Positions 1 to 64,000 of a DNA stretch of 64,000 nt are shown one piece after another. Position 1 is the stretch's first letter; every line of letters starts with the position of its first letter. The position numbers and the translations under genes were made by a program. Under the pieces are notes generated by a model. It worked only from the letters and a program-made list of their open reading frames with translations, did not search any database and was not told the DNA's origin. The stretch comes from Gottfriedia acidiceleris (lineage in GTDB: Bacteria > Bacillota > Bacilli > Bacillales > Bacillaceae_G), in contig NZ_NESS01000003.1 in assembly GCF_002128425.1 (NCBI RefSeq), forward strand, positions 1-64,000. The letters run 5' to 3'.

Positions 1-60
1 GGAAATAGGTCTTCATTTAATTTACCAAAAAACAGACTAAATGAACAACTAAAACAAAAA

Positions 61-81
61 TGCCACGAAAAATTCGTGGCA
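61..81 (-). terminator. Second hairpin downstream of merR
   Basis: TGCCACGAA and TTCGTGGCA form a nine-base-pair stem. An A-rich tract at 53-60 becomes a U tract when read on the minus strand, so this looks like a back-up terminator for the SDR-merR operon or the end of a gene off the left edge. Confidence 0.65.
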
Positions 82-113
82 TATACTTGACGAAGTCTTT
101 TTTCAACAGCGTG

Positions 114-146
114 AAAAAAGACAACTTTTGAAAGTTGTCTTTTTTC
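114..146 (-). terminator. Rho-independent terminator of the SDR-merR operon
   Basis: An AAAGACAACTT / AAGTTGTCTTT stem sits directly after the merR stop codon and is flanked by A and T runs, so it can work on both strands. An overlapping inverted repeat (GTCTTTTTTCA at 95-105 with TGAAAAAAGAC at 112-122) offers an alternative fold. Confidence 0.75.
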
Positions 147-509
147 TTATTTATTTATTTCGAATTCATATTTCGCAATTTTTTTTTGAATTTTTGTTAA
201 GTTATCTTCAGTTTCTTTAATTTGCTCTTTAACATTTTCTTCTTGCTGTTTCATAAGCTCTAAACGTTGATTCAAGGTTTCTTCACCACACATAGTCCAG
301 TCGACAAATTGCTTTATTTTTTTGATTGGCATACCTGTGTTTTTTAAGCATAAGATCATTTCGATAAATTTAAGTGAATCTTCATCGAAAATTCTGTCGC
401 CACTTTCAGTTCTTTTTAAAAAGGGTAGCAATCCTTGTTTGTCATAATATCTTAATTGAGAAATTGTTAAACTATTCAACTTTGCTACTTGTCCAATTGT
501 ATATTCCAT
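147..509 (-). CDS. MerR-family transcriptional regulator
   Basis: This 120-aa protein has the MerR layout: an N-terminal winged helix-turn-helix (YTIGQVAKL, then LRYYDKQGLLP, residues 3-30), a second wing-helix segment with the GMPIKKIKQF signature (about 59-68), and a C-terminal coiled coil rich in E, K and Q (75-118) for dimerisation. There is no cysteine cluster for metal sensing, so the effector is more likely an organic or electrophilic compound. It is the second gene of an operon: it starts 12 bp after the SDR gene, with a GAGGA ribosome site. The MerR-type palindromic promoter in front of the SDR suggests that the protein controls its own operon. It resembles the MerR protein at 63608-63979, which also lies near an SDR gene. 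Confidence 0.9.
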   Translation of the reverse strand: MEYTIGQVAKLNSLTISQLRYYDKQGLLPFLKRTESGDRIFDEDSLKFIEMILCLKNTGMPIKKIKQFVDWTMCGEETLNQRLELMKQQEENVKEQIKETEDNLTKIQKKIAKYEFEINK

Positions 510-521
510 ATATCCTCATCC

Positions 522-1232
522 TTACCAAGGCATAATTCCTTTTGCATTTAGAATTTTACCATTGTAGTTTAAATCACTTATTGCATAGTCTGTAATAATT
601 TTAGCACCTTCTGCAGTTGTTTTACCTCCAGGTGAATTTCCATTTAGATCAGTCGTTGTAAAACCTGGTGTAACACCAAAAATTTCAGGTCCATTACTTC
701 CGAATTCTTTCCCAAATGTGAGTGTTAGTGAATTATTAGCAGTTTTTGAAGAATTATAACCAAGTATATTGATTGATGCAGTTTCTCCACAATCAAATAA
801 TGTTTGTGATGCCATATCTGTCGTAACGTTAATAATTTTTCCACGTTCAGACTTTTTAACCAGTGGTAAAAAAGTTTGAATCATTTGGAACGTTCCAAAG
901 AAATTCACTTCAAATGCTTGTCGTAAAGTTTCAAGTTTGATTTCACTTGGCAAAATATGAAAATCTGGGGCAATTCCAGCATTATTGATTAATAGATCTA
1001 AATGATTAGTCACTTCCGAAATTTTATTTAAAGCATCCTGAATAGATTTTGTGCTAGAAACATCCACCTGAATAAATGTAACATTTGATAAACCTAAAGC
1101 CTGCATAGCTTTAGTCCCGAGATCTTCATTTCGAGCACCTAAAAATACATGGTAATTTTCTTCCGCCAACTGACGAACTACTTCTAATCCAATCCCTTTA
1201 TTAGCACCTGTTACAAAAGCAAATTTTGTCAT
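522..1232 (-). CDS. Short-chain dehydrogenase/reductase (SDR family)
   Basis: A 236-aa classical SDR, expected to be a soluble NAD(P)H-dependent oxidoreductase acting on a carbonyl or alcohol. Visible motifs are the cofactor glycines TGANKGIGLEVV near the N terminus, the structural NNAG (about 86-89) and a YNSSK active-site motif (Tyr-x-x-x-Lys, about 158-162). TGANKGIG is common in the plant-carbonyl-reductase-like branch often found next to MerR regulators. A GGAGG ribosome site precedes the ATG. It is the first gene of the operon and is read from the MerR-type promoter at 1276-1306. The substrate cannot be read from the sequence; reactive aldehydes or quinones would fit the regulator type, but this is inference. 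Confidence 0.9.
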   Translation of the reverse strand: MTKFAFVTGANKGIGLEVVRQLAEENYHVFLGARNEDLGTKAMQALGLSNVTFIQVDVSSTKSIQDALNKISEVTNHLDLLINNAGIAPDFHILPSEIKLETLRQAFEVNFFGTFQMIQTFLPLVKKSERGKIINVTTDMASQTLFDCGETASINILGYNSSKTANNSLTLTFGKEFGSNGPEIFGVTPGFTTTDLNGNSPGGKTTAEGAKIITDYAISDLNYNGKILNAKGIMPW

Positions 1233-1275
1233 TTTTAAAACCCTCCGATTTATTATTTTGTTGCTTACAAGTCAG

Positions 1276-1306
1276 AGATTACAGCCTAAACCTTAGTTTA
1301 GGTCAA
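1276..1306 (-). promoter_or_regulatory. MerR-type promoter/operator with 19-bp spacer
   Basis: Read on the minus strand: -35 TTGACC (1301-1306) and -10 TAATCT (1276-1281), 19 bp apart instead of 17. The spacer is filled by the palindrome CCTAAACcttaGTTTAGG (1285-1302). An over-long spacer carrying a dyad is the established hallmark of promoters that MerR proteins bind and untwist. Confidence 0.85.
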
Positions 1307-1361
1307 GGGTTTTAATATTAATTTTTTAAATTATGGTGACATTAGTCTTAAAGATTTAAAT

Positions 1362-1392
1362 AAAAAAGCATGAAACTAAATGATTTCATGCT
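1362..1392 (-). terminator. Terminator of the kdp operon
   Basis: AGCATGAAA / TTTCATGCT stem at 1367-1392 with six A's on the plus strand at 1362-1367, which become a U tract on the minus strand just after the kdpD stop codon. Confidence 0.8.
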
Positions 1393-1410
1393 AAAAATAT
1401 AATAAAACCA

Positions 1411-3741
1411 TCATTTTAAACTTTGATCAGCTACTACTAAAACATCTAAATGTCGCAACTCCCTTAACAGTTTTTGAACAATCGAACCCGTTTTGATTTC
1501 TTCCCATCTAGTACGAGCTGACTGGCCCATAATAACATGAGTTGTTTTTTTTTCCCGAATGTTTTTTACTAATTCGATAAAAACATGCCGGCGATCAGTT
1601 GTCTCATATAATTCAAATGAACCACCTAATCGTTTTGTTAACTCTTTTATTTTTTTTAATGATTGCTCTTCATCTTCAGAAAATTTACCATGTTCTTTAA
1701 CATAAGCTACATACAATTTAGCTTTTAATCGATAAGCAATTCGAAAACCTCTCCGTATAAGTCTTTCACTATTAGGTTTTAAATTTATACAAACAAAAAT
1801 GACTTCCTCTTGTCTCCAAGGTCCTCTAAGTGTTAAATCTCTTTCCCATGCTTCAAGGCGTTCATCTACATCATCAGCTACTTCTCTGAGTGCTAATTCC
1901 CTTAAAGCAATTAAATTACCCGTTTTAAAAAAATTGTTTAGTGATTGTTCTATCTTTATTGGAGCGTAAATTCTTCCTTCTCTCATTCTTTCCCTTAGTG
2001 CTTTTGGAGAAATATCAATTAATTCAATTTCATTTGCATCTCTAAGAATATTGTCTGGTACTGTTTCTCTAACTCTAACCCCAGTTATTTGTTCGACACT
2101 ATCATTTAGAGTTTCAACATGTTGTATATTCATTGTAGAAATGACTGAAATTCCAGCTTCTAAGATTGCCTCAACATCCATATATCTCTTATTAAATTTA
2201 CTACCAGGTATATTCGTATGTGCTAATTCATCAATTAACACTACCTCTGGGTTTCTTTGAATAATTGCCTCAGTATCCATTTCTTCTAGTGTGGTTTCTT
2301 TGTAAGGAATGACTTTTCTCGGAATAATGTCTAAGTCTCCTACTTTTTCCAATGTTTCTTTTCGTCCGTGAGTTTCAAGTAACCCAATTACAATATCAAT
2401 ACCTTTTTTCTTTAACTCATTCCCCTCTCTTAACATCGTATATGTTTTTCCAACACCAGGAGCAGCTCCAATATAAACTTTTAAAGTACCACGTTTTATT
2501 TTATTAATTTCCTGGGCAAGCTCTTGCGGACTTAAACGACGGTATGGGTCTACTACTTCTTTATTTACTTGCATTGTAGGAATGACTCTTTCTCCATGTA
2601 TTTCAGCTCGATCTGCAACAATAAATACATCTATGTTTTTCGTTTTTCTTAAAATTTTATTAACGATCGAACCATTGACAATCTCTTCCCAACGTGTTCT
2701 CTTTGATTGACCTAATACAATACTTGTTATATTATTCCGAATTGAATATTCAACAATTTCACTTGCAATTGAATTGCTCGTAAGTGGTAATTCTTCAAAA
2801 TTCCCTCCAACTTTTTCAACAAGTTTTATAATGGAGCGTTTAAATGTTAATTCATCACTAGTAAATTTTTTATTAGGTGGTTGGAAACATACTACATGTA
2901 AATCTCCACCCAATCTTTTGGAAATTTGTTGTCCTCTTCTAACTAAAATAGAACCATTCCAATGATATTGCACTGTGACTAAAATTTTCTCTGATGCTCC
3001 AGAAGCTCCAACGATACCGTGCTTTTCACGATATTCGTCAAGTTCGTAATTTACTTCACCTGCTATAAAACGCAACGCAAGTTCACGAAGTACTGCTAAA
3101 TTGCTCTTATGTAATAATTGATATCGTTTTTTGTTTTCTTCATTATTAGATTCTTCTTTTGATCTTTGTAAAATGACTTCTGGTGTAACATCTAATAACT
3201 TTACATCATCAGCCAAAGCTAAAGTATCTTCTGGAACAAATAAATTGCCCTTAACTTTACCACCAGTCAATTTATCTGCTTCATCATAAACTTCTTTTAT
3301 CTCATAAATATTCATAGTTGTAATAACGCTTATATTTTTTGATATTAAATAGTTGATATCTTCTAACCGAGTAGGAAACGTAGCATCATGTCTATTTTGA
3401 TGAGCTAAAGAATCAACAAGTACTACCTCTGGATTTCTAGCTATGATGGCATCTAAATCAATATCCTGTTTTAAAGAGCCACTTTCTTCCCAAGTAATTG
3501 AAGGAATTTTCTCTAAAGTACCAATTTGTTCAATCGTTTTCTGACGATTTGTTTCACTGATTAGCCCAATTACAACATCAATACCACGTTCTTTTAAAAC
3601 ATTACCTTCTTGGAGCATATGATACGTTTTTCCAGCACCACTTGCAGCACCGATAATAATTTTTAATCTGCCTTTTTTGATTTTCTGAATGGATTCTAAT
3701 AATTCCTCAGGTGTTTTCCTACGAAACTGTGTGTCGCTCAA
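1411..3741 (-). CDS. kdpD: KdpD-like protein: two fused KdpD sensor/USP halves, no kinase
   Basis: The protein is a tandem duplication of the cytoplasmic N-terminal part of the K+ sensor KdpD. Each half has a KdpD P-loop domain followed by a universal-stress-protein (USP) domain with the RTRWEEI..GS nucleotide-binding motif. Half two is canonical (Walker A GAAPGVGKT, Walker B DELAHTN). Half one is degenerate (GAASGAGKT, DSLAHQN). There are no transmembrane segments, histidine kinase domain or kdpE. Kinase-less KdpD proteins are known in Bacillus, and the USP domain of Staphylococcus aureus KdpD binds c-di-AMP. I chose the TTG at 3741 (776 aa) because GGAGG stands at proper spacing before it and the protein then starts near FRRKTPEE. 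The longer GTC-side ATG at 3786 has its Shine-Dalgarno touching the start codon. Last gene of the kdp operon. Confidence 0.85.
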   Translation of the reverse strand: MSDTQFRRKTPEELLESIQKIKKGRLKIIIGAASGAGKTYHMLQEGNVLKERGIDVVIGLISETNRQKTIEQIGTLEKIPSITWEESGSLKQDIDLDAIIARNPEVVLVDSLAHQNRHDATFPTRLEDINYLISKNISVITTMNIYEIKEVYDEADKLTGGKVKGNLFVPEDTLALADDVKLLDVTPEVILQRSKEESNNEENKKRYQLLHKSNLAVLRELALRFIAGEVNYELDEYREKHGIVGASGASEKILVTVQYHWNGSILVRRGQQISKRLGGDLHVVCFQPPNKKFTSDELTFKRSIIKLVEKVGGNFEELPLTSNSIASEIVEYSIRNNITSIVLGQSKRTRWEEIVNGSIVNKILRKTKNIDVFIVADRAEIHGERVIPTMQVNKEVVDPYRRLSPQELAQEINKIKRGTLKVYIGAAPGVGKTYTMLREGNELKKKGIDIVIGLLETHGRKETLEKVGDLDIIPRKVIPYKETTLEEMDTEAIIQRNPEVVLIDELAHTNIPGSKFNKRYMDVEAILEAGISVISTMNIQHVETLNDSVEQITGVRVRETVPDNILRDANEIELIDISPKALRERMREGRIYAPIKIEQSLNNFFKTGNLIALRELALREVADDVDERLEAWERDLTLRGPWRQEEVIFVCINLKPNSERLIRRGFRIAYRLKAKLYVAYVKEHGKFSEDEEQSLKKIKELTKRLGGSFELYETTDRRHVFIELVKNIREKKTTHVIMGQSARTRWEEIKTGSIVQKLLRELRHLDVLVVADQSLK

Positions 3742-3795
3742 GATTTTCCCTCCATTCTCTATACATAAGGAAAAAGGAGAGACCATCCTCCCCTT

Positions 3796-4356
3796 TTATC
3801 TTAACTTCTGTAATTCTAGGTTTAATTCTAATATATTCACACGTGACTCCCCAAATATTCCTAATTGACGACCTGTTGTATGTCGATCAATTAACGATAC
3901 TAATTTATCCTCTGATATACCTGTTGCCTTAGCTACCCTAGGTACCTGAGCTTTCACTGCTTCCGGTGATAAATCTGGGTCAAATCCAGATCCAGATGTC
4001 GTTACTAAATCTGCAGGTATTTTCTTACCTAGTTTACTATTTTCATTTTTAAATTCATTTATTTTCTCTTTCGTTGCTTTAACATATTCTTTTGACGCTA
4101 CTGCCGCGTTCGTTGCAGCTGAAGCAGTAGGATTGTAGCTAGCAGCAGATGCTCTAGAATGAAACCATTCAGGCCCTTTAAATTCTTGAGCTAGTAATTT
4201 AGAACCCATAACTTTTCCATTCGTTTCAATTAAACTACCATCTGCTTGTTTCGGGAAAATAACCTGTGCAACCCCTGTTGTAGCTAATGGATATCCCAAT
4301 CCGCAAATTAATAACAATACAATAGATGCTCTTATTGCAATCATAACTGATTTCAC
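3796..4356 (-). CDS. kdpC: Potassium-transporting ATPase subunit C
   Basis: KdpC (186 aa, usual length about 190) is the single-span subunit that stabilises the KdpFABC complex and raises ATP affinity at KdpB. One N-terminal transmembrane helix (about 7-28) is followed by an extracytoplasmic domain with the family motifs WFHSRASAASYNPTASAATN, SGSGFDPDLSPEAV and IDRHTTGRQLGIFGE. The start is GTG, seven bases after a GGAGG site. It lies between kdpB (24 bp) and the kdpD-like gene and is transcribed with them. Confidence 0.96.
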   Translation of the reverse strand: MKSVMIAIRASIVLLLICGLGYPLATTGVAQVIFPKQADGSLIETNGKVMGSKLLAQEFKGPEWFHSRASAASYNPTASAATNAAVASKEYVKATKEKINEFKNENSKLGKKIPADLVTTSGSGFDPDLSPEAVKAQVPRVAKATGISEDKLVSLIDRHTTGRQLGIFGESRVNILELNLELQKLR

Positions 4357-4380
4357 ATTAAATCCTCCATTTCCAATCTA

Positions 4381-6420
4381 TTAAACAAAATGCAATGTGG
4401 AAACAACCATATCGATAATTTTAATTCCAATGAACGGTGCAATTACTCCACCAAGTCCGTAGATTAATAAGTTTTTAGATAATAGTTTATTTGCATCCAT
4501 AGGCTTATACTTCGCACCCTTCATCGCAACAGGAATGAGGAGAGGTATAATGATTGCATTAAAAATTAATGCAGATAGGATTGCAGACTTCGGTGAATTC
4601 AATCCCATAATATTAAGATAATCTAATTGCGGAATTGCCATAATAAATAAAGCTGGAATAATCGCGAAATATTTCGCAATATCGTTTGCGATTGAAAATG
4701 TTGTTAATGAACCACGAGTGATTAATAACTGTTTACCAATTGAAATGACAGATAGTAGTTTAGTAGGATCGGAATCTAGGTCAATCATGTTTGCTGCCTC
4801 TTTTGCAGCCATTGTTCCTGAGTTCATTGCTAAACCAACATCAGCTTGAGCTAGTGCAGGAGCATCATTTGTTCCATCGCCTGTCATCGCAACTAGCTTA
4901 CCTTCATTTTGTTCTTTTTTAATTGCAGCAATTTTGTCTTCAGGCTTAGCTTCTGCAATAAATTCATCAACACCAGCTTCCCTTGCGATTGTTGCAGCTG
5001 TTAGAGGATTATCTCCTGTACACATTACCGTTTTGATCCCCATCGCTCTTAATTCATCAAATCGCTCTTTTAATCCTGGTTTAACTGTATCTTTTAAATA
5101 AATAACACCGTAAATTTGATTATTAATTGCAACAGCAAGTGGTGTTCCTCCTGCCTTTGCAACTATATTTGCTTTTTCATCAAGTTCGTTCGGGATCATT
5201 CCACCTTTAGTAGCTACATATTTTTTAACTGCATCTACCGCCCCTTTTCGAATTTCGGTTCCATCTTTTAAATTTAAACCTGACATTCTAGTTTCAGCAG
5301 TAAATTCGATAATTTCAGCATCCTTATATTCATTTTCATCCCAGCTTAGACCATTTTTATGTGCCAGTTCAACTACTGAACGTCCTTCTGGTGTTTCATC
5401 CTTTACGGAGGATTTTAAGGAAGCTAAAATTACTTCTTTTTCTGTTACACTACCAACTGGGATAAATTCACTAGCCATTCGGTTACCGAACGTAATTGTT
5501 CCAGTCTTATCTAAAATCATCGTATCAATATCTCCAGCAGCTTCAACAGCCTTACCAGACATCGCTAAAACATTAAATTGTGTTACACGATTCATCCCCG
5601 CAATTCCGATTGCAGAAAGTAATCCCCCAATTGTAGTCGGGATCAAACAAACGAGTAAAGCAATCAATGTTGCAACGTCAATTGAGACATTTAAATAATT
5701 CGCAATTGGAACAAGTGTCATTATAACGATTAAAAAAACTAAAGTTAACACTGCTAGTAAAGTAGTTAACGCAACTTCATTCGGTGTCTTTTGACGAGCT
5801 GCTCCTTCAACTAATGAAATCATTCGATCAATAAATGATTCACCAGGATCAGTCAAAATTTTCACAATAATATAATCTGAAACAACAGTAGTTCCTCCTG
5901 TAACAGATGAAAAATCTCCTCCTGCTTCTTTTATAACAGGTGCTGATTCACCAGTAATAGCTGATTCATCAATCGATGCAAGACCTTCAATAATTTCTCC
6001 ATCTGAAGGAATAATTTCTCCTGTATCAACTCGAACGATATCTCCTTTTCTTAATGAAGTTGACGGTACTTCTATATAAGAACCATCTTTTTGTCTTAAC
6101 TTCGCATTTGTTTCTGACTTCGTTTTTCTTAATGTATCGGCTTGCGCTTTTCCTCGTCCTTCTGCAAGTGCTTCTGCAAAGTTTGCGAAAAGTACTGTAA
6201 ATAAAAGAATTAAAAATACCGCAATATTGTAAGGTCTTCCAACTGTGCTAATTCCAAAAACATCTGGTTTAATCGAAAGTACTAATGTAATAAAAGTACC
6301 TACTTCTACGATAAACATGACTGGATTTTTTATCATTACTAGTGGGTTCAATTTTTTAAACGAATCGATTACTGCTTGAGTTTTTATTTCTTTTGAAATA
6401 GGCTTATTTTCTTTAGCCAT
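4381..6420 (-). CDS. kdpB: Potassium-transporting P-type ATPase subunit B
   Basis: KdpB (679 aa, full length) is the catalytic P-type ATPase subunit that powers high-affinity K+ uptake. Visible elements are the actuator-domain TGES loop (157-160), the phosphorylation site DKTGT (Asp at about 304), nucleotide-binding-domain sequences and the hinge motif [10 protein letters not shown]. There are about seven transmembrane segments: two at 35-80, two around 220-270 and three at the C terminus. A GAGGAG ribosome site precedes the ATG. It follows kdpA by 32 bp in the operon. No inactivating change was seen. Confidence 0.98.
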
Positions 6421-6452
6421 ATGATCAATCTCCTCTTTCCTTATTATTGCTA

Positions 6453-8132
6453 CTATTTAAACATTCCTAAGTGTTCTGCGATTGGTCCTAGTGCAAGTAC
6501 CGGGAAAAATGTTAATGCACAAACGATTAAGATAATCGCAATTAAAATAACTGTAAATAATGGTGTATCTGTTCGGAATGTTCCAGACGTTGCTGCAACT
6601 ATTTTCTTAGTAGAAAACGATCCAGCAATTGCTAACATAGCAATAATTGAAATATATCGACCAAATAACATTACTAATCCAATTACAATATTATAAAAAT
6701 CAGTATTTGCTGTTAATCCTCCAAATGCTGATCCATTATTAGCAGCACCAGAAGTAATTCCATACAGTACTTCTGATAAACCATGGAACCCAGGATTTAA
6801 AATAGAAGAAATTGGCCCTTTTAATGCTAATGCTAATGCAGTTGGAACTAAGATAATTAAAGGGTGAGTTAAAATAGCAATAGAAGCTAGTTTAATTTCT
6901 TTTGCTTCAATTTTCTTTCCTAAAAATTCTGGTGTTCTTCCTACCATTAGCCCACATATAAAGACAGTTAAGATTACATATAATAAACCGTTTAATAAAC
7001 CTACGCCCTTTCCTCCGAAAACATTGTTTAACATCATTTCAGCAAGAGGAATCATACCACCTATTGGCGTTAATGAATCATGCATGTTGTTAACTGAACC
7101 TGTTGTAGCAGCTGTCGTAACAGCTGTGAATAGAGCCGATTCAGATATGCCGAATCGAACTTCTTTACCTTCCATATTTCCATGTATACCAAGTGCTTGT
7201 AATGCTGGAGTACCATTATACTCTGCAACAAATACTGCAGTAAGAAGCGCTATAAACAATACACCCATTGCAGCAAATACTGCCCAACCTTGCCTTTTGT
7301 TTTTAACCATTACACCAAATGCATAAACTAATGAAGTTGGTAAAAGCATCATACATACTATGTGAACTAAGTTTGATAAAGGCGTAGGATTTTCAAATGG
7401 ATGTGCAGCATTTGTACCAAAAAATCCTCCACCATTTGTACCAATATGTTTAATTGATTCCAGTGCAGCCACAGGTCCTCTAGTAATAACCTGTTTAACT
7501 CCTTCAATTGTTGTCGCATCTACAGCACCTTTTAACGTTTGTGGCACACCTTGGAATACTAAAAATAAAGCAACAATAAATGATAAAGGTAAAAATACAC
7601 GAGTGATTGAACGAACTAAATCGACATAAAAGTTCCCTAAATTATCTTTACGTCCTACTAATCCCCTAATGAATGCAATAGCAACTGCAAAGCCGGTAGC
7701 AGCCGAAGTAAACATTGGAAATGTAATAGCCATCATTTGAGAGAAATACGATAGTGAATTTTCACCACTATACGCTTGCCAATTTGTATTTGTTATAAAT
7801 GAAGCTGCCGTATTGAATGCCAAAGCTGATGGCATATTACCTATATGATCAGGGTTAAAAGGCAAATATTTTTGAAATCTAAAAATTGCGTATAAAATGA
7901 TCAACATCACAAAATTACTTAGCAACATTGCTAAAACATATTTTTTCCAACCCATTTTCTCGTCTTCGCGTACACCTATTAAGCGATAGATTAATCGTTC
8001 AAAAGGTCCAAAAAAGCGATCTAGCCCTGTTTTTTCATTGTCATATACTTTAACAAGGTAGCTACCTACTGGCTTTACTAATAGAATAATAATTAGCAAT
8101 GTAACGACTACCTGTAATATTCCCATGGACAT
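6453..8132 (-). CDS. kdpA: Potassium-transporting ATPase subunit A
   Basis: KdpA (559 aa, full length) is the K+-binding, channel-like membrane subunit of KdpFABC. It has about ten transmembrane helices and the four degenerate selectivity-filter regions; the [19 protein letters not shown] and [11 protein letters not shown] segments are clear. The ATG at 8132 has a GGGAGG site nine bases upstream. It is preceded by kdpF and a 28-aa ORF and followed by kdpB, so the order F-A-B-C is the usual one. Expression is expected only when c-di-AMP, and therefore K+, is low, because of the upstream riboswitch. Confidence 0.98.
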
Positions 8133-8165
8133 TTAAAAATTCCTCCCAATTGTTTAACTAAATTA

Positions 8166-8243
8166 CTAAAATTTCTCTGGTTTAATCAGAACAAAAACTA
8201 AATATAGAATAAGAACAATTCCAATAATTGCTGGAATAAGCAT
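8166..8243 (-). CDS. kdpF: KdpF small membrane subunit
   Basis: A 25-aa peptide made of one hydrophobic helix and ending KPEKF. It begins MLIPAIIGIV and continues LILYLVFVLI, followed by the KPE(K/R)F tail typical of KdpF. KdpF stabilises the KdpABC complex in the membrane. A GGGGGA ribosome site lies ahead of the ATG. It is 33 bp upstream of kdpA. Confidence 0.9.
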   Translation of the reverse strand: MLIPAIIGIVLILYLVFVLIKPEKF

Positions 8244-8256
8244 CTATATATCCCCC

Positions 8257-8343
8257 TTACGCTTTTTCACAAAAAATTGTAAACCCCCAAAAGACAACAA
8301 AAACGGTAACAAGTAGACCAATCATCGTTAAGTCATTAATCAT
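8257..8343 (-). CDS. 28-aa single-span membrane protein upstream of kdpF
   Basis: An ORF of 28 codons starts with ATG at 8343 after a strong AGGGGAG ribosome site and ends 13 bp before kdpF. The peptide runs MINDLTMIGLLV, then TVFVVFWGF, and ends TIFCEKA, so it is one transmembrane helix with a C-terminal Cys-Glu-Lys. From memory, similar short ORFs ending in a Cys-Glu/Asp-Lys/Arg motif occur before kdpF in other bacteria. That memory was not checked. It could be an accessory Kdp subunit. A role as a translated leader peptide is the alternative. Confidence 0.7.
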   Translation of the reverse strand: MINDLTMIGLLVTVFVVFWGFTIFCEKA

Positions 8344-8413
8344 TCAAATACTCCCCTCTCAATTGATCGATCCTTTTTGACACAAATTTCAACCTGTTTC
8401 TGAACAATAAAAA

Positions 8414-8546
8414 AGACCAATGGACACTAATCTTCCAGCAATTTCACTAAATTTAGTAGATATAAACATAGTTTTTAAATTAAATATGTCTACATCTACT
8501 AACGATTTAATTAATTGAAATTTGGAAGAAAAGTATTCATTGGTCT
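8414..8546. repeat. 133-bp near-complete palindrome in the kdp leader
   Basis: AGACCAATG (8414-8422) pairs with CATTGGTCT (8538-8546). Inside it, CTTCC/GGAAG, AATTTCA/TGAAATT and TTAGTAGAT/ATCTACTAA keep pairing towards a centre near 8480, so the whole element can fold into one long hairpin with only small bulges. Read with kdp it ends in a U tract (A run at 8409-8414). It lies in the transcribed leader between the riboswitch terminator and the first kdp ORF. It may be a second termination or mRNA-stability element, or a miniature inverted-repeat element. Confidence 0.75.
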
Positions 8547-8690
8547 ACCTAACACCCAGCTAGCGTATTGCTCTCTTTGTGTTCTGTCTCCCTGATCTTT
8601 TCTATATATAATCCAGAATTTTCCATATAAAAACAAAATAAAAAGACCCTCACAATGATTTGCTCAGGTAAATTATTGCAAAAAGGCAAT

Positions 8691-8715
8691 AAAAAACCCG
8701 CTCAAATTAGGCGGT
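8691..8715 (-). terminator. Riboswitch-controlled terminator before kdp
   Basis: On the minus strand ACCGC..GCGGGT forms a hairpin followed by six U's, directly downstream of the c-di-AMP aptamer. This is the layout of a transcription-off switch. Confidence 0.7.
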
Positions 8716-8728
8716 CTACTGACCTCCC

Positions 8729-8858
8729 TCGCTTTAGCCTACGAAGTTAGCTGTCGGGTAGGATGGCGAAAGAGTATCTCATCCCTTCTACATTCATGTA
8801 AAATTAACCCCAAAAAATTGGTTCCTCCGCTTACGAATGATTCGTAATTAAGCCGATA
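8729..8858 (-). promoter_or_regulatory. c-di-AMP riboswitch (ydaO/yuaA type) of the kdp operon
   Basis: Read on the minus strand, the leader contains the conserved aptamer blocks in order: GCGGAGGAACCA, TGGGGTTAAT, then CCCGACAGCTAAC and CGTAGGC, with a variable stem between them. These match the ydaO consensus (GGGGGAACCA, TGGGGTGAATC, CCCGnnnCCGTCAGCTAACC). This class binds c-di-AMP and shuts off K+ uptake genes when the nucleotide is abundant. It lies between the promoter at 8876-8904 and the terminator at 8691-8715. Exact ends are approximate. Confidence 0.88.
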
Positions 8859-8875
8859 TTTATTTTGCTGATTTG

Positions 8876-8904
8876 ATTATACGGCGATGCTTTTTACATG
8901 TAAA
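8876..8904 (-). promoter_or_regulatory. Sigma-A promoter of the kdp leader
   Basis: Minus strand -35 TTTACA (8899-8904), 17-bp spacer and perfect -10 TATAAT (8876-8881). Transcription would begin near 8869, ten bases before the aptamer. Confidence 0.8.
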
Positions 8905-8945
8905 GAGTTTTTTTTCAACAAAAATTTTTAGTTAAATTTTACCCC

Positions 8946-8973
8946 TTTACAATTTTATTTAACTCTGTATTAT
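8946..8973 (+). promoter_or_regulatory. Sigma-A promoter of the MpsC/CBS operon
   Basis: -35 TTTACA (8946-8951), 16-bp spacer and -10 TATTAT (8968-8973). It diverges from the kdp promoter, with 41 bp between the two -35 boxes, and lies just before the plus-strand riboswitch. Confidence 0.65.
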
Positions 8974-9002
8974 AAACATATCAACAAAATATATTTGCTG
9001 TA

Positions 9003-9118
9003 ATCGCTAAATCGTAAATACCGAGCGGGGGAACCATTTGTGCATTGCACATGGGGTGAATCCATTGTGGTAGGGCTACTTTTCAAGCCCGAATCCGTCA
9101 GCTAACCTCGCCAGCGTT
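9003..9118 (+). promoter_or_regulatory. c-di-AMP riboswitch (ydaO/yuaA type), plus strand
   Basis: A very close match to the ydaO aptamer: GCGGGGGAACCA (9025-9036), TGGGGTGAATCC (9052-9063), a TAGGGCTAC stem, and CCGAATCCGTCAGCTAAC (9089-9106), closed by CGCT (9005-9008) with AGCG (9113-9116). It is followed by a terminator at 9179-9220 and then the MpsC-like gene, so bound c-di-AMP should stop transcription of that operon. Confidence 0.95.
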
Positions 9119-9178
9119 TGAAGAGAGCAAAACTTAGCGTGTTATTAATATTTCAATATACTTTCCATTGAAATGTAA

Positions 9179-9220
9179 ATAGCTACGAGAAGATTGCTCT
9201 TCTTGTGGCTATTTTTTTGT
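9179..9220 (+). terminator. Terminator (expression platform) of the plus-strand riboswitch
   Basis: ATAGC(T/C)ACGAGAAGA pairs with TCTTCTTGTGGCTAT and is followed by seven T's. It lies 60 bp after the aptamer and 30 bp before the gene. Confidence 0.9.
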
Positions 9221-9248
9221 TTTAATTAACAGTATGGGAGAGATATTA

Positions 9249-9623
9249 ATGATATCATCGAAAAAAAAGCTTGAAATCGAATTAAGTGAGGCTTTTATAA
9301 AATTCCAAAGAGAACTAATTGGTAGAGGTCCTCAAGAAGCAAAAACTTATATAGTTGAAGATATGATCATCCTTCGATTTAAAGGCGTGTTGACAACTGA
9401 AGAGAAACATTTAGTTTCCCATAGCACAGGAAAAAGTCTTGTAAAAAAAATGCGCCAAGTTCTTAGAGAAATGTACAGTAAAGAATATGAAGAAATAGTT
9501 GAAAAACATACTGGATGTAAGGTTCTATCTAGTCATAGTGATACAAGTACAAATACTGGTGAACGAATTGAAGTTTTTATAATGGATCAAAATATTAATA
9601 AGTTAATAGAAGCTAAAAATTAA
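9249..9623 (+). CDS. MpsC/DUF2294-family protein
   Basis: The product (124 aa from this start) matches the DUF2294 family, now named after MpsC of the Na+-translocating membrane-potential-generating system. Family features seen are GRGPQEAKTYIVEDMIILRFKG around residues 25-46 and a C-terminal basic/acidic half with YEEIVEKHTGCKVLSSHSD. It is soluble, with no transmembrane span; biochemical function is poorly known. I prefer the ATG at 9249 because GGGAGAG (9236-9242) is correctly spaced before it; the ATG at 9234 has no site. It is the first gene behind a c-di-AMP riboswitch terminator and is followed 43 bp later by a CBS protein, which ties it to ion or turgor homeostasis by context. Confidence 0.85.
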   Translation: MISSKKKLEIELSEAFIKFQRELIGRGPQEAKTYIVEDMIILRFKGVLTTEEKHLVSHSTGKSLVKKMRQVLREMYSKEYEEIVEKHTGCKVLSSHSDTSTNTGERIEVFIMDQNINKLIEAKN

Positions 9624-9666
9624 AAAATTCAGTATTAATATTAACTCAAAATAAGGAGAATGAAAA

Positions 9667-10092
9667 ATGAATATCGCGTTTTTCTTCACCCCCAAAAATG
9701 ACCTAGTTTATATGAATAATAATTCCACAATGCGTCAGGCGCTTGAAAAAATGGAACATCATCGCTATACGGCTATACCTTTAGTTGACGATAATGGCAA
9801 ATATGTTGGCACAATTACTGAAGGTGATTTATTATGGAAATTAAAAAACACTACGAGCTTATCATTTACTAATACTGAAGAGATTAGTTTAAAAGAAATC
9901 TCTCTGCACAATGTATATGAGCCTGTTTCTATAAATGCACAAATAGAAGATTTATTTACAAGAGCAATAGATCAGAATTTCATTCCAGTTATTGATGATA
10001 ATGAGGTTTTTATTGGAATGGTTAAGAGAAAAGAAATAATTGAGTATTGTAGAAGGCAATTATTAAATGATAAAAATAGAGCAACTACATAG
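9667..10092 (+). CDS. CBS-domain pair protein
   Basis: A 141-aa protein made almost wholly of two CBS motifs (about 10-60, with YTAIPLVDDNGKYVGTITEGDLL, and about 75-132, with FIPVIDDNEVFIGMVKRKEIIEY). Tandem CBS domains form a Bateman module that binds adenine nucleotides; stand-alone CBS proteins such as DarB/CbpB bind c-di-AMP. Transcription from a c-di-AMP-controlled leader makes c-di-AMP or AMP/ATP binding an attractive but untested idea. A good AAGGAG ribosome site precedes the ATG. It is second in the operon with the MpsC-like gene, and its stop codon overlaps a terminator stem. Confidence 0.88.
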   Translation: MNIAFFFTPKNDLVYMNNNSTMRQALEKMEHHRYTAIPLVDDNGKYVGTITEGDLLWKLKNTTSLSFTNTEEISLKEISLHNVYEPVSINAQIEDLFTRAIDQNFIPVIDDNEVFIGMVKRKEIIEYCRRQLLNDKNRATT

Positions 10093-10110
10093 AATTTGTA
10101 GTTCTCTTTT
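10083..10110 (+). terminator. Terminator overlapping the end of the CBS gene
   Basis: AACTACA (10083-10089, including the last codons) pairs with TGTAGTT (10097-10103), followed by CTCTTTT. Confidence 0.55.
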
Positions 10111-10180
10111 AAATTTTTATGGCGCTCTTCATTGTTGCTATTAATAGTTGATTAAGATTACTCTAAAAATAAGAATTGAA

Positions 10181-10270
10181 ACGTAAGGTGCTCGAGACCC
10201 CTGTGGCAGATGCGGGAACTGAGATCCCATGGATAGGAAGCATCCTAGAGTGGAAATCAACAATAGTTTA
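10181..10270. repeat. Decayed Bacillaceae intergenic repeat
   Basis: The stretch reads GTGCTCGAGACCCCTG..GCGGGAACTGAGATCCCA..and ends TGGAAATCAACAATAG. This order (CTCGAGACTCCTGCGGGAA, TGAGACCCC, then GCGGAAATCAAC) is recalled as a family of roughly 100-bp intergenic repeats in many Bacillaceae genomes. The copy is diverged. Its GC content is clearly above that of its surroundings. The rest of the 10093-10708 gap holds no convincing gene. Confidence 0.55.
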
Positions 10271-10439
10271 TAGCAGCAAAGATTAAATAACAGTGCCTTA
10301 TTAACTTATATAAAAATCCTCATTAGACGGCATGAACCTTTGTATGACTGTCTCAATGTTTGGATTGGGTTTAAATGATCTATAAAAATTAAGTAATTTA
10401 CCAAAGTGCAAAAGCTTATTGAATACGATTATTAAATTG

Positions 10440-10484
10440 AAAAGAGCTATAAACCGCAAATACTGGCGGCTTATAGCTCTTTTT
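10440..10484. terminator. Strong bidirectional terminator
   Basis: AAAAGAGCTATAA at 10440-10452 pairs with TTATAGCTCTTTT, with a CCGC/GCGG extension inside and A/T runs on both sides. No gene obviously ends here; it insulates the aminotransferase operon from upstream transcription. Confidence 0.8.
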
Positions 10485-10708
10485 CCATCCGAATTGTCAC
10501 TCAATAATTTAATCTTCAAGGATTTTGTTATCAAGTTAAATTACTCCATCAATAAACAATTCACATTTAAAATAACTAACTTTATAACTAATCTAACAAT
10601 TTGTCTAATCGTAATAGGATAATATGGTCTATTCAGTAATATTAATTAGTAAAGATATAAAATTGAGATTTCAATAAAACTAGACTATTGAAAGTTGGTG
10701 ACAATAAA

Positions 10709-12082
10709 GTGAATGATAAAACTGCAAATGTAACTCATTCTACTTCTCTTTCAAAGGAAGAGCTTCTTGAATTAGACCAAAAATATGTATGGCATCATAT
10801 GTCGCCTCACAATCCAAATCCAATGGTTTTAGTATCTGGAAAAAATAGTACAGTCACTGATATTGATGGTAAAAATTATTTAGACGGTATGTCTGGTTTA
10901 TGGTGTGTGAACGTAGGTTACGGTCGGGAGGAAATCGGTAAAGCTGCCTCTGAACAAATGCAAGCAATTCCCTATGTTCCAATGTCTCAAGGCAATGTAC
11001 CTTCCATTCTGTTAGCTGAAAAGTTAAATGAATGGTTAGGTGGAGACTATCATATTTTTTATTCTAATTCTGGATCTGATGCTAATGAAGTAGCTTTTAA
11101 GATTGCTAGGCAATACCATCAACAAAATGGTGAACCTTTGCGTTATAAATTTATCTCAAGATATCGCGCATATCATGGTAATTCGATGGGTGCTTTAAGT
11201 GCTACTGGTCAAGCTAACCGAAAAGTTAAATATGAACCTCTTAGTTCAGGTTTCCAGCATGTAGCACCGCCTTATTGCTATCGATGCCCTTTTGGTAAAA
11301 CGTATGGAGATTGCGGTATCCAATGTGCAACTGCAATTGAAGATGTTATTAATTACGAAGGTGCTGAAACGATTGCGGGGATTATAATGGAGCCTGTTAT
11401 TACAGGTGGAGGAGTTATTGTACCACCTACCGAATACTTATCAAAAGTTCGAAAAATTTGTGATAAATTTGGTATTTTGTTAATTGTTGATGAAGTAATT
11501 TGTGGTTTTGGCCGCTCTGGAAAACAGTTTGGACATCAAAACTTCGGTATAAAACCAGATATCGTCACAATGGCTAAAGGTATGACAAGCGCTTATTCTC
11601 CTCTTTCAGCAACTGCAGTAAGTAGCGATCTATATGAAGTATTTAAACAATCAGGGCCAGATAATCATTTTCGTCATGTTAATACGTTCGGAGGAAATCC
11701 AGCTTCATGTGCAGTTGCACTTAAAAACTTGGAAATTATTGAAAGAGAAAATTTAATAGAACGTGCTGCTTATTTAGGTAAAGAGCTCCGTAAAAAATTA
11801 GATAGTTTACTAGCTTATAAAAATGTTGGAGACATCCGAAGTTTTGGTTTTATTGCAGGAATTGAGCTTGTTGAAGATAAAAAAAGTAAAAAACCTGCAA
11901 GTCCAGAATTAGTTTTAAAAATAATAACAGAATGTAAGGCGCAAGGATTAATAATCGGTCGAAATGGGGATACGGTTCCAGGCTATAATAATATCCTTAC
12001 ACTTTCTCCTCCATTTACAACAACTGATGAAGAGCTAGATTTTATTGTAAATACTTTAAACAAAGCATTCTCAAAACTATAA
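10709..12082 (+). CDS. Class III omega-aminotransferase (beta-alanine/3-aminoisobutyrate:pyruvate type)
   Basis: A PLP-dependent class III aminotransferase (457 aa from this start), close to Bacillus YhxA. Motifs are DGMSGLWCVNVGYGR near the N terminus, SNSGSDANEVAFKIAR (phosphate and cofactor contacts), VDEVICGFGR (Asp binding the pyridine nitrogen) and the Schiff-base lysine in TMAKGMTSAYSPLSA. A cysteine-rich insert (CYRCPFGKTYGDCGIQC) is present. I chose the GTG at 10709, seven bases after GGTGA; the TTG at 10688 has no site. With the downstream semialdehyde dehydrogenase and the facing preTA-hydA operon, the likely role is transamination of beta-alanine (from uracil) or 3-aminoisobutyrate (from thymine) to the semialdehyde. 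That substrate call is inference. Confidence 0.88.
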   Translation: MNDKTANVTHSTSLSKEELLELDQKYVWHHMSPHNPNPMVLVSGKNSTVTDIDGKNYLDGMSGLWCVNVGYGREEIGKAASEQMQAIPYVPMSQGNVPSILLAEKLNEWLGGDYHIFYSNSGSDANEVAFKIARQYHQQNGEPLRYKFISRYRAYHGNSMGALSATGQANRKVKYEPLSSGFQHVAPPYCYRCPFGKTYGDCGIQCATAIEDVINYEGAETIAGIIMEPVITGGGVIVPPTEYLSKVRKICDKFGILLIVDEVICGFGRSGKQFGHQNFGIKPDIVTMAKGMTSAYSPLSATAVSSDLYEVFKQSGPDNHFRHVNTFGGNPASCAVALKNLEIIERENLIERAAYLGKELRKKLDSLLAYKNVGDIRSFGFIAGIELVEDKKSKKPASPELVLKIITECKAQGLIIGRNGDTVPGYNNILTLSPPFTTTDEELDFIVNTLNKAFSKL

Positions 12083-12100
12083 TCGTACGGGGTGATATTC

Positions 12101-13567
12101 TTGTCTACACAAACTAATATAAAGGTTTTAAAGAATTTTATTAATGGTGAATGGATTAAAGCTTCATCAAATGCCAGGACAATTCCCGTTCCAAATCCTG
12201 CTACTGAAGAAATATTAGCATTTGTACCTCTCTCAACTAAATCAGATTTAGAAACCGCTGTGAAAGCAGCTAAAAAAGCTTTTATTACATGGAGTAAAAC
12301 ACCTGTTCCAAAAAGAGCAAGAATATTATTTTCATATCAACAATTACTAATAAAGCATTGGGAAGAACTTGCTAATTTAATAACGATTGAGAATGGTAAA
12401 AGCTATAATGAGGCATACGGAGAAGTTCAACGTGGAATTGAATGTGTAGAATTTGCTGCCGGTGCACCAACATTAATGATGGGTAAACAATTACCTGATA
12501 TTGCGACAAATATTGAATCGGCGATGTATCGATACCCTGTTGGAGTTGTTGGGGGAATAACGCCTTTTAATTTCCCAATGATGGTACCTTGTTGGATGTT
12601 CCCATTAGCTATTGCGTGTGGAAACACGTTTATCTTAAAGCCATCAGAACGTACTCCACTTCTTGCAAATCGTTTAGCAGAACTCTTTACCGAAGCAGGT
12701 CTTCCAAAAGGTGTATTCAATATTGTTCATGGAGCACATGAAATTGTAAACGAATTACTTCAAAACAATGATGTTCCTGCCATTTCATTTGTAGGCTCTC
12801 AACCAGTGGCAGAATATGTTTATAAAACTGCCTCCGCAAATGGTAAGCGCGTTCAAGCTCTAGCTGGTGCTAAAAATCATAGTATCGTTTTACAAGATGC
12901 AAACTTAGATGAATCGGTCAAGCAAATCATTACAGCAGCATACGGTTCAGCAGGTGAACGATGTATGGCATGCTCAGTAGTCGTAGCAGTTGGCGATATT
13001 GCCGATCCTTTAATCGAAAAATTAAAAATAGAAGCGGGTAGCATTACGATTGGAAATGGTTTAGATGAAAATGTATTCCTAGGCCCTGTCATTCGCAAGG
13101 AACATCGTGAACGGACGGAACAATATATTGAATGTGGAATACAAGAAGGTGCGACCTTATTACGAGATGGACGAAATGATTTAATTAAAAAAGAAAAAGG
13201 CTACTTTATTGGACCCACAATCTTTGATAACGTGAACCCATCTATGAAAATTTGGAAAGAAGAAATTTTCGCACCAGTTCTATCAATCGTTAGAGTCGAA
13301 ACATTAGAAGAAGCGATTGAGCTAACGAACAAGTCAGATTTTGGTAATGGAGCCTGTATCTTTACAGACAGTGCATCAAGTATTCGATATTTTAGGGAGA
13401 ACATTGAAGTCGGAATGCTTGGAGTAAATATTGGCGTGCCAGCACCAATGGCTTTCTTCCCATTCTCTGGTTGGAAAAACTCTTTCTATGGTGACCTACA
13501 TGCAAATGGTGCAGATGGTGTCGAGTTCTATACAAGGAAAAAAATGATTACGAGTAGATTTGAGTAA
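12101..13567 (+). CDS. mmsA: CoA-acylating (methyl)malonate-semialdehyde dehydrogenase
   Basis: An aldehyde dehydrogenase of the MmsA/IolA type (488 aa). It converts malonate or methylmalonate semialdehyde plus CoA and NAD to acetyl-CoA or propionyl-CoA plus CO2. Typical features are [19 protein letters not shown] (about 135-155), the cofactor-loop [13 protein letters not shown], the catalytic cysteine in [11 protein letters not shown] (about 285) and the C-terminal [25 protein letters not shown]. The start is TTG at 12101 after GGGGTG; an upstream in-frame GTG at 12092 lies within that site. It follows the aminotransferase by 18 bp, so the pair can turn beta-alanine into acetyl-CoA. Confidence 0.93.
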
Positions 13568-13627
13568 ATATAATTGGGCTTTTCCATTAGTTTAGGTTAC
13601 TGAACAATGGGAAGCCTTATTAAATAG

Positions 13628-13673
13628 AAAAAATCGCATATTCCGTTAGTAAATACGGATTAGATGCGATTTT
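13628..13673. terminator. Bidirectional terminator between the two pyrimidine-catabolism operons
   Basis: AAAAATCGCAT pairs with ATGCGATTTTT, with an inner CCGT/ACGG stem. It follows mmsA (plus strand) and faces the end of the minus-strand operon. A second, T-poor hairpin (GGCTTTTCCAT / AATGGGAAGCC) lies at about 13577-13612. Confidence 0.85.
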
Positions 13674-13780
13674 TCATTCATTCATTACTGGTTTGCCAGT
13701 ATATCATCATTTAATATGGGACGTTCTGTTTTGCTCGTTCATTGCAAATTCGTTTAAAACCGAAGCAAGATTGCATCATT

Positions 13781-13840
13781 TTTATTTGCGATTCGGTCAA
13801 TTTATTTGCAATTCGACCAATTTAACTGCGAATCACTGAT
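13781..13840. repeat. 20-bp tandem repeat, two and a half copies
   Basis: TTTATTTGCGATTCGGTCAA (13781-13800) is followed directly by a copy differing at two positions (13801-13820) and then a weaker third copy (13821-13840). It lies just past the end of the 71-aa gene. Confidence 0.7.
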
Positions 13841-13848
13841 CTTCACAA

Positions 13849-14064
13849 TTAAATCCCAAACTGCTTAATAATCAACGATCCAAAATACTTCCGTGTATCA
13901 GCATTCATTATATGAAGAGTGATAAACTTCTCCTCTTCATCTGGATTTTCAAAGTCAACATAAGCACCGTCAAGCGTTTCTCTAACATTTTTAATCTTGT
14001 AGCCTTTCTTCATAAGGGAATCTATTTGATTTCTCTCGATTAGAAACTCCTTGTATGTTGACAT
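13849..14064 (-). CDS. Small hypothetical protein in the pyrimidine-catabolism operon
   Basis: A 71-aa soluble, charged protein that I do not recognise. It begins MSTYKEFLIERNQID and contains a DFENPDEEEKFITLHI segment; it has no cysteine and no hydrophobic span. A GGGA-containing site precedes the ATG, and it starts 21 bp after the dihydropyrimidinase stop, so it is probably the last gene of preT-preA-hydA. The length and alternating pattern fit a small alpha/beta domain. It is too small to be the missing N-carbamoyl-beta-alanine amidohydrolase. Confidence 0.65.
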   Translation of the reverse strand: MSTYKEFLIERNQIDSLMKKGYKIKNVRETLDGAYVDFENPDEEEKFITLHIMNADTRKYFGSLIIKQFGI

Positions 14065-14085
14065 TAGCTACTCATTCCCTTCTTA

Positions 14086-15486
14086 CTAATCTTCTATTAA
14101 ACTAGATTCACCATACTTCTTCCTCTTTAAGTACTGTCCACTACCTGCATTACCAACAAATTGCTTATCTTTTATGACAAACTCTCCACGAACTAGGACA
14201 CTCACTGCCTCTCCGGATACTTCCATCCCTTCAAAAGCGTTATAGTCGACTGCCATATGGTGCGTTTCGGAGGAGATTGTTCGTTTACAATTCGGATCAA
14301 AAATAACTAAATCCGCATCTGATCCAACTGCAATTGTTCCTTTTTGAGGGTACAATCCAAATAGCTTAGCACTTCTTGTAGAAGCAATGTCAACAAATTG
14401 ATTTAATGATATTCTGCCTTTTTTTACACCTTCTGAGAACAATATACTTACTCGATCTTCAATCATAGGTCCACCGTTTGGAATTTTTGAAAAATCGTCA
14501 CGGCCTAGATCCTTTTGTCCCTTAAAGTCAAAAGAACATTGATCGGATCCTAATGTTTGCAGATTTCCATTTTTTAGTGCATTCCATAACACATCTTGGT
14601 TCCATTTTTCGCGAAGTGGTGGAGACCAAACATATTTTGCTCCTTCAAAGTCAGGTTTGTCTAGCATAGACTGATCAAGTACTAAGTATTGTGGACATGT
14701 TTCACCCCATATATCAATTCCATTATTTCGAGCTTCCGTTATCTTTTCAACTGCCTCGGCACAAGTAACATGAACGACATATAATTGTGAATTTGCTAAA
14801 CCAGTTAATGTAGCAGCTCTTCCTGTCGCTTCACCCTCTACTTCTGGAGGTCGTGTTAATGCATGGTAAATAGGTTCTACTTTTCCTTCAGCTAAAGCTT
14901 GATTGATTAAATAATCTACTACATCTCCATTTTCCGCATGCACCATTACTAATGCCCCATATTCTTTTGCTGCTAATAGCGTACGGTACAATGTCGCATC
15001 ATCAGCTTGAAATACATTTTTATATGCCATAAATACTTTAAATGAAGTAATTCCCTCTTTTTCTATTACTTTAGGTAACTCTTTTAATACATCATCATTT
15101 ATTTCACCAATCATAAGGTGAAAACTATAATCGATCACTGCTTTATTTTTCGACTTTTCATGCCATGTATCGATTGCTTTTTGAAGTGGTTCACCTTTAT
15201 TCGTTAAACAAAAGTCAATAATTGTTGTTGTCCCACCAAAAGCAGCAGCAATTGTTCCTGATTCAAAATCATCTTTTGTGACAGTTCCACCAAATGGCAT
15301 ATCTAAATGCGTATGCGGATCTACTCCACCTGGAAATATATAATGGCCTGACGCATCAATCACTTCGACATTTTTACAAACTAAATTTAGCCCAATTGCA
15401 GTAATTTTATTTTCCTCTATTAAAATATCAGCCTTATACGTGTCCGTTGCAGTAACAATCGTTCCATTTCGAATAATTTTCTTCAT
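14086..15486 (-). CDS. hydA: Dihydropyrimidinase / D-hydantoinase
   Basis: A cyclic amidohydrolase (466 aa) that opens dihydrouracil or dihydrothymine to N-carbamoyl-beta-alanine or N-carbamoyl-beta-aminoisobutyrate. It shows the metal ligands GVDPHTHLDM (about 55-64), the lysine that is carboxylated to bridge the two metals in the TSFKVFMAYK segment (about 150), VHAENGD, YVVHVTC and the late aspartate in LGSDQCSFD. Its ATG overlaps the preA stop by four bases, which indicates translational coupling. It is the second step after PreTA reduction of uracil or thymine. Confidence 0.95.
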   Translation of the reverse strand: MKKIIRNGTIVTATDTYKADILIEENKITAIGLNLVCKNVEVIDASGHYIFPGGVDPHTHLDMPFGGTVTKDDFESGTIAAAFGGTTTIIDFCLTNKGEPLQKAIDTWHEKSKNKAVIDYSFHLMIGEINDDVLKELPKVIEKEGITSFKVFMAYKNVFQADDATLYRTLLAAKEYGALVMVHAENGDVVDYLINQALAEGKVEPIYHALTRPPEVEGEATGRAATLTGLANSQLYVVHVTCAEAVEKITEARNNGIDIWGETCPQYLVLDQSMLDKPDFEGAKYVWSPPLREKWNQDVLWNALKNGNLQTLGSDQCSFDFKGQKDLGRDDFSKIPNGGPMIEDRVSILFSEGVKKGRISLNQFVDIASTRSAKLFGLYPQKGTIAVGSDADLVIFDPNCKRTISSETHHMAVDYNAFEGMEVSGEAVSVLVRGEFVIKDKQFVGNAGSGQYLKRKKYGESSLIED

Positions 15487-16790
15487 TTTCTTTTCCTTCC
15501 CCTGTTTAAAATTGAATATTGATTAGATCGAGCTAATACTTTTAAAGCTTGTTGACGTTCATTCCAAGTCATCGAAGGCTCATTACTTGGAACCCCTACC
15601 ATACTAATGGCACTATCGACTGGACATACAATTTTGCATAAATTGCATCCTACGCAATCTTCCTCCCGAACCTTTAAATATGACTTTCCATTTTCATCTA
15701 TTGCCATATCGATACATTGGTGAGATGTATCTTCACAAGCAATATGACATTTGTTGCAGTTAATGCACTCTTCAGTATCAATCCTGGCAACTACTTGATA
15801 ATTTAAATCTAAATTTCCCCAATCTGAATATTTATGAACCGCTTTACCAACTAGCTCCGTAACTGAGGAAAGACCTTTTTCGTCTAAATAATTATTTAAA
15901 CCATCAATCATGTCTTCAACAATACGGAAACCATGATGCATTGCTGCTGTACAAATTTGAACTCCGGTCGCTCCCATTAATAAAAACTCTACTGCATTTT
16001 GCCAATTCGATATACCACCAATACCGGAAATTGGTACTGATATTCGCGGGTTACGCGCACATTCTGCCACCATATTTAATGCAATTGGTTTTACTGCTGG
16101 TCCACAATATCCACCATGTGCTCCTTTCCCTGCAACATGTGGAACCGTATTCCAAGAATCTAAATCAACACCCATTAAACTATTGATCGTGTTAATCATA
16201 CTGACTGCGTTCGCCCCACCTCGAACTGCCGCTTCCGCCGTTACCGTAATATCTGTAATGTTTGGAGTTAGTTTTACAATGACAGGTGTTTTGGCTACTT
16301 CTTTTACCCAAAAAGTTTGTTGCTCTACCAACGCAGGAACTTGACCGGATGCAGATCCCATTCCTCTTTCTGCCATTCCATGTGGACATCCAAAGTTAAG
16401 TTCTAAACCATCAACCCCAACATCCTCTACTCTTTTTACTATTTCATGCCATTTATATTGTTGCGGTTCAACCATAAGTGATGCGATAATCGCTCGGTCT
16501 GGAAATCTTTTTTTCGTTTCATAAATTTCTTTTAAATTTACTTCAAGAGGTCGATCAGATATCAGTTCAATATTATTAAATCCTGCAACTCTTTGTCCGT
16601 TAAAGTTAATAGCTGCAAATCGTGAGGAGGTATTAATAATTGGTTCCCCTAACGTTTTCCAAACAGCCCCACCCCAACCAGCTTCAAACGCACGTTGGAC
16701 CTGATAACCCGAATTTGTTGGAGGAGCAGAAGCAAGCCAAAATGGGTTAGGTGACTGTATGCCCGCAAGATTGATACGTAGATCTGCCAT
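15483..16790 (-). CDS. preA: NAD-dependent dihydropyrimidine dehydrogenase subunit PreA
   Basis: PreA (435 aa) is the FMN/Fe-S catalytic subunit reducing uracil and thymine to 5,6-dihydro forms. It has a dihydroorotate-dehydrogenase-like TIM barrel (about 1-300) with LNFGCPHGMAERGMGSASGQ and GGISNWQNAVEFLLMGA, followed by two 4Fe-4S motifs, CINCNKCHIAC (about 343-353) and CVGCNLCKIVCP (about 381-392). A GGAGG site lies nine bases before the ATG. It overlaps hydA by four bases and follows preT by 16 bp. Confidence 0.96.
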   Translation of the reverse strand: MADLRINLAGIQSPNPFWLASAPPTNSGYQVQRAFEAGWGGAVWKTLGEPIINTSSRFAAINFNGQRVAGFNNIELISDRPLEVNLKEIYETKKRFPDRAIIASLMVEPQQYKWHEIVKRVEDVGVDGLELNFGCPHGMAERGMGSASGQVPALVEQQTFWVKEVAKTPVIVKLTPNITDITVTAEAAVRGGANAVSMINTINSLMGVDLDSWNTVPHVAGKGAHGGYCGPAVKPIALNMVAECARNPRISVPISGIGGISNWQNAVEFLLMGATGVQICTAAMHHGFRIVEDMIDGLNNYLDEKGLSSVTELVGKAVHKYSDWGNLDLNYQVVARIDTEECINCNKCHIACEDTSHQCIDMAIDENGKSYLKVREEDCVGCNLCKIVCPVDSAISMVGVPSNEPSMTWNERQQALKVLARSNQYSILNRGRKRK

Positions 16791-16806
16791 GAAAGAAAAC
16801 CTCCTT

Positions 16807-18144
16807 TTAAGTGTTTAACTGTTTATGAATCGCATAAGCTACTTCTTTTCCTTGTTGTGCTGCAGTCACTACCATCGCTTCACCTTGCCCTTTACCAAAA
16901 ATGACATCACCGCAAGCATATACTTTAGGATTAGACGTCTGAAAAGTTTCTTGATTGATTTTTACAACTCCTTTTGTGTGTTCTAATCCAAATTGTTCGA
17001 TTAACTCTATATAGCGAGTTTGCCCAATCGCTTTTATGACCCCGTTAACTGGAATCGTGAAATTAGAATTAGGTATAAGTACAGGACGGCGGCGACCGTC
17101 TTTTCCAACTTCACCTAATTCCAAACGAACACACTCCAATGCGATTACTTTTCCGTTTTCACCAATTATCCGTATTGGTAAAGTTAGCCATCGGAATTCC
17201 ACACCATCTTGCTTAGCAAAATCATATTCAAATTGATAAGCGCTCATCTCTGATTGCGTCCTACGATATAAAATTTTGACATTGCCTGCGCCTAAACGAA
17301 CAGAACATGTCGCAGCATCAATTGCGGTATTGCCGGCACCTATTACAGCAATGTTTTTACCTATAAAACGATTTGATAACTCGCCTGATTTTGTCTCTTT
17401 TACAAAATCAATTGCATCGTAAACTCCGTCCAAATCCTCTCCCTCAATATCTAGCATCGGAACTTTCCCCATACCTATAGCCAGTACGACCATGTCATAG
17501 TTTGCTAATAATTCACCGGAAGAAATATCCGAACCGACTCTAGTATTCGTTTGAATTTTGACATCCAACTTTTCAATTTGTTGAACTTCCCAGCTTGATA
17601 TACTCTTTGGTAACCTGAACGAAACGATTCCATAACGATTTAATCCACCAGCATGATTTTCCGCTTCAAAAATCGTTACTTCGTAGCCTAATAGGGCAAG
17701 TTCACGGGCTGCTGCTAATCCGGATGGACCACTACCAACTATTGCAACTGTTTTTCCGTTCTTCTTACCAGCCTTGAATAATACTTGATTATTTTTTATC
17801 GCCCAATCAGTTGAATAACGTTGTAAATTACCAATCATGATCGGTTTTGTAGAGTGGTTGAGTACGCATGCACCTTCACACAGTTCTTCTGTAGGACAAA
17901 CTCTAGCACAGCTTGCTCCAACAGGATTAGATGTCATGATTGTTTTGGCTGATCCCTTTAAATTGCCTGAACCAATTTTTTTTATAAACGAAGGAATGTC
18001 AATCCCAGTTGGACATGCTTTAATACATGGGGCATCATAGCAATAAAGACATCGATGTGCTTCTTCAAATGCTTCTCGGTCCGATAACCCAGGATGTACT
18101 TCTTCAAAGTTCTTCGATAAATTCTCTAACGAAACTCTATTCAC
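16807..18144 (-). CDS. preT: NAD-dependent dihydropyrimidine dehydrogenase subunit PreT
   Basis: PreT (445 aa from this start) is the FAD/NAD(P) electron-entry subunit. An N-terminal Fe-S region (CLYCYDAPCIKACPTGIDIP, then CARVCPTEELCEGAC) is followed by an FAD-binding GSGPSGLAAARELALLGYEV and an NAD-binding GAGNTAIDAATCSVRLGA, ending with ACGDVIFGKGQGEAMVVTAAQQG. The layout matches GltD-like subunits. I chose GTG at 18144, nine bases after GGGAGG; the GTG at 18153 touches that site. It is first in preT-preA-hydA-ORF71. No regulator gene lies next to the operon. Confidence 0.94.
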   Translation of the reverse strand: MNRVSLENLSKNFEEVHPGLSDREAFEEAHRCLYCYDAPCIKACPTGIDIPSFIKKIGSGNLKGSAKTIMTSNPVGASCARVCPTEELCEGACVLNHSTKPIMIGNLQRYSTDWAIKNNQVLFKAGKKNGKTVAIVGSGPSGLAAARELALLGYEVTIFEAENHAGGLNRYGIVSFRLPKSISSWEVQQIEKLDVKIQTNTRVGSDISSGELLANYDMVVLAIGMGKVPMLDIEGEDLDGVYDAIDFVKETKSGELSNRFIGKNIAVIGAGNTAIDAATCSVRLGAGNVKILYRRTQSEMSAYQFEYDFAKQDGVEFRWLTLPIRIIGENGKVIALECVRLELGEVGKDGRRRPVLIPNSNFTIPVNGVIKAIGQTRYIELIEQFGLEHTKGVVKINQETFQTSNPKVYACGDVIFGKGQGEAMVVTAAQQGKEVAYAIHKQLNT

Positions 18145-18462
18145 TAACAACACCCTCCCGTTAGGCTACAAAATTACTTTTTAAGAAAGCAGACTATACG
18201 ATTGTTTCAATGATTTTCTTCTGATTCATTAGAAAAGCCGGTTTCAAGTAAGAACAATTACTTACTTTCTTTCTTAAAAAGGTAAAGCTTTTTCTAAAAT
18301 TGAGGTATTTCAATATATGTTTTAATACATAAATTTAGACATGTTTATGTAAGGGGTTGTCAGAGCTAATTAATAAATATTAAAGCTTTCGATTTAGAAG
18401 TTGTAGAAAGCTCTTCTTTTTGAATAGAATTCAATTTTAGGTTGTTGTATTAGAAAAAAATA
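18145..18462. other. Leader/intergenic region of the pre operon
   Basis: No gene is visible here. An imperfect dyad, AAGTAAGAACAATTACTTACTT, lies at about 18248-18269 upstream of preT and might be an operator. No confident sigma-A or sigma-54 promoter could be picked. Confidence 0.4.
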
Positions 18463-18498
18463 AAAGCTCAAACCCTTATAGACTTAGGTTTGAGCTTC
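18463..18498 (-). terminator. Terminator of the TVP38-family gene
   Basis: AAGCTCAAACC / GGTTTGAGCTT stem with an A-rich tract at 18454-18466 that reads as a U tract on the minus strand. Confidence 0.8.
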
Positions 18499-18524
18499 TT
18501 TAAATTATGATTTTGTTATTTTTC

Positions 18525-19094
18525 TTAAAATTTATTCTTCACGAAAACATTAAATCGTTTTCTATAAAAGTAAATTAGTAAAGCAATAATTAACAGTCCT
18601 AAAATGATTTTACCGAATAAAGTGAATTCTAGCACTTGATTGACAGAATACGATTCAAATAAAACCACGGGAAACTTCCCAATAATACTTGCTAAAATAA
18701 AGCTTGACCAAGTAATCTTTCCAAATGCAGCAATTAAAGTAATCAAACTAGATGGAATAAAAGGAATAAAACGTATAAATATCAAGCTATAAAAAGCTTC
18801 TCTTCCTTCCAGGTTTATAAGTCTATTAACTAGCTTAAATTTACTTGAATTACTAATAAATCTTTTTTGTAGACCCTTCCTATACAAAAAGAATGAGATT
18901 AACGTACCGATTAACTCACCGATGAAAGAGACCATAAATCCACCGGTAAAACCAAATAATTTGATATTCATTGCAGTTAAGAACCAACTTGGTATAAAAC
19001 CAACGATACTAACTAGTATATTTATTAAAATACTAAGGATAGCCGCATAATCTTTATATGTATTTAAAAAGTGCTCTACTACAGAAAGTGTCAT
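18525..19094 (-). CDS. TVP38/TMEM64-family (DedA-like, VTT domain) membrane protein
   Basis: A polytopic membrane protein (189 aa from this start) with the VTT-domain pattern: a hydrophobic N-terminal pair, the re-entrant GFIPSWFLTAMNIKLFGFTGGFMVSFIGELIGTLISFFLYRKG region (split over about 35-80) and RFIPFIPSSLITLIAAFGKITW (about 117-138). Relatives are scramblase or flippase-like proteins of the DedA superfamily; the substrate here is unknown. I chose the ATG at 19094, which has GGGGGA in front, over the GTG at 19118. It is a single gene between terminators. Confidence 0.85.
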   Translation of the reverse strand: MTLSVVEHFLNTYKDYAAILSILINILVSIVGFIPSWFLTAMNIKLFGFTGGFMVSFIGELIGTLISFFLYRKGLQKRFISNSSKFKLVNRLINLEGREAFYSLIFIRFIPFIPSSLITLIAAFGKITWSSFILASIIGKFPVVLFESYSVNQVLEFTLFGKIILGLLIIALLIYFYRKRFNVFVKNKF

Positions 19095-19255
19095 AATTTT
19101 CCCCCATCTTTTAACCACTTAATTGTACAACATTTAATATGATAAAAAAGCTAAGCATCCAAAAATACATAAATCTTCCAAATTTAATACCTATTTACTA
19201 TTTTAGACATTGAAAATTTAATCATACTAACTAATTTAAATTTAATTTTTCAAAC

Positions 19256-19295
19256 AAAAAAAAGATGACTTCGAATACAATTCGAAATCATCTTT
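19256..19295 (-). terminator. Terminator of the merR-yugP operon
   Basis: AAAGATGA(c)TTCGAAT pairs with ATTCGAA(a)TCATCTTT, with A's at 19255-19263 giving a U tract on the minus strand, ten bases after the yugP stop. Confidence 0.85.
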
Positions 19296-19305
19296 ATGGA
19301 AATTT

Positions 19306-19995
19306 TTATTCTTCTTCAGTTTGTCCTTGGAAAAATATAAATAAATATTTTACTAATTCTAAAACTGAAATTAAAGTTGCTGCTAAATACGTAAGGGCAG
19401 CAGCTCCTAATACTTTATTTACACCTTTTCTGTCAGTGTCATGGATTATGCCTTCTGCTAACATTAATGTTTTCGCACGTGAACTAGCATTATATTCAAC
19501 TGGTAAAGTGATTAATTGAAATGCTACTGCTACTGAAAAAAGTAAAATCCCTACTCCAATTAAAGAAAATGCTTGAAGTAAAAATCCAGCTAGTAGTAAT
19601 AAGGGTGCTGCACCCGATGCAATGTTAACAACTGGAAAGATTCGATGACGAAGTGTTAAAAAACCATATGAAGTATCATGCTGAATAGCATGACCTACTT
19701 CGTGTGCTGCAACTGAAACTGACGCAATCGATCTTCCAAAGTATACTTCTTCAGATAAACGAACTGTTCTTGCCATAGGATCATAATGATCTGATAAACG
19801 GCCAGATACCACTTCTACAGGTACGTTCGATAAATTATTTTTATTTAAAATATGTCTTGCCACTTCAGCTCCGGTTAACCCTCCTGATGCAGGCACTTCA
19901 GCCCAGTGATTAAAACTAGATTTCACTTTAAATTGAGCCCAAATCGATAATCCAAAGGCAATAATAATTAGGAAATCCATAGGGTGAAAAAACAT
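19306..19995 (-). CDS. yugP: YugP-family membrane zinc metallopeptidase
   Basis: A 229-aa predicted membrane zinc peptidase of the YugP (PF04298) family. The catalytic motif HEVGHAIQH (HExxH-like HEVGH, about 98-106) follows a conserved YDPMARTVRLSEEVYFGRSIASVSVAA segment. There is one N-terminal membrane span and two or three in the C-terminal half; a second conserved part is LPVEYNASSRAKTLM. Function in the cell is not established for the family. A GGAGAG site precedes the ATG. It begins 15 bp after the merR gene and forms an operon with it. Confidence 0.9.
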   Translation of the reverse strand: MFFHPMDFLIIIAFGLSIWAQFKVKSSFNHWAEVPASGGLTGAEVARHILNKNNLSNVPVEVVSGRLSDHYDPMARTVRLSEEVYFGRSIASVSVAAHEVGHAIQHDTSYGFLTLRHRIFPVVNIASGAAPLLLLAGFLLQAFSLIGVGILLFSVAVAFQLITLPVEYNASSRAKTLMLAEGIIHDTDRKGVNKVLGAAALTYLAATLISVLELVKYLFIFFQGQTEEE

Positions 19996-20010
19996 TTAAA
20001 TTCTCTCCTT

Positions 20011-20427
20011 TTAAAGAATAAATGACAATAATGTCTGAATTAATTCTGATGTTTGTGACGTTAATTGACGGATAATATTTAGCTTTTGTTCTTCATTTAG
20101 GTTTTCTAGTAAATATTTTAATTGTGACAATTCTGTCTTCAGTTGACTCATATGAATTGTTACTTCTTCAGTTAACGGCACGATACTATCGTCTTCAACC
20201 AAAGTTTTTTTCTTATCTAAAATCTCTTTTATTTCTTGGAGTGGTAAGTGCATGGATTTACATTGTTCAATAAATTTTAAAGTTTCTAAAGAAGCTTCAT
20301 CATAAAAACGATGTCCTGATTCCGAACGCTGTGGCTCAAGTAATCCTAAGTTTGTATAATAATCAATTGTGCGCTTAGACACTCCGACTTCTTTTGCTAG
20401 TTCTCCAATTTTATAAACAATCCCAAT
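20011..20427 (-). CDS. MerR-family regulator with probable ATT start
   Basis: Only from GTG at 20382 is there a standard start, but that would cut off the first helix of the DNA-binding domain. The same frame continues upstream as GIVYKIGELAKEVGVSK, exactly what a MerR helix-turn-helix needs before RTIDYYTNLGLLEPQRSESGHRFY. No in-frame ATG, GTG or TTG exists there; the codon that fits is ATT at 20427, with GGAAGGTGAG just before it. The full product would be 138 aa with a C-terminal coiled coil. It precedes yugP in an operon. A dyad AACGTacagtgaAACGTT lies upstream near 20471-20490 and may be its operator. Confidence 0.78.
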   Translation of the reverse strand: MGIVYKIGELAKEVGVSKRTIDYYTNLGLLEPQRSESGHRFYDEASLETLKFIEQCKSMHLPLQEIKEILDKKKTLVEDDSIVPLTEEVTIHMSQLKTELSQLKYLLENLNEEQKLNIIRQLTSQTSELIQTLLSFIL

Positions 20428-20611
20428 GTTCTCACCTTCCTTATATTTATATTATATGTTAATTCAATAAAAACGTACAGTGAAACGTTCTATTGTTCGA
20501 ATTTAAAACTAAAAAAAACAGAAGATATCTACGTTTTAAAAAACAGAATAGTAACAAAAACAATGGGGAAAATAGGGTAAAATTACCAACTGCAGAAAAG
20601 AGGAGAATTAA

Positions 20612-22051
20612 ATGATAGCTGACCGAAATTTGGATAAAAATGAAAAATCGCTTCGGGAATTGCTATTTAACAGTTCTGACTTTAAATCAAGTGATTTCGG
20701 GAGTAATGACCGACGTTACCGCTTATTTTATTTGGATACTATGATCGATGATAAATCGGTGCAAGAATATATCATTCGTCCTTTGCTTAACAATACAAAT
20801 ATCAGTATACGTGAAGCTGTTTCCATTCTCGATTACAGTGAAACTGAACTTCTTTCTGCTGCTTCGAATGCGCTCATTGAAGGAAAAACAATCGTCCAGA
20901 TTGATGGCGAATCAAAACTTTATTTACTTCAAACCGAGCTAGTTAAAGAACGCTCAGTAAACATTCCAATAAATGAACGTGTTTTACGCGGATCACACAC
21001 AGCGTTCAATGAAAGTCTGAATACGAATCTAAATATTATACGAAGCCTTGTTGCTACTCCAGATCTTGTCGTTAAGTATTTTCAAGTTGGGCGTAGGTCA
21101 AACACAAAGGTTGCTATACTTTATTTGCAATCACTTGCAAATGATGTAGTTTTACAGGAATTTGAACGTAGAATTTCAAATATTGATACAGATTACATTG
21201 AAGCGCCAGGATTTTTACAAGAACTAATACAAGATAAAAAATTCTCTCTATTTCCAAAAATGCTCGTATCGGAAAGACCTGACCGAGTAAAATCTTACTT
21301 GATGGATGGAAAAATTGGTTTTTTAACCGATGGTGCTCCAGAATGTGCATTCGTTCCAATTTCGTTTTGGGCATTTTTTCAAAGTCCAGATGATTACCAA
21401 GTGAGTTGGTTATTTGGAAGCGTATTAAGATTTCTCCGTATTCTCTGTTTTATTTTGGCAATTAGTTTGCCTGGAATTTATGTTGCACTTGTTACATTCG
21501 ATCCTAGAGTTCTCCCATTAGAAATTGCACTAACCTTGCAAAGCTCTATGCAATATGTCTCTATGCCACCTGTATTAGAAGCAATCACAATGCTAGCCAT
21601 ACTCGAGGTATTAAAAGAGGCAACTGTTCGTTTACCTAATCCAATTGGTCAGACGATAGGTGTCGTCGGTGGAATTGTAATTGGAACCGTCGTTGTTCAA
21701 TCCAATCTAATTTCAAATATGATGGTAATCATCACAGCACTTACCGGTATTGCTTCATTTATTATACCTACTTATGAAATGAGTAATACTGCTCGCTTAT
21801 TAGCTTATCCTTTTATCGTCATAGCTGCAGTTTTTGGGCTAATCGGATTGGAAATTTCATATTTGTTGGTTTTAACACATCTATCCCGGATGAATACATT
21901 TGGCATTCCATACTTTTACAATTGGTTTAATGGCGATACGATTAAAGATACTATTTTCAGAGCACCATTTAGGAGCTTGAAAAAACGTCCAATAGAAAGC
22001 TTGGCTAAAGACAAGATCAGAATGGAAGATCCTAGGAGTGAAACTGAATGA
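20612..22051 (+). CDS. Spore germination protein GerA-type A subunit
   Basis: A 479-aa germinant-receptor A subunit (GerAA/GerBA/GerKA family). A large cytoplasmic N-terminal domain (1-240) contains the conserved VEYFQVGRRSNTKVAILYL-like core, RPDRVKSYLMDGKIGFLTDGAPECAFVP, and is followed by about five membrane helices with PNPIGQTIGVVGGIVIGTVVVQ. The subunit sits in the inner spore membrane and takes part in nutrient sensing. A GAGGAG site lies six bases before the ATG. Its stop overlaps the B-subunit start by four bases. A weak sigma-G-like GAATA/AATA pair lies just upstream, as expected for forespore expression, but this is not certain. Confidence 0.94.
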   Translation: MIADRNLDKNEKSLRELLFNSSDFKSSDFGSNDRRYRLFYLDTMIDDKSVQEYIIRPLLNNTNISIREAVSILDYSETELLSAASNALIEGKTIVQIDGESKLYLLQTELVKERSVNIPINERVLRGSHTAFNESLNTNLNIIRSLVATPDLVVKYFQVGRRSNTKVAILYLQSLANDVVLQEFERRISNIDTDYIEAPGFLQELIQDKKFSLFPKMLVSERPDRVKSYLMDGKIGFLTDGAPECAFVPISFWAFFQSPDDYQVSWLFGSVLRFLRILCFILAISLPGIYVALVTFDPRVLPLEIALTLQSSMQYVSMPPVLEAITMLAILEVLKEATVRLPNPIGQTIGVVGGIVIGTVVVQSNLISNMMVIITALTGIASFIIPTYEMSNTARLLAYPFIVIAAVFGLIGLEISYLLVLTHLSRMNTFGIPYFYNWFNGDTIKDTIFRAPFRSLKKRPIESLAKDKIRMEDPRSETE

Positions 22052-23145
22052 TTCAATTAAAAAAAATTTCCATTAATCAACTTATTTGTCTTGTCGTTTT
22101 GAACCAAGTGGGAGTGAGCGTTTTATCAATTCCTTATAAAATGTCTCAAATATCAGGCTATGATTCCTGGATGTCTCTAATTATTGGGGGGATTATAGCT
22201 CAAATTGGAATATTTGTTGTCTATCAACTTGGAAAAACTTATCCTGATCGACCGATACAACAGTATATTACTTCAATTACAGGAAAAACATTAGGATTGA
22301 TTATAAACTTGCTTTTTGCGGTATATTGTGCTGAATCTTGTTTAATGCTCGTGGTTTCTTATACAGATGTCATTAATCGATGGTTGTTATTTGAAACACC
22401 TTGGTTCGTCCTAATTGGGCTCTTAATTTTAGTCATAGGGTATATTGCTTCATCGACACTTCGTTCGATATCGACAATTACACAGTCTATCATGTTCATC
22501 TTCCTAGTATGTTTTGGAATCATTTTAATCAGTGGTTTTGGAAACGGGGACATACGTCATTTTCTACCTATAGGTACTCATGGAATTGCTTCCATCTTAA
22601 AAGGTGCTATCCCTTCATTTTGGGCATATGCTGGATATGAACTTCTTCTGTACGTATTTCCATATGTAAAATGTAAAAAAAAGAAAAATATTTTAGTTGC
22701 TATGTCTGTAGCTAATGGGATAACGACATTTTTCTACGTTTTTATAGCTTTTATAGTGACTTACAACTTTAGTGAAAAACAATTAAATCATATCCCGGAG
22801 CCAATGATTTTTATTCTTCGTAAATTCAGATGGCCAGTAGTACAAAGTCTAGATATATTCTTTATAACAATCTGGCTATCGGTAACTTTGGTTACAGCTT
22901 ATATTTACTTATTTTTGTCTGCTCGTTATTTAGCTTTTCTTGGTAAAAAAGAAAATCAAAAACATTCACTGTTAGTGTGGGTTATAGCAATCTTTTGTTT
23001 TGTGGCAGGAATATTGTTTACTGAAAGACAGCTGTTGCCCAAATTTTCTAAGTTTCATAACATTTCAACAGCAATCATTATAATGGGAGTGCCTACAATA
23101 CTACTACTAATATCTTTTGTTAAAGAAAAGGTGGCGAGTAAATGA
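22048..23145 (+). CDS. Spore germination protein GerA-type B subunit (APC-like permease)
   Basis: A 365-aa integral membrane protein of the GerAB/spore-permease family, in the APC transporter superfamily, with about ten helices. The N-terminal QLICLVVLNQVGVSVLSIP, GYDSWMSLIIGGIIAQIG and the helix-6-like SFWAYAGYELLLYVFPYVK are family features. In known receptors the B subunit binds the germinant amino acid or nucleoside. It overlaps both neighbours by four bases, so the three subunits are translationally coupled. Which nutrient it senses cannot be told. Confidence 0.94.
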   Translation: MIQLKKISINQLICLVVLNQVGVSVLSIPYKMSQISGYDSWMSLIIGGIIAQIGIFVVYQLGKTYPDRPIQQYITSITGKTLGLIINLLFAVYCAESCLMLVVSYTDVINRWLLFETPWFVLIGLLILVIGYIASSTLRSISTITQSIMFIFLVCFGIILISGFGNGDIRHFLPIGTHGIASILKGAIPSFWAYAGYELLLYVFPYVKCKKKKNILVAMSVANGITTFFYVFIAFIVTYNFSEKQLNHIPEPMIFILRKFRWPVVQSLDIFFITIWLSVTLVTAYIYLFLSARYLAFLGKKENQKHSLLVWVIAIFCFVAGILFTERQLLPKFSKFHNISTAIIIMGVPTILLLISFVKEKVASK

Positions 23146-24284
23146 AAAAATCCATAATTTTATTACTTCTATTGCCTCTATTGACAGGATGTTGGGATCG
23201 ACTTTACTTAAAAAAGCTGCAATTGGTTGATGTAAATGGTTTTGACTTAAATGAAAAAACTGGTGAAGTAGGGGCTTTTTTTCTCATTACGAAGCTTAAA
23301 AGCACAGGACAGGGTACCGGGGAGTCTATTTCAGTATTGAATGAACTGAAAGGACCGTCATTAGCAGAGGCAATTGGCCAATGGGAATTTACTAATCAGT
23401 CTCCTTTCATAGGAATTAGTACGAGAGTTTATTTAATAAGTAAAAGTTTCGCTTCAGTTGATCCTGTTTCAGAACTTGATTTTTTACTCGGGGCACCCTA
23501 TTCATCTATTAACACCCCCTTAGTTGTAGTTGACGGGAATTTTTCGAAAGTATTTGAAACTGCTACAGATCCCAAAAAAGAGTTTTCGAAAGATTTAAAT
23601 GAGTTTGTTGCCTCAATGGAGAAGAACAGAACGATTCCAACTGTTTCGATGATGAATTTTATACAATCCCGTGATGATCCGTTATGTGATATAGCATTAC
23701 CTATGCTAAGTCAAATAAATTCAGACTTGGAACTAAATGGTGCGTTATTATACCATAATGGTAAACCTACTGGGAAAACACTTGATCGAGATCAAGTAAA
23801 ACTGATGATGTTAATGGAAGGTGGAAATACAGGAAGGCAAAGATTTACGGGGAATTTTAAAAGGGATACTGAAAATAAATCTGGCAAAAATGGTGAAAAA
23901 TCTTATTCTGAAACTGCGAATAAAAATAATTTCGGATTTACGGTCAAAAGAAACTTTTCAAAAATTATCGTTTCCAATAGGTCAAATAAATTACCAAAAA
24001 TTGAGGTAAAAGTAAAGTTGCAAGTTAGTGCTTTTGAACTTGGTAAAGAAGGACATAAGTTAAAGCCTGATTATGTTCAAATGGAAAAAGCTCTAAGCAG
24101 GCACTTTGAAGAAATGGCATTGGCAACAATAAAGACAATGCAATCAGCAAATTCAGACGTTCTCGGTATTGGTATAGAATTAAAAGCATTCCACCCTAAT
24201 GTTTGGAAGTCTTTAGATTGGAGAAAAGATTATCCAAAAATGACGATTGAGCCGAACATTGAGATTGATATACTTAATACTTAA
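23142..24284 (+). CDS. Spore germination lipoprotein GerA-type C subunit
   Basis: A 380-aa lipoprotein of the GerAC family. The signal peptide ends in the lipobox LLTGCWD (Cys at about 17), after which the cysteine would be lipidated. The three-domain GerAC pattern is visible, with NEKTGEVGAFFLITKL, LKGPSLAEAIGQWEF and the C-terminal KALSRHFEEMALATIKTMQSAN. It anchors on the outer face of the inner spore membrane and works with the A and B subunits. It is the last gene of the operon and ends before two hairpins. Confidence 0.94.
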   Translation: MKKSIILLLLLPLLTGCWDRLYLKKLQLVDVNGFDLNEKTGEVGAFFLITKLKSTGQGTGESISVLNELKGPSLAEAIGQWEFTNQSPFIGISTRVYLISKSFASVDPVSELDFLLGAPYSSINTPLVVVDGNFSKVFETATDPKKEFSKDLNEFVASMEKNRTIPTVSMMNFIQSRDDPLCDIALPMLSQINSDLELNGALLYHNGKPTGKTLDRDQVKLMMLMEGGNTGRQRFTGNFKRDTENKSGKNGEKSYSETANKNNFGFTVKRNFSKIIVSNRSNKLPKIEVKVKLQVSAFELGKEGHKLKPDYVQMEKALSRHFEEMALATIKTMQSANSDVLGIGIELKAFHPNVWKSLDWRKDYPKMTIEPNIEIDILNT

Positions 24285-24319
24285 ATAGAGTGTTAAACTA
24301 ATTTCACTACAAGATTAAA

Positions 24320-24349
24320 CTTCCCCTCAACTTTTGCGGGGGCTTTTTT
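24320..24349 (+). terminator. Terminator of the gerABC operon
   Basis: TTCCCCTC..GCGGGGGC hairpin followed by TTTTTT, 36 bp after the stop codon. Confidence 0.7.
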
Positions 24350-24414
24350 CTGATTAGACAATAGTGATTTGCCCAAATCTTATTTTAATTTGTTGTTATT
24401 TTTTTATGTAATGC

Positions 24415-24445
24415 AGCAGCCTATTTGGGTCGCTGCTTTATTTAA
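24415..24445 (+). terminator. Second hairpin after gerABC
   Basis: AGCAGC (24415-24420) pairs with GCTGCT (24432-24437), followed by a T-rich tract. It separates the germination operon from the convergent gas vesicle operon. Confidence 0.5.
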
Positions 24446-24497
24446 ATTTTAGATAATCTTACTTTCTATTTAACGACAATTTAATTATGGTTTTTTA

Positions 24498-24773
24498 CTA
24501 CTTTTCCTTTATACCTAACTTGTCTTCTATCCGATTAATACGATCATGTAAAAGCTTGCCTTTTACACTTGAATTAAAATATGGATCGTCCTGCCACCAA
24601 TTTAACCCGATCTCCATCGCCTTATCAATTGAAGCTACAACAAGTCGAATCTTAATTGTAAGTAATTCTACATCTGCCAAGGCGATTTTAATATCTCCTG
24701 CGATGACAATCCCTTTATCCAAAATTTTCTCTAAAATATCTAAAATATTAGTAGATTGTGCTGAATGTTGCAT
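24498..24773 (-). CDS. gvpJ: Gas vesicle protein GvpJ
   Basis: A 91-aa protein of the GvpA/J/M superfamily. The shell-type fold is visible (LDILEKILDKGIVIAGDIKIALADVELLTIKIRLVVAS, split over about 10-48), followed by a J-specific charged tail ending INRIEDKLGIKEK. GvpJ is a minor shell protein that helps nucleate vesicle assembly. A GGAGA site precedes the ATG. It is last in the operon, 13 bp after gvpK. The gvpT and gvpU genes that follow gvpJ in Bacillus megaterium are absent. Confidence 0.9.
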   Translation of the reverse strand: MQHSAQSTNILDILEKILDKGIVIAGDIKIALADVELLTIKIRLVVASIDKAMEIGLNWWQDDPYFNSSVKGKLLHDRINRIEDKLGIKEK

Positions 24774-24786
24774 GTTTTCTCCTTTC

Positions 24787-25074
24787 TTACATTAAGTTTC
24801 CTAAAGGTCCTAAATCAATGTTTAAGTCTTTTCCTTCTAGTCCAAAAACAATCAATAATTCTTCCATTTTTTCTTCTAAATTCAATAAGGCTGTACCTAG
24901 TTTTTCAATTTGCTCATCCGTAAGTGTACCGCCCTCTACCCTTTTAATAGCTTGACGCTCGACAAGTTTCCTTAGCAATTCCAATATTGTAAGCACTAGT
25001 TGTGCTAATCCGTGTTCAACATCTTCTGGATTCAAATTAATTCTCTCAGCGGCTATTCCCCGATTCGCTGACAT
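24787..25074 (-). CDS. gvpK: Gas vesicle protein GvpK
   Basis: A 95-aa GvpK, a soluble accessory protein needed for vesicle assembly. Family features are RINLNPEDVEHGLAQLVLTILELLRKLVERQAI and the GTLTDEQIEKLGTALLNLEEKM helix, both alpha-helical. Its ATG lies inside the end of gvpS (29-bp overlap) behind a GGGGGA site. Confidence 0.93.
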   Translation of the reverse strand: MSANRGIAAERINLNPEDVEHGLAQLVLTILELLRKLVERQAIKRVEGGTLTDEQIEKLGTALLNLEEKMEELLIVFGLEGKDLNIDLGPLGNLM

Positions 25075-25249
25075 TCTTTATCCCCCTTTCATGGAATGAT
25101 TCTACTGCTGTCACTAGTAAGCAAATATTTACATATACCAAATCAATATCTGCAATTGAAAGGATGAGATCACCTGTAATAACTACTCCTTTATCTAGGA
25201 CACCATCTAAAATATCTAATAATGTGATGTTATCATTTTTACTGTTCAT
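25046..25249 (-). CDS. gvpS: Gas vesicle protein GvpS (GvpA-like)
   Basis: A 67-aa protein of the GvpA/J superfamily (LLDILDGVLDKGVVITGDLILSIADIDLVYVNICLLVTA). Its place between gvpL and gvpK matches gvpS of the Bacillus megaterium cluster. It is probably a minor structural or assembly protein. The ATG overlaps the gvpL stop by four bases, and the 3' end overlaps gvpK. It is shorter than GvpA and has no acidic tail. Confidence 0.87.
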   Translation of the reverse strand: MNSKNDNITLLDILDGVLDKGVVITGDLILSIADIDLVYVNICLLVTAVESFHERGIKNVSESGNSR

Positions 25250-26052
25250 GTAATTCTAGAATCCAAACTAGCAAAATGATAGAATGGCCAAGGTCCAGAA
25301 ATCTCAACAATAATTCCTTTATCCTCATACTTTTGTATAAATTCTTTTATTAGCAGTTCAAGTTTCTTTCTGCTATCTTTTGGAATTAGAGAAGTACTGT
25401 TGTAGATCATATCAACATTTCTTCCAGTAGCATTTCGGCTCCAATTTTCTCTTATTTTATTGGCAAAAGTTGAGTTTATAAGCATGTTTTCCAAGCTTTG
25501 AGATATTAAACGCAGTTCAGTTTGCGCTTCATTTTCGAGTAGTTGTCCTTGCTTTTTCTTCATGAAGAATTGTTTTCCAGGGGATAATACTTTCAATTCA
25601 TCATGCATATTTTGAATTACTTTACTATGTCGTTCTAAATGTTTAAATAATTTTGATCTATCATAGTACATCTTTACATTCCATTCCTCTTTTTCCTTTA
25701 ATTCGTTAAAAAGAGAAACGATTTTATCTTGCTCCTGCAATATTTCCTCCCTTAATTTTTCTATACTTGAATAGACCGTACAAAACTTTGAAGGAAGAAA
25801 TAAATAGTTTTTAAAATAAGTCACAATTGTTTCATGATGATGGACTGCATGCTTGTGTACCCATTTTGGATTGTCCATCTTCTCTTTTAAAACAGATTCG
25901 CCAAATTCTTCTTCTCTTAAATAACAGAAAACTGCGGTTACTTTTTCAACAATTTCAAAACAAGTTTGATCATGGTCAATCCCCTTCACAGAATAAAAAG
26001 GTGAATCTGTTAGTTGGATTGTCGGTAGCAAACCATATAAATAAATGCTCAA
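25246..26052 (-). CDS. gvpL: Gas vesicle protein GvpL (GvpF/L family)
   Basis: A 268-aa GvpF/L-family accessory protein: an N-terminal MSIYLYGLLPT strand, a central helical segment with VHKHAVHHHETIVTYFKN and FCTVYSSIEKLREEI (the family's 'H...V.PmrFGT'-like region), and a C-terminal EISGPWPFYHFA motif. GvpL is thought to bind several Gvps during assembly. It overlaps both gvpG and gvpS by four bases. The SGPWPaYxF ending is shared with the gvpF product at 26282-27034, which shows that the two are paralogues. Confidence 0.92.
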   Translation of the reverse strand: MSIYLYGLLPTIQLTDSPFYSVKGIDHDQTCFEIVEKVTAVFCYLREEEFGESVLKEKMDNPKWVHKHAVHHHETIVTYFKNYLFLPSKFCTVYSSIEKLREEILQEQDKIVSLFNELKEKEEWNVKMYYDRSKLFKHLERHSKVIQNMHDELKVLSPGKQFFMKKKQGQLLENEAQTELRLISQSLENMLINSTFANKIRENWSRNATGRNVDMIYNSTSLIPKDSRKKLELLIKEFIQKYEDKGIIVEISGPWPFYHFASLDSRIT

Positions 26053-26285
26053 CTGCCTGCCTCCCGTTCTTTCAATTTTGCGACTTGATATCGTAAAAGT
26101 AGTTCCTCTTCTTGTTGTTCATAAATGTCCTGCGAGATTTCTCCTAATTCATACATCATTTGTAGACGGATCAATTGTTGTTCAATCGTTTTTGAGTCAA
26201 ATAAAACGCGGTCAGCTTCCTCTTTTATTTTTTCACCTAATAGAATGATTGATTTAAGTGGAAAGGCTAAGGCTCTAAATATCAT
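26049..26285 (-). CDS. gvpG: Gas vesicle protein GvpG
   Basis: A 78-aa, wholly helical GvpG (MIFRALAFPLKSIILLGEKI, then a charged coiled coil with MMYELGEISQDIYEQQEEELL). GvpG is a small accessory protein that acts with GvpF and GvpL. It overlaps gvpF and gvpL by four bases each. Confidence 0.92.
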   Translation of the reverse strand: MIFRALAFPLKSIILLGEKIKEEADRVLFDSKTIEQQLIRLQMMYELGEISQDIYEQQEEELLLRYQVAKLKEREAGS

Positions 26286-27034
26286 GATTTATCTCCTGCC
26301 GTTATGGTTAACTGAATAAAGTTATAAGCAGGCCATGGTCCAGAGTATTTGAATTCTACTTTATCCTTCCATAATTCATAGAGCTCATTAACTTTTTCAT
26401 CAAAGATTTCTTCATGCCCGCGATCAATTAAAAAAGCAGCATTAAGAAGCATGGTTTCGTATATAGGAGGGTTTGATTTAGAGGCACTCGAAAGTGTAGA
26501 AAGAGGTGAATAAATCGCTTTGTATAGATTGTGGTGTAGGGCATAAAAAAAATCCTTCGTTTTTTCGCCTAGTTTTATCCTTTCGTAAAACGCTGCTTCT
26601 TTCTGCTGATTTACTTTTTCCTTAAGCTTTTGTATGTCAACATTTTGCCGTATTTCTTCTTCTAACCACTCCTTGCGTGCAATTAGTTTTAAACCTACCT
26701 CAATTTTATTGTTTATTTTCTGGAAGATTGATTGCAGTTCGTCATACAGTTTTTCTAGTAATAAATGAATCTCTTCTGAAGAGGAAAATATATTATTAAA
26801 ACTCATTGGAATGACGGTAAACTGTTTCATAACAAAAGAGATTACACTTTGATGGGCGAGTACATTTGCACGAGTTGGAAGGTAGTCTTGATTGGATACA
26901 TCTGCAACAATCATCATAATTTCTTTATATCGGATTGCATATAGTTTAATTTCCTTTCCTTCCCATTTTGTGAAACCAAAATCGGGATCAATATCCGTTT
27001 GGATGATACAAAATGGATAAACATATTCGCTCAT
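26282..27034 (-). CDS. gvpF: Gas vesicle protein GvpF (GvpF/L family)
   Basis: A 250-aa GvpF/L-family protein starting MSEYVYPFCIIQTD, with HQSVISFVMKQFTVIPMSFNNIF (about 82-104), the family region equivalent to 'H..V...l....v.P..fg', and a C-terminal FKYSGPWPAYNFI motif. GvpF is an accessory assembly protein. The ATG follows the gvpN stop by one base, and its own stop overlaps gvpG by four bases, so translation is coupled. Confidence 0.92.
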   Translation of the reverse strand: MSEYVYPFCIIQTDIDPDFGFTKWEGKEIKLYAIRYKEIMMIVADVSNQDYLPTRANVLAHQSVISFVMKQFTVIPMSFNNIFSSSEEIHLLLEKLYDELQSIFQKINNKIEVGLKLIARKEWLEEEIRQNVDIQKLKEKVNQQKEAAFYERIKLGEKTKDFFYALHHNLYKAIYSPLSTLSSASKSNPPIYETMLLNAAFLIDRGHEEIFDEKVNELYELWKDKVEFKYSGPWPAYNFIQLTITAGDKS

Positions 27035-27035
27035 T

Positions 27036-27938
27036 TCAATTTCCCTCCATTTGTAAACTTACGGATTTTACAATGAATTGTTTTGCTTGTGAGTACGTTT
27101 GAACTTTATCAGCTTGTTTGAGATGAAACCATAAAATATCTGTACATAAGATCTGAAACCGTTGATCATAAATTGTAATTGGAATATTATTTAGATTTGC
27201 GATCGTGGCTAGTTTAATAGTTGTACGAAGACTTTGAGATTCAATTTTTCTACAGTGATGACGGATAATTTGCACTAAATTAACAATATAAAGACTTTCT
27301 TTTTCCGATAATCCAGTTATTTGTGATAAGAAGGCACACTCCGTTTTATGATCCATTTTTTCTAACGGAATCGTAATCAATCGGTCAAATAGTGCATCTT
27401 GTGCTTCGAATATTCCAACATACTCCTGTGGATTGCTTATAAAAATAACTGAAAAGTTAGGATGCACTGGCAAAAAAGATTCTTTCCTTTTCATCCCATA
27501 TAGAGGGATCACCCTTTCTTCCAAAATTGATAAAAATAGGGTATTAGTTTCTGGATGTGAACGGGTGAATTCATCATAAATCAATGTATACCCTTTTGTC
27601 GCAGCCTCTATTAATGGGCCGTTAACCCATGTTTCTTTAATGGTTTCTTCCTTTTTGTAAACGGAATGAATGTAGTTATCAATCACTTTTTTATTTGAAA
27701 ATCCGTTAAAACTTCCAAGCAAATCCTTATTAGACATTTCATGATTTCCATGTATAATCAGATACGGTCGGTCTAGTTGTTTTGCAATATGAAGTGCAAG
27801 TGAGGTTTTTCCAACACCAGCTGGTCCTGTAAGGTGGACTGAAAATCCAGATTGTAAGTAAGAAAGCACCCGTTCTGTTAAGCTCTGTAAATAATGAGAC
27901 GATATAAAGCTTTTTTCCATAGTTCTCTTCTCACTCAT
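27036..27938 (-). CDS. gvpN: Gas vesicle AAA+ ATPase GvpN
   Basis: A 300-aa MoxR-like AAA+ ATPase that promotes vesicle growth. Walker A GPAGVGKT (about 41-48 from this start) and Walker B TLIYDEFTR are intact, with the sensor region SVIFISNPQEYVGIFEAQDAL and an arginine in FDRLITIPL. I chose the ATG at 27938 (MSEKRTMEKSF), preceded by GAGGGG; the longer frame from 27986 runs back into gvpO. It overlaps the gvpO/R stop by eight bases. Confidence 0.94.
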   Translation of the reverse strand: MSEKRTMEKSFISSHYLQSLTERVLSYLQSGFSVHLTGPAGVGKTSLALHIAKQLDRPYLIIHGNHEMSNKDLLGSFNGFSNKKVIDNYIHSVYKKEETIKETWVNGPLIEAATKGYTLIYDEFTRSHPETNTLFLSILEERVIPLYGMKRKESFLPVHPNFSVIFISNPQEYVGIFEAQDALFDRLITIPLEKMDHKTECAFLSQITGLSEKESLYIVNLVQIIRHHCRKIESQSLRTTIKLATIANLNNIPITIYDQRFQILCTDILWFHLKQADKVQTYSQAKQFIVKSVSLQMEGN

Positions 27939-28191
27939 GAAGAATTGCCCCTCTAGCACGCAATGATTTTCTCTGAAATGATACAATCTCCAATTCTGGA
28001 CTTAACAACACAGAATAAACTCCTATTAGTTCATCCTTAGCGTGTGCTTTCATATATTCTTTTTCTTCAATTACCTCAACAGATAGTTCCCAGCCCTTGT
28101 CAGATTTTAGGACATGAGTAATTTTATGAACTGGTCGAATATACTGCCCAAAAAAATTTTTTACTACTTCTAGTATTTTAATAATTTCCAT
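27931..28191 (-). CDS. Gas vesicle protein GvpO/GvpR
   Basis: An 86-aa soluble protein with the GvpO-family pattern: a short helix, then WELSVEVIEEKEYMKAHAKDELIGVYSVLLSPELEIVSFQRKSLRAR (split over the C-terminal half). In this slot, between gvpA/B and gvpN, Bacillus megaterium carries gvpR, and actinobacteria use the name gvpO. The role is assembly or regulatory. I chose the ATG at 28191 after GGGGGG; the upstream ATG at 28227 lacks a site. Confidence 0.83.
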   Translation of the reverse strand: MEIIKILEVVKNFFGQYIRPVHKITHVLKSDKGWELSVEVIEEKEYMKAHAKDELIGVYSVLLSPELEIVSFQRKSLRARGAILHE

Positions 28192-28245
28192 AGTAGCCCC
28201 CCTTTTGGTAAAAAAAGACCAAAGCATAGCCTTGGCCCTACTTAC

Positions 28246-28473
28246 TTAAGCAACTTCCTCTTCTTCTTCGTCTTTCAGCAATCCTACTGCTTCAGCATAT
28301 CGTAACCAAGTATCAACACTTGCGATGACAACACGAGCTTCAATTGCTAAAAGCTCAATGCCGACAAGTGATACTCTTACAAATGCATCAATAACCACCC
28401 CTTTGTCAAGAATACGGTCGATTACTTCAGCTAGGCTGGAAGAATCTACACTTTTTTGAATGGAAGCCAACAT
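28246..28473 (-). CDS. gvpA: Major gas vesicle structural protein GvpA/GvpB
   Basis: A 75-aa shell protein with the conserved helix-strand-strand-helix sequence [55 protein letters not shown], then an acidic tail (EEEEEVA). It polymerises into the ribbed, gas-permeable wall that gives cells buoyancy. The ATG at 28473 has AGGAGGG six bases upstream; the longer reading frame to 28554 is not needed. It is the first gene of the operon and the only gvpA-type main shell gene in the window. A structured leader lies just upstream. Confidence 0.95.
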
Positions 28474-28503
28474 ATATCCCTCCTTTCTTATTAAAATAAG
28501 AAA

Positions 28504-28557
28504 GAAATGATAGAAAACGAGAAAATAGCTTTTTCTCGATCGAGATCCTATCACTTT
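28504..28557 (-). promoter_or_regulatory. Structured leader hairpin before gvpA
   Basis: CGAGAAAA (28518-28525) pairs with TTTTCTCG (28531-28538), inside an outer GATAG/CTATC and GAAA/TTTC pairing. Read on the minus strand the stem is followed by TTTTC, about 30 bases before gvpA's ribosome site, so it could act as an attenuator or a 5' stabiliser. No clear promoter could be assigned in the remaining 28558-28745. Confidence 0.5.
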
Positions 28558-28745
28558 CCCTCTATCCTATGGGACAAGCAAGTTGAGAGTGATAGACTTC
28601 ATTCAAAATGAATCAATATTCCTACAATCCAATTTTTTCCAGTTGGAGCATAACGATAGTTATTAGCAATTAACGGAGAAAAAATCAACATAAATCTAGT
28701 ATCAAATTTTAGTAGAAGCTTATTTTCATTAAGACTTAAAAAAGT

Positions 28746-28780
28746 AAAAACCATGAACAAGTACGATTGTTCATGGTTTT
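28746..28780. terminator. Terminator after ykfC
   Basis: AAAAACCATGAACAA pairs with TTGTTCATGGTTTT. It lies 37 bp beyond the ykfC stop and is flanked by A and T runs on both sides. Confidence 0.85.
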
Positions 28781-28816
28781 CAATATATCTTTATTATTAG
28801 AAAACTATCTACTTAA

Positions 28817-29848
28817 TTATTCTTCCCAATAACGACGAGCACCAGAAAATTCCTCAATATAGCCTGGAGTGTTTAACTGAATGATTTCAACACTTCTAGC
28901 AGCATTAGGAGCCTGAATCATTAAACCATCACCGATATACATTGCAACGTGATGTACTGATCCTGTTCCGTTGTTACTTGCAAAGAATAGTAGGTCTCCA
29001 GGTTGAATTTCATTTTTGTTTACTTCCTTACCACTCATAGATTGAGGGCCTGAATCTCGTGGAATTGTTATACCATATGACTTAAATAAGCTATATGTAA
29101 ATCCTGAGCAATCAAAACCAAATCCTGATACACCAGCCCATAAGTAGCGTAAACCAAGGAACTTCTTCGCCGTATTAATTAAATTTTCAGGCGTTGCCTT
29201 TGGAAACTGATTTTCATTTTGATATAATGCAACATCCTCTTTTTTAATAAATTTATTCCCATCATCTGGTGTTGCAACCATTACAACATCTCCAAAGTCT
29301 TTAACTACTGGTAAGCGTGTATTAAAGCTAATTTCCATAAACTTATCATTTAAGGCTTTTCCATCGTACAACCAAGCTGTTTGACTAGATACCATAATAA
29401 ACGGGGTATCCTTATAATTTTCTAAACGATCATCCGTTGATAATTGTCTTTTTGGCATCCAACCAGGATAGCCTAAAGTATTACGTGGAGTAGGTTGTCC
29501 TTCTACGGCAACTTTCACCCAGTCTCCTGATTCCTCTAAAATGGTTACTTTTGTACCGTATACTGCTTGAGTTTCAAGATAACTTGTTAGCCAACGTCGA
29601 ACTTCAGTATCTTCCATATTAGCTGACCATTGACGCGGATCAACTGGATTACTTAAAGATGGTGCATCAATATCTCTAACTTGGAATCTACCATTTGTTG
29701 TCCACTGAGTAGAAACAGACACATCGACGTAGGCTGTCTCACCCGGAGTAAGTTCTTCGTCTGATTTTGCTAAAGATTGGCTTGTCATCGTAGAAAGTAA
29801 AGTACCTGCAACACATAAACTCAAAATCAAATTTTTTGTCTTTTTCAT
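28817..29848 (-). CDS. ykfC: Secreted NlpC/P60 peptidase, YkfC-type gamma-D-glutamyl dipeptidyl-peptidase
   Basis: A 343-aa protein: signal peptide (1-27, ending SLAKS), SH3-like bacterial domains (about 40-215) and a C-terminal NlpC/P60 domain. Catalytic Cys lies in GFDCSGFTYSLF (about 245) and His in SVHHVAMYIGDG (about 298). Twelve residues after that His, where characterised members usually have His, this protein has Gln (MIQAPN). YkfC-type enzymes cut L-Ala-gamma-D-Glu from murein tripeptides. Placement 21 bp after the Ala-Glu epimerase gene supports that role. Possible ribosome site GAGAGG before the ATG. Confidence 0.92.
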   Translation of the reverse strand: MKKTKNLILSLCVAGTLLSTMTSQSLAKSDEELTPGETAYVDVSVSTQWTTNGRFQVRDIDAPSLSNPVDPRQWSANMEDTEVRRWLTSYLETQAVYGTKVTILEESGDWVKVAVEGQPTPRNTLGYPGWMPKRQLSTDDRLENYKDTPFIMVSSQTAWLYDGKALNDKFMEISFNTRLPVVKDFGDVVMVATPDDGNKFIKKEDVALYQNENQFPKATPENLINTAKKFLGLRYLWAGVSGFGFDCSGFTYSLFKSYGITIPRDSGPQSMSGKEVNKNEIQPGDLLFFASNNGTGSVHHVAMYIGDGLMIQAPNAARSVEIIQLNTPGYIEEFSGARRYWEE

Positions 29849-29869
29849 CGTAAAACCCCTCTCCCTATA

Positions 29870-30955
29870 TTAACGAAGACTTTTTGATAATCTTCGGTGA
29901 AGCCCTAAACCAGGTAAGGATGATAAATGAACTTCATCCCCAATAAACTCAATTCCATCAAAAACTTGATTCTTCAACCAAAGTGGAGCATCCAAATCGA
30001 TTTTTTGAATATTTGGATGAGCAGTAGCTATATGTGCTGCCGCAAGTACTGAGACCGAAGTTTCCATCATACTACCAATCATGCAAGGAATATTCGCTCT
30101 CTCAGCAATATCTGCAATTTGCAGTGCTCTTCTTATTCCCCCTGTCTTCATCAACTTAATATTTAAAAGATCAACTGCATCCTCTTTAATTAGTCGTAAT
30201 GCGTCTTGCGGAGAAAAAAGACTTTCATCGGCCATGATTGGTATATTGACGTTTTGCTTAACAAATTTTAGTCCATCAATATCACCTGCATGAACGGGTT
30301 GCTCAATTAACTCAATTTTAGAATTCAAATGTTCTAATTCTTTAATAATCGAAACGGCTTGTCTTGGAGTCCATCCTTGGTTGGCATCTACTCGGATCGT
30401 GATGTCAGTACCGACTTTTTCTCGGATTGCCATGATTCGTTCAATATCCGTCGACCAGTCTTTTCCGACTTTGATTTTCAAAACAGAAAAGCCGTCCTTG
30501 ATTATTTGCATCGCATCATGGCACATTTCATCCACCGTTCCTACACTAACGGTCATATCGTTTTTTAAATGATTTGTCCTCCCTCCAAGATATTGATAGA
30601 GCGGAAGATTAAAATATTGACATAATGCATCATACAGTGCGATTTCCATTGCTGCCTTCGCACTTGTATTTGCCACGCAAGAGCGTTCAATTAATAGAGA
30701 GAGTTCATTAATATTTCTAATATCCCTTCCTACTAATACAGGGGTTAGAACAGTCTTTAAGATGGTTTCAATACTTTCTTTTGATTCGCCAGTAATTGCT
30801 AAAGTAGGTGCTGCAGCTCCGACTCCAACTATTCCATCCTCCAACTCGACATAAACAAAGGTGTTCTCTATTTCAGTTGCAGTCCTAAGAGCTGTTTTAA
30901 AAGGCTTTTTTAAAGGGAATACTTCTGTTTCTACTTTTATAGATTGAATAATCAT
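29870..30955 (-). CDS. ykfB: L-Ala-D/L-Glu epimerase (dipeptide epimerase)
   Basis: An enolase-superfamily epimerase (361 aa) that converts L-Ala-D-Glu from murein turnover into L-Ala-L-Glu. The acid/base lysine lies in the SVLKIKVGK motif (about 160-168), the metal ligands are Asp in VDANQGW, Glu in IELIEQP and Asp in MADES, and the second lysine is in LLNIKLMKTGGI. It is the first of the ykfB-ykfC pair. The ykfA and ykfD partners of Bacillus subtilis are not in the window. Confidence 0.93.
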   Translation of the reverse strand: MIIQSIKVETEVFPLKKPFKTALRTATEIENTFVYVELEDGIVGVGAAAPTLAITGESKESIETILKTVLTPVLVGRDIRNINELSLLIERSCVANTSAKAAMEIALYDALCQYFNLPLYQYLGGRTNHLKNDMTVSVGTVDEMCHDAMQIIKDGFSVLKIKVGKDWSTDIERIMAIREKVGTDITIRVDANQGWTPRQAVSIIKELEHLNSKIELIEQPVHAGDIDGLKFVKQNVNIPIMADESLFSPQDALRLIKEDAVDLLNIKLMKTGGIRRALQIADIAERANIPCMIGSMMETSVSVLAAAHIATAHPNIQKIDLDAPLWLKNQVFDGIEFIGDEVHLSSLPGLGLHRRLSKSLR

Positions 30956-31044
30956 AGTATCTTTCCTTTCTTTATTTTAGTTTTTATACAACCTGCCACT
31001 AGTAAAAATTTTCTAGTAAACTATTAAAAAATGAAAATGTAAAA

Positions 31045-31094
31045 TAAAAAATCCAGCTATTAGAAAGGGGTATGCCCTGCTAATAGCTGGATTT
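31045..31094. terminator. Terminator after the DUF3870 gene
   Basis: A 15-bp perfect stem, AAATCCAGCTATTAG (31049-31063) with CTAATAGCTGGATTT (31080-31094). The A run at 31041-31051 serves as a U tract for the minus-strand gene. Confidence 0.85.
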
Positions 31095-31120
31095 CATCTA
31101 CGAAAATAGATAAAGCAGCA

Positions 31121-31438
31121 TTAAGATTCAATTATTTGCATGTATTTAATATGTGCATTTTTAAAGGCTACTGTCAGTGCTTTCTGCGATGAACCAAAAT
31201 AACGTGTATTAATTTCGTGGGTTACCCCATCAACATTCAACATTGATTGCCCGACAAATAAGTGTTTCACAAAGGATGAAGTTAAAGATATTGTAGCTGA
31301 ACAGTCTGCATCAACAATTAAATGACTTGTCCGATCGACTACCAAACCAATAAAAAATGCATTGTATTTCTGCATAATCGGATTATTGGATGAAGTCTTA
31401 GCATCACCAATAATATAAATAGTTTCTTTACTGTACAA
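31121..31438 (-). CDS. DUF3870 domain protein
   Basis: A 105-aa single-domain protein that matches the DUF3870 pattern: TIYIIGDAKTSSNNPIMQKYNAFFIGLVVD, then IVDADCSATISLTSSFVKHLF and a C-terminal alpha helix. The conserved Asp-Cys-Ser-Ala-Thr centre looks functional, but no activity is known for the family. The start is TTG with a GGGAGG site seven bases upstream. It stands alone between a sigma-A promoter (31529-31557) and a strong terminator. Confidence 0.85.
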   Translation of the reverse strand: MYSKETIYIIGDAKTSSNNPIMQKYNAFFIGLVVDRTSHLIVDADCSATISLTSSFVKHLFVGQSMLNVDGVTHEINTRYFGSSQKALTVAFKNAHIKYMQIIES

Positions 31439-31528
31439 ATTATTTCCTCCCGCAAAACAGGTATTCCGTACAAAACTCCAACCGGTAAGGAAAGAATTGG
31501 CAACGGCATATGTATTCGCTTACAGTTA

Positions 31529-31557
31529 ATATTAATATACAAAACTATTTTTGACAA
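31529..31557 (-). promoter_or_regulatory. Sigma-A promoter of the DUF3870 gene
   Basis: Minus strand -35 TTGTCA (31552-31557), 17-bp spacer and -10 TAATAT (31529-31534). It is 90 bp before the start codon. The remainder of the gap (31560-31800) shows nothing I can name. Confidence 0.65.
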
Positions 31558-31800
31558 TATATTATGAATATTCAGTTTTATAAAAAGGATATTTAGGAAT
31601 TGTGAACTATATGAAGTCGCTTACTTTTTTACTAAAGTGAATAAAACATAAAGGATAACCCATATATGTAAAAACACAATTATTAGCTGAAAGTCTTTAA
31701 ACGAAATTTAAAATGCCATAAAAGGATTTTCTACTAGCTACTATATACAGCATTTCGACTTATGATAATTGGGAAAATGTTAAGTAGATTGAATCTAATT

Positions 31801-31838
31801 AAAAAAATCTCATTCATAGTAGAATGAGTTTTTTTTGT
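31801..31838. terminator. Terminator of the nucleotidase gene
   Basis: AAAAAAATCTCATTC pairs with GAATGAGTTTTTTTT; a 6-base loop and A/T runs on both sides. Confidence 0.85.
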
Positions 31839-31882
31839 TAACTTATTTAAATATATGAATATAATTCATCGATTTTTGAATG

Positions 31883-34800
31883 TTAATTCACTTTTTTAAT
31901 TCTTCCTTCAACTTCATAATTGAAAGGTTTAGACAGCGACTTAACATAATCTACAGTAGCTTGAAGATCTTCAGGTCCTATTTCTAAATTAGTAGAAAGT
32001 TCGCCAATACCGTATTTGATGTTACCATACATATAATTATTGACTACAACTGAGTACTCTTTGTTTGGATCAATTTTATTGCCATTTGGTAAAAAGATGT
32101 CTACCACCTTTTTAGTCGTTGAATCCCATGTATACTTAAATCCAGCAATATGGAAGTCTAAGCCTTTTTCTGTAATTTGATTATTTAATACAGTCTCAAT
32201 GTCTTGGCCACTAAGCATAACTTTATTTAATACATTACCAAATGGTTGAATTGCAAATAAATCACCAAACGTAACTAGTCCAGCATCTAATTGCGCTCTA
32301 ACTCCACCACCATTCATCATAGCGAAGTCGGCATTCATCGCAGCTTTCATTCCATCTGCAATTAAATTTCCTAGTGCAAAATCACCAATGGTTTCTGAAG
32401 AAGGATATCCCTTTGGTAAAGTTTGCATAGAATCACCAACAATTTCTGCTTTAATTGGTGCAATTAAGTCTTCATATTTTTTCATGATTGCAGAAATTGT
32501 AGGGTCTGGTGTATAGTCTTTTTGATAAACTGTTACTATTTCTGCTTCTTTATTAACAATTTCACCTGTCACTGCATCTAATTCTAAATCTACATCAGAA
32601 AATGCAGAGCCATAAGAATAAGCTTGGACGATTAATTTATTATCAACTACTTTGTCATTAAATACATGATTATGAGCAGCAAAAATAACATCGACTTCAT
32701 CATCAACTTTTTCTGCAATATCAGATGCATCATATAAATCTGCTTTACCTGTTTGAAGTGTTGGGTTATGTGCTAATACCACGATTGCCTCAATACCTTG
32801 TTTTTTAAGGATATCAGTATAATGGTTAATCGCTTCAACCTCATCTCGAATTTCAAGCGTTTCATTTCCTTTTCGAACGATCATTGTAGGTGTTTCTTGC
32901 GTTACCACTCCAATGAACCCAATCTTTTTACCACCAACTTCTTTGATTGTATAAGGTTGTGTGATTAATTGCCCTGTTGCAGTATCATATGCATTGGCAG
33001 CAATAATTGGAAAGTTCATTCCATCATATCCTTTTGTCCCCTTAGGATGTTCACCACCGTTAATCATTCGCTTTAATTCAGAAATACCTTCATCAAATTC
33101 GTGGTTTCCTAGTGTACCAACATCAAAACCCATCGCTTCCATTACTTCAACAGTTGGTTCGTCTTGGAATAAGGCTGAAATTAAAGGACTACCACCAATC
33201 ATATCACCTGCGTGAACAAGTAATGTATTTGGATTTGTAGCTTCACGTTGTTTCATTGCAGCTGCAGTGTATTCCATGCTTCCAGCAAATACTTCTTGAC
33301 CATTAAGAGTAACTTTTGTATCTGTATCAAGCTGCCCATGAAGATCATTTAAACCTAATAATTGAACTTTAACGTTCTCTTTTGGTGCAGATCCTAAATC
33401 ATACTTGAAAATACTGAATCCAGCACTATCAGTACGATTTGTGAACGTGATTTTATTATTTTCTTTTATAAATTCTTCAGCTCTAGGCGAAGTAGTAAAT
33501 GTAACATTTACATTTCCGTTAATTGGTGCAATCGACCAGTTATTGTCTGCTGTTGGTGTGATTGTTTTTAATTCAGAAATATAATCCATTAAGATTTGAC
33601 GATTTTCATCAGCTGAATCTACTACAAGTTCACTACCTTTAACACCTGGGAAGTTTCCGCCTCCACCAGCTCGATAGTTATTTGTAACAACGATAAAGTC
33701 TTGATTTAAATCTAAAGGTTGTCCGTTATAAGTCAAGTTCATTACACGACTTGATGAACCATTAACTAAATTCCCATTTATATCATATTTAGCCGGCTTT
33801 GTTACATCAATTTGATAGTTAACACCGTCAATTACATCAAAATTATAAACTGGGAATGATGGATTTAATAAAGCTTGTTCTTCTGATTTATTTGGATCGA
33901 TTTGATTAAATTTACCTGCAGACATTTCAATCCATTCTTTTACAGTTGAACCTTTTACTTTAATCGCTTTTAACGTATTGTCATAAAGGTATAAATCTCC
34001 TGCACTACGAATAGTTAGGTCACCTTTTATAATTTCAGTATATTCAGCTACTCCATTGCGTCCTGCTTTAAACGGTGCACCTACTGATAAAATAGGTAAG
34101 TTTTTATATTCTGGTTTGTTTTCGCTTACATATTTTTCTACGTACCATTTTTGTGCATTCGTTACAACTTGAATTGAAGGATCATCCTTGATTAATGAAA
34201 AATAACTATGAATATCATCGGTTGTAGATCCAATTGGTGTATTTACATATTTAACAGTTGCATCATGGTTTGGTGTAACTGCTTTTACTATTTCTGCATC
34301 CGGGGCTACTGTACTTTCTGTTTTTGTTTTACCAGTGGAAGGATCTTTCACATCAACCCATACTTCTCTAGTAGAAGACTGAGAGTTTACTACAGACCAT
34401 TTTCCTTTTTCTTTTTTAAGCGTAAGGTCGATTAAGCCTAATGAGCCACCGCCGTATCCTGCTTGAACTGCTGGAACACCATTGATCGTACCTTTTGCAT
34501 TATCAACACCTGGTAATGGTTTTTTATCTGCTCCTAAAAATAAAGCATCAAGTGTTGCTTCTGATTTTGCTGGAAACACTTTATGTGTATGAGAAAAAGT
34601 AATGGCATCAATACCAGGTACTTCGCTCAACGAATAAATAACATCTTCAGTATTTTCTTTATTTGCATTAAAGCCTGAATGAGTCATCGCAACAATTACG
34701 TCTGCTCCATCTTTTCTCATTTCAGGTATGAATTTTTTAGCTGTTTCTACTATATTTTTTGTGATGACTTTTCCATCAAGATTTGCTTTGTCCCACTCAT

Positions 34801-35470
34801 TAATTTGTGGTGGTACAAAACCAACAAAGCCGATATTAATTTGTTGCTTCTTCCCTTGCTCATCAATTACTGTTTTCTTAATAATTTTATAAGGATTAAA
34901 TTTGTTTTTATCATTATTAGGATTATTATCATGATCATCTGCGTAAACGTTTGCATTAATGTACGGAAAATTAGCATCATTATATGCTTCGTTTAAAAAG
35001 TCTAACCCATAATTAAATTCATGATTACCTAAAGTAGCTATATCATAACCCATTAGGTTCATTGCTTTAAATACAGGATGAACTTCTCCTTTTTTTAATG
35101 GATTGATTTTAGCTTCATAAGTACCTAATGGAGTACCTTGTATTAAATCCCCATTATCCACTAAAACATTATTTTGAACTTCTTTTCGAGCTTGCTTTAC
35201 TAATGTAGCAGTCTTAGCTAATCCAACTTTCTCATATGCTGCATCCTTGTAGTAATCATAGTTTAATAAATTTGTATGGATATCTGTCGTTTCCATAATT
35301 CGAAAATTTACTAAATCCTTTTCATCTTTTTTCTTAGGTGCAAGCACATTTACAGGTTCAGCCGCTTTTGGCGTAGCATACACCGACGTACTTACAGCTG
35401 TCATACTTAGTAAAGATAAAGCTAAAGAAAATGATAACGCTTTCGAATTTATGTGATTCTTTCTCCTCAT
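31883..35470 (-). CDS. Secreted tandem 5'-nucleotidase / 2',3'-cyclic phosphodiesterase (YfkN-like)
   Basis: A 1195-aa exoenzyme with a signal peptide (1-33, ending VYATPKA) and two metallophosphoesterase plus 5'-nucleotidase C-terminal units. Unit one has ETTDIHTNL, DNGDLIQGTPL, LGNHEFNYGLDF and HTHKVFP; unit two has LNDLHGQLD, AGDMIGGSPL, LGNHEFDEGI and HNHVFND. Such proteins release phosphate and nucleosides from nucleotides outside the cell. The architecture resembles Bacillus subtilis YfkN, but no LPxTG-type sorting signal or C-terminal anchor follows, so it is probably released. A divergent LysR gene lies 132 bp upstream; whether it controls this gene is unknown. Confidence 0.93.
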   Translation of the reverse strand: MRRKNHINSKALSFSLALSLLSMTAVSTSVYATPKAAEPVNVLAPKKKDEKDLVNFRIMETTDIHTNLLNYDYYKDAAYEKVGLAKTATLVKQARKEVQNNVLVDNGDLIQGTPLGTYEAKINPLKKGEVHPVFKAMNLMGYDIATLGNHEFNYGLDFLNEAYNDANFPYINANVYADDHDNNPNNDKNKFNPYKIIKKTVIDEQGKKQQINIGFVGFVPPQINEWDKANLDGKVITKNIVETAKKFIPEMRKDGADVIVAMTHSGFNANKENTEDVIYSLSEVPGIDAITFSHTHKVFPAKSEATLDALFLGADKKPLPGVDNAKGTINGVPAVQAGYGGGSLGLIDLTLKKEKGKWSVVNSQSSTREVWVDVKDPSTGKTKTESTVAPDAEIVKAVTPNHDATVKYVNTPIGSTTDDIHSYFSLIKDDPSIQVVTNAQKWYVEKYVSENKPEYKNLPILSVGAPFKAGRNGVAEYTEIIKGDLTIRSAGDLYLYDNTLKAIKVKGSTVKEWIEMSAGKFNQIDPNKSEEQALLNPSFPVYNFDVIDGVNYQIDVTKPAKYDINGNLVNGSSSRVMNLTYNGQPLDLNQDFIVVTNNYRAGGGGNFPGVKGSELVVDSADENRQILMDYISELKTITPTADNNWSIAPINGNVNVTFTTSPRAEEFIKENNKITFTNRTDSAGFSIFKYDLGSAPKENVKVQLLGLNDLHGQLDTDTKVTLNGQEVFAGSMEYTAAAMKQREATNPNTLLVHAGDMIGGSPLISALFQDEPTVEVMEAMGFDVGTLGNHEFDEGISELKRMINGGEHPKGTKGYDGMNFPIIAANAYDTATGQLITQPYTIKEVGGKKIGFIGVVTQETPTMIVRKGNETLEIRDEVEAINHYTDILKKQGIEAIVVLAHNPTLQTGKADLYDASDIAEKVDDEVDVIFAAHNHVFNDKVVDNKLIVQAYSYGSAFSDVDLELDAVTGEIVNKEAEIVTVYQKDYTPDPTISAIMKKYEDLIAPIKAEIVGDSMQTLPKGYPSSETIGDFALGNLIADGMKAAMNADFAMMNGGGVRAQLDAGLVTFGDLFAIQPFGNVLNKVMLSGQDIETVLNNQITEKGLDFHIAGFKYTWDSTTKKVVDIFLPNGNKIDPNKEYSVVVNNYMYGNIKYGIGELSTNLEIGPEDLQATVDYVKSLSKPFNYEVEGRIKKVN

Positions 35471-35602
35471 TTATATTCCCCTTATTTGTTTTATTAGGAT
35501 TACATTAAAATACATCCCCGAAAATTATTATAAAATTAAAATAGGTTAAAATATATTTAATTATACTTAAACAAAGTTAATGATTTCTTAAGGAGAAAAA
35601 TT

Positions 35603-36505
35603 ATGAATTTAGATCACATAGCATATATTGTTGATGTTTCGAAAACTAAATCACTATCAATGTCAGCGAAAAACTTACATATTTCTGTTTCAGCAATCTC
35701 TCAGGCTATAAATAATTTAGAAGAAGAATTCGGATTTAAAATTTTTACTAGGTTGCGGCAAGGAACTATTCCTACACCTGAAGGCGAGAAATTAATTGAA
35801 AAGTCTCTTAATGTATTGGCCCATGCTGAAAAATTAAAGCAGTTAGCAATCAAAAAAAATGAAATACAAAAAGAAATTACAATTGCTTCAGTACCAGGCC
35901 TCATGCATTATATCGTCAATCTCATTAAATTCATTAAATCTGAAAGTCCAAACATAAAGATTAAAGTTCACGGAAAAAATTCACTAGATATTTTGAATGA
36001 TGTAAAAGAAAAAAATTTACGCTTCGGTTTAATATGGATTTATGATGAGTTGTTAAAAACGAATAAAGAAATAGTCTTCGATATATTTCAGGAGGTGAAA
36101 ATTAGTGTATGCGTGAGTAAAAACCACCCACTTGCTGAATGTAAACAGTTAACAATACAGGATTTAACAAACGAAACGATCGTTGTTCATGATGAGCAAT
36201 ATTTGAAATGGTATTATGAAGAATTTTTAAAAAACAAGACTGAATTGTTATTTACAACAAATAATATCGATAGCCTTAGAAGCGCAGTTAAAGAAAATAT
36301 TGCAATAACGATTGGTACAGATTTAGTCCTTCAAAATGAACCACTAATTCAATCTGGGGAAGTTATTTCAATCGAACTAATTAATCCGTATCATCGTCCC
36401 TTTTATGTTGGATGTGTTCGAAATAAGTATCCTATTCTTTCAGTAACAGATAAAATGTATATAGATGAGCTAAAAAATGAATTTAACCGTAGGAGCAATA
36501 GTTAG
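35603..36505 (+). CDS. LysR-family transcriptional regulator
   Basis: A 300-aa LysR-type regulator: N-terminal winged helix-turn-helix (LSMSAKNLHISVSAISQAINNLEEEFGFKIF, split over about 17-50) and a periplasmic-binding-like effector domain (about 90-295). An AAGGAG site precedes the ATG. It is divergent from the large nucleotidase gene and convergent with the Fe-S flavoenzyme gene, so either may be its target; LysR genes usually control the divergent neighbour. Its family subgroup cannot be told. Confidence 0.9.
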   Translation: MNLDHIAYIVDVSKTKSLSMSAKNLHISVSAISQAINNLEEEFGFKIFTRLRQGTIPTPEGEKLIEKSLNVLAHAEKLKQLAIKKNEIQKEITIASVPGLMHYIVNLIKFIKSESPNIKIKVHGKNSLDILNDVKEKNLRFGLIWIYDELLKTNKEIVFDIFQEVKISVCVSKNHPLAECKQLTIQDLTNETIVVHDEQYLKWYYEEFLKNKTELLFTTNNIDSLRSAVKENIAITIGTDLVLQNEPLIQSGEVISIELINPYHRPFYVGCVRNKYPILSVTDKMYIDELKNEFNRRSNS

Positions 36506-36578
36506 TAAGCAAAATAAGTAATGAATATTGCCATATAGTAGTTCTTGACTAATTGACAACCTCATTTTTCCACAGTCT

Positions 36579-36614
36579 AAAAAGAACCTAATCTATTTGA
36601 ATAGGTTCTTTTTT
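36579..36614. terminator. Bidirectional terminator
   Basis: AAAAAGAACCTA pairs with TAGGTTCTTTTTT. It ends both the LysR gene (plus) and the flavoenzyme operon (minus). Confidence 0.85.
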
Positions 36615-36626
36615 AATTTGTGATGA

Positions 36627-38621
36627 CTATACATGAACTTGTACTTCAGAAGAAACAATGCCAATTTCAAGAGCCGCTGTTAGTCCTTCATAAGTAGCTT
36701 CTTCAATTGTACGAGGTGCTAAACAATCCCCAATTTGTCGAACGATTGGTGCCATACCTTTCACTTTTTCATAAAGCTCAAAATTAGGTACTCGTCCCAT
36801 TGCAAGTACAATCGTATCCCAGTCGCTAATCATTTCAGTCTCATGAGTAAAAAGATTTCTCAATTTGACCTGATTATGATGAATACCTCCAAAATCAAAA
36901 TGCGGGCGAACGTCTAACTTTAATTGATAGAATCTTTTTAAATATTCATTTACTAGATACGAATGCAATTCTTTTCCAATATGAACCTTAGCGGAAAACA
37001 AGGTAACATCGTGCTGCTTCTCTTTCAAGTATATAGCTGCCTCTATTCCAGGCCAATCACCAATTAAATCAAATACTAAGACACGCTTTCCAATTTGGAT
37101 AGAGTTGCCGCCAAAAAGGTCATCAACTGTTATGATTCTCGGGTCATCGATGCCCTCTACATGTGGAAAATATGGTCTAGATCCTACTGCACATATAATT
37201 ACATCGGGTTTTATCTCTGCTATTTTCTCAAGGGTAATTTTCTTTCCAAGTTGGACGTTTATCTTACTTTTAGATAGCTTTCTTATATAATTGTCTAACA
37301 TCGTTTCAGCTACTTCATGTCGCATTGGAGCCTTTCTCATTTTTCTTAGCAATCCGCCAACCTCATTACTTTGTTCAACTAATATTACTTCATGTCCCTC
37401 ACCATCGGCAGTTAATGCAGCATGTAATCCAGCAGGGCCTGCACCAATGACAAGCACTTTTTGTTTTACTTTTACACTTTGGACAAGCGGTAATAATTCT
37501 TTTTCTTTACCAGCCATCGGATTTTGAACGCATCCAATTGGAAGTCCTCTTGAATAGTGACCAATACAAGCTTGAATACATCCTAAACATGCATCAATTG
37601 AATGTAGATCCCCTCTCATTGCTTTATTCGGTAATTCAGGATCAACGATTAGAGCTCGGGTCATACCAACAACATCCGCTTTTCCTGAACCAACGATTCG
37701 ATCTGCTTCCATTGGGTCTATGATTCGCGAACCAACAAAAACTGGAACTGCACCCGCCATCCTAATTTTAAATGAATGTGGTGCATTATAAGCATGTTTA
37801 ATTGGAGAAGGTGGTACAATATGAGTCGAACCTGCATATGTACTAGAGTCACCAGATGTTACATTTATAAAATCTACCCTAACATTTTCAACTAAATGCT
37901 CGACGATTTTTACCGCGTCTGTTACCTTCGTGCCATCCATTGTCATTTCATCTGCACTCATTCGAATTCCTACGGTAAAATCTTCACCTACTTTTTCCCA
38001 GATACGTTGTACTATTTCTACTATAAAACGCATTCGGTTCTCAAAGGTACCACCGTATTCATCTGTTCGATAGTTCGTATGGCTAGACCAAAATTGAGCT
38101 GGTAAATAACCATGGGAGCAACAAACTTCTACTCCGTCGAGACCAGCTTTTTTAGCTAAAAGGGCTGAATGAGCATACCCATTTATGACATCTTTAATTT
38201 CATCAATGTTCATCGGTTTAGGCATTATACCAAATCGAAAACTTGGCTCTGAAGACGGTGCCCAAGCGGCATTACGGTAATCACTTGATACGACTTCTCT
38301 ACCTCCATGAAATAGTTGACTAAAAACTTTCGTGCCATATTGATGAAGTTGTTTTGCAATTTCTGCATATGCAGGGACCACTTTTTCATCAAATCCTGCA
38401 ATTGTATGTGAAGTTAGCATACCAGATGAGTGAACTGCAGCTGCTTCAAGAATAATAAGTCCAGCCCCACCCTTCGCACGTGCAATATGATAGGCAGTCA
38501 TTTCAGGAGTAGGAATGCCATTTTCTACATAATTCGTTTGATGTGCTGTCGATAAAATTCTATTTTTAAGTTCAGTATTTCCAATCGTCACTTTTGAGAA
38601 TAGGTGTTTAAATTCAGTCAT
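36627..38621 (-). CDS. Old-yellow-enzyme/Fe-S/FAD oxidoreductase (amine demethylase-like)
   Basis: A 664-aa multidomain flavoenzyme. An FMN TIM barrel (1-330; VEVCCSHGYLPAQFWS, NRMRFIVEIVQRIW, GMTRALIVDPELPNKA) is followed by a 4Fe-4S motif CLGCIQACIGHYSRGLPIGC (about 343-362) and an FAD/NAD module (GAGPAGLHAALTADGEGHEV, about 394-413). The same layout is found in 2,4-dienoyl-CoA reductase, trimethylamine dehydrogenase, and the N-methylproline and dimethylglycine demethylases. Beside a Rieske quaternary-amine-type oxygenase, an oxidative N-demethylase is the better guess. It is last in the DUF3311-symporter operon, 49 bp after the symporter. Confidence 0.85.
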   Translation of the reverse strand: MTEFKHLFSKVTIGNTELKNRILSTAHQTNYVENGIPTPEMTAYHIARAKGGAGLIILEAAAVHSSGMLTSHTIAGFDEKVVPAYAEIAKQLHQYGTKVFSQLFHGGREVVSSDYRNAAWAPSSEPSFRFGIMPKPMNIDEIKDVINGYAHSALLAKKAGLDGVEVCCSHGYLPAQFWSSHTNYRTDEYGGTFENRMRFIVEIVQRIWEKVGEDFTVGIRMSADEMTMDGTKVTDAVKIVEHLVENVRVDFINVTSGDSSTYAGSTHIVPPSPIKHAYNAPHSFKIRMAGAVPVFVGSRIIDPMEADRIVGSGKADVVGMTRALIVDPELPNKAMRGDLHSIDACLGCIQACIGHYSRGLPIGCVQNPMAGKEKELLPLVQSVKVKQKVLVIGAGPAGLHAALTADGEGHEVILVEQSNEVGGLLRKMRKAPMRHEVAETMLDNYIRKLSKSKINVQLGKKITLEKIAEIKPDVIICAVGSRPYFPHVEGIDDPRIITVDDLFGGNSIQIGKRVLVFDLIGDWPGIEAAIYLKEKQHDVTLFSAKVHIGKELHSYLVNEYLKRFYQLKLDVRPHFDFGGIHHNQVKLRNLFTHETEMISDWDTIVLAMGRVPNFELYEKVKGMAPIVRQIGDCLAPRTIEEATYEGLTAALEIGIVSSEVQVHV

Positions 38622-38670
38622 AATTTAAGCACTTCCTTTCTCCAAAAATAAATAATTCGTTTTTACACCT

Positions 38671-40161
38671 TTATACATTCTCTCGAAAATTTGTAAGCAT
38701 CCGATCGTTCTTTTCTACTATAAATTTAGGTTTTCTTGTAACTCTACTTACTACTAGCGTTACAGCAAAATTAATAACCATTACAACTAAACCAACGTCA
38801 ATATCTTGTACGACATGAGGAAATGATGGAAACAGAGTTGCTAACGTTGTACCAGTTGTTGTGGAATAAGTAACAGCTGCAACACCAATGATGATTCCAG
38901 CAGCCGCTCCTTGAACTGTTACTGGATTCTTTTTCCAAAGACTAAAATACAATGCTGGGAACAATTGCGCCATAAAGCTGTATGCCATAATATACAGTGT
39001 CATAATTGTTTCGCCACCATTTAAGGTGAAATAAAGTGTCACTAATGCAATTATTGGAACTAGAACCCGAGTTAATTTTATAAGTTGATCATCAGTTGTA
39101 TTTGGCTTCATAACCTTGTAAACATTCTTAGTTAAGATTGTAGTTGCAGATGTTAAAACCAATGAACTTGGTATAAGTGCAGCTAAAGCACCCGAGGCAC
39201 CAATTACTCCTACAAACCAAGGATCAAATGAAATCTTTGCTAGTTTAAATAAAGCTAGATCCACATCTCCACCTTTTAAAGTTGGAGCTTTTAAAATAGC
39301 AGCAAATCCAACAAATAAAGAAAAGACAATAATCATTTGATAGATTGGCATAAATGCAGCATTAACGCGAAGAGCTTTTGCACTCTTTGAAGAGAAAACC
39401 CCCATAAGCATATGAGGAAACATATAGAAGGATAGTGCTAACATGATACTAGTTGTAATAAACCAAGAAACACTTAAACCTTTATCTGGAAATATCAACA
39501 AATCAGGTTTAGCAGTTTGGATTGCCTCAAACATCGGCTGAAAACCACCGTAATAATGTACAGGAAAATAAATTCCTAAGAAGATCACAACAAATAAAAT
39601 TAGAAAGTCTTTAATAACAGCCGTCCAAGCTGAACCATGAATGCCCGAAACTGTTACATAAATTGTTATCGTAAGTACAGCAATCGTAATTGCAATACTC
39701 TGAGGGATTTTTCCATAAGAAGCTTCAGAAACAATAATCCCTAACCCTTTTAACTGCATCGTTAAATATGGAATGATTGAAATGATGCTAATTACTGAAA
39801 CAAGAACCCCTAGTGCTGAACTATTATACTTTTTCGTATAAAAATCAGACTGTGATACAACATTATTTTCTTTTGCATACTTCCAAACAGGAGGTAACAG
39901 CCAATAAGCGATAATAAAGTAAAAGGCATTAAAAGCATATACTGCAGGCATTCCAAAAGAATAGGCACTTCCCGATGCCCCCATAAAAGTAAATGTCGTA
40001 AACATTTCTCCTGCAAGCAATAAAAAAACGAAAAGAGAACCAAAACCTCGTCCACCAATTGACCACTGTTCAAAAGTCATCTCTTTACCTTTACGTGCTT
40101 GTAAGCCTAACCAAATTGATAAAGCTAAAAAACCAAGAATGACAATTAAAGCTGAATTCAC
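38671..40161 (-). CDS. Sodium:solute symporter (SSS family)
   Basis: A 496-aa membrane protein with about 13 helices and SSS-family features (GGRGFGSLFVFLLLAGEMFTTFTFMGASG near the N terminus, FYTKKYNSSALGVLVS, and ALIPSSLVLTSATTILTKNVYK in the middle). Members import amino acids, monocarboxylates, pantothenate or choline-like solutes with Na+. The start is GTG, overlapping the stop codon of the DUF3311 gene by one base, which is a usual pairing for this subgroup. The genome context suggests that it imports the substrate of the Rieske/flavoenzyme pathway. Confidence 0.9.
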   Translation of the reverse strand: MNSALIVILGFLALSIWLGLQARKGKEMTFEQWSIGGRGFGSLFVFLLLAGEMFTTFTFMGASGSAYSFGMPAVYAFNAFYFIIAYWLLPPVWKYAKENNVVSQSDFYTKKYNSSALGVLVSVISIISIIPYLTMQLKGLGIIVSEASYGKIPQSIAITIAVLTITIYVTVSGIHGSAWTAVIKDFLILFVVIFLGIYFPVHYYGGFQPMFEAIQTAKPDLLIFPDKGLSVSWFITTSIMLALSFYMFPHMLMGVFSSKSAKALRVNAAFMPIYQMIIVFSLFVGFAAILKAPTLKGGDVDLALFKLAKISFDPWFVGVIGASGALAALIPSSLVLTSATTILTKNVYKVMKPNTTDDQLIKLTRVLVPIIALVTLYFTLNGGETIMTLYIMAYSFMAQLFPALYFSLWKKNPVTVQGAAAGIIIGVAAVTYSTTTGTTLATLFPSFPHVVQDIDVGLVVMVINFAVTLVVSRVTRKPKFIVEKNDRMLTNFRENV

Positions 40162-40352
40162 TATTGATCGCCCCCTTTATTAGCGGGATCAAGTTTATTC
40201 ACAATTAATAAAAATATAGCTGTAAGAAAAACCCATAATATCGTCCAAAATAGTACAAATGGCATTCCAAGAACAAATGGCTCAACCTTATTAATAACTG
40301 AGAGTGAACCAATAGCTGGTATCGCACTTAATACATACAGTAATTTTTTCAT
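40161..40352 (-). CDS. DUF3311 small membrane protein
   Basis: A 63-aa protein with two transmembrane helices (about 4-22 and 28-52) and the FxLGMPFVLFWTILWVFLTA segment of DUF3311 proteins. These small proteins are regularly encoded directly before SSS symporters and are thought to be partner subunits. A GGGGAGGG site precedes the ATG. Confidence 0.85.
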   Translation of the reverse strand: MKKLLYVLSAIPAIGSLSVINKVEPFVLGMPFVLFWTILWVFLTAIFLLIVNKLDPANKGGDQ

Positions 40353-40396
40353 TTGATACCCTCCCCTTTTTTGTACGACTAGATTAATAAAACAAA

Positions 40397-40410
40397 TTAA
40401 AACGTTTTCA
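40397..40410 (-). promoter_or_regulatory. Possible CcpA cre site
   Basis: TGAAAACGTTTTAA on the minus strand is one mismatch from the loose cre pattern TGnAAnCGnnnnCA. It lies 45 bp before the DUF3311-symporter start, where catabolite repression would make sense. Short motif, so weak evidence. Confidence 0.35.
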
Positions 40411-40431
40411 AAAAAAAAAATTAAAAAGAAA

Positions 40432-40481
40432 AGCTAAGTATATTTCATCTTTTTTTTCATTATGAATTCGAATACTTAGCT
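40432..40481 (-). terminator. Terminator of the Rieske oxygenase gene
   Basis: AGCTAAGTAT (40432-40441) pairs with ATACTTAGCT (40472-40481); the plus-strand A runs at 40411-40431 give a U-rich tail on the minus strand. Read-through to the symporter operon remains possible. Confidence 0.7.
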
Positions 40482-40523
40482 CTTTAAATCACATGCCTCG
40501 TTTTACCATTCTCAACTAACTGA

Positions 40524-41555
40524 TTATAAGTCGATCGCTTCTTTAATCATTTCATGGAAGTGTTGCATTGCGTTCTCAGTTGGAGAAAAAATTCCATTTT
40601 CAAATGCTTGAGAATGTAAACCAGATTGCAATAATTCCACTAAATCAAAATCCTCTTCTCGCACTTGATCAACAAATTTAATCATTTCCTCTTCTTCTTT
40701 CGAAATTTCTTCATTCATAAAGAAATAACGATATACTGCCAGCGTTTGGTTGGCATCAATTGGAATCAGTTGTGTTGTCGTCATATTTCCACTTCCAGGA
40801 AATACACTTAACATCATATTTGGCCAGATCCAGTAAAAACGTGTTAAGCTATCATCTTGGTCCTTAACATTTGAACACTGGTAAGAGAATTTATCACAAG
40901 GAACAATGCTGTAATTCGATAGATCAAATGTTTTAGAGAATGATGGATGTGCGACCGGACAATGATCGCACTCTAGGAAATTATCAACTACAGCTTTCCA
41001 ATTTGCTTTAATCAGACGGCGGTTTTCTTTTACTAATTGTAATGAATTCATAAAAGGGTAACGATTTAGTTCATTTATTAACTCTCCGTATTCAACAGAA
41101 AACGCTGGGGCTTTTCTACTTAAGTTTACAAAAATCATAGAGTTCTGTACTTCTAGTTGAATTGACTTCAAACAGTTATATTCTCCTAAATCAATATTTT
41201 TAAAGTTTGGAGCTCGATTGACATGTCCATCCAACTTAAAAGTCCAGCCATGATAAATACATTGTAGGATTTTTTTATTTCCTGATTCACTTTGCTCCAC
41301 CCTTGTACCACGATGTGGGCAAATATTATAAAAAGCGCGTATTTTACCGTCATTAGCATGCGTGACTAAAATCGATTCACCAGCAACCTCAAAAGTGAAA
41401 AAATCACCGACGTTTTTAACTTGACTCATATGACCTATGAAGATCCAATTTTTACTAAAAATCTCTTTTCTTTCTGTATCGAATATCTCTTGGCTGACAT
41501 AAGTTTTATACGGCAATGAAGTTTGTAAAGTTTGTGCTGTTTCCTTTGTAGACAT
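40524..41555 (-). CDS. Rieske non-heme iron oxygenase (quaternary-amine/N-methyl type)
   Basis: A 343-aa ring-hydroxylating-oxygenase alpha-subunit-like protein. The Rieske 2Fe-2S ligands lie in CPHRG (about 80) and CIYHGW (about 100). The mononuclear iron site is NFLECDHCPVAHPSF (about 195-210), with the ExxDHCxxxH pattern of the GbcA/stachydrine demethylase/carnitine oxygenase branch. Such enzymes hydroxylate an N-methyl or neighbouring carbon so that formaldehyde or trimethylamine is released. A GGAGG site precedes the ATG. It is read from the sigma-54 promoter at 41622-41637. No reductase subunit is encoded in the window. Confidence 0.9.
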   Translation of the reverse strand: MSTKETAQTLQTSLPYKTYVSQEIFDTERKEIFSKNWIFIGHMSQVKNVGDFFTFEVAGESILVTHANDGKIRAFYNICPHRGTRVEQSESGNKKILQCIYHGWTFKLDGHVNRAPNFKNIDLGEYNCLKSIQLEVQNSMIFVNLSRKAPAFSVEYGELINELNRYPFMNSLQLVKENRRLIKANWKAVVDNFLECDHCPVAHPSFSKTFDLSNYSIVPCDKFSYQCSNVKDQDDSLTRFYWIWPNMMLSVFPGSGNMTTTQLIPIDANQTLAVYRYFFMNEEISKEEEEMIKFVDQVREEDFDLVELLQSGLHSQAFENGIFSPTENAMQHFHEMIKEAIDL

Positions 41556-41621
41556 AATAATGATTCCTCCTTTTTTTGGATTTCATTTGAGACGAAAATT
41601 CCATCCTTTATTTATTAACCT

Positions 41622-41637
41622 AGCAAGAATTATGCCA
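41622..41637 (-). promoter_or_regulatory. Sigma-54 promoter of the Rieske oxygenase gene
   Basis: Minus strand TGGCATAATTCTTGCT: -24 GG and -12 GC with the correct spacing, matching the TGGCAYrNNNNTTGCW consensus at every fixed position. The start codon is 67 bp downstream. Confidence 0.93.
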
Positions 41638-41713
41638 ATTTTAGATTCCTCTATACAATAAGGAGATAACACTATTTATCTATTTCCAAACTAAAGTAAT
41701 TAACTTATAATTT

Positions 41714-41738
41714 ACTCAATTCAGTCAATTTTAACTCA
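41714..41738 (-). promoter_or_regulatory. Shared upstream activator site 1
   Basis: Two ACTCA blocks (41714 and 41734) exactly 20 bp apart with AGTCA between them (minus strand TGAGT repeats). It lies 77 bp beyond the -24 box. The same arrangement is found before the two other sigma-54 promoters, so it is the likely binding site of the enhancer-binding protein at 41786-43168. Its closeness to that gene also allows autoregulation. Confidence 0.75.
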
Positions 41739-41785
41739 ACATACTATTTTGCGAGATTAAGAATGTTTTTAGAGGAGGTTACGTT

Positions 41786-43168
41786 TTGCCAAATACAACA
41801 AATGACAAACTAAAAATTGAGTTCAGTAATGAGATACTACAAAAAATATTGGACAATTCTCCTAATGAATTTTATGTACTTGATAAAGATGCCCGTATCG
41901 TGTATATAAACAAGGCTTGTGAAAGACATTATGGGATCAAACTCAAAGACGTAGTAGGAAAATCAAACGATGAATTAATTTCAAAAGAATATTGGAAACC
42001 TCTTATTCTCCCACGTTTATTTAAAGAAAAGAAAACGGTCATTATGAAACAAATAAGTTATGTTGGAAAGGAAATCATCACAACAGCCATTCCTTTACTA
42101 AATGATCAGCAGGAAATTGAGCTGATTATCACAACTTCACAAGATGCAAGCTATAAAGACTTATACATACCAGATGAGCAAGAAATAAATGAAGCGGATC
42201 AAGCTGCAATTTATAAAAATAATATCATTACGAATAACAAGGAAATGAGTAATATCGTTAAGATTTGTGAAAAAGTTGCTAAAGTAGATGCAACAGTATT
42301 AATTCAAGGAGAGTCTGGCACAGGAAAAGGAGTAATTGCAAAATATATACATCAGAAGAGCAACCGAAATAAAGCTCCTTTTTTATCTTTAAACTGTGCA
42401 ACGATTCCGGAAGAGCTACTTGAATCAGAACTTTTCGGATACAAAGATGGTGCGTTTACTGGAGCAACAAAAGGTGGCAAACAAGGACTTTTAGAACTTG
42501 CAGACGGTGGAACCGTATTTTTGGATGAGATTGGAGATATCTCACCTAAGGTTCAAGCAAAGCTTCTAAAAGTCATTCAAGAGTTTGAATTTATGCCTGT
42601 TGGAGGCAAGCAATCAAAAAAAGTTAATATCCGTATCCTTTCTGCAACTAATCGAAATTTATATGAAATGGTACAAAATAAGGAATTTAGAGAAGACTTA
42701 TATTATCGCCTTCATGTAGTGAATTTAAAAATACCACCACTACGAGAAAGAAAAGAAGATATCATTCCATTAACCTACCATTTTCTTTCTGAGTTTAATA
42801 GAAAACACCAAATGAATACCATCATTTGTGAAGAAGCTTTGAATACGTTTTACAACTATTCATGGCCTGGGAATATTCGACAGTTAGAAAATATGCTTGA
42901 AAGCCTTGTCGTAACAAGTGATGGCATTATAAAAGTACAGGACTTGACTGATTTATTAATTGAAAACAAAAAAGAGAGTCCGGTCAATGAAGAAATAAGT
43001 GACTGCTCGCTTCTAGCTTCTCTAGAAGAAGTTGAGAGAAACATAGTGATTAATTCCTATACAAAATATAGGAATACAAGAAAAGTAGCAGATGATTTAG
43101 ACATTAGCCAGTCAAAAGCAGCTAGATTAGTTCGTAAGTACTGTAATGAATTAGACTTCTACAAATAA
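41786..43168 (+). CDS. Sigma-54-dependent enhancer-binding protein with PAS domain
   Basis: A 460-aa activator: PAS sensor (about 12-125), AAA+ domain (about 145-375) with Walker A GESGTGKG, the sigma-54 contact loop ELFGYKDGAFTGA, Walker B TVFLDEIGD and the R-finger region REDLYYRLHVV, and a C-terminal Fis-type helix-turn-helix (NTRKVADDLDISQSKAARLVRKY). It opens promoters held by sigma-54 RNA polymerase. The start is TTG behind GAGGAGG. It is divergent from the Rieske gene and is the only activator of this type in the window. Three sigma-54 promoters with one shared upstream element surround it. The PAS ligand is unknown. Confidence 0.95.
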   Translation: MPNTTNDKLKIEFSNEILQKILDNSPNEFYVLDKDARIVYINKACERHYGIKLKDVVGKSNDELISKEYWKPLILPRLFKEKKTVIMKQISYVGKEIITTAIPLLNDQQEIELIITTSQDASYKDLYIPDEQEINEADQAAIYKNNIITNNKEMSNIVKICEKVAKVDATVLIQGESGTGKGVIAKYIHQKSNRNKAPFLSLNCATIPEELLESELFGYKDGAFTGATKGGKQGLLELADGGTVFLDEIGDISPKVQAKLLKVIQEFEFMPVGGKQSKKVNIRILSATNRNLYEMVQNKEFREDLYYRLHVVNLKIPPLRERKEDIIPLTYHFLSEFNRKHQMNTIICEEALNTFYNYSWPGNIRQLENMLESLVVTSDGIIKVQDLTDLLIENKKESPVNEEISDCSLLASLEEVERNIVINSYTKYRNTRKVADDLDISQSKAARLVRKYCNELDFYK

Positions 43169-43184
43169 ACGTTAAACAAAAAAT

Positions 43185-43213
43185 AAAATACCCGGTAAAT
43201 AGCCGGGTATTTT
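43185..43213. terminator. Bidirectional terminator between activator and ALDH operon
   Basis: AAAATACCCGG (43185-43195) pairs with CCGGGTATTTT (43203-43213); it ends both converging transcription units. Confidence 0.88.
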
Positions 43214-43227
43214 ACTAAATGAGCTGA

Positions 43228-44670
43228 TTACATTTGATCCATATATACTGTTTTGACTTGTGTATAAAAGTCGATTGCTGCCTTTCCTTGTTCGCGGGAC
43301 CCAGTGCTTGAATTTTTGCAGCCGCCAAAAGGTACTTGTGGCTCTGATCCTGCTGTTTCATTGTTTACATGCACTAGACCAACTTCAATGTCTTCAACAA
43401 ACCGCTGTGCAATTGTAAAATTGTTTGTACAAATTGCTGCGCTTAAACCATATTCAGTATCATTAGCCATCCCTACTGCTTCTTCATAGTTTTTCGCTTT
43501 AAAGAGCGCAATTACAGGTCCGAATATTTCTTCTCGAGCAATACGAGCATCTGAAGAGACATTTTCAAAAATTGTAGGCTGTACATAAAAACCATTTTTA
43601 AGTTCTTCATCAGCAGGAACTTCTCCACCGTATAATAGGGTTGCCTCATCCTTTCCAGCTTCAATCATAGCAAGCACACCGTCAAGTTGTGATTGAGATA
43701 CAGTTGGACCGACAAATGTGTCATCATGAAGTGGATTTCCTACTTTTAATGTTTTTGTCCTTTCTACAAGTCGGTCACAGAATGCTTTATAAATTGCTTC
43801 TTCCACAATTACCCTACTCGTTGCTGTACACTTTTGACCAGTCGATCTGAAAGCACCACTCACGGCAATTTCAACTGCTTTTTCTATATTTGCATCAGCA
43901 AGTACGATAAGTGGATTTTTCCCACCTAATTCCATCTGTACTTTCTTTCCTTTGGCTGTAGCCTTCTGCTGAATCTGACTTCCAACCTTATTAGATCCTG
44001 TAAATGAAATAGCTTTAATATAAGGATGTTCTACTAATTCTGTTCCAACGACAGATCCTCTACCAAATACACAGTTTACAACCCCCGGTGGAATACCAGC
44101 TTCATCAAGTGCTTTTATAACATGATATACTGATTTTGGTGTCAAATCAGCTGGTTTAATCACTACCGTATTTCCGTAAACAAGTGCAGGAGCCATTTTC
44201 CATACAGGAATGGCAATTGGAAAATTCCAAGGCGTAATCAATCCAATTGGTCCGATTGGCGTTCGAGTCGTATATAAGAATGTGTTTGTGTTACCAGATG
44301 GAATCACTTCTCCAACTGGCTGTCTTGCTTCTCCTGCAAAATATTCAAGGATGTTAATCGCTCGCTGTGTTTCTCCAATACCTTCAGCAAGTGTTTTCCC
44401 TTCTTCTAGTGTTAAATCCCTTCCTACTTCATGGACTTTTGCTTTTAATATATCTGCTGCTTTTTGAAGGTATGAAGCTCGTTGTTGGTATGAAAGCTTC
44501 TTCCATGATAAAAAGGCTGTTTTGGCTGCAAGAATGGCTTGTCGTGCATCCTCTTCTGTACTCGAAGGAAATTCGCCTAATGACTCTCCATTATGCGGAC
44601 TGTGGTTTTCCCGATATTCACCTAAAGTAGGTTGTTTCCATTGTCCATTAATATAGTTTGCAAAACGCAT
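43228..44670 (-). CDS. NAD(P)-dependent aldehyde dehydrogenase
   Basis: A 480-aa aldehyde dehydrogenase. Features: GLITPWNFPIAIPVWKMAPAL (about 137-157), the cofactor-site SFTGSNKVGSQI, catalytic Glu in MELGGKNP (about 250-257), catalytic Cys in GQKCTATSR (about 286) and EIFGPVIALF. It resembles 2-ketoglutarate semialdehyde and other dehydrogenases of omega- or 2-oxo-derived aldehydes. GGGGGAG precedes the ATG. It is last in the CaiB-ACAD-ThDP-ALDH operon and probably oxidises the aldehyde made by the ThDP enzyme upstream. Confidence 0.93.
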   Translation of the reverse strand: MRFANYINGQWKQPTLGEYRENHSPHNGESLGEFPSSTEEDARQAILAAKTAFLSWKKLSYQQRASYLQKAADILKAKVHEVGRDLTLEEGKTLAEGIGETQRAINILEYFAGEARQPVGEVIPSGNTNTFLYTTRTPIGPIGLITPWNFPIAIPVWKMAPALVYGNTVVIKPADLTPKSVYHVIKALDEAGIPPGVVNCVFGRGSVVGTELVEHPYIKAISFTGSNKVGSQIQQKATAKGKKVQMELGGKNPLIVLADANIEKAVEIAVSGAFRSTGQKCTATSRVIVEEAIYKAFCDRLVERTKTLKVGNPLHDDTFVGPTVSQSQLDGVLAMIEAGKDEATLLYGGEVPADEELKNGFYVQPTIFENVSSDARIAREEIFGPVIALFKAKNYEEAVGMANDTEYGLSAAICTNNFTIAQRFVEDIEVGLVHVNNETAGSEPQVPFGGCKNSSTGSREQGKAAIDFYTQVKTVYMDQM

Positions 44671-44737
44671 ATCTTCTCCCCCAATTAGATTATTTTTATA
44701 CTAATTAACTAATAGAGTCTATTACTACCAATCTATA

Positions 44738-46396
44738 TTATTTGCTAAAAAGTACATTCATCTTAGACTTATCTTGACCAACCGATAATATCTTCGGATT
44801 TGTTACAACTTCGATCACAGCTGGGCGCCCTGATGATAATGCCCGCTTAAGTGCTGGTGCAAAATCAGTATTATTTTCGACCTTCTGACCGTATGCACCA
44901 AATAAACTTGCAAGCTCAGCAAAGTTTGGATTAGATAATTCTGTCCCAATTACTCGATCTGGAAAATGCTTTTCTTGATGTGTTCGAATTGTTCCATACA
45001 GATTGTTGTTCACCACAATCGAAATGACAGGAATGTTATAACGTACGGCTGTTTCGATTTCTTGAAGCGTCATCATAAAGCCCCCATCACCCGAAAAGGA
45101 AACAACTGTCTTATGCGGCTGTGCGAGCTTTGCTCCAATAGCAGCTGGTAGCCCATACCCCATCGCTCCAGATGTTGGTCCGACATATGTATTTTCATGC
45201 TCAAAGCGATAATATCGAGAAAGCCAGCCAAAAAAGTTCCCTGCATCGTTCGTAATAATCGTATCTTTTGGAAGATGAGAGACGATATCATACATAAAAC
45301 CATCCAAATCTACATATTCATCCGTGTAATCTTCCTTTACCTTTGAAAAATTCATGTACTCGTTATGTAGCTTTTCTACACGCATTTCATCTGAATTTAA
45401 TGGCGTAGATAAAGCAATTGTTAATGCTTCCACTAAAAAAGCTTTCGCATCAGCCGTAACTGCCAAAGAAGGAGCATAAACTTTACCGAATACTTCATCT
45501 GAAATGTCAATGTGAATTAGTTTACCTTTTCCTGAAAGCAATGAATAATCTTGCGTTCCTACTTGGGAAAATCTTGTACCTAATGCGATCACTAAGTCTG
45601 CATTGTCTATCGCTTCAAGTAAATATTTTGGTGTTCCAAATCCTAGCCAACCTGCATAACAAGGATGTGAATTTGGAAAAGCATCGAAACGACGGAATGC
45701 AGTAACGACAGGTATTTGTACTGTTTCAGCAAATTTAACTAATAAAGGAACAGCTTGTGAACGAATCACTCCCCCACCAGCTATGAGAATCGGGCGTTTG
45801 GCATTTTGAAGCATTTCTACTACTTGCTGAACGCTCTCTTTATGTGGACGAGCCGGTTGAGACTGATAGACTGGGATTTCTACCATTTCAGCTGTATCTT
45901 CTAACATGTCATGAGGTAATGCAACTAGCACAGGACCAGGACGACCTGACCGAGCAATATGAAATGCACGATGTAATAGCTCTGGAATTCGTTCTACTCG
46001 GTCAATCTCCACTGTCCATTTACACAAATGACTAAACATTCCTACAAGATTGACCTCTTGAAATGCTTCCTTATCTTTAAAAGGACGCTCTACTTGTCCA
46101 ATAAGCGCAACTAGTGGGGTGGAATCTTGGCTGGCAGTATGGATCCCAATTGCCAAATTTGAAGCTCCAACACCACGAGTTGCCATACAAACACCTACTT
46201 CACCTGATGCTTTTGCGTACCCTTCCGCCATAAATGAAGCTCCACCTTCATGTCTAGCTGAAATCAAGCTAATTTCTGGATGTTCATATAACGCATCCAT
46301 AACGCCTAGATAACTCTCACCAGGTACACAAAAAACTTTATTTACCCCTTCCTTTGCCATCACATTGACTACTGCTTTTCCACCGCTAATTTTCAT
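44738..46396 (-). CDS. Thiamine-diphosphate enzyme, 2-oxo-acid decarboxylase-like (acetolactate-synthase fold)
   Basis: A 552-aa ThDP enzyme with the three usual domains: N-terminal pyrimidine-binding part with the activating Glu in ISARHEGGASFMAEGYA (about 49-65), central domain (about 190-330) and C-terminal PP domain with the GDGGFMMTLQEIETAVRYNIPVISIVVNN motif, split over about 437-465. The GDG...NN signature is intact. It resembles acetolactate synthase and 5-guanidino-2-oxopentanoate decarboxylase. Next to an aldehyde dehydrogenase, a 2-oxo-acid decarboxylase role is inferred. I chose ATG at 46396 behind GGGAGTG over the ATG at 46423. Confidence 0.9.
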   Translation of the reverse strand: MKISGGKAVVNVMAKEGVNKVFCVPGESYLGVMDALYEHPEISLISARHEGGASFMAEGYAKASGEVGVCMATRGVGASNLAIGIHTASQDSTPLVALIGQVERPFKDKEAFQEVNLVGMFSHLCKWTVEIDRVERIPELLHRAFHIARSGRPGPVLVALPHDMLEDTAEMVEIPVYQSQPARPHKESVQQVVEMLQNAKRPILIAGGGVIRSQAVPLLVKFAETVQIPVVTAFRRFDAFPNSHPCYAGWLGFGTPKYLLEAIDNADLVIALGTRFSQVGTQDYSLLSGKGKLIHIDISDEVFGKVYAPSLAVTADAKAFLVEALTIALSTPLNSDEMRVEKLHNEYMNFSKVKEDYTDEYVDLDGFMYDIVSHLPKDTIITNDAGNFFGWLSRYYRFEHENTYVGPTSGAMGYGLPAAIGAKLAQPHKTVVSFSGDGGFMMTLQEIETAVRYNIPVISIVVNNNLYGTIRTHQEKHFPDRVIGTELSNPNFAELASLFGAYGQKVENNTDFAPALKRALSSGRPAVIEVVTNPKILSVGQDKSKMNVLFSK

Positions 46397-46472
46397 AACA
46401 AAACACTCCCTTCTCCTATGCAATTACAATATTTTCCTTTTAAACTAGCGATCTATTTTCTACTCAAATTTT

Positions 46473-47690
46473 TTAAGATTTAACAGTTTCTACGTTAACC
46501 TCTTCGAATGGCCAAGCTGGAAGCATTTTTCTTAAAACTTTATCTTCTCTATAACCTAGATCATATTCAGCTTGCATAATTGTATGAACCTCTCTTGTTC
46601 CTTCATAAATGACTGGTGCTTTAGAGTTTCTTAAATAACGCTCAACTGGGAACTCATTTGAAAATCCATAAGCACCGTGTATTTGTACAGCGTCATTAGC
46701 TGCCTCGTTTGCTGCATTACAAGAAATCCATTTTGCTAGTGATGTTTCTCTAGTATTACGTTTTCCACTATTTTTTAACCAGCCAGCTTTATAGACTAGT
46801 AGACGAGAGATTTCAAGATTTGAAGACATTTTAGCGATCATTTGTTGTACTAATTGATGTTTTCCGATTTCTTTACCAAAGGTTTTTCGCTCATGACAAT
46901 ATTTTACGCTTGCTTCAAGTGATGCCTGAATCAATCCACAAGCACCAGCTGCAACTGTAAACCTTCCATTATCAAGCGCAGACATTGCAATTTTAAACCC
47001 TTCACCTTCGAATCCTAATAAGTTTTCAGCTGGTACTCTTACATCATCTAAAAATACCTCACCAGTATTTCCAGCTCTAATTCCCATCTTCCCCTTAATT
47101 GCTTTTGTAGAAACTCCTTCAAAAGTACGTTCTACGATAAAGCATGAAATTCCGTGGTGTTTTAAGTCATGATTAGTTTTTGCAAAAATCAAGAAATGAT
47201 CAGCTACATCGCATAGAGAAATCCATGTTTTTGATCCGTTTAAAATATAACTATCTCCATCTTTTACAGCCGTTGTCGCCATTGCTACCACATCAGATCC
47301 TGCATTTGGCTCTGTTAACCCAAATGCACCAATTTTCTTACCTTGCGCTTGAGGAACAAGGTACTTTTTCTTTTGTTCTTCAGTTCCCCATTGAAGTAAT
47401 GTCATACTGTTTAATCCCGTATGTACTGAAACAGCCGTACGGAAAGCTGTATCTCCACGCTCTAACTCCTCGCATATGATTGCTAAAGTATTATAGTCCA
47501 TTCCAACTCCACCATATTGTTCTGGAATACATACACCCATTAGTTCTAACTCAGAAAGTCGTTTTAGAATATTTACTTCAAAATGTCCTTTTTCATCCCA
47601 TTCCTTAATAAATGGTATGATTTCACGATCTACAAACGATCTAACTACCTTCCTTACACTTTTTTGCTCTTCAGTTAATGAAAAATTCAT
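46473..47690 (-). CDS. Acyl-CoA dehydrogenase
   Basis: A 405-aa flavin-dependent acyl-CoA dehydrogenase that adds an alpha-beta double bond to a CoA ester. It shows GAFGLTEPNAGSDV (about 132-145), WISLCDVADHFLIFA, the FAD-contact region and the C-terminal catalytic glutamate in VIYEGTREVHTIMQAEYDLG (about 370). GAGGAGG precedes the ATG. It lies 13 bp after the CoA transferase gene and belongs to the same sigma-54 operon, so its likely substrate is the thioester made by that transferase. The chain type cannot be read from sequence. Confidence 0.93.
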   Translation of the reverse strand: MNFSLTEEQKSVRKVVRSFVDREIIPFIKEWDEKGHFEVNILKRLSELELMGVCIPEQYGGVGMDYNTLAIICEELERGDTAFRTAVSVHTGLNSMTLLQWGTEEQKKKYLVPQAQGKKIGAFGLTEPNAGSDVVAMATTAVKDGDSYILNGSKTWISLCDVADHFLIFAKTNHDLKHHGISCFIVERTFEGVSTKAIKGKMGIRAGNTGEVFLDDVRVPAENLLGFEGEGFKIAMSALDNGRFTVAAGACGLIQASLEASVKYCHERKTFGKEIGKHQLVQQMIAKMSSNLEISRLLVYKAGWLKNSGKRNTRETSLAKWISCNAANEAANDAVQIHGAYGFSNEFPVERYLRNSKAPVIYEGTREVHTIMQAEYDLGYREDKVLRKMLPAWPFEEVNVETVKS

Positions 47691-47703
47691 TTTAATTTCC
47701 TCC

Positions 47704-48888
47704 TCAAATTGTTTTATTTAATCTCATCTCATCTATTTCTAATTGTGAATAGCCTAATTTACTCATCACTTCTTCAGTGTGCTCTCCATGCAATGGTGGA
47801 TGTCTTAAAACTTCGATTGGTGTTTTTGATAGTTTTAACGGTGATCCAACTAACTTGAGATCATTTATGAATGGATGATTTACTTCTATCACCATATCCC
47901 TTGATTTAGCTTGTTCAGACTGCAGGGCTTCACTTACGTTATAAATCGGTCCATTTGGAATACCATTTTTATCTAAGAGGACTTTCCACTCATTTTTACT
48001 TTTTGTTTTTATTTTATTTGAAATTATTCCCTCAATTTGTTTTCTATACTGCAAACGACCAGCGTTTGTCCTATATAATTCATCTAATAAAACCGGTTCT
48101 TCAATAAGTAACGCAAATCGATTAAACTGTTGATCATTACCGACTGCGATTACCATCTCACCATCACTTGCTGAAAAAACTTGATATGGAACAATATTAG
48201 GGTGGTAATTTCCTAATCGCTCAGGAATAGCACCACTACATAAATAATTACTAGCAACATTTACTAAAGCGGCTAACTGGGAGTCAAATAAAGAAATATC
48301 AACCTCTTGACCTTCGCCTGTACGATTTCGATGTTGTAATGCTGCCAAAATTCCTATACAAGTGAACATCCCCGTTAATACGTCGGAAATGGCTACCCCT
48401 ACTTTTGTGGGCTCAGCATTTTTTTCTCCAGTTATGCTCATTAATCCAGACATCGCCTGAATAATATAATCATAACCAGGTAGTGATGAGTTAGGACCAT
48501 GGCTACCAAATCCGCTAATTGATGCTAGAATAATATCCTCTTTTATCTCTTTCATTTCCTCATAAGAGAAACCTAGTTTTGCTAATGTACCAGGTTTAAA
48601 GTTTTGGACGACAACATTTGCTTCGGAAATAAGATTTTTTAAAACTTCTTTTCCCTTATCACTTTTCAAATTTAAAGTAATACCTTGCTTATTTCGATTA
48701 GCACATAAATAATATGCACTTTCTCCTTCAAGAAAAGGAGGTCCCCATCCTCTTGTTTCATCCCCACCGCTAATACTTTCAATTTTAATTACCTCAGCCC
48801 CAAGATCCCCAAGGATCATCGTACAAAAGGGACCGGCTAGCACCCTAGTTAAATCAATAATTTTGATACCATGTAATGCCCCCTGCAA
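47704..48888 (-). CDS. CaiB/BaiF family CoA transferase (class III)
   Basis: A 394-aa class III CoA transferase. The N terminus LHGIKIIDLTRVLAGPFCTMILGDLGAEVIKIE, split over about 4-36, is typical, with the nucleophile Asp in SLPGYDYIIQAMSGLMSITG (about 153-157) and the late DKNGIPNGPIYNVSEAL motif. It moves CoA from one acyl group to a carboxylate. I chose TTG at 48888 because GAGGTGATC lies just before it and the length then fits the family; the ATG at 48936 would add 16 residues with no homology. It is first in the four-gene operon behind the sigma-54 promoter at 49036. Confidence 0.92.
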   Translation of the reverse strand: MQGALHGIKIIDLTRVLAGPFCTMILGDLGAEVIKIESISGGDETRGWGPPFLEGESAYYLCANRNKQGITLNLKSDKGKEVLKNLISEANVVVQNFKPGTLAKLGFSYEEMKEIKEDIILASISGFGSHGPNSSLPGYDYIIQAMSGLMSITGEKNAEPTKVGVAISDVLTGMFTCIGILAALQHRNRTGEGQEVDISLFDSQLAALVNVASNYLCSGAIPERLGNYHPNIVPYQVFSASDGEMVIAVGNDQQFNRFALLIEEPVLLDELYRTNAGRLQYRKQIEGIISNKIKTKSKNEWKVLLDKNGIPNGPIYNVSEALQSEQAKSRDMVIEVNHPFINDLKLVGSPLKLSKTPIEVLRHPPLHGEHTEEVMSKLGYSQLEIDEMRLNKTI

Positions 48889-49035
48889 TTTGATCACCTC
48901 TTCGTCGATTTCTTTTGCTAATTTACTAATTTTCATTGGGCAATTTAAATGGTTACCAATGTGTATTTTTGTTGTTGCATGTATTTAGAAAATTCAAGGT
49001 ATATTAGCCCTCCATTTTCGTTATACTTTTTATAA

Positions 49036-49051
49036 TGCAAAACCCATGCCA
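49036..49051 (-). promoter_or_regulatory. Sigma-54 promoter of the CoA-transferase operon
   Basis: Minus strand TGGCATGGGTTTTGCA, a full match to the -24/-12 consensus, 148 bp upstream of the CaiB start. It serves CaiB, acyl-CoA dehydrogenase, ThDP enzyme and ALDH. Confidence 0.92.
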
Positions 49052-49126
49052 AACTCAAAATTCTTATTATTATTAAATATAGGTTGTATTTATGGATCTA
49101 ATCAGTCAAAAATAATATTAAAATTC

Positions 49127-49151
49127 ACTCAAAACCGTCATTTTTAACTCA
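49127..49151 (-). promoter_or_regulatory. Shared upstream activator site 2
   Basis: ACTCA blocks at 49127 and 49147, exactly 20 bp apart with CGTCA between them, 76 bp beyond the -24 box. The layout is the same as at sites 1 and 3. Confidence 0.75.
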
Positions 49152-49228
49152 TTAAAAAATTTGCTACTAGAGAATCTATTTATCTAATTCATAAATAAAA
49201 AATTCTTTCGAAATAGCCTATAAATGTA

Positions 49229-49262
49229 AAAAACCCACGAAGAAATTTGTATTCTTCGTGGA
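49229..49262 (-). terminator. Terminator of the permease-dehydrogenase operon
   Basis: CCACGAAGAA pairs with TTCTTCGTGG; the six A's at 49228-49233 give a U tract on the minus strand. It ends the upstream operon before the sigma-54 promoter. Confidence 0.85.
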
Positions 49263-49285
49263 TTTATAAGTATTATTGAACTATT

Positions 49286-50431
49286 TTAACACTCTATCAA
49301 ATCTCTAACTGTTGGCTCAAATAGTTCGCAAGCAATATCTCTTTGATATCGATTTTGCTTTTTAGCTTCTGTAAATAAGTTAAATGTATTCTTTCTGCTT
49401 AATCTTTCAATATCATCTATAACTGCCTGAGGTTCAGGTTTCACTAATCCAAAAATAACAGCGTCATAAAATCTAATTGCTCCTAAGTTCGCTACAAAAT
49501 CATTTACCACGTCAATACCTCTTTGTTTGATAATCTTATCACCTTCAGCAGAGATTGGAATATTTGCAGCCTCTACAATTAAACTCGCCTTTACTTTATT
49601 TGCATTTGATACATTAATGACATCCTCTAAAGCTGCCGGAATCAAGATGTCACAATCTACATCAAGCCATTGTGTGTTGCTTCTTACTACATAGTTCGGA
49701 TCAAAAAACTCTCGATTCATTTCTCCATGTGCATTTTTATGGTCAATTAATTTCTGAACATCTAATCCCTCTTCACACGTAACTAGTAGATTTGCATCAG
49801 AAATGCCGACGATTTTATAGCCTAGCTGTGATAATTTCAATGCACAACTTGCTCCTACACAACCAAATCCTTGAATAACTACTTTCGCTACTTTATTTTC
49901 ACCTTTAAACTTCCATGCTTCATCTGCGCAAAATGCAACGCCGTAGCCTGTTACAGCATCGTTCAGAAGAAAACAATCTATTTTAGTAGCTAGCAGATTA
50001 TTAAAATCTTTTATTCCATTTTGAACACTTACATCTTCCTTCATCGATTTTGTTAAAGGTATTCCTATTTTGAATTCATCAAATACTCTTAGTACGTCCT
50101 CATACTTTGTACCTAAATCACTTCCTAAAGATACTCCTGCTTCTACATATGGCTTCATTGCAATCAAAAACCTTCTTAGTACGTCATAAGCATCTCGGGC
50201 TTTATAATCATAAGCAATTCCTGCTTTACATCCACCTGTTGTGACACTTTCTGAAGCCATATATTTATAAGCCATTGCCTCTGCCAAACGTTCTACTTCT
50301 TCCCTTGTCACTGTTGGATGCATTCTTGTCCCACCACCAGCATACCCTTTGACAAAGTTATGTACCACCAACCACCCCTTTGCATCTGTTTCACTATCAT
50401 TCCACTCTACAACTAGGTAAGGTTTTTTCAT
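49286..50431 (-). CDS. Divergent Glu/Leu/Phe/Val-type amino-acid dehydrogenase
   Basis: A 381-aa NAD(P)-dependent dehydrogenase of the Glu/Leu/Phe/Val superfamily, which deaminates an amino acid to its 2-oxo acid. The first domain has GGTRMHP, the lysine-containing AMAYKYMASE and GGCKAGIAYD, where common members read GGAKGGI, and GSDLGTKYEDV in place of the usual D(V/M)NT. The Rossmann domain follows with VIQGFGCVGASCALKLSQLGYKI, split at about 185-207. The altered substrate-site motifs suggest an amino acid other than glutamate or leucine. GGAGG precedes the ATG. It follows the permease by 77 bp in a sigma-54 operon. Confidence 0.88.
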   Translation of the reverse strand: MKKPYLVVEWNDSETDAKGWLVVHNFVKGYAGGGTRMHPTVTREEVERLAEAMAYKYMASESVTTGGCKAGIAYDYKARDAYDVLRRFLIAMKPYVEAGVSLGSDLGTKYEDVLRVFDEFKIGIPLTKSMKEDVSVQNGIKDFNNLLATKIDCFLLNDAVTGYGVAFCADEAWKFKGENKVAKVVIQGFGCVGASCALKLSQLGYKIVGISDANLLVTCEEGLDVQKLIDHKNAHGEMNREFFDPNYVVRSNTQWLDVDCDILIPAALEDVINVSNANKVKASLIVEAANIPISAEGDKIIKQRGIDVVNDFVANLGAIRFYDAVIFGLVKPEPQAVIDDIERLSRKNTFNLFTEAKKQNRYQRDIACELFEPTVRDLIEC

Positions 50432-50508
50432 ACCAAGTAGCCTCCTTTTTAGATTGTATCTTGAAATAGATTATTTGTGTAAGAATCTAAAAGCTGTATG
50501 TAAATTGA

Positions 50509-51936
50509 TCATATACTCTGCTGAGTTGGTATTTCTTCTTGTTCTTTCTTATTTCCAATCTTGCCTCTATTTTTTCCATGACGTAAAAAGTAATAAAGAT
50601 AGCTTACACCCATGAAGCCTAAACCACCTATTAAGGAAGAACGTTGTGTAGGATCAAAAGCCATAAATACGATGGAAATTCCACATAAAACTAGACATAG
50701 AATAGGTATTAATGGGAATAGTGGAACTTTGTACTTTAATTCCTTAACATTTCCACCATTTTTAATAAATTGCCTTCGATAATTGTATTGCGATAAGGCA
50801 ATTGCCATCCAACTGAATGTACCGGCTAGTCCAGTTACAGAAAGCAGAACTACAAACACTGTTTGTGCAGATACTACACTTGTAAGTAATGATACTAGTG
50901 CAAAAATAAGACTAAATAATACTGCATTAAACGGGACACCTCGGGAATTTACTTTACCTAAAAATGATGGTGCCATATCACTTTTGGAAAGTGACCAAAG
51001 CATTCTAGAACATACATATAATCCCGAATTACCTACAGATAACAAGGCAGTTAATATAACTAGATTCATAATATCAGCTGCATATGGTATACCTACACTA
51101 TCAAATACTGCAACAAATGGACTTTCTACTACTCCTGCATGCCTCCATGGAATCAAAGCAGCTAATACTAAAATTGCTAACACATAAAAAATCAGGACAC
51201 GAAAAATGATACTACGAATTGCTTTTGGTAGAGTCTTTTCTGGTGTTTCGCTTTCACCAGCTGCAATTCCGACTACTTCTGCCCCTTGAAATGCAAATAC
51301 AACTGCCATCATAGTTGAAAATATAGCAGAAAACCCATGTGGGAAAAGCCCACCATCTTTTGTAAAATTAGTAAACAAAGGTGCCGAATTACCTTTATGG
51401 CCAAACCCAAATATAGTTGCTGCTCCAATTAGTATAAAAGCTATAACTGCTAATACTTTAATGCCTGCAAACCAAAATTCTGCCTCAGCATAGCCCTTTA
51501 CACTAAGAATATTTAAAGCTAACAAAAGGGCTATAAACACAAGACACCAGATCCAAACAGGAACATGTGGAAACCACCTTTGCATCAATATTCCGGCTGC
51601 AGTGAATTCTAATCCAACCGTAGTTGCCCAACTTAGCCAATACATCCAGCCAATCGTAAAACCGGTACCAGGACCAATGTACTTTGTGGCATAAGTCTTA
51701 AATGAACCTGTAACTGGCATTGAAATTGATAATTCACCTAAACAAACCATTACAAGGTACATCACCAATCCACCGAACAAATAAGCAACAACGGCACCAC
51801 CTGGACCAGCTTGATTAATCGTAAGGCCTGAACCTAAAAATAAACCTGTACCGATTACTCCTCCGAGTGAAATCATAAACAAATGCCGACTTTTCATGGA
51901 ACGTTGTAACTGACCTTTTTCATTATTAGAATCCAT
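50509..51936 (-). CDS. Amino-acid permease (APC superfamily, AAT family)
   Basis: A 475-aa, 12-helix amino-acid permease. The AAT signature is clear near the N terminus (SLGGVIGTGLFLGSG, GPGGAVVAYLFGGLVMYLVM, LGELSISMPVTGSFKTYATKY). It looks closest to S-methylmethionine/threonine/lysine permease types (MmuP, YbxG), but the substrate cannot be fixed. GGGTGG precedes the ATG. It is first in an operon with the amino-acid dehydrogenase, read from the sigma-54 promoter at 52140, which makes it the probable importer of that enzyme's substrate. Confidence 0.93.
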   Translation of the reverse strand: MDSNNEKGQLQRSMKSRHLFMISLGGVIGTGLFLGSGLTINQAGPGGAVVAYLFGGLVMYLVMVCLGELSISMPVTGSFKTYATKYIGPGTGFTIGWMYWLSWATTVGLEFTAAGILMQRWFPHVPVWIWCLVFIALLLALNILSVKGYAEAEFWFAGIKVLAVIAFILIGAATIFGFGHKGNSAPLFTNFTKDGGLFPHGFSAIFSTMMAVVFAFQGAEVVGIAAGESETPEKTLPKAIRSIIFRVLIFYVLAILVLAALIPWRHAGVVESPFVAVFDSVGIPYAADIMNLVILTALLSVGNSGLYVCSRMLWSLSKSDMAPSFLGKVNSRGVPFNAVLFSLIFALVSLLTSVVSAQTVFVVLLSVTGLAGTFSWMAIALSQYNYRRQFIKNGGNVKELKYKVPLFPLIPILCLVLCGISIVFMAFDPTQRSSLIGGLGFMGVSYLYYFLRHGKNRGKIGNKKEQEEIPTQQSI

Positions 51937-52139
51937 AAATGTACCACCCTTATTTTAGAATATTCAGAAAAAATAAAACAAAAAAAAAGAAAAATAGTTC
52001 TACTAAATTAACATAAACCCTTGTAAACCTTTACATTTTCTAATAATCCTAAAAAAATCACTGCAGAAATTAAACAAAGTAACAATTGTGCCTCCTTAAC
52101 ATACTCCCTTACTTCACCTCCACTTCCTACTAATCATTA

Positions 52140-52155
52140 AGCAAAATTCATGCCA
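52140..52155 (-). promoter_or_regulatory. Sigma-54 promoter of the permease-dehydrogenase operon
   Basis: Minus strand TGGCATGAATTTTGCT, a full match to the -24/-12 consensus. The permease start lies about 200 bp downstream. Confidence 0.92.
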
Positions 52156-52228
52156 ACAAGAAAACAAGATAAAACCAACCATTAAGCCATTCCTTAAATC
52201 TAAAACCAACTAATATATTTTAAAATCT

Positions 52229-52253
52229 ACTCAATTCATTTATTTTAGACTCA
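52229..52253 (-). promoter_or_regulatory. Shared upstream activator site 3
   Basis: ACTCA blocks at 52229 and 52249, exactly 20 bp apart, 74 bp beyond the -24 box. The middle block (TCATTTA) is less conserved than at the two other sites. Confidence 0.7.
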
Positions 52254-52690
52254 ATTACTTTTTTTAAAAAGAGGCTTTCCTCATTTAGATCATTTTATTT
52301 GCTTAAATTATAGTTCAAATGAAGAATCAAGGAATTTCGAACAATTGTCAAATTGGTTTGGGGGCTTTTCAGTAAGTATCAATATATTTTAATCAATATA
52401 AAAAAATTGTACACAAGTAAACTTCGTTGAATATTTCTTCATATGCAAAAGGAAAGCTTTTGCATAAAAATAGACTCAATTTCTACACTACTAGTCATTA
52501 CAGGCATAGTGTCACAATTAGAATTTATTTCTGATACACAAGAAATTTGTAGATATTTCCCGGGAATTTGTAAAAATTTGAAATTAAATAAAATCTAATA
52601 TTCAGAAGCATTCTTTAAAGCACTTATTTTTATATAAAATACTAAGACATGGGATTTAATTACAAGTTGTATCGGCCAGCTATACAAATC
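52254..52690. other. Gene-free AT-rich spacer
   Basis: No credible ORF is present. A perfect nine-bp stem, ATGCAAAAG..CTTTTGCAT, lies at about 52442-52464 without a clear T run. Nothing else could be named. Confidence 0.5.
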
Positions 52691-52724
52691 AAAAAAGTCG
52701 ATACATCTTTACAAATGTATCGAC
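52691..52724 (-). terminator. Terminator of the MerR-HTH coiled-coil gene
   Basis: GTCGATACAT (52697-52706) pairs with ATGTATCGAC (52715-52724); six A's at 52691-52696 form the U tract on the minus strand. Confidence 0.85.
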
Positions 52725-52809
52725 CTTAAAGTGCTTATTAAAGTAAGCATTTTCAAAAGTTCTTAATTGAATTTTTACAAGATTAGCATAAAAAGACTTT
52801 ACTAGGTTC

Positions 52810-53517
52810 CTATTTTCTAAATAATGAGAAAAGCCATCCCCATTTTTCTTTAGGTTTTTGTACCACAACTTCTAAACGTTTATTAAAATCATTTTGTGAA
52901 CGCCATTCTTTTTTCTGTTCTTCTCGCATATTTTGTATTTCTTCTTGAAAAAAATTAATTTTTTGTTTTTCTTGTTCCAATAATGTTTCATATTGGATCT
53001 TTTGTTGTTCCGCTAATTTTTCAATTTTGACGTATGTTTTTTGGGATGAATTTCCGATATTTGCACTTATATCATGATGATCTTGTTGGAGCCTGGAAAC
53101 TGCAGTTTTAAGTTCTGACATATCATTTTTTAATTGAACATTCATTTCACGTGCAGCTGCGAGTTCACTGACTAAAAACCTTAAAAATTCTTTTAATTGA
53201 TTTGGGTCATGTGGTAAATTTTCATATGTATCGGATATCGCAATCTGTGTTTGATCGAAACCTTCTAATCTTTCTTTTTGTTGAAATACGAGGTCTTTTG
53301 CAGTATCTTCCAGGGACTTATCTGTATCGCGTAACGCTATAAGCACTCTAATGTCGGATTGAACAAATATACGCCGATCGCCATCTTTTAAGAACTCATA
53401 TCCATTGCGCTCTAAGATTTGGCCATACTTTCGAACAGTAGGTGCTGCAATACCCAGTTCTTCTGCTACTTCCTTGGAAGAAAAAGCTCGTTCATTCGGT
53501 TGTATATCACTTCGCAT
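52810..53517 (-). CDS. MerR-type HTH protein with long coiled coil (DUF3967-like)
   Basis: A 235-aa protein: an N-terminal MerR-like helix-turn-helix (FSSKEVAEELGIAAPTVRKYGQILERNGY, split at about 12-40), a long coiled coil (about 90-205, rich in E, K, Q) and a C-terminal aromatic/basic tail KWGWLFSLFRK. That tail and layout match what I recall of DUF3967 proteins, often plasmid-encoded in Bacillus, and the general build resembles the chromosome-anchoring protein RacA. The amphipathic tail may touch the membrane. I chose ATG at 53517, which has GGGGG in front. A DNA-binding, membrane-linked role is inference. Confidence 0.75.
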   Translation of the reverse strand: MRSDIQPNERAFSSKEVAEELGIAAPTVRKYGQILERNGYEFLKDGDRRIFVQSDIRVLIALRDTDKSLEDTAKDLVFQQKERLEGFDQTQIAISDTYENLPHDPNQLKEFLRFLVSELAAAREMNVQLKNDMSELKTAVSRLQQDHHDISANIGNSSQKTYVKIEKLAEQQKIQYETLLEQEKQKINFFQEEIQNMREEQKKEWRSQNDFNKRLEVVVQKPKEKWGWLFSLFRK

Positions 53518-53669
53518 AACGGACCCCCTTTTTAACAAATATGAAGGATTTTTCGGTACTTTGCAACATATATCACATTGCGATATAAATAAAACTAGTC
53601 AACTCGTCTTTTAGTTAAGGTAATTTTTAAAGAAAAATCATATTTTAGTGATTTTATCTTTAGTTATTA

Positions 53670-53703
53670 AAAGTGGCTCCCAATTTTTAAAAGATAGGAG
53701 CCA
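53670..53703 (-). terminator. Terminator of the zinc-ribbon gene
   Basis: TGGCTCC (53674-53680) pairs with GGAGCCA (53697-53703); A's at 53669-53672 form a short U tract on the minus strand. Confidence 0.65.
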
Positions 53704-53713
53704 AGAATGAGTT

Positions 53714-53995
53714 CTATATCGTTTTAAAAGCTTGTTTGTAACCTTCAATTCCACCAAAATCAATAAGACCTAAATTACCGCAATTTAAACATTTAAACGG
53801 GATCGTTCCACCAAGTCCCATTGTCTGTGATAAATAAGGTTTATCTCTTACCGCTTCATATGATTTAATATTATCCGCTAATTCGCCGACACCATTTGGA
53901 TAATACTTACCATAAGACTGACTGGCTCCTTTATTTCCACAAACGAGACAAATTACATTCTCCTTGATCGTGTATAATTCAATAGACTTTTTCAA
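53714..53995 (-). CDS. Small zinc-ribbon protein, unknown function
   Basis: A 93-aa protein that I do not recognise as a named family. Two knuckles, CLVCGNKG (about 17) and CLNCGNLG (about 70), form a probable zinc ribbon. Between them lies GKYYPNGVGELADNIKSYEAVRDKPYLSQ, split over about 28-56, and MGLGGTIPFK. I chose TTG at 53995 because GGAGAG lies six bases upstream; the track of codons from 54046 has no site. It is a single gene with its own terminator. Confidence 0.65.
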   Translation of the reverse strand: MKKSIELYTIKENVICLVCGNKGASQSYGKYYPNGVGELADNIKSYEAVRDKPYLSQTMGLGGTIPFKCLNCGNLGLIDFGGIEGYKQAFKTI

Positions 53996-54144
53996 TTCAG
54001 TCTCTCCTTTTGTATAAGGTGGTCTAATTAATTTTAACCGAATCAACTCTTTTTCTATATAGACTATTAAAAATATATACCATTTAATCTATAATATTAT
54101 AGATCTATTAAATTGATTGTGAAATTTATTTTCGTAATATACAA

Positions 54145-54170
54145 AAGCATCCCTTCTTCTAGGGATGCCC
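54145..54170 (-). terminator. Terminator of the histidine phosphatase gene
   Basis: GCATCCCT / AGGGATGC hairpin with AAAA on the plus-strand side (54143-54146). Confidence 0.6.
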
Positions 54171-54302
54171 ATTATTCAAAATTATTATGAGTTTTTTCAG
54201 ATCATCATGTGTTTTAAAAATAAATAAAATTTCTCACTTCAATGCTAGTATGTAACCTAGTATTCTAAAAAGTACTAAATAGGATAAAACTCCTAATCTA
54301 AA

Positions 54303-54887
54303 CTATACTTGCACTACATCACTTACATTATGATTAATAATTTCAACCAGTTTAAATTCCCTGTTCTCATATTCAAACTTCAAAATGCAACAATTCCCAA
54401 TTCGATCTTGTTGCCCAATTGAACTTGTATGTTCCCAATACCTCATGAAATTTCTCAATGCTGCTCCGTGAGATACAGCTAATACCACGTCATTATCTTC
54501 TTCCATTATTTTTTGACATGTAGTAGCAATTCTTTGTTGCAATTCTTTTTGGTCTTCTCCTCCAAATTTAACAAAAAAGTCACCATAAGGCAGCGGTGGA
54601 TTTAAATCTTCACTTTCACCTTCAAACGTTCCGAAATTCCATTCTTTTAATCCTTTTAATCTTGTATAAGGTAAATCCGTCACGATCTCTAACGTATCGC
54701 TCGCTCTTTCTGATGTGGAACAATAGGCATGGTCGAAAATAATGTTTTGTTCTTTAAAGTATTTCGCAGCAGCCTCTGCCTGTTTAATTCCTAATTCTGT
54801 TAAAGGTGAATCACACCAACCTTGAATCTTCCTTCTTTTATTAAATAATGTTTGTCCATGTCTCATTAAATAAAAAGCCTTTTTCAT
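54303..54887 (-). CDS. Histidine phosphatase family protein (phosphoglycerate-mutase-like)
   Basis: A 194-aa branch-1 histidine phosphatase. The phospho-accepting His is in LMRHGQT (about 10), the helper residues are in RASDTLEI, the Glu in LKEWNFGTFEGE and the second catalytic His in LAVSHGAAL (about 146). Such proteins act as broad phosphatases or as cofactor-dependent phosphoglycerate mutases; no substrate can be assigned. A GGGGG site precedes the ATG. It is monocistronic. Confidence 0.9.
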   Translation of the reverse strand: MKKAFYLMRHGQTLFNKRRKIQGWCDSPLTELGIKQAEAAAKYFKEQNIIFDHAYCSTSERASDTLEIVTDLPYTRLKGLKEWNFGTFEGESEDLNPPLPYGDFFVKFGGEDQKELQQRIATTCQKIMEEDNDVVLAVSHGAALRNFMRYWEHTSSIGQQDRIGNCCILKFEYENREFKLVEIINHNVSDVVQV

Positions 54888-55094
54888 TTGTATCCCCCTT
54901 TTTGAATCTTAAAAGCACATTTTAAAAATCAAATCGTACGAATTCATTAGACCTTTTTTAGCCTCAAGATTTAATAGCAACTTACATTCTAATATTATCA
55001 ATATATTATTTTTAATCGTTAGCATATTCCTCTTAAATAATTGCCTATTACTCTTAATTTCTCGTAAAAATTAAAATAGTGTTTAAATAAAAAA

Positions 55095-55120
55095 GCCCAA
55101 ACCATTGATTAGGTTTGAGC
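55095..55120 (-). terminator. Terminator of the LLM/ATP-grasp operon
   Basis: GCCCAAACC pairs with GGTTTGAGC (one mismatch), with A's at 55088-55094 giving a U tract on the minus strand. The rest of 54888-55154 holds nothing notable. Confidence 0.75.
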
Positions 55121-55154
55121 AATTTCATTATAAGATAATTTCAATGTGATCTTC

Positions 55155-56108
55155 TTAAGATGCAGTTTTAGTGTATTTTTCTTCCAAAGTCTTCTTTAAA
55201 AGTGAAGCTAACTCGAGCATTCCGAATTTTCCAGCTTTTTCTTCGGCATCCGAGTTATAGTTTGTATTTGTATTGATATCGTAAGTAAAAATTGTCCCTT
55301 CAGCGTTTCTAATAAATTCGATACCGGCAACTTGAACACTGTTTTTAGCTAGGACTTCTTTATATTTATTTATAATTTCGTCATCAAAGCCTTCAATGAT
55401 TTGGAACTTAGGCTTCTCTTCTACTTCTTCTCCTACTGGGCAGAATAAATCGCCAATTTGGCAAGCATCCGCTGGGCATAGTTCAAATCCTTCCGAAGTA
55501 TCTACTTTAACAGCATACACAAAGTTCCCGCCTACAAACTCACAACGAGTGATGTAGCTTTCAGTTGATTGGATGTATTCTTGAATAAGTGTAATACCAT
55601 CAACTGGTTCTTCAAAAGTCGGTCCTTCGACATAAGCTTTTAAAGCTTCGATACTATGGAATAGTTGAACACCTAAGCCTTTACCTGCTCGATTATGCTT
55701 CGTAATAAATGACTGTCCAGCAAAGCTATTAGCTGCCTTAATAATGTTTTGTTTTCCAACAGCTGCAATTGTTTTTGGAGTCTTCACTCCATACTTATTT
55801 AGCTCTAAGTATTGTAAAACCTTACTAACTTCTAGCTTCAGCGCATTCGTTCCATTTAATACCGTACGACCATGTGCTTCAAGCCAAGCTAATACTTGCC
55901 CAGTAAATTCAGCTGCAAAACGATGATCACGTGTATGAGAAGAAGCACTCATTCGGCTATAAAAGATCCCTTCTGGTGGTTCGATTGATAAATCTAACGT
56001 ACCTTCGTCTAAATGCCATTCCTCATAAGGAACACCAAGCTCCTCTAACCTTTTTGTTAAATGGATTGTCCACTCACTGTTTTCATGGATTACATATACC
56101 TTACTCAT
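55155..56108 (-). CDS. ATP-grasp ligase, RimK-like (alpha-L-glutamate ligase type)
   Basis: A 317-aa ATP-grasp enzyme joining a carboxylate to an amine using ATP. Visible features are the ATP-binding lysine in FITKHNRAGKGLGVQLF (about 142-158), LIQEYIQSTESYITRCEFVGG and the Mg-binding IEFIRNAEGTIFTYDINTNTNYN at about 277-299. It starts 15 bp after the LLM monooxygenase gene and shares its SAM-riboswitch leader, so it belongs to sulfur or methionine metabolism by regulation. The substrate is unknown; the link to that regulon is the only clue. A GGGGG site precedes the ATG. Confidence 0.85.
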   Translation of the reverse strand: MSKVYVIHENSEWTIHLTKRLEELGVPYEEWHLDEGTLDLSIEPPEGIFYSRMSASSHTRDHRFAAEFTGQVLAWLEAHGRTVLNGTNALKLEVSKVLQYLELNKYGVKTPKTIAAVGKQNIIKAANSFAGQSFITKHNRAGKGLGVQLFHSIEALKAYVEGPTFEEPVDGITLIQEYIQSTESYITRCEFVGGNFVYAVKVDTSEGFELCPADACQIGDLFCPVGEEVEEKPKFQIIEGFDDEIINKYKEVLAKNSVQVAGIEFIRNAEGTIFTYDINTNTNYNSDAEEKAGKFGMLELASLLKKTLEEKYTKTAS

Positions 56109-56123
56109 TTTAATATCCCCCTT

Positions 56124-57173
56124 CTAGCTATTTATTAAACTACGTTTTTGTTCTACTAATGGCATAACCTGTTTTGAAAAGCGTTCCATTTCCTCTAATT
56201 GAGGTGAAAATTGTAATAATAATAAGTCTAAGCCAGCTTCTTCATATTGTAAAATTCGGTCTGCAATATGCTCAGGAGTTCCAACTAAGTTTGGTCGTAG
56301 GCCTCGATTCGAAACAGAGTAATCTTGTAATTGGATTTGTTGCTCTAATTGTGATTTTGTAGTGAAGTCTTTAAAACCAGCATAACCGCTTGAATCTTTC
56401 ACAGTCGTAATTTTTTCTAGCTCAGCAAAAGCCTCTTCTTCTGTATCTCTACAAATAACATAAGCGGCCATACCAAAAGAACTTAATGGTGCATTGCCAG
56501 TTTGCTCACGGCGTACCTTCATATCTGTTACTTTCTGATTAATTTCTTCAACTGTTCCACCGTGCATCACATATGCGTCACATTTTTCAACGATCGTTTG
56601 CTTCCCTTTTTCACTTTCACCTCCTGCATACAGAATTGGGTTTGGTCTTTGAACAGGCTTTGGAGCAAGCTTCGTATCCTTTAAATCGTAAAATTTACCA
56701 GAATAATTGAACGTTTCTTCTGTCCATAAGCCCTTTAAGACATCAATAAACTCTTCTGTACGAGCATAGCGCTCATCATGCTCTGTAAAAATACCGCCAT
56801 ATTGACTCGCTTCTTCTGCCCACCAAGCAGAAACAACGTTTAACGTAAAACGGCCGTTACTGATTTGATCGATATTTGCGGCCATTTTTGCTGTTACTGC
56901 AGGATTATGAAAACCTGGACGAATCGCGGTCATAATTTCGATTTTTTCCGTCACCGCAGCAAGCGCCGCTGCTGTTGACCAAGCTTCAAGTGAATCATGC
57001 TCAGGTCCTTTAATATCATTTAAATATAATTCAGCTATTAAGGTAGTCGAGTATCCCCATTTTTCAGCTGATTGAATAACCTCTTTAGCATATTCAAATG
57101 TTGGTGGCATGCTTTCGTCTTCCACATTTCGTAACCAGCCTCCAAAAATCGGTAACCAAAAACCATATTTCAT
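56124..57173 (-). CDS. LLM-class flavin-dependent monooxygenase (SsuD/SfnG-like)
   Basis: A 349-aa bacterial-luciferase-like monooxygenase using FMNH2 and oxygen. Family elements are KYGFWLPIFGGWL (start), GRFTLNVVSAWWAEEASQYG (about 110-129), HDERYARTEEFIDVLKGLW (about 133-151) and GTPEHIADRILQYEEAGLDLLLLQF. Relatives cleave C-S bonds of alkanesulfonates or dimethylsulfone to free sulfite. A SAM-I riboswitch upstream means that it is expressed when S-adenosylmethionine is low, in keeping with sulfur scavenging. GGAGAG precedes the ATG. No ssuABC transporter or flavin reductase lies beside it. Confidence 0.9.
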   Translation of the reverse strand: MKYGFWLPIFGGWLRNVEDESMPPTFEYAKEVIQSAEKWGYSTTLIAELYLNDIKGPEHDSLEAWSTAAALAAVTEKIEIMTAIRPGFHNPAVTAKMAANIDQISNGRFTLNVVSAWWAEEASQYGGIFTEHDERYARTEEFIDVLKGLWTEETFNYSGKFYDLKDTKLAPKPVQRPNPILYAGGESEKGKQTIVEKCDAYVMHGGTVEEINQKVTDMKVRREQTGNAPLSSFGMAAYVICRDTEEEAFAELEKITTVKDSSGYAGFKDFTTKSQLEQQIQLQDYSVSNRGLRPNLVGTPEHIADRILQYEEAGLDLLLLQFSPQLEEMERFSKQVMPLVEQKRSLINS

Positions 57174-57315
57174 TTCTATTCTCTCCTTTATTTTTCAAAT
57201 TGTCTAGTTTTCATATTGGTTAAGTTGGGTTTTTGTTCAAAAAATTCCTCTCTAAACCGAAGTACTTCGGTACTTTCGACTCATGTTTTAACCTCATATG
57301 CAAATTAAATAAAAA

Positions 57316-57346
57316 ATAAAAAGCCTCTTTCATTCAGAAAGAGGCA
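57316..57346 (-). terminator. Terminator (expression platform) of the SAM riboswitch
   Basis: GCCTCTTTC (57323-57331) pairs with GAAAGAGGC (57337-57345); A's at 57310-57322 become a U tract on the minus strand. It lies just downstream of the aptamer and before the LLM gene. Confidence 0.92.
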
Positions 57347-57362
57347 TCGAAACAATTGTTTT

Positions 57363-57470
57363 CGACTTATCTATCAGAATGATTTCATTCTGCAGGAAGT
57401 GGCACCGTTCCTAAAGTAAGGAGGTTGCCGGACGTCATAGGGCCTGATCCCTCAGTCACTCTCGATAAGT
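57363..57470 (-). promoter_or_regulatory. SAM-I (S-box) riboswitch
   Basis: Read on the minus strand: CTTATCGAGAGTGACTGAGG, GGATCAGGCCCTATGACG, TCCGGCAACC, then GGAACGGTGCCACTTCCTGC and closing GATAGATAAG. All S-box core blocks are in order (AGAGnGGnnGAGGGA, GGCCC, AUGAnRCCnGGCAACC, GGUGCnAAUUCC). Bound SAM stabilises the terminator at 57316-57346. Confidence 0.97.
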
Positions 57471-57496
57471 TTGTGTTATGTAATTTCATTAACAAA

Positions 57497-57525
57497 ATCA
57501 TAATTCCTAGTAAACAGATTGTCAA
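57497..57525 (-). promoter_or_regulatory. Sigma-A promoter of the SAM-riboswitch leader
   Basis: Minus strand -35 TTGACA (57520-57525), 17-bp spacer and -10 TATGAT (57497-57502). It starts transcription about 20 bp ahead of the aptamer. Confidence 0.88.
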
Positions 57526-57647
57526 TGTGGGAGTTTGAACATTTTCATTAAGATAGCGCTTTCATTGTTGTATTTATTAGAAAAAATAAAATTTTATAAT
57601 TATTTGTAAAAAAAGGAATAAAATCATATCTAAGTATTCAAATTCTT

Positions 57648-57984
57648 GCCTTTGTATTTACTCTTGAACCCTTAATGAGTTAGCAAATTTCAGATGCTTG
57701 CCTTTTTACTTACACATGAACCCCTTATGAGTTACTAAATTTCGTATTCTCGCTTTTTTACTTACTCATAGAAGCTTTATGAGTTACTAAATATCTTATT
57801 CTCACTTTTTTACTTACTCATGAACCCCCTATGAGTTACTAAATATCTTATTCCCGCTTTTTTACATACTCATCCACCCTTTATGAGTTACTAAATATCG
57901 TATTCTCGCTTTTTTACTTACTCATGAACCCCTATGAGTTACTAAATATCTTATTCCCGCTTTTTTACTTACTTATGGATCTTT
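57648..57984. repeat. 52-bp tandem repeat array, about 6.5 copies
   Basis: Units begin at 57648, 57700, 57752, 57804, 57856, 57908 (51 bp) and 57959 (partial). The consensus is GCTTTTTTACTTACTCATGA, ACCCCTTATGAGTTACTAAA, then TATCTTATTCTC. The first and last units are the most decayed. Each unit holds an ACTCAT..ATGAGT inverted repeat with a 9-10 base loop. All six frames contain stops, so it is non-coding. There are no unique spacers, so it is not a CRISPR array. Confidence 0.95.
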
Positions 57985-58029
57985 CATAAAAATCTAACTA
58001 TCATATCTTCAGCTTATTAATTATACAAA

Positions 58030-58049
58030 AAAACCAACGAGTCGTTGGG
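58030..58049 (-). terminator. Terminator of the amine oxidase gene
   Basis: CCAACGA / TCGTTGG palindrome (58033-58048) with seven A's before it on the plus strand, which form the U tract on the minus strand. Confidence 0.8.
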
Positions 58050-58058
58050 TTACATTAC

Positions 58059-59513
58059 TTATAAATTATTAATTTCATTAGCAGTTCGAATTCCTGATTC
58101 TATAGCCCCTTGGATCCACCCAGGATCAGAGGATGCATGTGCTCCACCAAAATGAATCCTTCCTTCAGGTGAACTAATGTATGAACCGAGTTCTTTTTGT
58201 TGATTTGGTTTATACATAACAAATGCTCCACCTGAGAATGAAAATTGCGTCCAGCTTTGCGAATAGCCTACTAAAAACTCTTTATAAACCACATCACCAA
58301 AAACGATTGAAAGATTAGCCAATGCTTTATCAATGCGCGTATTATTCTTCATATTATCCCAAATTGCAGCGTCGTCCCCCCAAGTATAACTTGCTATAAT
58401 TACCCCCGTTTCTTTCCCATAATCATGACTAGGGAAATAGGCAGCCTTAATAGGTAAATCAGTTACTAATTTCCCCCCAAAAATACCAAACTTTTCCCAA
58501 AATCTCGTTCTGAACTGAATAGCAATCTTGGTTGATTCCGCGTAATGTAGTTCTCTTATAACTTTCCATTTATTATAAGAAATAGACTCATATGGAAGAA
58601 TTTCTACAAAGTTTAATAAAGAAAAAGGGATTGTTGAAATAACATAATCACATTCATGTTGACCTTGCCTATTAAATACTTCATTTTCTGTATAAATGAT
58701 TACCCTTGTATCTTCTTGTATAATTTTAATTACTCTTTCATTAAGCATTATATTGTCCTTTAATTGAGGTAAAAACGCTCTAACAAGGAAGTCCGTTCCA
58801 CCTGTAACTTCATATAATTTTAAGTTTGGTGTTAAAAGTACGAGTACCTCTCTTAGTATTGCAGTAAATGATAATTCTGGAAAACCTTCTATACCGATCA
58901 TTGAGTTAATCATATCAATTGCCCCTGAAGATAGAGAATTCCCAACAGGATTAAATCTTAAGAAGTTTTCCATAGAGTAGTGATCAAACTTATCAATAAC
59001 AATTTCCCAGTTTTTTGTTGGATCCTGCCTTATAAACTCTACTATAGGACCAATTGCAGACTCGAGTAATTGTATAGCATTTTTTCCTTTTTCATTTGGA
59101 GCGACAGGATAGTTTAGTATATCCGGATTCATTTCGTAACTTTTTTCATTTGTTAATACATTATTGACGTAAATTAAATCATTTGGAGTGCTATTAATAA
59201 ATTCATTTACTTTCAAATTAAATTTATTTATTAAAGCAAATGTTAAATGGTGGATTGAAGGGATACGCATAGCACCAAGTTCTGTATACTGGTAGTCAAG
59301 AAATGGCTCTCTTTTTGTATAAATCCGTCCACCAATTCTGCGATTTGCCTCGATAATCGTAACTTGGTGCCCTGCTTCTTTCAAAAGTGATGCACTAACT
59401 AATCCAGATATACCTCCACCAATAATAGTTACTCGCTTTGGTGAATCTGTTTTAGTTAATCCATTTTGAAGTAAATAAATCATTTCCTCCATTGAAAGAG
59501 CTTCTTGAGCCAA
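58059..59513 (-). CDS. Flavin amine oxidase, L-amino-acid-oxidase type
   Basis: An FAD-dependent oxidase of the flavin-monoamine/L-amino-acid oxidase family (484 aa from this start). The Rossmann motif VTIIGGGISGLVSASLLKEAG (split at about 27-47) is followed by IEANRRIGGRIYTKR, the ELGAMRIPSIHHL substrate-side segment and a C-terminal FAD motif around GRIHFGGAHASSDPGWIQGAIESG. It deaminates an amino acid or amine, releasing H2O2. I chose TTG at 59513 because GAGGTGG lies six bases upstream; upstream ATGs at 59528 and 59561 have no site. It is divergent from the DUF3231 gene. Confidence 0.88.
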   Translation of the reverse strand: MAQEALSMEEMIYLLQNGLTKTDSPKRVTIIGGGISGLVSASLLKEAGHQVTIIEANRRIGGRIYTKREPFLDYQYTELGAMRIPSIHHLTFALINKFNLKVNEFINSTPNDLIYVNNVLTNEKSYEMNPDILNYPVAPNEKGKNAIQLLESAIGPIVEFIRQDPTKNWEIVIDKFDHYSMENFLRFNPVGNSLSSGAIDMINSMIGIEGFPELSFTAILREVLVLLTPNLKLYEVTGGTDFLVRAFLPQLKDNIMLNERVIKIIQEDTRVIIYTENEVFNRQGQHECDYVISTIPFSLLNFVEILPYESISYNKWKVIRELHYAESTKIAIQFRTRFWEKFGIFGGKLVTDLPIKAAYFPSHDYGKETGVIIASYTWGDDAAIWDNMKNNTRIDKALANLSIVFGDVVYKEFLVGYSQSWTQFSFSGGAFVMYKPNQQKELGSYISSPEGRIHFGGAHASSDPGWIQGAIESGIRTANEINNL

Positions 59514-59809
59514 AGCATACCACCTCATCTCGAAAAAAAAAATAAACTTTCTTATAAACACTATTCGATTTCAAGAGAATGTAGAATTTAAACATATATT
59601 TTATATATAGTTTAAAATTACTGAAATTCTCTTAACTGCCAACTAACCCCAAAATTGAATTTCCCAATTCTGTCAGTTTAACTGTTTAAACTTAAAATCA
59701 CAGCTTGAGCTCTTTAATGCAAGCTATCAACTCATTGAAATAAAGTGTATAAAATCCTCAAATGGTTCAATAATAATTTTTGTACCTACTTCTTTCTAAG
59801 GAGATTAGT

Positions 59810-60361
59810 ATGAATTTATTTGAGAAAGGAAGTAAATTTATAATGGGAGTATTAAGTGGAAATCCACAAAATGAGCCTTTACATTATGGAGAAGTTTACG
59901 GTCTATGGAGTCACCTAGCGGCTACTAAAGCAGGTGTAGATACTTACCAAGTTTATATTAACCATACTGGTGATGAAGAGTTAAAAGCATTTTTAAAACA
60001 AGTAATTGAAAATTCAATGAAACCTGCAATTAAAGAAATTGAAGAAGTACTATTACATAATGATATTGCAGTCCCTCCTACTCCATCAGAACGACCAGAA
60101 GCTGATTTAGAACAAATTCCAGCTGGTGCTAGATTACAAGATGTTCAAATCGCTTACATTGTTGCGGCTGGAATTGCAGCTGGAGTATCAGCTGATGCTA
60201 CTTTAATGAGCCAATCAATTCGTGAAGATGTTGGTACTATGTTTGCTAGCTTTGGTGCAAAAAAAGCAAAAGATGGTGCGGCATTGCTACAAATGATGAA
60301 AACAAAAGGTTGGTTAATTCCACCACCTCTTCACCTTGAATCAAAACAACAACAGCATTAA
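59810..60361 (+). CDS. DUF3231 family protein
   Basis: A 183-aa protein of the DUF3231 type, common in Bacillus, predicted to be a helical, ferritin-like or CotF-like fold. Seen features are GNPQNEPLHYGEVYGLWSHLAATKAG (split at about 17-42), VPPTPSERPEA and a C-terminal half with IREDVGTMFASFGAKKAKDGA. It is soluble, with no signal peptide. Function is unknown; sporulation links are known for related proteins. The ATG at 59810 has AAGGAG in front, so I left out the 10-residue extension from 59780. Confidence 0.85.
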   Translation: MNLFEKGSKFIMGVLSGNPQNEPLHYGEVYGLWSHLAATKAGVDTYQVYINHTGDEELKAFLKQVIENSMKPAIKEIEEVLLHNDIAVPPTPSERPEADLEQIPAGARLQDVQIAYIVAAGIAAGVSADATLMSQSIREDVGTMFASFGAKKAKDGAALLQMMKTKGWLIPPPLHLESKQQQH

Positions 60362-60366
60362 AAAAT

Positions 60367-60396
60367 TGTCCACCTATAAACAGGTGGACTTTTTTT
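60367..60396 (+). terminator. Terminator of the DUF3231 gene
   Basis: GTCCACCT pairs with AGGTGGAC, followed by seven T's; six bases after the stop codon. Confidence 0.92.
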
Positions 60397-60471
60397 AGTT
60401 TAAGAAAAATCAGTAGCAAAACGGTTTTGGACATAAAAATTTAGTGTTGCCTTAGTGCAATTTAATGTTAG

Positions 60472-61179
60472 TTACCAATTTATTTGTTCGCCATTTCTAA
60501 AAAAGCCCCCGGTAGGTCCATCAGATCCAATTGTTGCTAACCAAATAATAGACTCAGCAGCTTGTTTGGGAGATGTTGGAGCAGATGGTCCCCCCATATC
60601 AGTACTTACCCATCCTGGATCGACTGCATTTATTTTGATATCACCTTTTATTTCTGCAGCTAACAATCTTGTCAGTCCATTTAGAGCAAGTTTAGATAAC
60701 TTATAAGCTCCTACTTGTTGATATGCCATTTCACTCATCGCCCCATATTCTGAAGAAACATTGATAATTCTTCCATAACCTTGTTGTTCCATAATAGTAA
60801 TAAAAGTACGAATCACATGATAAGCCCCGAAAAAGTTGGTTGTCATCGTTTTTTCTAGAATTGCAGGTTCCATTTTTAATAAATTTTCATCTTCATGAAA
60901 AATCACGCCAGCATTATTAATTAATACATCTAATCTTCCATATTTCTTTTGAACTGTATTGGCAGCATTGTTGATGCTTACTTGATTATTTACATCCATC
61001 TCTAAAAAGGAAACGTCTAGATTAAAATGATTCAATTTCTGAGTTACTTTATCCCCCTTTTCTTGATCTCGACTTGTTAAAATCACCTTAAAACCATTCA
61101 AAGCCAATTGTTTGACCAACTCATATCCAATACCTCGATTCCCGCCAGTTACAAGTGCGATTCTTTTTTCATGTAACAT
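60472..61179 (-). CDS. Short-chain dehydrogenase/reductase (SDR family)
   Basis: A 235-aa classical SDR with TGGNRGIGYELVKQLALNG (cofactor glycines), NNAGVIFHED (structural), the active-site YKLSK (Tyr-x-x-x-Lys) after SSEYGAM and NAVDPGWVSTDMGGP. It is in the same carbonyl-reductase-like branch as the SDR at 522-1232 (TGANKGIG). I chose ATG at 61179, which has AAGGAGGA in front. It is the second gene after an MFS transporter, 56 bp downstream. The substrate is not known. Confidence 0.9.
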   Translation of the reverse strand: MLHEKRIALVTGGNRGIGYELVKQLALNGFKVILTSRDQEKGDKVTQKLNHFNLDVSFLEMDVNNQVSINNAANTVQKKYGRLDVLINNAGVIFHEDENLLKMEPAILEKTMTTNFFGAYHVIRTFITIMEQQGYGRIINVSSEYGAMSEMAYQQVGAYKLSKLALNGLTRLLAAEIKGDIKINAVDPGWVSTDMGGPSAPTSPKQAAESIIWLATIGSDGPTGGFFRNGEQINW

Positions 61180-61235
61180 ATAGCTCCTCCTTTTATTGTT
61201 ATTCAATTAATTGCCATTAAAAAAGGTAATATCCT

Positions 61236-62405
61236 TTATAAGGAGAGTTGTTTAGTAGAGTGATATAAATAATTTGTAAATAGAATACTTACCAAACTTA
61301 GTATCAATGATAAAATTCCCACTAATATAACATATCGTGTACCCATCTCAGATATAAATACCCCACCTACTGCTGCACCAATTGTTGTTCCTATGTTACA
61401 AGCGGACAAAAATAAACCATTAGCAAAATCAGGAGCCTCGGGTGCTGATGATGAGATCCAATATTGATTGATATTACCTCCAATGCCTGCTAATATCCCC
61501 CATACTAATGTGGTAAACAAAACAGGTACGGTAAAACCACCTGTAAAGAATAAAATGATATAAACGATCCCTAATATAAATGGATAGACGACTACAGTTT
61601 TGTTCGCATTTTTCGTAAGTAATTTCCCTGCGACTATGTTACCTATAATATTTGCACTACCAAATATGAAAAGTATTAAACTGATAAATTTTGGCGACAT
61701 GTTGGTAACAGTTTTTAAATACTCAACAAAAAAACTATACACTCCAAATACTGCTGAATTTAATAAAATAACCGCCACAATTGATAGCAAAGTAATCGAT
61801 TTTTTTAAAATGCTTAATTGCTTGCCATAAGAAAGTCTTTCCTTTACAGGCATTGGTGGTACAAAGATTAATGTAGCAATGAATACAATTGTATTAATAA
61901 TAGCAAAGAACGCCATTGCTAATTGCAAAGTAGCTGCACATGCAATAAAACTTACGATTGGTACACCAACCACCAGCCCTGCAGAAACTCCTATAAATAC
62001 TTTAGAGACAGCCTTTGTAGCTTCATCTTTATTTACTGATGCAGCAGCTACTGAAAAAGCTAAAGAACAATATATGGGATGAAAAAATGCTGGAATTATA
62101 CGAGCTAGTAATAAAACGTTAAAACTATTTGTAAAGATTGAAACTATATTCCCCACTAAGAAAATAATAAGAACAAGCAACATAACCTTCTTGCGAGCGA
62201 TCCCCGAAAATAATAACGGCATCGTTGGACCAGCTAATGCAACTGCAAGCGCAAATAGACTCACTAACAATCCAGCTTGTGAAACACTAACATCATATTG
62301 TTCTGCAATGTCAGGCAATATCCCAATAACCCCCATTTCAGTGTTTAATATACCGAAAACACCAAATGATAGTATAAATATAAGTAAGTACTGATTACTT
62401 CTCAC
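61236..62405 (-). CDS. MFS transporter (drug/metabolite efflux type)
   Basis: A 389-aa major facilitator with about 12 helices, of the DHA1 branch (AraJ, chloramphenicol or arabinose efflux-like). Visible elements are LNTEMGVIGILPDIAEQYDVSVSQAGLLVSLFALAVAL (split at about 20-57), GPTMPLLFSGIARKKVMLLV (motif A-like) and GVSAGLVVGVPIVSF. The start is GTG with GGGGGA five bases before it. It is divergent from a LysR gene at 62617 and is followed by an SDR gene, a usual set-up for LysR-controlled efflux. Confidence 0.9.
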   Translation of the reverse strand: MRSNQYLLIFILSFGVFGILNTEMGVIGILPDIAEQYDVSVSQAGLLVSLFALAVALAGPTMPLLFSGIARKKVMLLVLIIFLVGNIVSIFTNSFNVLLLARIIPAFFHPIYCSLAFSVAAASVNKDEATKAVSKVFIGVSAGLVVGVPIVSFIACAATLQLAMAFFAIINTIVFIATLIFVPPMPVKERLSYGKQLSILKKSITLLSIVAVILLNSAVFGVYSFFVEYLKTVTNMSPKFISLILFIFGSANIIGNIVAGKLLTKNANKTVVVYPFILGIVYIILFFTGGFTVPVLFTTLVWGILAGIGGNINQYWISSSAPEAPDFANGLFLSACNIGTTIGAAVGGVFISEMGTRYVILVGILSLILSLVSILFTNYLYHSTKQLSL

Positions 62406-62616
62406 TCAAATCCCCCTTCAATAAAGAAACTTGTTCATAAAACTAATCACACTTGTTTAGTTAGGCGATGCCATTATTTCTTACTTTTTTTACTCTTTGT
62501 AATCAATTTTAACGTACACCTTTTATATAGCAATTACTTATATCTTATAAATAGATATGCTTGATAGGCATAGTTAGTTTATATATACTTGTATCAATAT
62601 TAAGGAGGAGTGAGTG

Positions 62617-63531
62617 ATGGAACTAAGAGTATTACGATATTTTCTTACTGTAGCAAGAGAAGGAAGTATTACGGGTGCTGCTGATTTTTTGCATATTACA
62701 CAGCCTACCTTGTCAAGACAGATTAAAGATCTTGAACAAGGGTTAGGAAAAAAACTATTTATTCGTAGTAGTCACAGTATCATTCTTACAGAAGAAGGAA
62801 TGATTCTACGAAAAAGAGCAGAAGAAATCGTTGACATGGTTAATAAATTAGAGGCGGAATTTAGCTCAATGGAAGAAACAATTAGTGGGGATGTTTACAT
62901 CGGTGGTGGAGAAACAGAAGCCATGAAACAGATTGCGCGAGTAGTAAAAAATCTACAGTTAAGTTATCCAAGTATACGGTATCACCTTTACAGTGGTAAC
63001 GAAGACGATGTGACAGAACGGCTAGACAAAGGGTTACTTGATTTTGGGATTCTAATTCAACCCGCTGATTTATCAAAATACAATTATATAAAAATCCCTG
63101 CCAAGGATGTTTGGGGCGTTGTTATGAGAAAAGACAGCCCTCTTGCCTTAAAAGATACTATTCAAGCAGGGGATTTATTAAATGTTCCCTTAATTTGTTC
63201 AAGACAAGCAATAAAAAAAACATTTTCTAAAAATGAATTTTCGGATTGGTTTAGTGAAGATTTTGATAAACTAAACGTCGTGACTACATATAACCTAGCT
63301 TATAATGCTGCGATTATGGTTGAAGAGGGCATTGGTTGTGCTATAGTACTTGATAAAATCGTGAATACATCTAGTGATAGTAACCTTTGTTTTCGACCAC
63401 TAGAGCCAAAGCTTGAATCTGGTTTAAATATCGTTTGGAAAAAACATCAAGTTTTTTCGGCTGCTGCTGATCTTTTTTTAAGAGAAATTCAGGAGGAATT
63501 TTCCAATTTCACAGATAACCAACAAAATTGA
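62617..63531 (+). CDS. LysR-family transcriptional regulator
   Basis: A 304-aa LysR-type regulator. N-terminal helix-turn-helix: MELRVLRYFLTVAREGSITGAADFLHITQPTLSRQIKDLE split over 1-40, then an effector-binding domain. I chose ATG at 62617 with AAGGAGGAG in front; a GTG at 62614 would add one residue. It is divergent from the MFS-SDR operon (gap of about 210 bp), which is its most likely target. Confidence 0.93.
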   Translation: MELRVLRYFLTVAREGSITGAADFLHITQPTLSRQIKDLEQGLGKKLFIRSSHSIILTEEGMILRKRAEEIVDMVNKLEAEFSSMEETISGDVYIGGGETEAMKQIARVVKNLQLSYPSIRYHLYSGNEDDVTERLDKGLLDFGILIQPADLSKYNYIKIPAKDVWGVVMRKDSPLALKDTIQAGDLLNVPLICSRQAIKKTFSKNEFSDWFSEDFDKLNVVTTYNLAYNAAIMVEEGIGCAIVLDKIVNTSSDSNLCFRPLEPKLESGLNIVWKKHQVFSAAADLFLREIQEEFSNFTDNQQN

Positions 63532-63532
63532 T

Positions 63533-63560
63533 TCCCCCAATAAACATATCGGGGGCTTCT
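63533..63560 (+). terminator. Possible terminator of the LysR gene
   Basis: CCCCC..GGGGG hairpin with a short T-rich tail (CTTCTGTT). Weak T run. Confidence 0.45.
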
Positions 63561-63607
63561 GTTACTTAGTAATGAAAGTCCCTATTTTATTGCTTTTAAA
63601 CATATTT

Positions 63608-63979
63608 TTAAGTTCCTGCTTCCAAAGCAGTCTTGTAATATGAACATTTATGCTCTATGAGTTCCATGGTTTTTTTTAATTCTTCCATCTGTGCTTCTAC
63701 ACTAGCTTTTCTTTCCATAAACATGTCATATCTTTGTTGTAATGTAGAGTCCCCTTCAGAACACCATTCAATGAAATTTTTAATTTCCTTAATAGGCATC
63801 CCAGTCGATTTCAGACATTCAATTACTTTTAAAGCTTCTATATCCGATTCTTTAAACACTCGAATTCCACTGGTTGTCCGTTCTACAAAAGGCATTAGGC
63901 CTTCTTTGTCATAGTATCGTAAAGCATATACGGTAAGATTCAATTCTTTTGCTACTTCGCCGATTGAATATGTCTTCAA
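63608..63979 (-). CDS. MerR-family transcriptional regulator
   Basis: A 123-aa MerR protein: helix-turn-helix (YSIGEVAKELNLTVYALRYYDKEGLMPF, split at 4-31), GMPIKEIKNF in the second wing region (about 59-68) and a C-terminal coiled coil (75-118). It resembles the regulator at 147-509 over the whole length. The start is TTG with AAGGAAG eight bases upstream. Its operator and any upstream operon partner are cut off at the right edge; by analogy with the other copy an SDR may lie beyond. Confidence 0.88.
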   Translation of the reverse strand: MKTYSIGEVAKELNLTVYALRYYDKEGLMPFVERTTSGIRVFKESDIEALKVIECLKSTGMPIKEIKNFIEWCSEGDSTLQQRYDMFMERKASVEAQMEELKKTMELIEHKCSYYKTALEAGT

Positions 63980-64000
63980 TATTTATCTTCCTTTCTTTTA

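What the first reader, a model, noticed from the sequence alone, without database searches (positions are those of the whole stretch)
41622..52253. Three sigma-54 promoters sharing one upstream activator motif
At 41622, 49036 and 52140 there are full -24/-12 matches. Beyond each, at 74-77 bp, lie two ACTCA blocks exactly 20 bp (two helical turns) apart, in two sites with GTCA between them. Nothing in standard annotation reports this. It defines a regulon: Rieske gene, CaiB-ACAD-ThDP-ALDH, and permease-dehydrogenase, all answering to the activator at 41786-43168.
Basis: partly seen in the sequence, partly recalled or inferred. Interest (0 to 1): 0.9.

Follow-up and report, generated by a model that had tools for sequence, protein, structure and literature searches.

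The report
Sigma-54 regulon under one activator
A Bacillus-like bacterium probably uses one activator protein and a repeated DNA switch to turn on three neighbouring gene sets together, which look like a pathway for breaking down a methylated amino acid.

Summary
The window has exactly three strict sigma-54 promoters and three TGAGT-N15-TGAGT elements, paired at 73-76 bp. The 4.77-Mb genome has 4 such elements; of its 48 promoter-like matches only these three carry one. The composite pattern occurs in 11 of 397 genomes of the order, reversed control 0. All 11 are among the 21 with a close activator homologue. Hits in other genera and orders lie beside that activator, a Rieske or an ALDH gene.

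The motif is better read as two tandem 18-bp dyads (TGAGTTA-N4-TAACTCA-like). The proximal one starts about 80 bp upstream of -24; the distal one lies 20 bp (31-33 bp in many relatives) further out. Activator binding is inferred, not shown.

The regulon genes (betaine-type Rieske oxygenase, transporter, TMADH-like flavoprotein, amino-acid permease, ELFV dehydrogenase, ThDP enzyme, ALDH, glutarate-type CoA-transferase, acyl-CoA dehydrogenase) suggest catabolism of a quaternary-ammonium amino acid, perhaps N6-trimethyllysine, to glutaryl-CoA. In four genomes of another family six of these genes lie in a row beside a different activator, so enzymes stay together while the regulator changes.

The parts
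41622..41637 (-). sigma-54 -24/-12 promoter of the Rieske unit (TTGGCATAATTCTTGCT)
   Evidence: strict consensus match; 15 of 18 aligned columns invariant in 5 genomes
41701..41738 (-). UAS 1: tandem activator sites, distal dyad 41721-41738 (TGAGTTAAAATTGACTGA), proximal degenerate dyad 41701-41718
   Evidence: block 35 of 37 columns invariant in 5 genomes
49036..49051 (-). sigma-54 promoter of the CaiB-ACAD-ThDP-ALDH unit
   Evidence: 13 of 17 columns invariant
49114..49151 (-). UAS 2: tandem activator sites (TGAGTTAAAAATGACGGT + TGAGTGAATTTTAATATT)
   Evidence: block 26 of 37 columns invariant against 12 of 68 just upstream
52140..52155 (-). sigma-54 promoter of the permease-dehydrogenase unit
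   Evidence: 15 of 17 columns invariant
52216..52253 (-). UAS 3: tandem activator sites (TGAGTCTAAAATAAATGA + TGAGTAGATTTTAAAATA)
   Evidence: block 35 of 37 columns invariant
41786..43168 (+). PAS-AAA+-HTH sigma-54 activator (460 aa, TTG start); GESGTGK, GAFTGA and FLDEI motifs present
   Evidence: Pfam Sigma54_activat 1.5e-69, PAS 1.8e-7; motifs
41683..41711 (+). possible sigma-A promoter of the activator (TTTCCA-17-TATAAT), abutting UAS 1
   Evidence: 10 of 12 consensus match; such matches are no commoner than in shuffles, so weak
40524..41555 (-). Rieske oxygenase, best solved relative carnitine monooxygenase oxygenase subunit
   Evidence: 6y8j E 2.1e-56; CPH...CIYH cluster motif
38671..40161 (-). 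SSF family transporter (362 bp after the Rieske gene; co-transcription likely, not shown)
   Evidence: PF00474 1e-26
36627..38621 (-). OYE/FadH-type flavoprotein, related to 2,4-dienoyl-CoA reductase and trimethylamine dehydrogenase
47704..48936 (-). CaiB/BaiF CoA-transferase, nearest to succinate-hydroxymethylglutarate CoA-transferase
   Evidence: 9br7 E 4.4e-101; NF052585 best NCBIfam hit but below cut-off
46473..47690 (-). acyl-CoA dehydrogenase, possibly glutaryl-CoA-dehydrogenase-like (Arg84 aligns with an Arg of 3mpi; Glu363)
44738..46423 (-). ThDP enzyme (PRK08199 subfamily), proposed 2-oxo-acid decarboxylase
   Evidence: NF006052 716.9 bits, cut-off 539
43228..44670 (-). aldehyde dehydrogenase, nearest NCBIfam alpha-ketoglutaric semialdehyde dehydrogenase (below cut-off)
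49286..50431 (-). ELFV amino-acid dehydrogenase
   Evidence: PF00208 9.5e-41
50509..51936 (-). APC-family amino-acid permease
   Evidence: PF00324 2.5e-140
49231..49265 (-). terminator-like hairpin after the permease-dehydrogenase unit
   Evidence: 14 pairs + T tail (11 such matches in the region against 8.7 in shuffles)
43182..43216 (-). terminator-like hairpin after the CaiB-ALDH unit
   Evidence: 14 pairs + T tail (same caution)

Best explanation
The three operons form one sigma-54 (SigL) regulon. Sigma-54 RNA polymerase sits at each -24/-12 promoter. The PAS-AAA+-HTH activator encoded at 41786-43168 binds as dimers to two tandem 18-bp dyads (idealised TGAGTTA-N4-TAACTCA), the proximal one starting about 80 bp upstream of the -24 element and the distal one two helical turns further out. 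On a signal sensed by its PAS domain it loops and opens the promoter through its GAFTGA loop. UAS 1 lies 47 bp upstream of the activator's own start codon, so it may also repress itself. Shown: motif, spacing, conservation, co-occurrence with the activator. Inferred: binding, activation, autoregulation, ligand. The genes fit one catabolic route for a quaternary-ammonium amino acid (most likely N6-trimethyllysine): permease; ELFV deamination; ThDP decarboxylation; ALDH to 5-trimethylammoniovalerate; Rieske oxygenase releasing trimethylamine; glutarate semialdehyde to glutarate; CaiB to glutaryl-CoA; acyl-CoA dehydrogenase; with the TMADH-like enzyme using the amine. The substrate is a hypothesis (about 0.35), apart from the confidence given here, which is for the regulon.
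For: Exact pairing of 3 promoters with 3 elements in the window; 3 of 4 elements in the genome are these; 3 of 48 promoter matches score high, next best 11.9. Composite pattern in 5 of 19 family genomes, the same 5 with a >=94% activator orthologue; 11 of 397 order genomes, all among the 21 with an activator homologue at E<=1e-125, reversed control 0; in the class sample 5 more genomes with 7 hits, five beside an activator homologue of 57-65%, two in front of an ALDH gene. Independent of the pattern search: of the 11 activator loci that lack the exact pattern and are not the ~50% genus paralogue, all 11 have a [TC]GAGT arm 78-81 bp before a TGGCA at one promoter of the locus. UAS columns invariant in 5 genomes: 35/37, 26/37, 35/37, against 39/60, 12/68, 26/60 just upstream and 45/64, 27/64, 35/63 in the spacer. 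Dyad symmetry above shuffles, z 7.2 and 4.8, 0 of 5000. Arm-to-promoter distances phase at 10.5 bp, R 0.71, 4 of 20000. HTH conserved in the 28 sequences aligned. One sigma-54 gene in the genome. Enzyme set recurs in a row elsewhere.
Against: No binding or expression data. The genome has 14 matches to the activator domain, 9 of them near full length; the link to this one rests on co-occurrence and position. 10 of the 21 activator-positive order genomes lack the exact composite pattern; 8 of these have a 31-33 bp or single-dyad variant, G005 and G008 only the paralogue. In G210 and G315 the promoter next to the activator does not have the 78-81 bp arm (72 and none); another promoter of the locus does. 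In four genomes of family f29 the SSF-ThDP-ELFV-permease-ALDH-Rieske set lies beside a different activator, with no TGAGTN14-16TGAGT in the fetched 20 kb, so control is not fixed to the pathway. The right arm of the proximal dyad is weak in this genus (1-3 of 5 matches). CaiB has an 83-84% paralogue in 10 of the 11 genus genomes searched (second copy in the five regulon genomes, only copy in five others; none in G009). No reductase for the Rieske enzyme was seen among the adjacent genes annotated.
Confidence: 0.88

Rival explanations
1. The three sites are bound by another sigma-54 activator of the genome, and the neighbouring activator serves elsewhere.
For: The genome has 9 near full-length activator domains, and sigma-54 sites can be served by unlinked activators (general knowledge).
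Against: In the family and order samples every genome with the composite pattern has this activator or a homologue, and in other genera and orders the element mostly lies between a homologue and a divergent target gene. Two other activators of this genome, read off by frame length only (714 and 476 aa), also occur in genus genomes that lack the element; the remaining ones were not traced.
Confidence: 0.06
2. The shared element is only common descent of duplicated promoters, without a function as activator site.
For: The three operons are neighbours, and the fourth site in G016 precedes a 137-aa match to a permease copy, which looks like a duplicate.
Against: Outside the UAS and -24/-12 the three window promoters are no more alike than shuffles (61-bp spacers: 26, 19, 21 identities against 19-20; one pair reached by 102 of 2000 shuffles, the others by far more; upstream stretches not above null). 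UAS columns are kept while flanks and spacers diverge. The same element with the same spacing stands in other orders before other genes.
Confidence: 0.04
3. Chance matches to an AT-rich consensus.
For: Four TGAGTN15TGAGT occur in the reversed control of the genome, so the element alone is not rare.
Against: The composite is 0 in the reversed control of all 19, 397 and 398 genomes searched.
Confidence: 0.01
4. Regulon as proposed, but the substrate is carnitine, gamma-butyrobetaine or another betaine, the permease and ELFV dehydrogenase serving an unrelated amino acid. (Concerns the substrate only, so its odds do not add to the others.)
For: The Rieske protein is nearest the carnitine monooxygenase oxygenase subunit; in L143 an activator homologue stands beside a Rieske + ALDH + tartrate-dehydrogenase-family + BCCT set, and L138 and L152 have Rieske + BCCT.
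Against: ELFV, permease and Rieske genes are adjacent in G367, and with SSF, ThDP and ALDH in G307, G346, G287 and G365, so the amino-acid steps and the Rieske step belong together; CaiB and ACAD point to a five-carbon dicarboxylate.
Confidence: 0.4

Closest known systems
SoxR of Bacillus thuringiensis HD73 (sarcosine; PMC4941409, passages seen)
   Same: sigma-54 activator serving two -24/-12 promoters of a demethylation pathway from one site, divergent target, inhibits its own expression
   Different: Binding site there is an 11-bp inverted repeat of A/T tracts, unlike TGAGT-ACTCA; target is sarcosine oxidase, not a Rieske oxygenase
PrdR (NF041552)
   Same: Best NCBIfam match of the activator (371.1 bits)
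   Different: Far below the cut-off of 795; [quoted passage not shown] no proline-reductase genes among the neighbours annotated
UAS regulons reconstructed in Clostridiales (PMC6615313, section 6 and passages)
   Same: Same kind of evidence and anatomy: conserved activator sites upstream of -24/-12, often several, regulons of up to six operons
   Different: Different activators and motifs; no hit for Rieske, carnitine, betaine or TGAGT in its main text; supplements not read
Carnitine monooxygenase oxygenase subunit (6y8j)
   Same: Nearest solved Rieske protein, E 2.1e-56
   Different: The NCBIfam equivalogs listed are well below cut-off; substrate not known; no adjacent reductase seen
DavB/DavA route from trimethyllysine to delta-valerobetaine (PMC11773067, abstract and passages)
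   Same: Same proposed starting compound and C5 betaine intermediate
   Different: Here the route would go by deamination, decarboxylation and aldehyde oxidation instead of lysine monooxygenase and amidase, and on to glutaryl-CoA

Membership tests
sigma-54 activator (bEBP) regulon | AAA+ domain with GAFTGA loop and Walker motifs | tested here: met
   Pfam PF00158 1.5e-69; GESGTGK, GAFTGA, FLDEI at 175, 222, 245
sigma-54 activator (bEBP) regulon | Fis-like C-terminal HTH | tested here: inconclusive
   HTH_50 24.9 bits, cut-off 27; conserved HTH segment in the 28 sequences aligned of 30 given, two dropped by the script's motif filter
sigma-54 activator (bEBP) regulon | -24/-12 promoters and a sigma-54 gene | tested here: met
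   three strict promoters; one PF04963 gene
sigma-54 activator (bEBP) regulon | conserved activator sites upstream, in helical phase | tested here: met
sigma-54 activator (bEBP) regulon | protein binds the sites and activates the promoters | not testable with these tools
   needs footprint and mutants
PrdR | NCBIfam NF041552 cut-off 795 bits | tested here: not met
   371.1 bits
PrdR | UAS TGT-N10-12-ACA (Clostridiales) | tested here: not met
   sites are TGAGT-N8-ACTCA-like
CntA carnitine monooxygenase | Rieske cluster motif CXH...CXXH | tested here: met
   residues 79-102
CntA carnitine monooxygenase | curated family score | tested here: inconclusive
   no CntA model appeared among the 6 NCBIfam rows; the best, NF058607 glycine betaine monooxygenase, 159 bits, cut-off 670, is not met
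glutaryl-CoA dehydrogenase | curated family score NF045552 (470 bits) | tested here: not met
   378.5 bits
glutaryl-CoA dehydrogenase | Arg for the distal carboxylate and Glu base (roles recalled) | tested here: met
   Arg84 aligned with an Arg of 3mpi and absent in 4l1f; Glu363 present
succinate-glutarate CoA-transferase | curated family score NF052585 (750 bits) | tested here: not met
   401.7 bits, though the best hit; best solved relative 9br7 E 4.4e-101

The most novel reading that the evidence does not exclude
The regulon encodes an undescribed aerobic pathway from N6-trimethyllysine (or a close quaternary-ammonium amino acid) to trimethylamine and glutaryl-CoA, and its activator founds a family of betaine-sensing sigma-54 activators in Bacilli that share one HTH and one tandem-dyad code, pairing with Rieske oxygenases for different betaines.
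Probability: 0.33. Interest if true: 0.75.

Novelty: new member of a known kind. Interest (0 to 1): 0.55.

Why it matters
It gives an unannotated regulator a predicted DNA code, a nearly fixed promoter geometry and a testable gene set, seen in several families of Bacilli. It gives a handle on how these bacteria may break down trimethylated amino acids and carnitine-type betaines, sources of trimethylamine. It also shows the same enzyme set beside a different sigma-54 activator in another family.

Tried and rejected
Chance: rejected by the reversed-pattern controls of the composite; the element alone is not above its control. PrdR membership: rejected. Promoter duplication: the three window promoters are not alike outside the elements. 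Fourth regulon member in this genome: the only other promoter with a weak score (11.9; C23:370002) is an orphan promoter in front of a C-terminal SSF fragment, apparently the scar of the lost paralogous locus, so I count no member. The fourth pattern hit in G016 precedes a 137-aa permease match. A DMSP or S-methylmethionine route was considered from the permease's best NCBIfam name and dropped because CaiB/ACAD point to glutarate. A sigma-70 scan gave fewer hits than shuffles (43 against a mean of 60.1), so the activator promoter is only a suggestion. No megablast match of window 40524-43168 in 72,556 plasmid records.

Paper searches (listings with starts of abstracts unless said): sigma-54+Bacillus+enhancer binding protein+regulon+Firmicutes 3 papers; Bacillus+SigL+sigma-54+Rieske 0; sigma 54/B. 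thuringiensis set 42, 20 listed; carnitine+Rieske+Bacillus+sigma-54 one, off topic; trimethyllysine+Rieske 13; trimethyllysine+bacteria+degradation+glutarate+trimethylamine 2; carnitine monooxygenase+CntA+Bacillus+regulator 5; trimethyllysine/valerobetaine/catabolism/operon 12; sigma54/carnitine/Bacillaceae set 201, 20 listed. Passages of PMC4428206, PMC3162934 and PMC12316311 had no hit for Rieske or betaine. No title or abstract start listed describes this regulon; absence from print is claimed only for these searches, and supplements were not read.

Only 15 hand-picked sites of 30 were used for the symmetry and phasing tests (one per lineage or operon, so that near-identical copies did not count twice). 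The pattern itself fixes the TGAGT arms, a gap of 14-16 and a spacer of 60-90, so only the distribution within these limits and the protein-found loci are free of it.
Full report
OBSERVATION. All stated elements are there. The window (34.4% G+C) contains three strict TGGCAN6TTGCW sites and three TGAGTN15TGAGT sites, each promoter having one element upstream on the same strand, with 76, 75 and 73 bp between. The whole genome (4,770,625 bases, 45 contigs) has 4 such elements, three of them these, and the reversed pattern also gives 4, so the element by itself is at background; its place is not. The strict promoter pattern gives 48 matches against 5 for the reversed one; ten of the 48 share nearly one sequence. 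A weight matrix made from 13 sites of four other genomes, without this genome, was scanned over up to 260 bp before all 48: the three scored 52.5, 51.1 and 48.5, the next 11.9, and the rest 1.8 or less. These training sites are orthologous to the ones tested, so this shows specificity rather than independence.

CO-OCCURRENCE WITH THE ACTIVATOR. In the family sample the composite pattern is present in 5 of 19 genomes (3, 3, 3, 3 and 4 hits; control 0), exactly the 5 with an activator of 94-100% identity. In the order sample it is in 11 of 397 genomes (23 hits; control 0 in every genome), and all 11 are among the 21 that hold an activator homologue at E<=1e-125. Ten of the 21 lack the exact pattern; they are taken up below. 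The 7 hits outside the genus lie beside an activator gene of 51-64% identity in tblastn (51-67% in the genome search), a Rieske gene, or both. In the class sample 6 of 398 genomes match (control 0). The 7 hits outside this genome stand beside activator homologues of 57-65% (five hits, four of them also with a Rieske gene in the 3-kb locus) or in front of an ALDH gene (two hits; one 2.8 kb from the activator, one on a 4.8-kb contig). Two of the three hits of G014 are on another contig than its activator, and the fourth hit of G016 is about 30 kb from it.

ANATOMY OF THE ELEMENT. Among the 30 pattern hits, 25 have the arms 20 bp apart, 4 at 21, 1 at 19; the proximal arm starts 78-82 bp before TGGCA in 24 of 30, at 68-71 in 5 and at 93 in 1. 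In a hand-picked set of 15 the distances are in phase at 10.5 bp (R 0.71, uniform mean 0.23, 4 of 20,000 draws as high). Each arm opens an 18-bp dyad: complementarity is 0.56 (null 0.30, z 7.2) for the distal and 0.48 (null 0.31, z 4.8) for the proximal copy, 0 of 5000 shuffles. Loci found by protein search and not by the pattern confirm the geometry. Of the 27 activator rows, 11 are at loci with the pattern, 5 are the ~50% genus paralogue, and 11 are others without it: G210, G367, G388, G365b, G346, G307b, G314, G287b, G061, G315, G202. All 11 have a [TC]GAGT arm 78-81 bp before TGGCA at one promoter of the locus; in G210 and G315 this is not the promoter next to the activator (there 72 bp and none). 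Nine have a second arm 31-33 bp further out in the same promoter, G315 likewise at its second promoter, and G202 has one dyad only. Dyads such as TGAGTTAATTATAACTCA (G388, G498) have perfectly inverted 7-bp arms, TGAGTTA and TAACTCA. Three relatives carry three copies at 20-bp steps (G365, G307, G287). Six loci of the ~50% paralogue have related but differently placed arms; 5 of 6 have one at 82 bp.

CONSERVATION. Across the five genomes of the genus the UAS block has 35/37, 26/37 and 35/37 invariant columns, against 39/60, 12/68 and 26/60 just upstream and 45/64, 27/64 and 35/63 in the spacer; -24/-12 has 15/18, 13/17 and 15/17. In the CaiB promoter two genomes have 12 bp less of spacer. Between the three window promoters the spacers and the stretches upstream are no more alike than shuffles; the closest pair (26 of 61) was reached by 102 of 2000.

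TRANSCRIPTION UNITS. Terminator-like hairpins at 49265-49231 and 43216-43182 (minus strand) lie after the permease-dehydrogenase and CaiB-ALDH units; such matches are 11 in the region against 8.7 in shuffles, though these two have 14 pairs. The Rieske gene is followed by an SSF transporter after 362 bp and an OYE-type flavoprotein; no terminator-like hairpin was reported in that gap.

ACTIVATOR. PAS, AAA+ with GAFTGA, and a Fis-like HTH below the Pfam cut-off. The C-terminal HTH is strongly conserved in 28 aligned sequences, this one included; 30 were given and two more distant ones were dropped by the script's filter. This agrees with a shared site. It is not PrdR (371.1 of 795 bits). A TATAAT with a weak -35 lies at the edge of UAS 1, which would allow autorepression, as reported for SoxR (PMC4941409, passages).

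PATHWAY. The Rieske protein is nearest to the carnitine monooxygenase oxygenase subunit. CaiB is nearest to succinate-hydroxymethylglutarate CoA-transferase. The acyl-CoA dehydrogenase has glutaryl-CoA dehydrogenase 3mpi as second best solved relative and an Arg (84) that aligns with an Arg of it and is missing in the best hit 4l1f; that such an Arg holds the distal carboxylate is recalled. The OYE protein matches trimethylamine dehydrogenase, but 2,4-dienoyl-CoA reductase and NCR better. ELFV orthologues occur in 12 of 397 genomes of the order, 10 of which have the activator homologue (not G347, G378). In G307, G346, G287 and G365 SSF, ThDP, ELFV, permease, ALDH and Rieske genes (59-80% identical) lie in a row beside another activator and a 320-360-aa gene; in G307 these were read as a PrpR_N-type activator and a 2-hydroxyacid dehydrogenase. 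In G367 ELFV, permease and Rieske genes are adjacent. So these steps form a functional unit, seen independently of the window; CaiB and ACAD are not in it. Amino acid uptake, deamination, decarboxylation, aldehyde oxidation, Rieske cleavage of a quaternary amine, and glutarate activation fit N6-trimethyllysine. Bacterial conversion of trimethyllysine to delta-valerobetaine is described by DavB/DavA (PMC11773067, passages). The substrate is an inference from relatives: of the NCBIfam rows shown, only the ThDP enzyme's best one reaches its cut-off, and only one ALDH is present for two aldehyde steps.

LIMITS. No binding or expression data; genomes in the samples are related, so counts are not independent events; CaiB has an 83-84% paralogue in 10 of the 11 genomes of the genus that were searched for it, in five of them as the only copy; the order and class samples overlap in part.

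CHANGES ON CHECKING. 

Noticed in passing
L034 (G000:C23:370002, minus strand): An orphan sigma-54 promoter with the paralogue-type UAS stands directly before a C-terminal fragment of an SSF transporter gene: apparently a deletion that removed a Rieske/ALDH/activator locus still present in G005, G008, G010, G012, G013 and G016.
   Followed up: partly
L100:8572-9268 (G016): A fourth regulon-type promoter with UAS precedes only a 137-aa match to the N-terminus of the permease.
   Followed up: partly
L111:7838-7927 (G013): The SSF transporter gene of the Rieske unit gives only a 30-residue match in G013, and the CaiB match there has one internal TAG.
   Followed up: no
L143, L104: Paralogous loci: Rieske + ALDH beside an activator homologue; L143 adds a tartrate-dehydrogenase-family gene, a BCCT transporter and, as first gene after the promoter, a thioredoxin-reductase-like flavoprotein, which may be the electron donor.
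   Followed up: partly
G000:C12, C17, C23, C25, C41 (ten sites TGGCAG[AT]TTAGTTGC[AT]): Ten of the 48 promoter matches share nearly one sequence and look like copies in a repeated element rather than promoters.
   Followed up: no
G000:C42:107679-121701: A stretch with a 714-aa activator, several sigma-54 promoter matches and an 83% CaiB paralogue: perhaps a second sigma-54 controlled glutarate-type locus.
   Followed up: no
window 56124-57173 and 58059-59561: Luciferase-like monooxygenase and a flavin amine oxidase family gene near the regulon, without the UAS.
   Followed up: no
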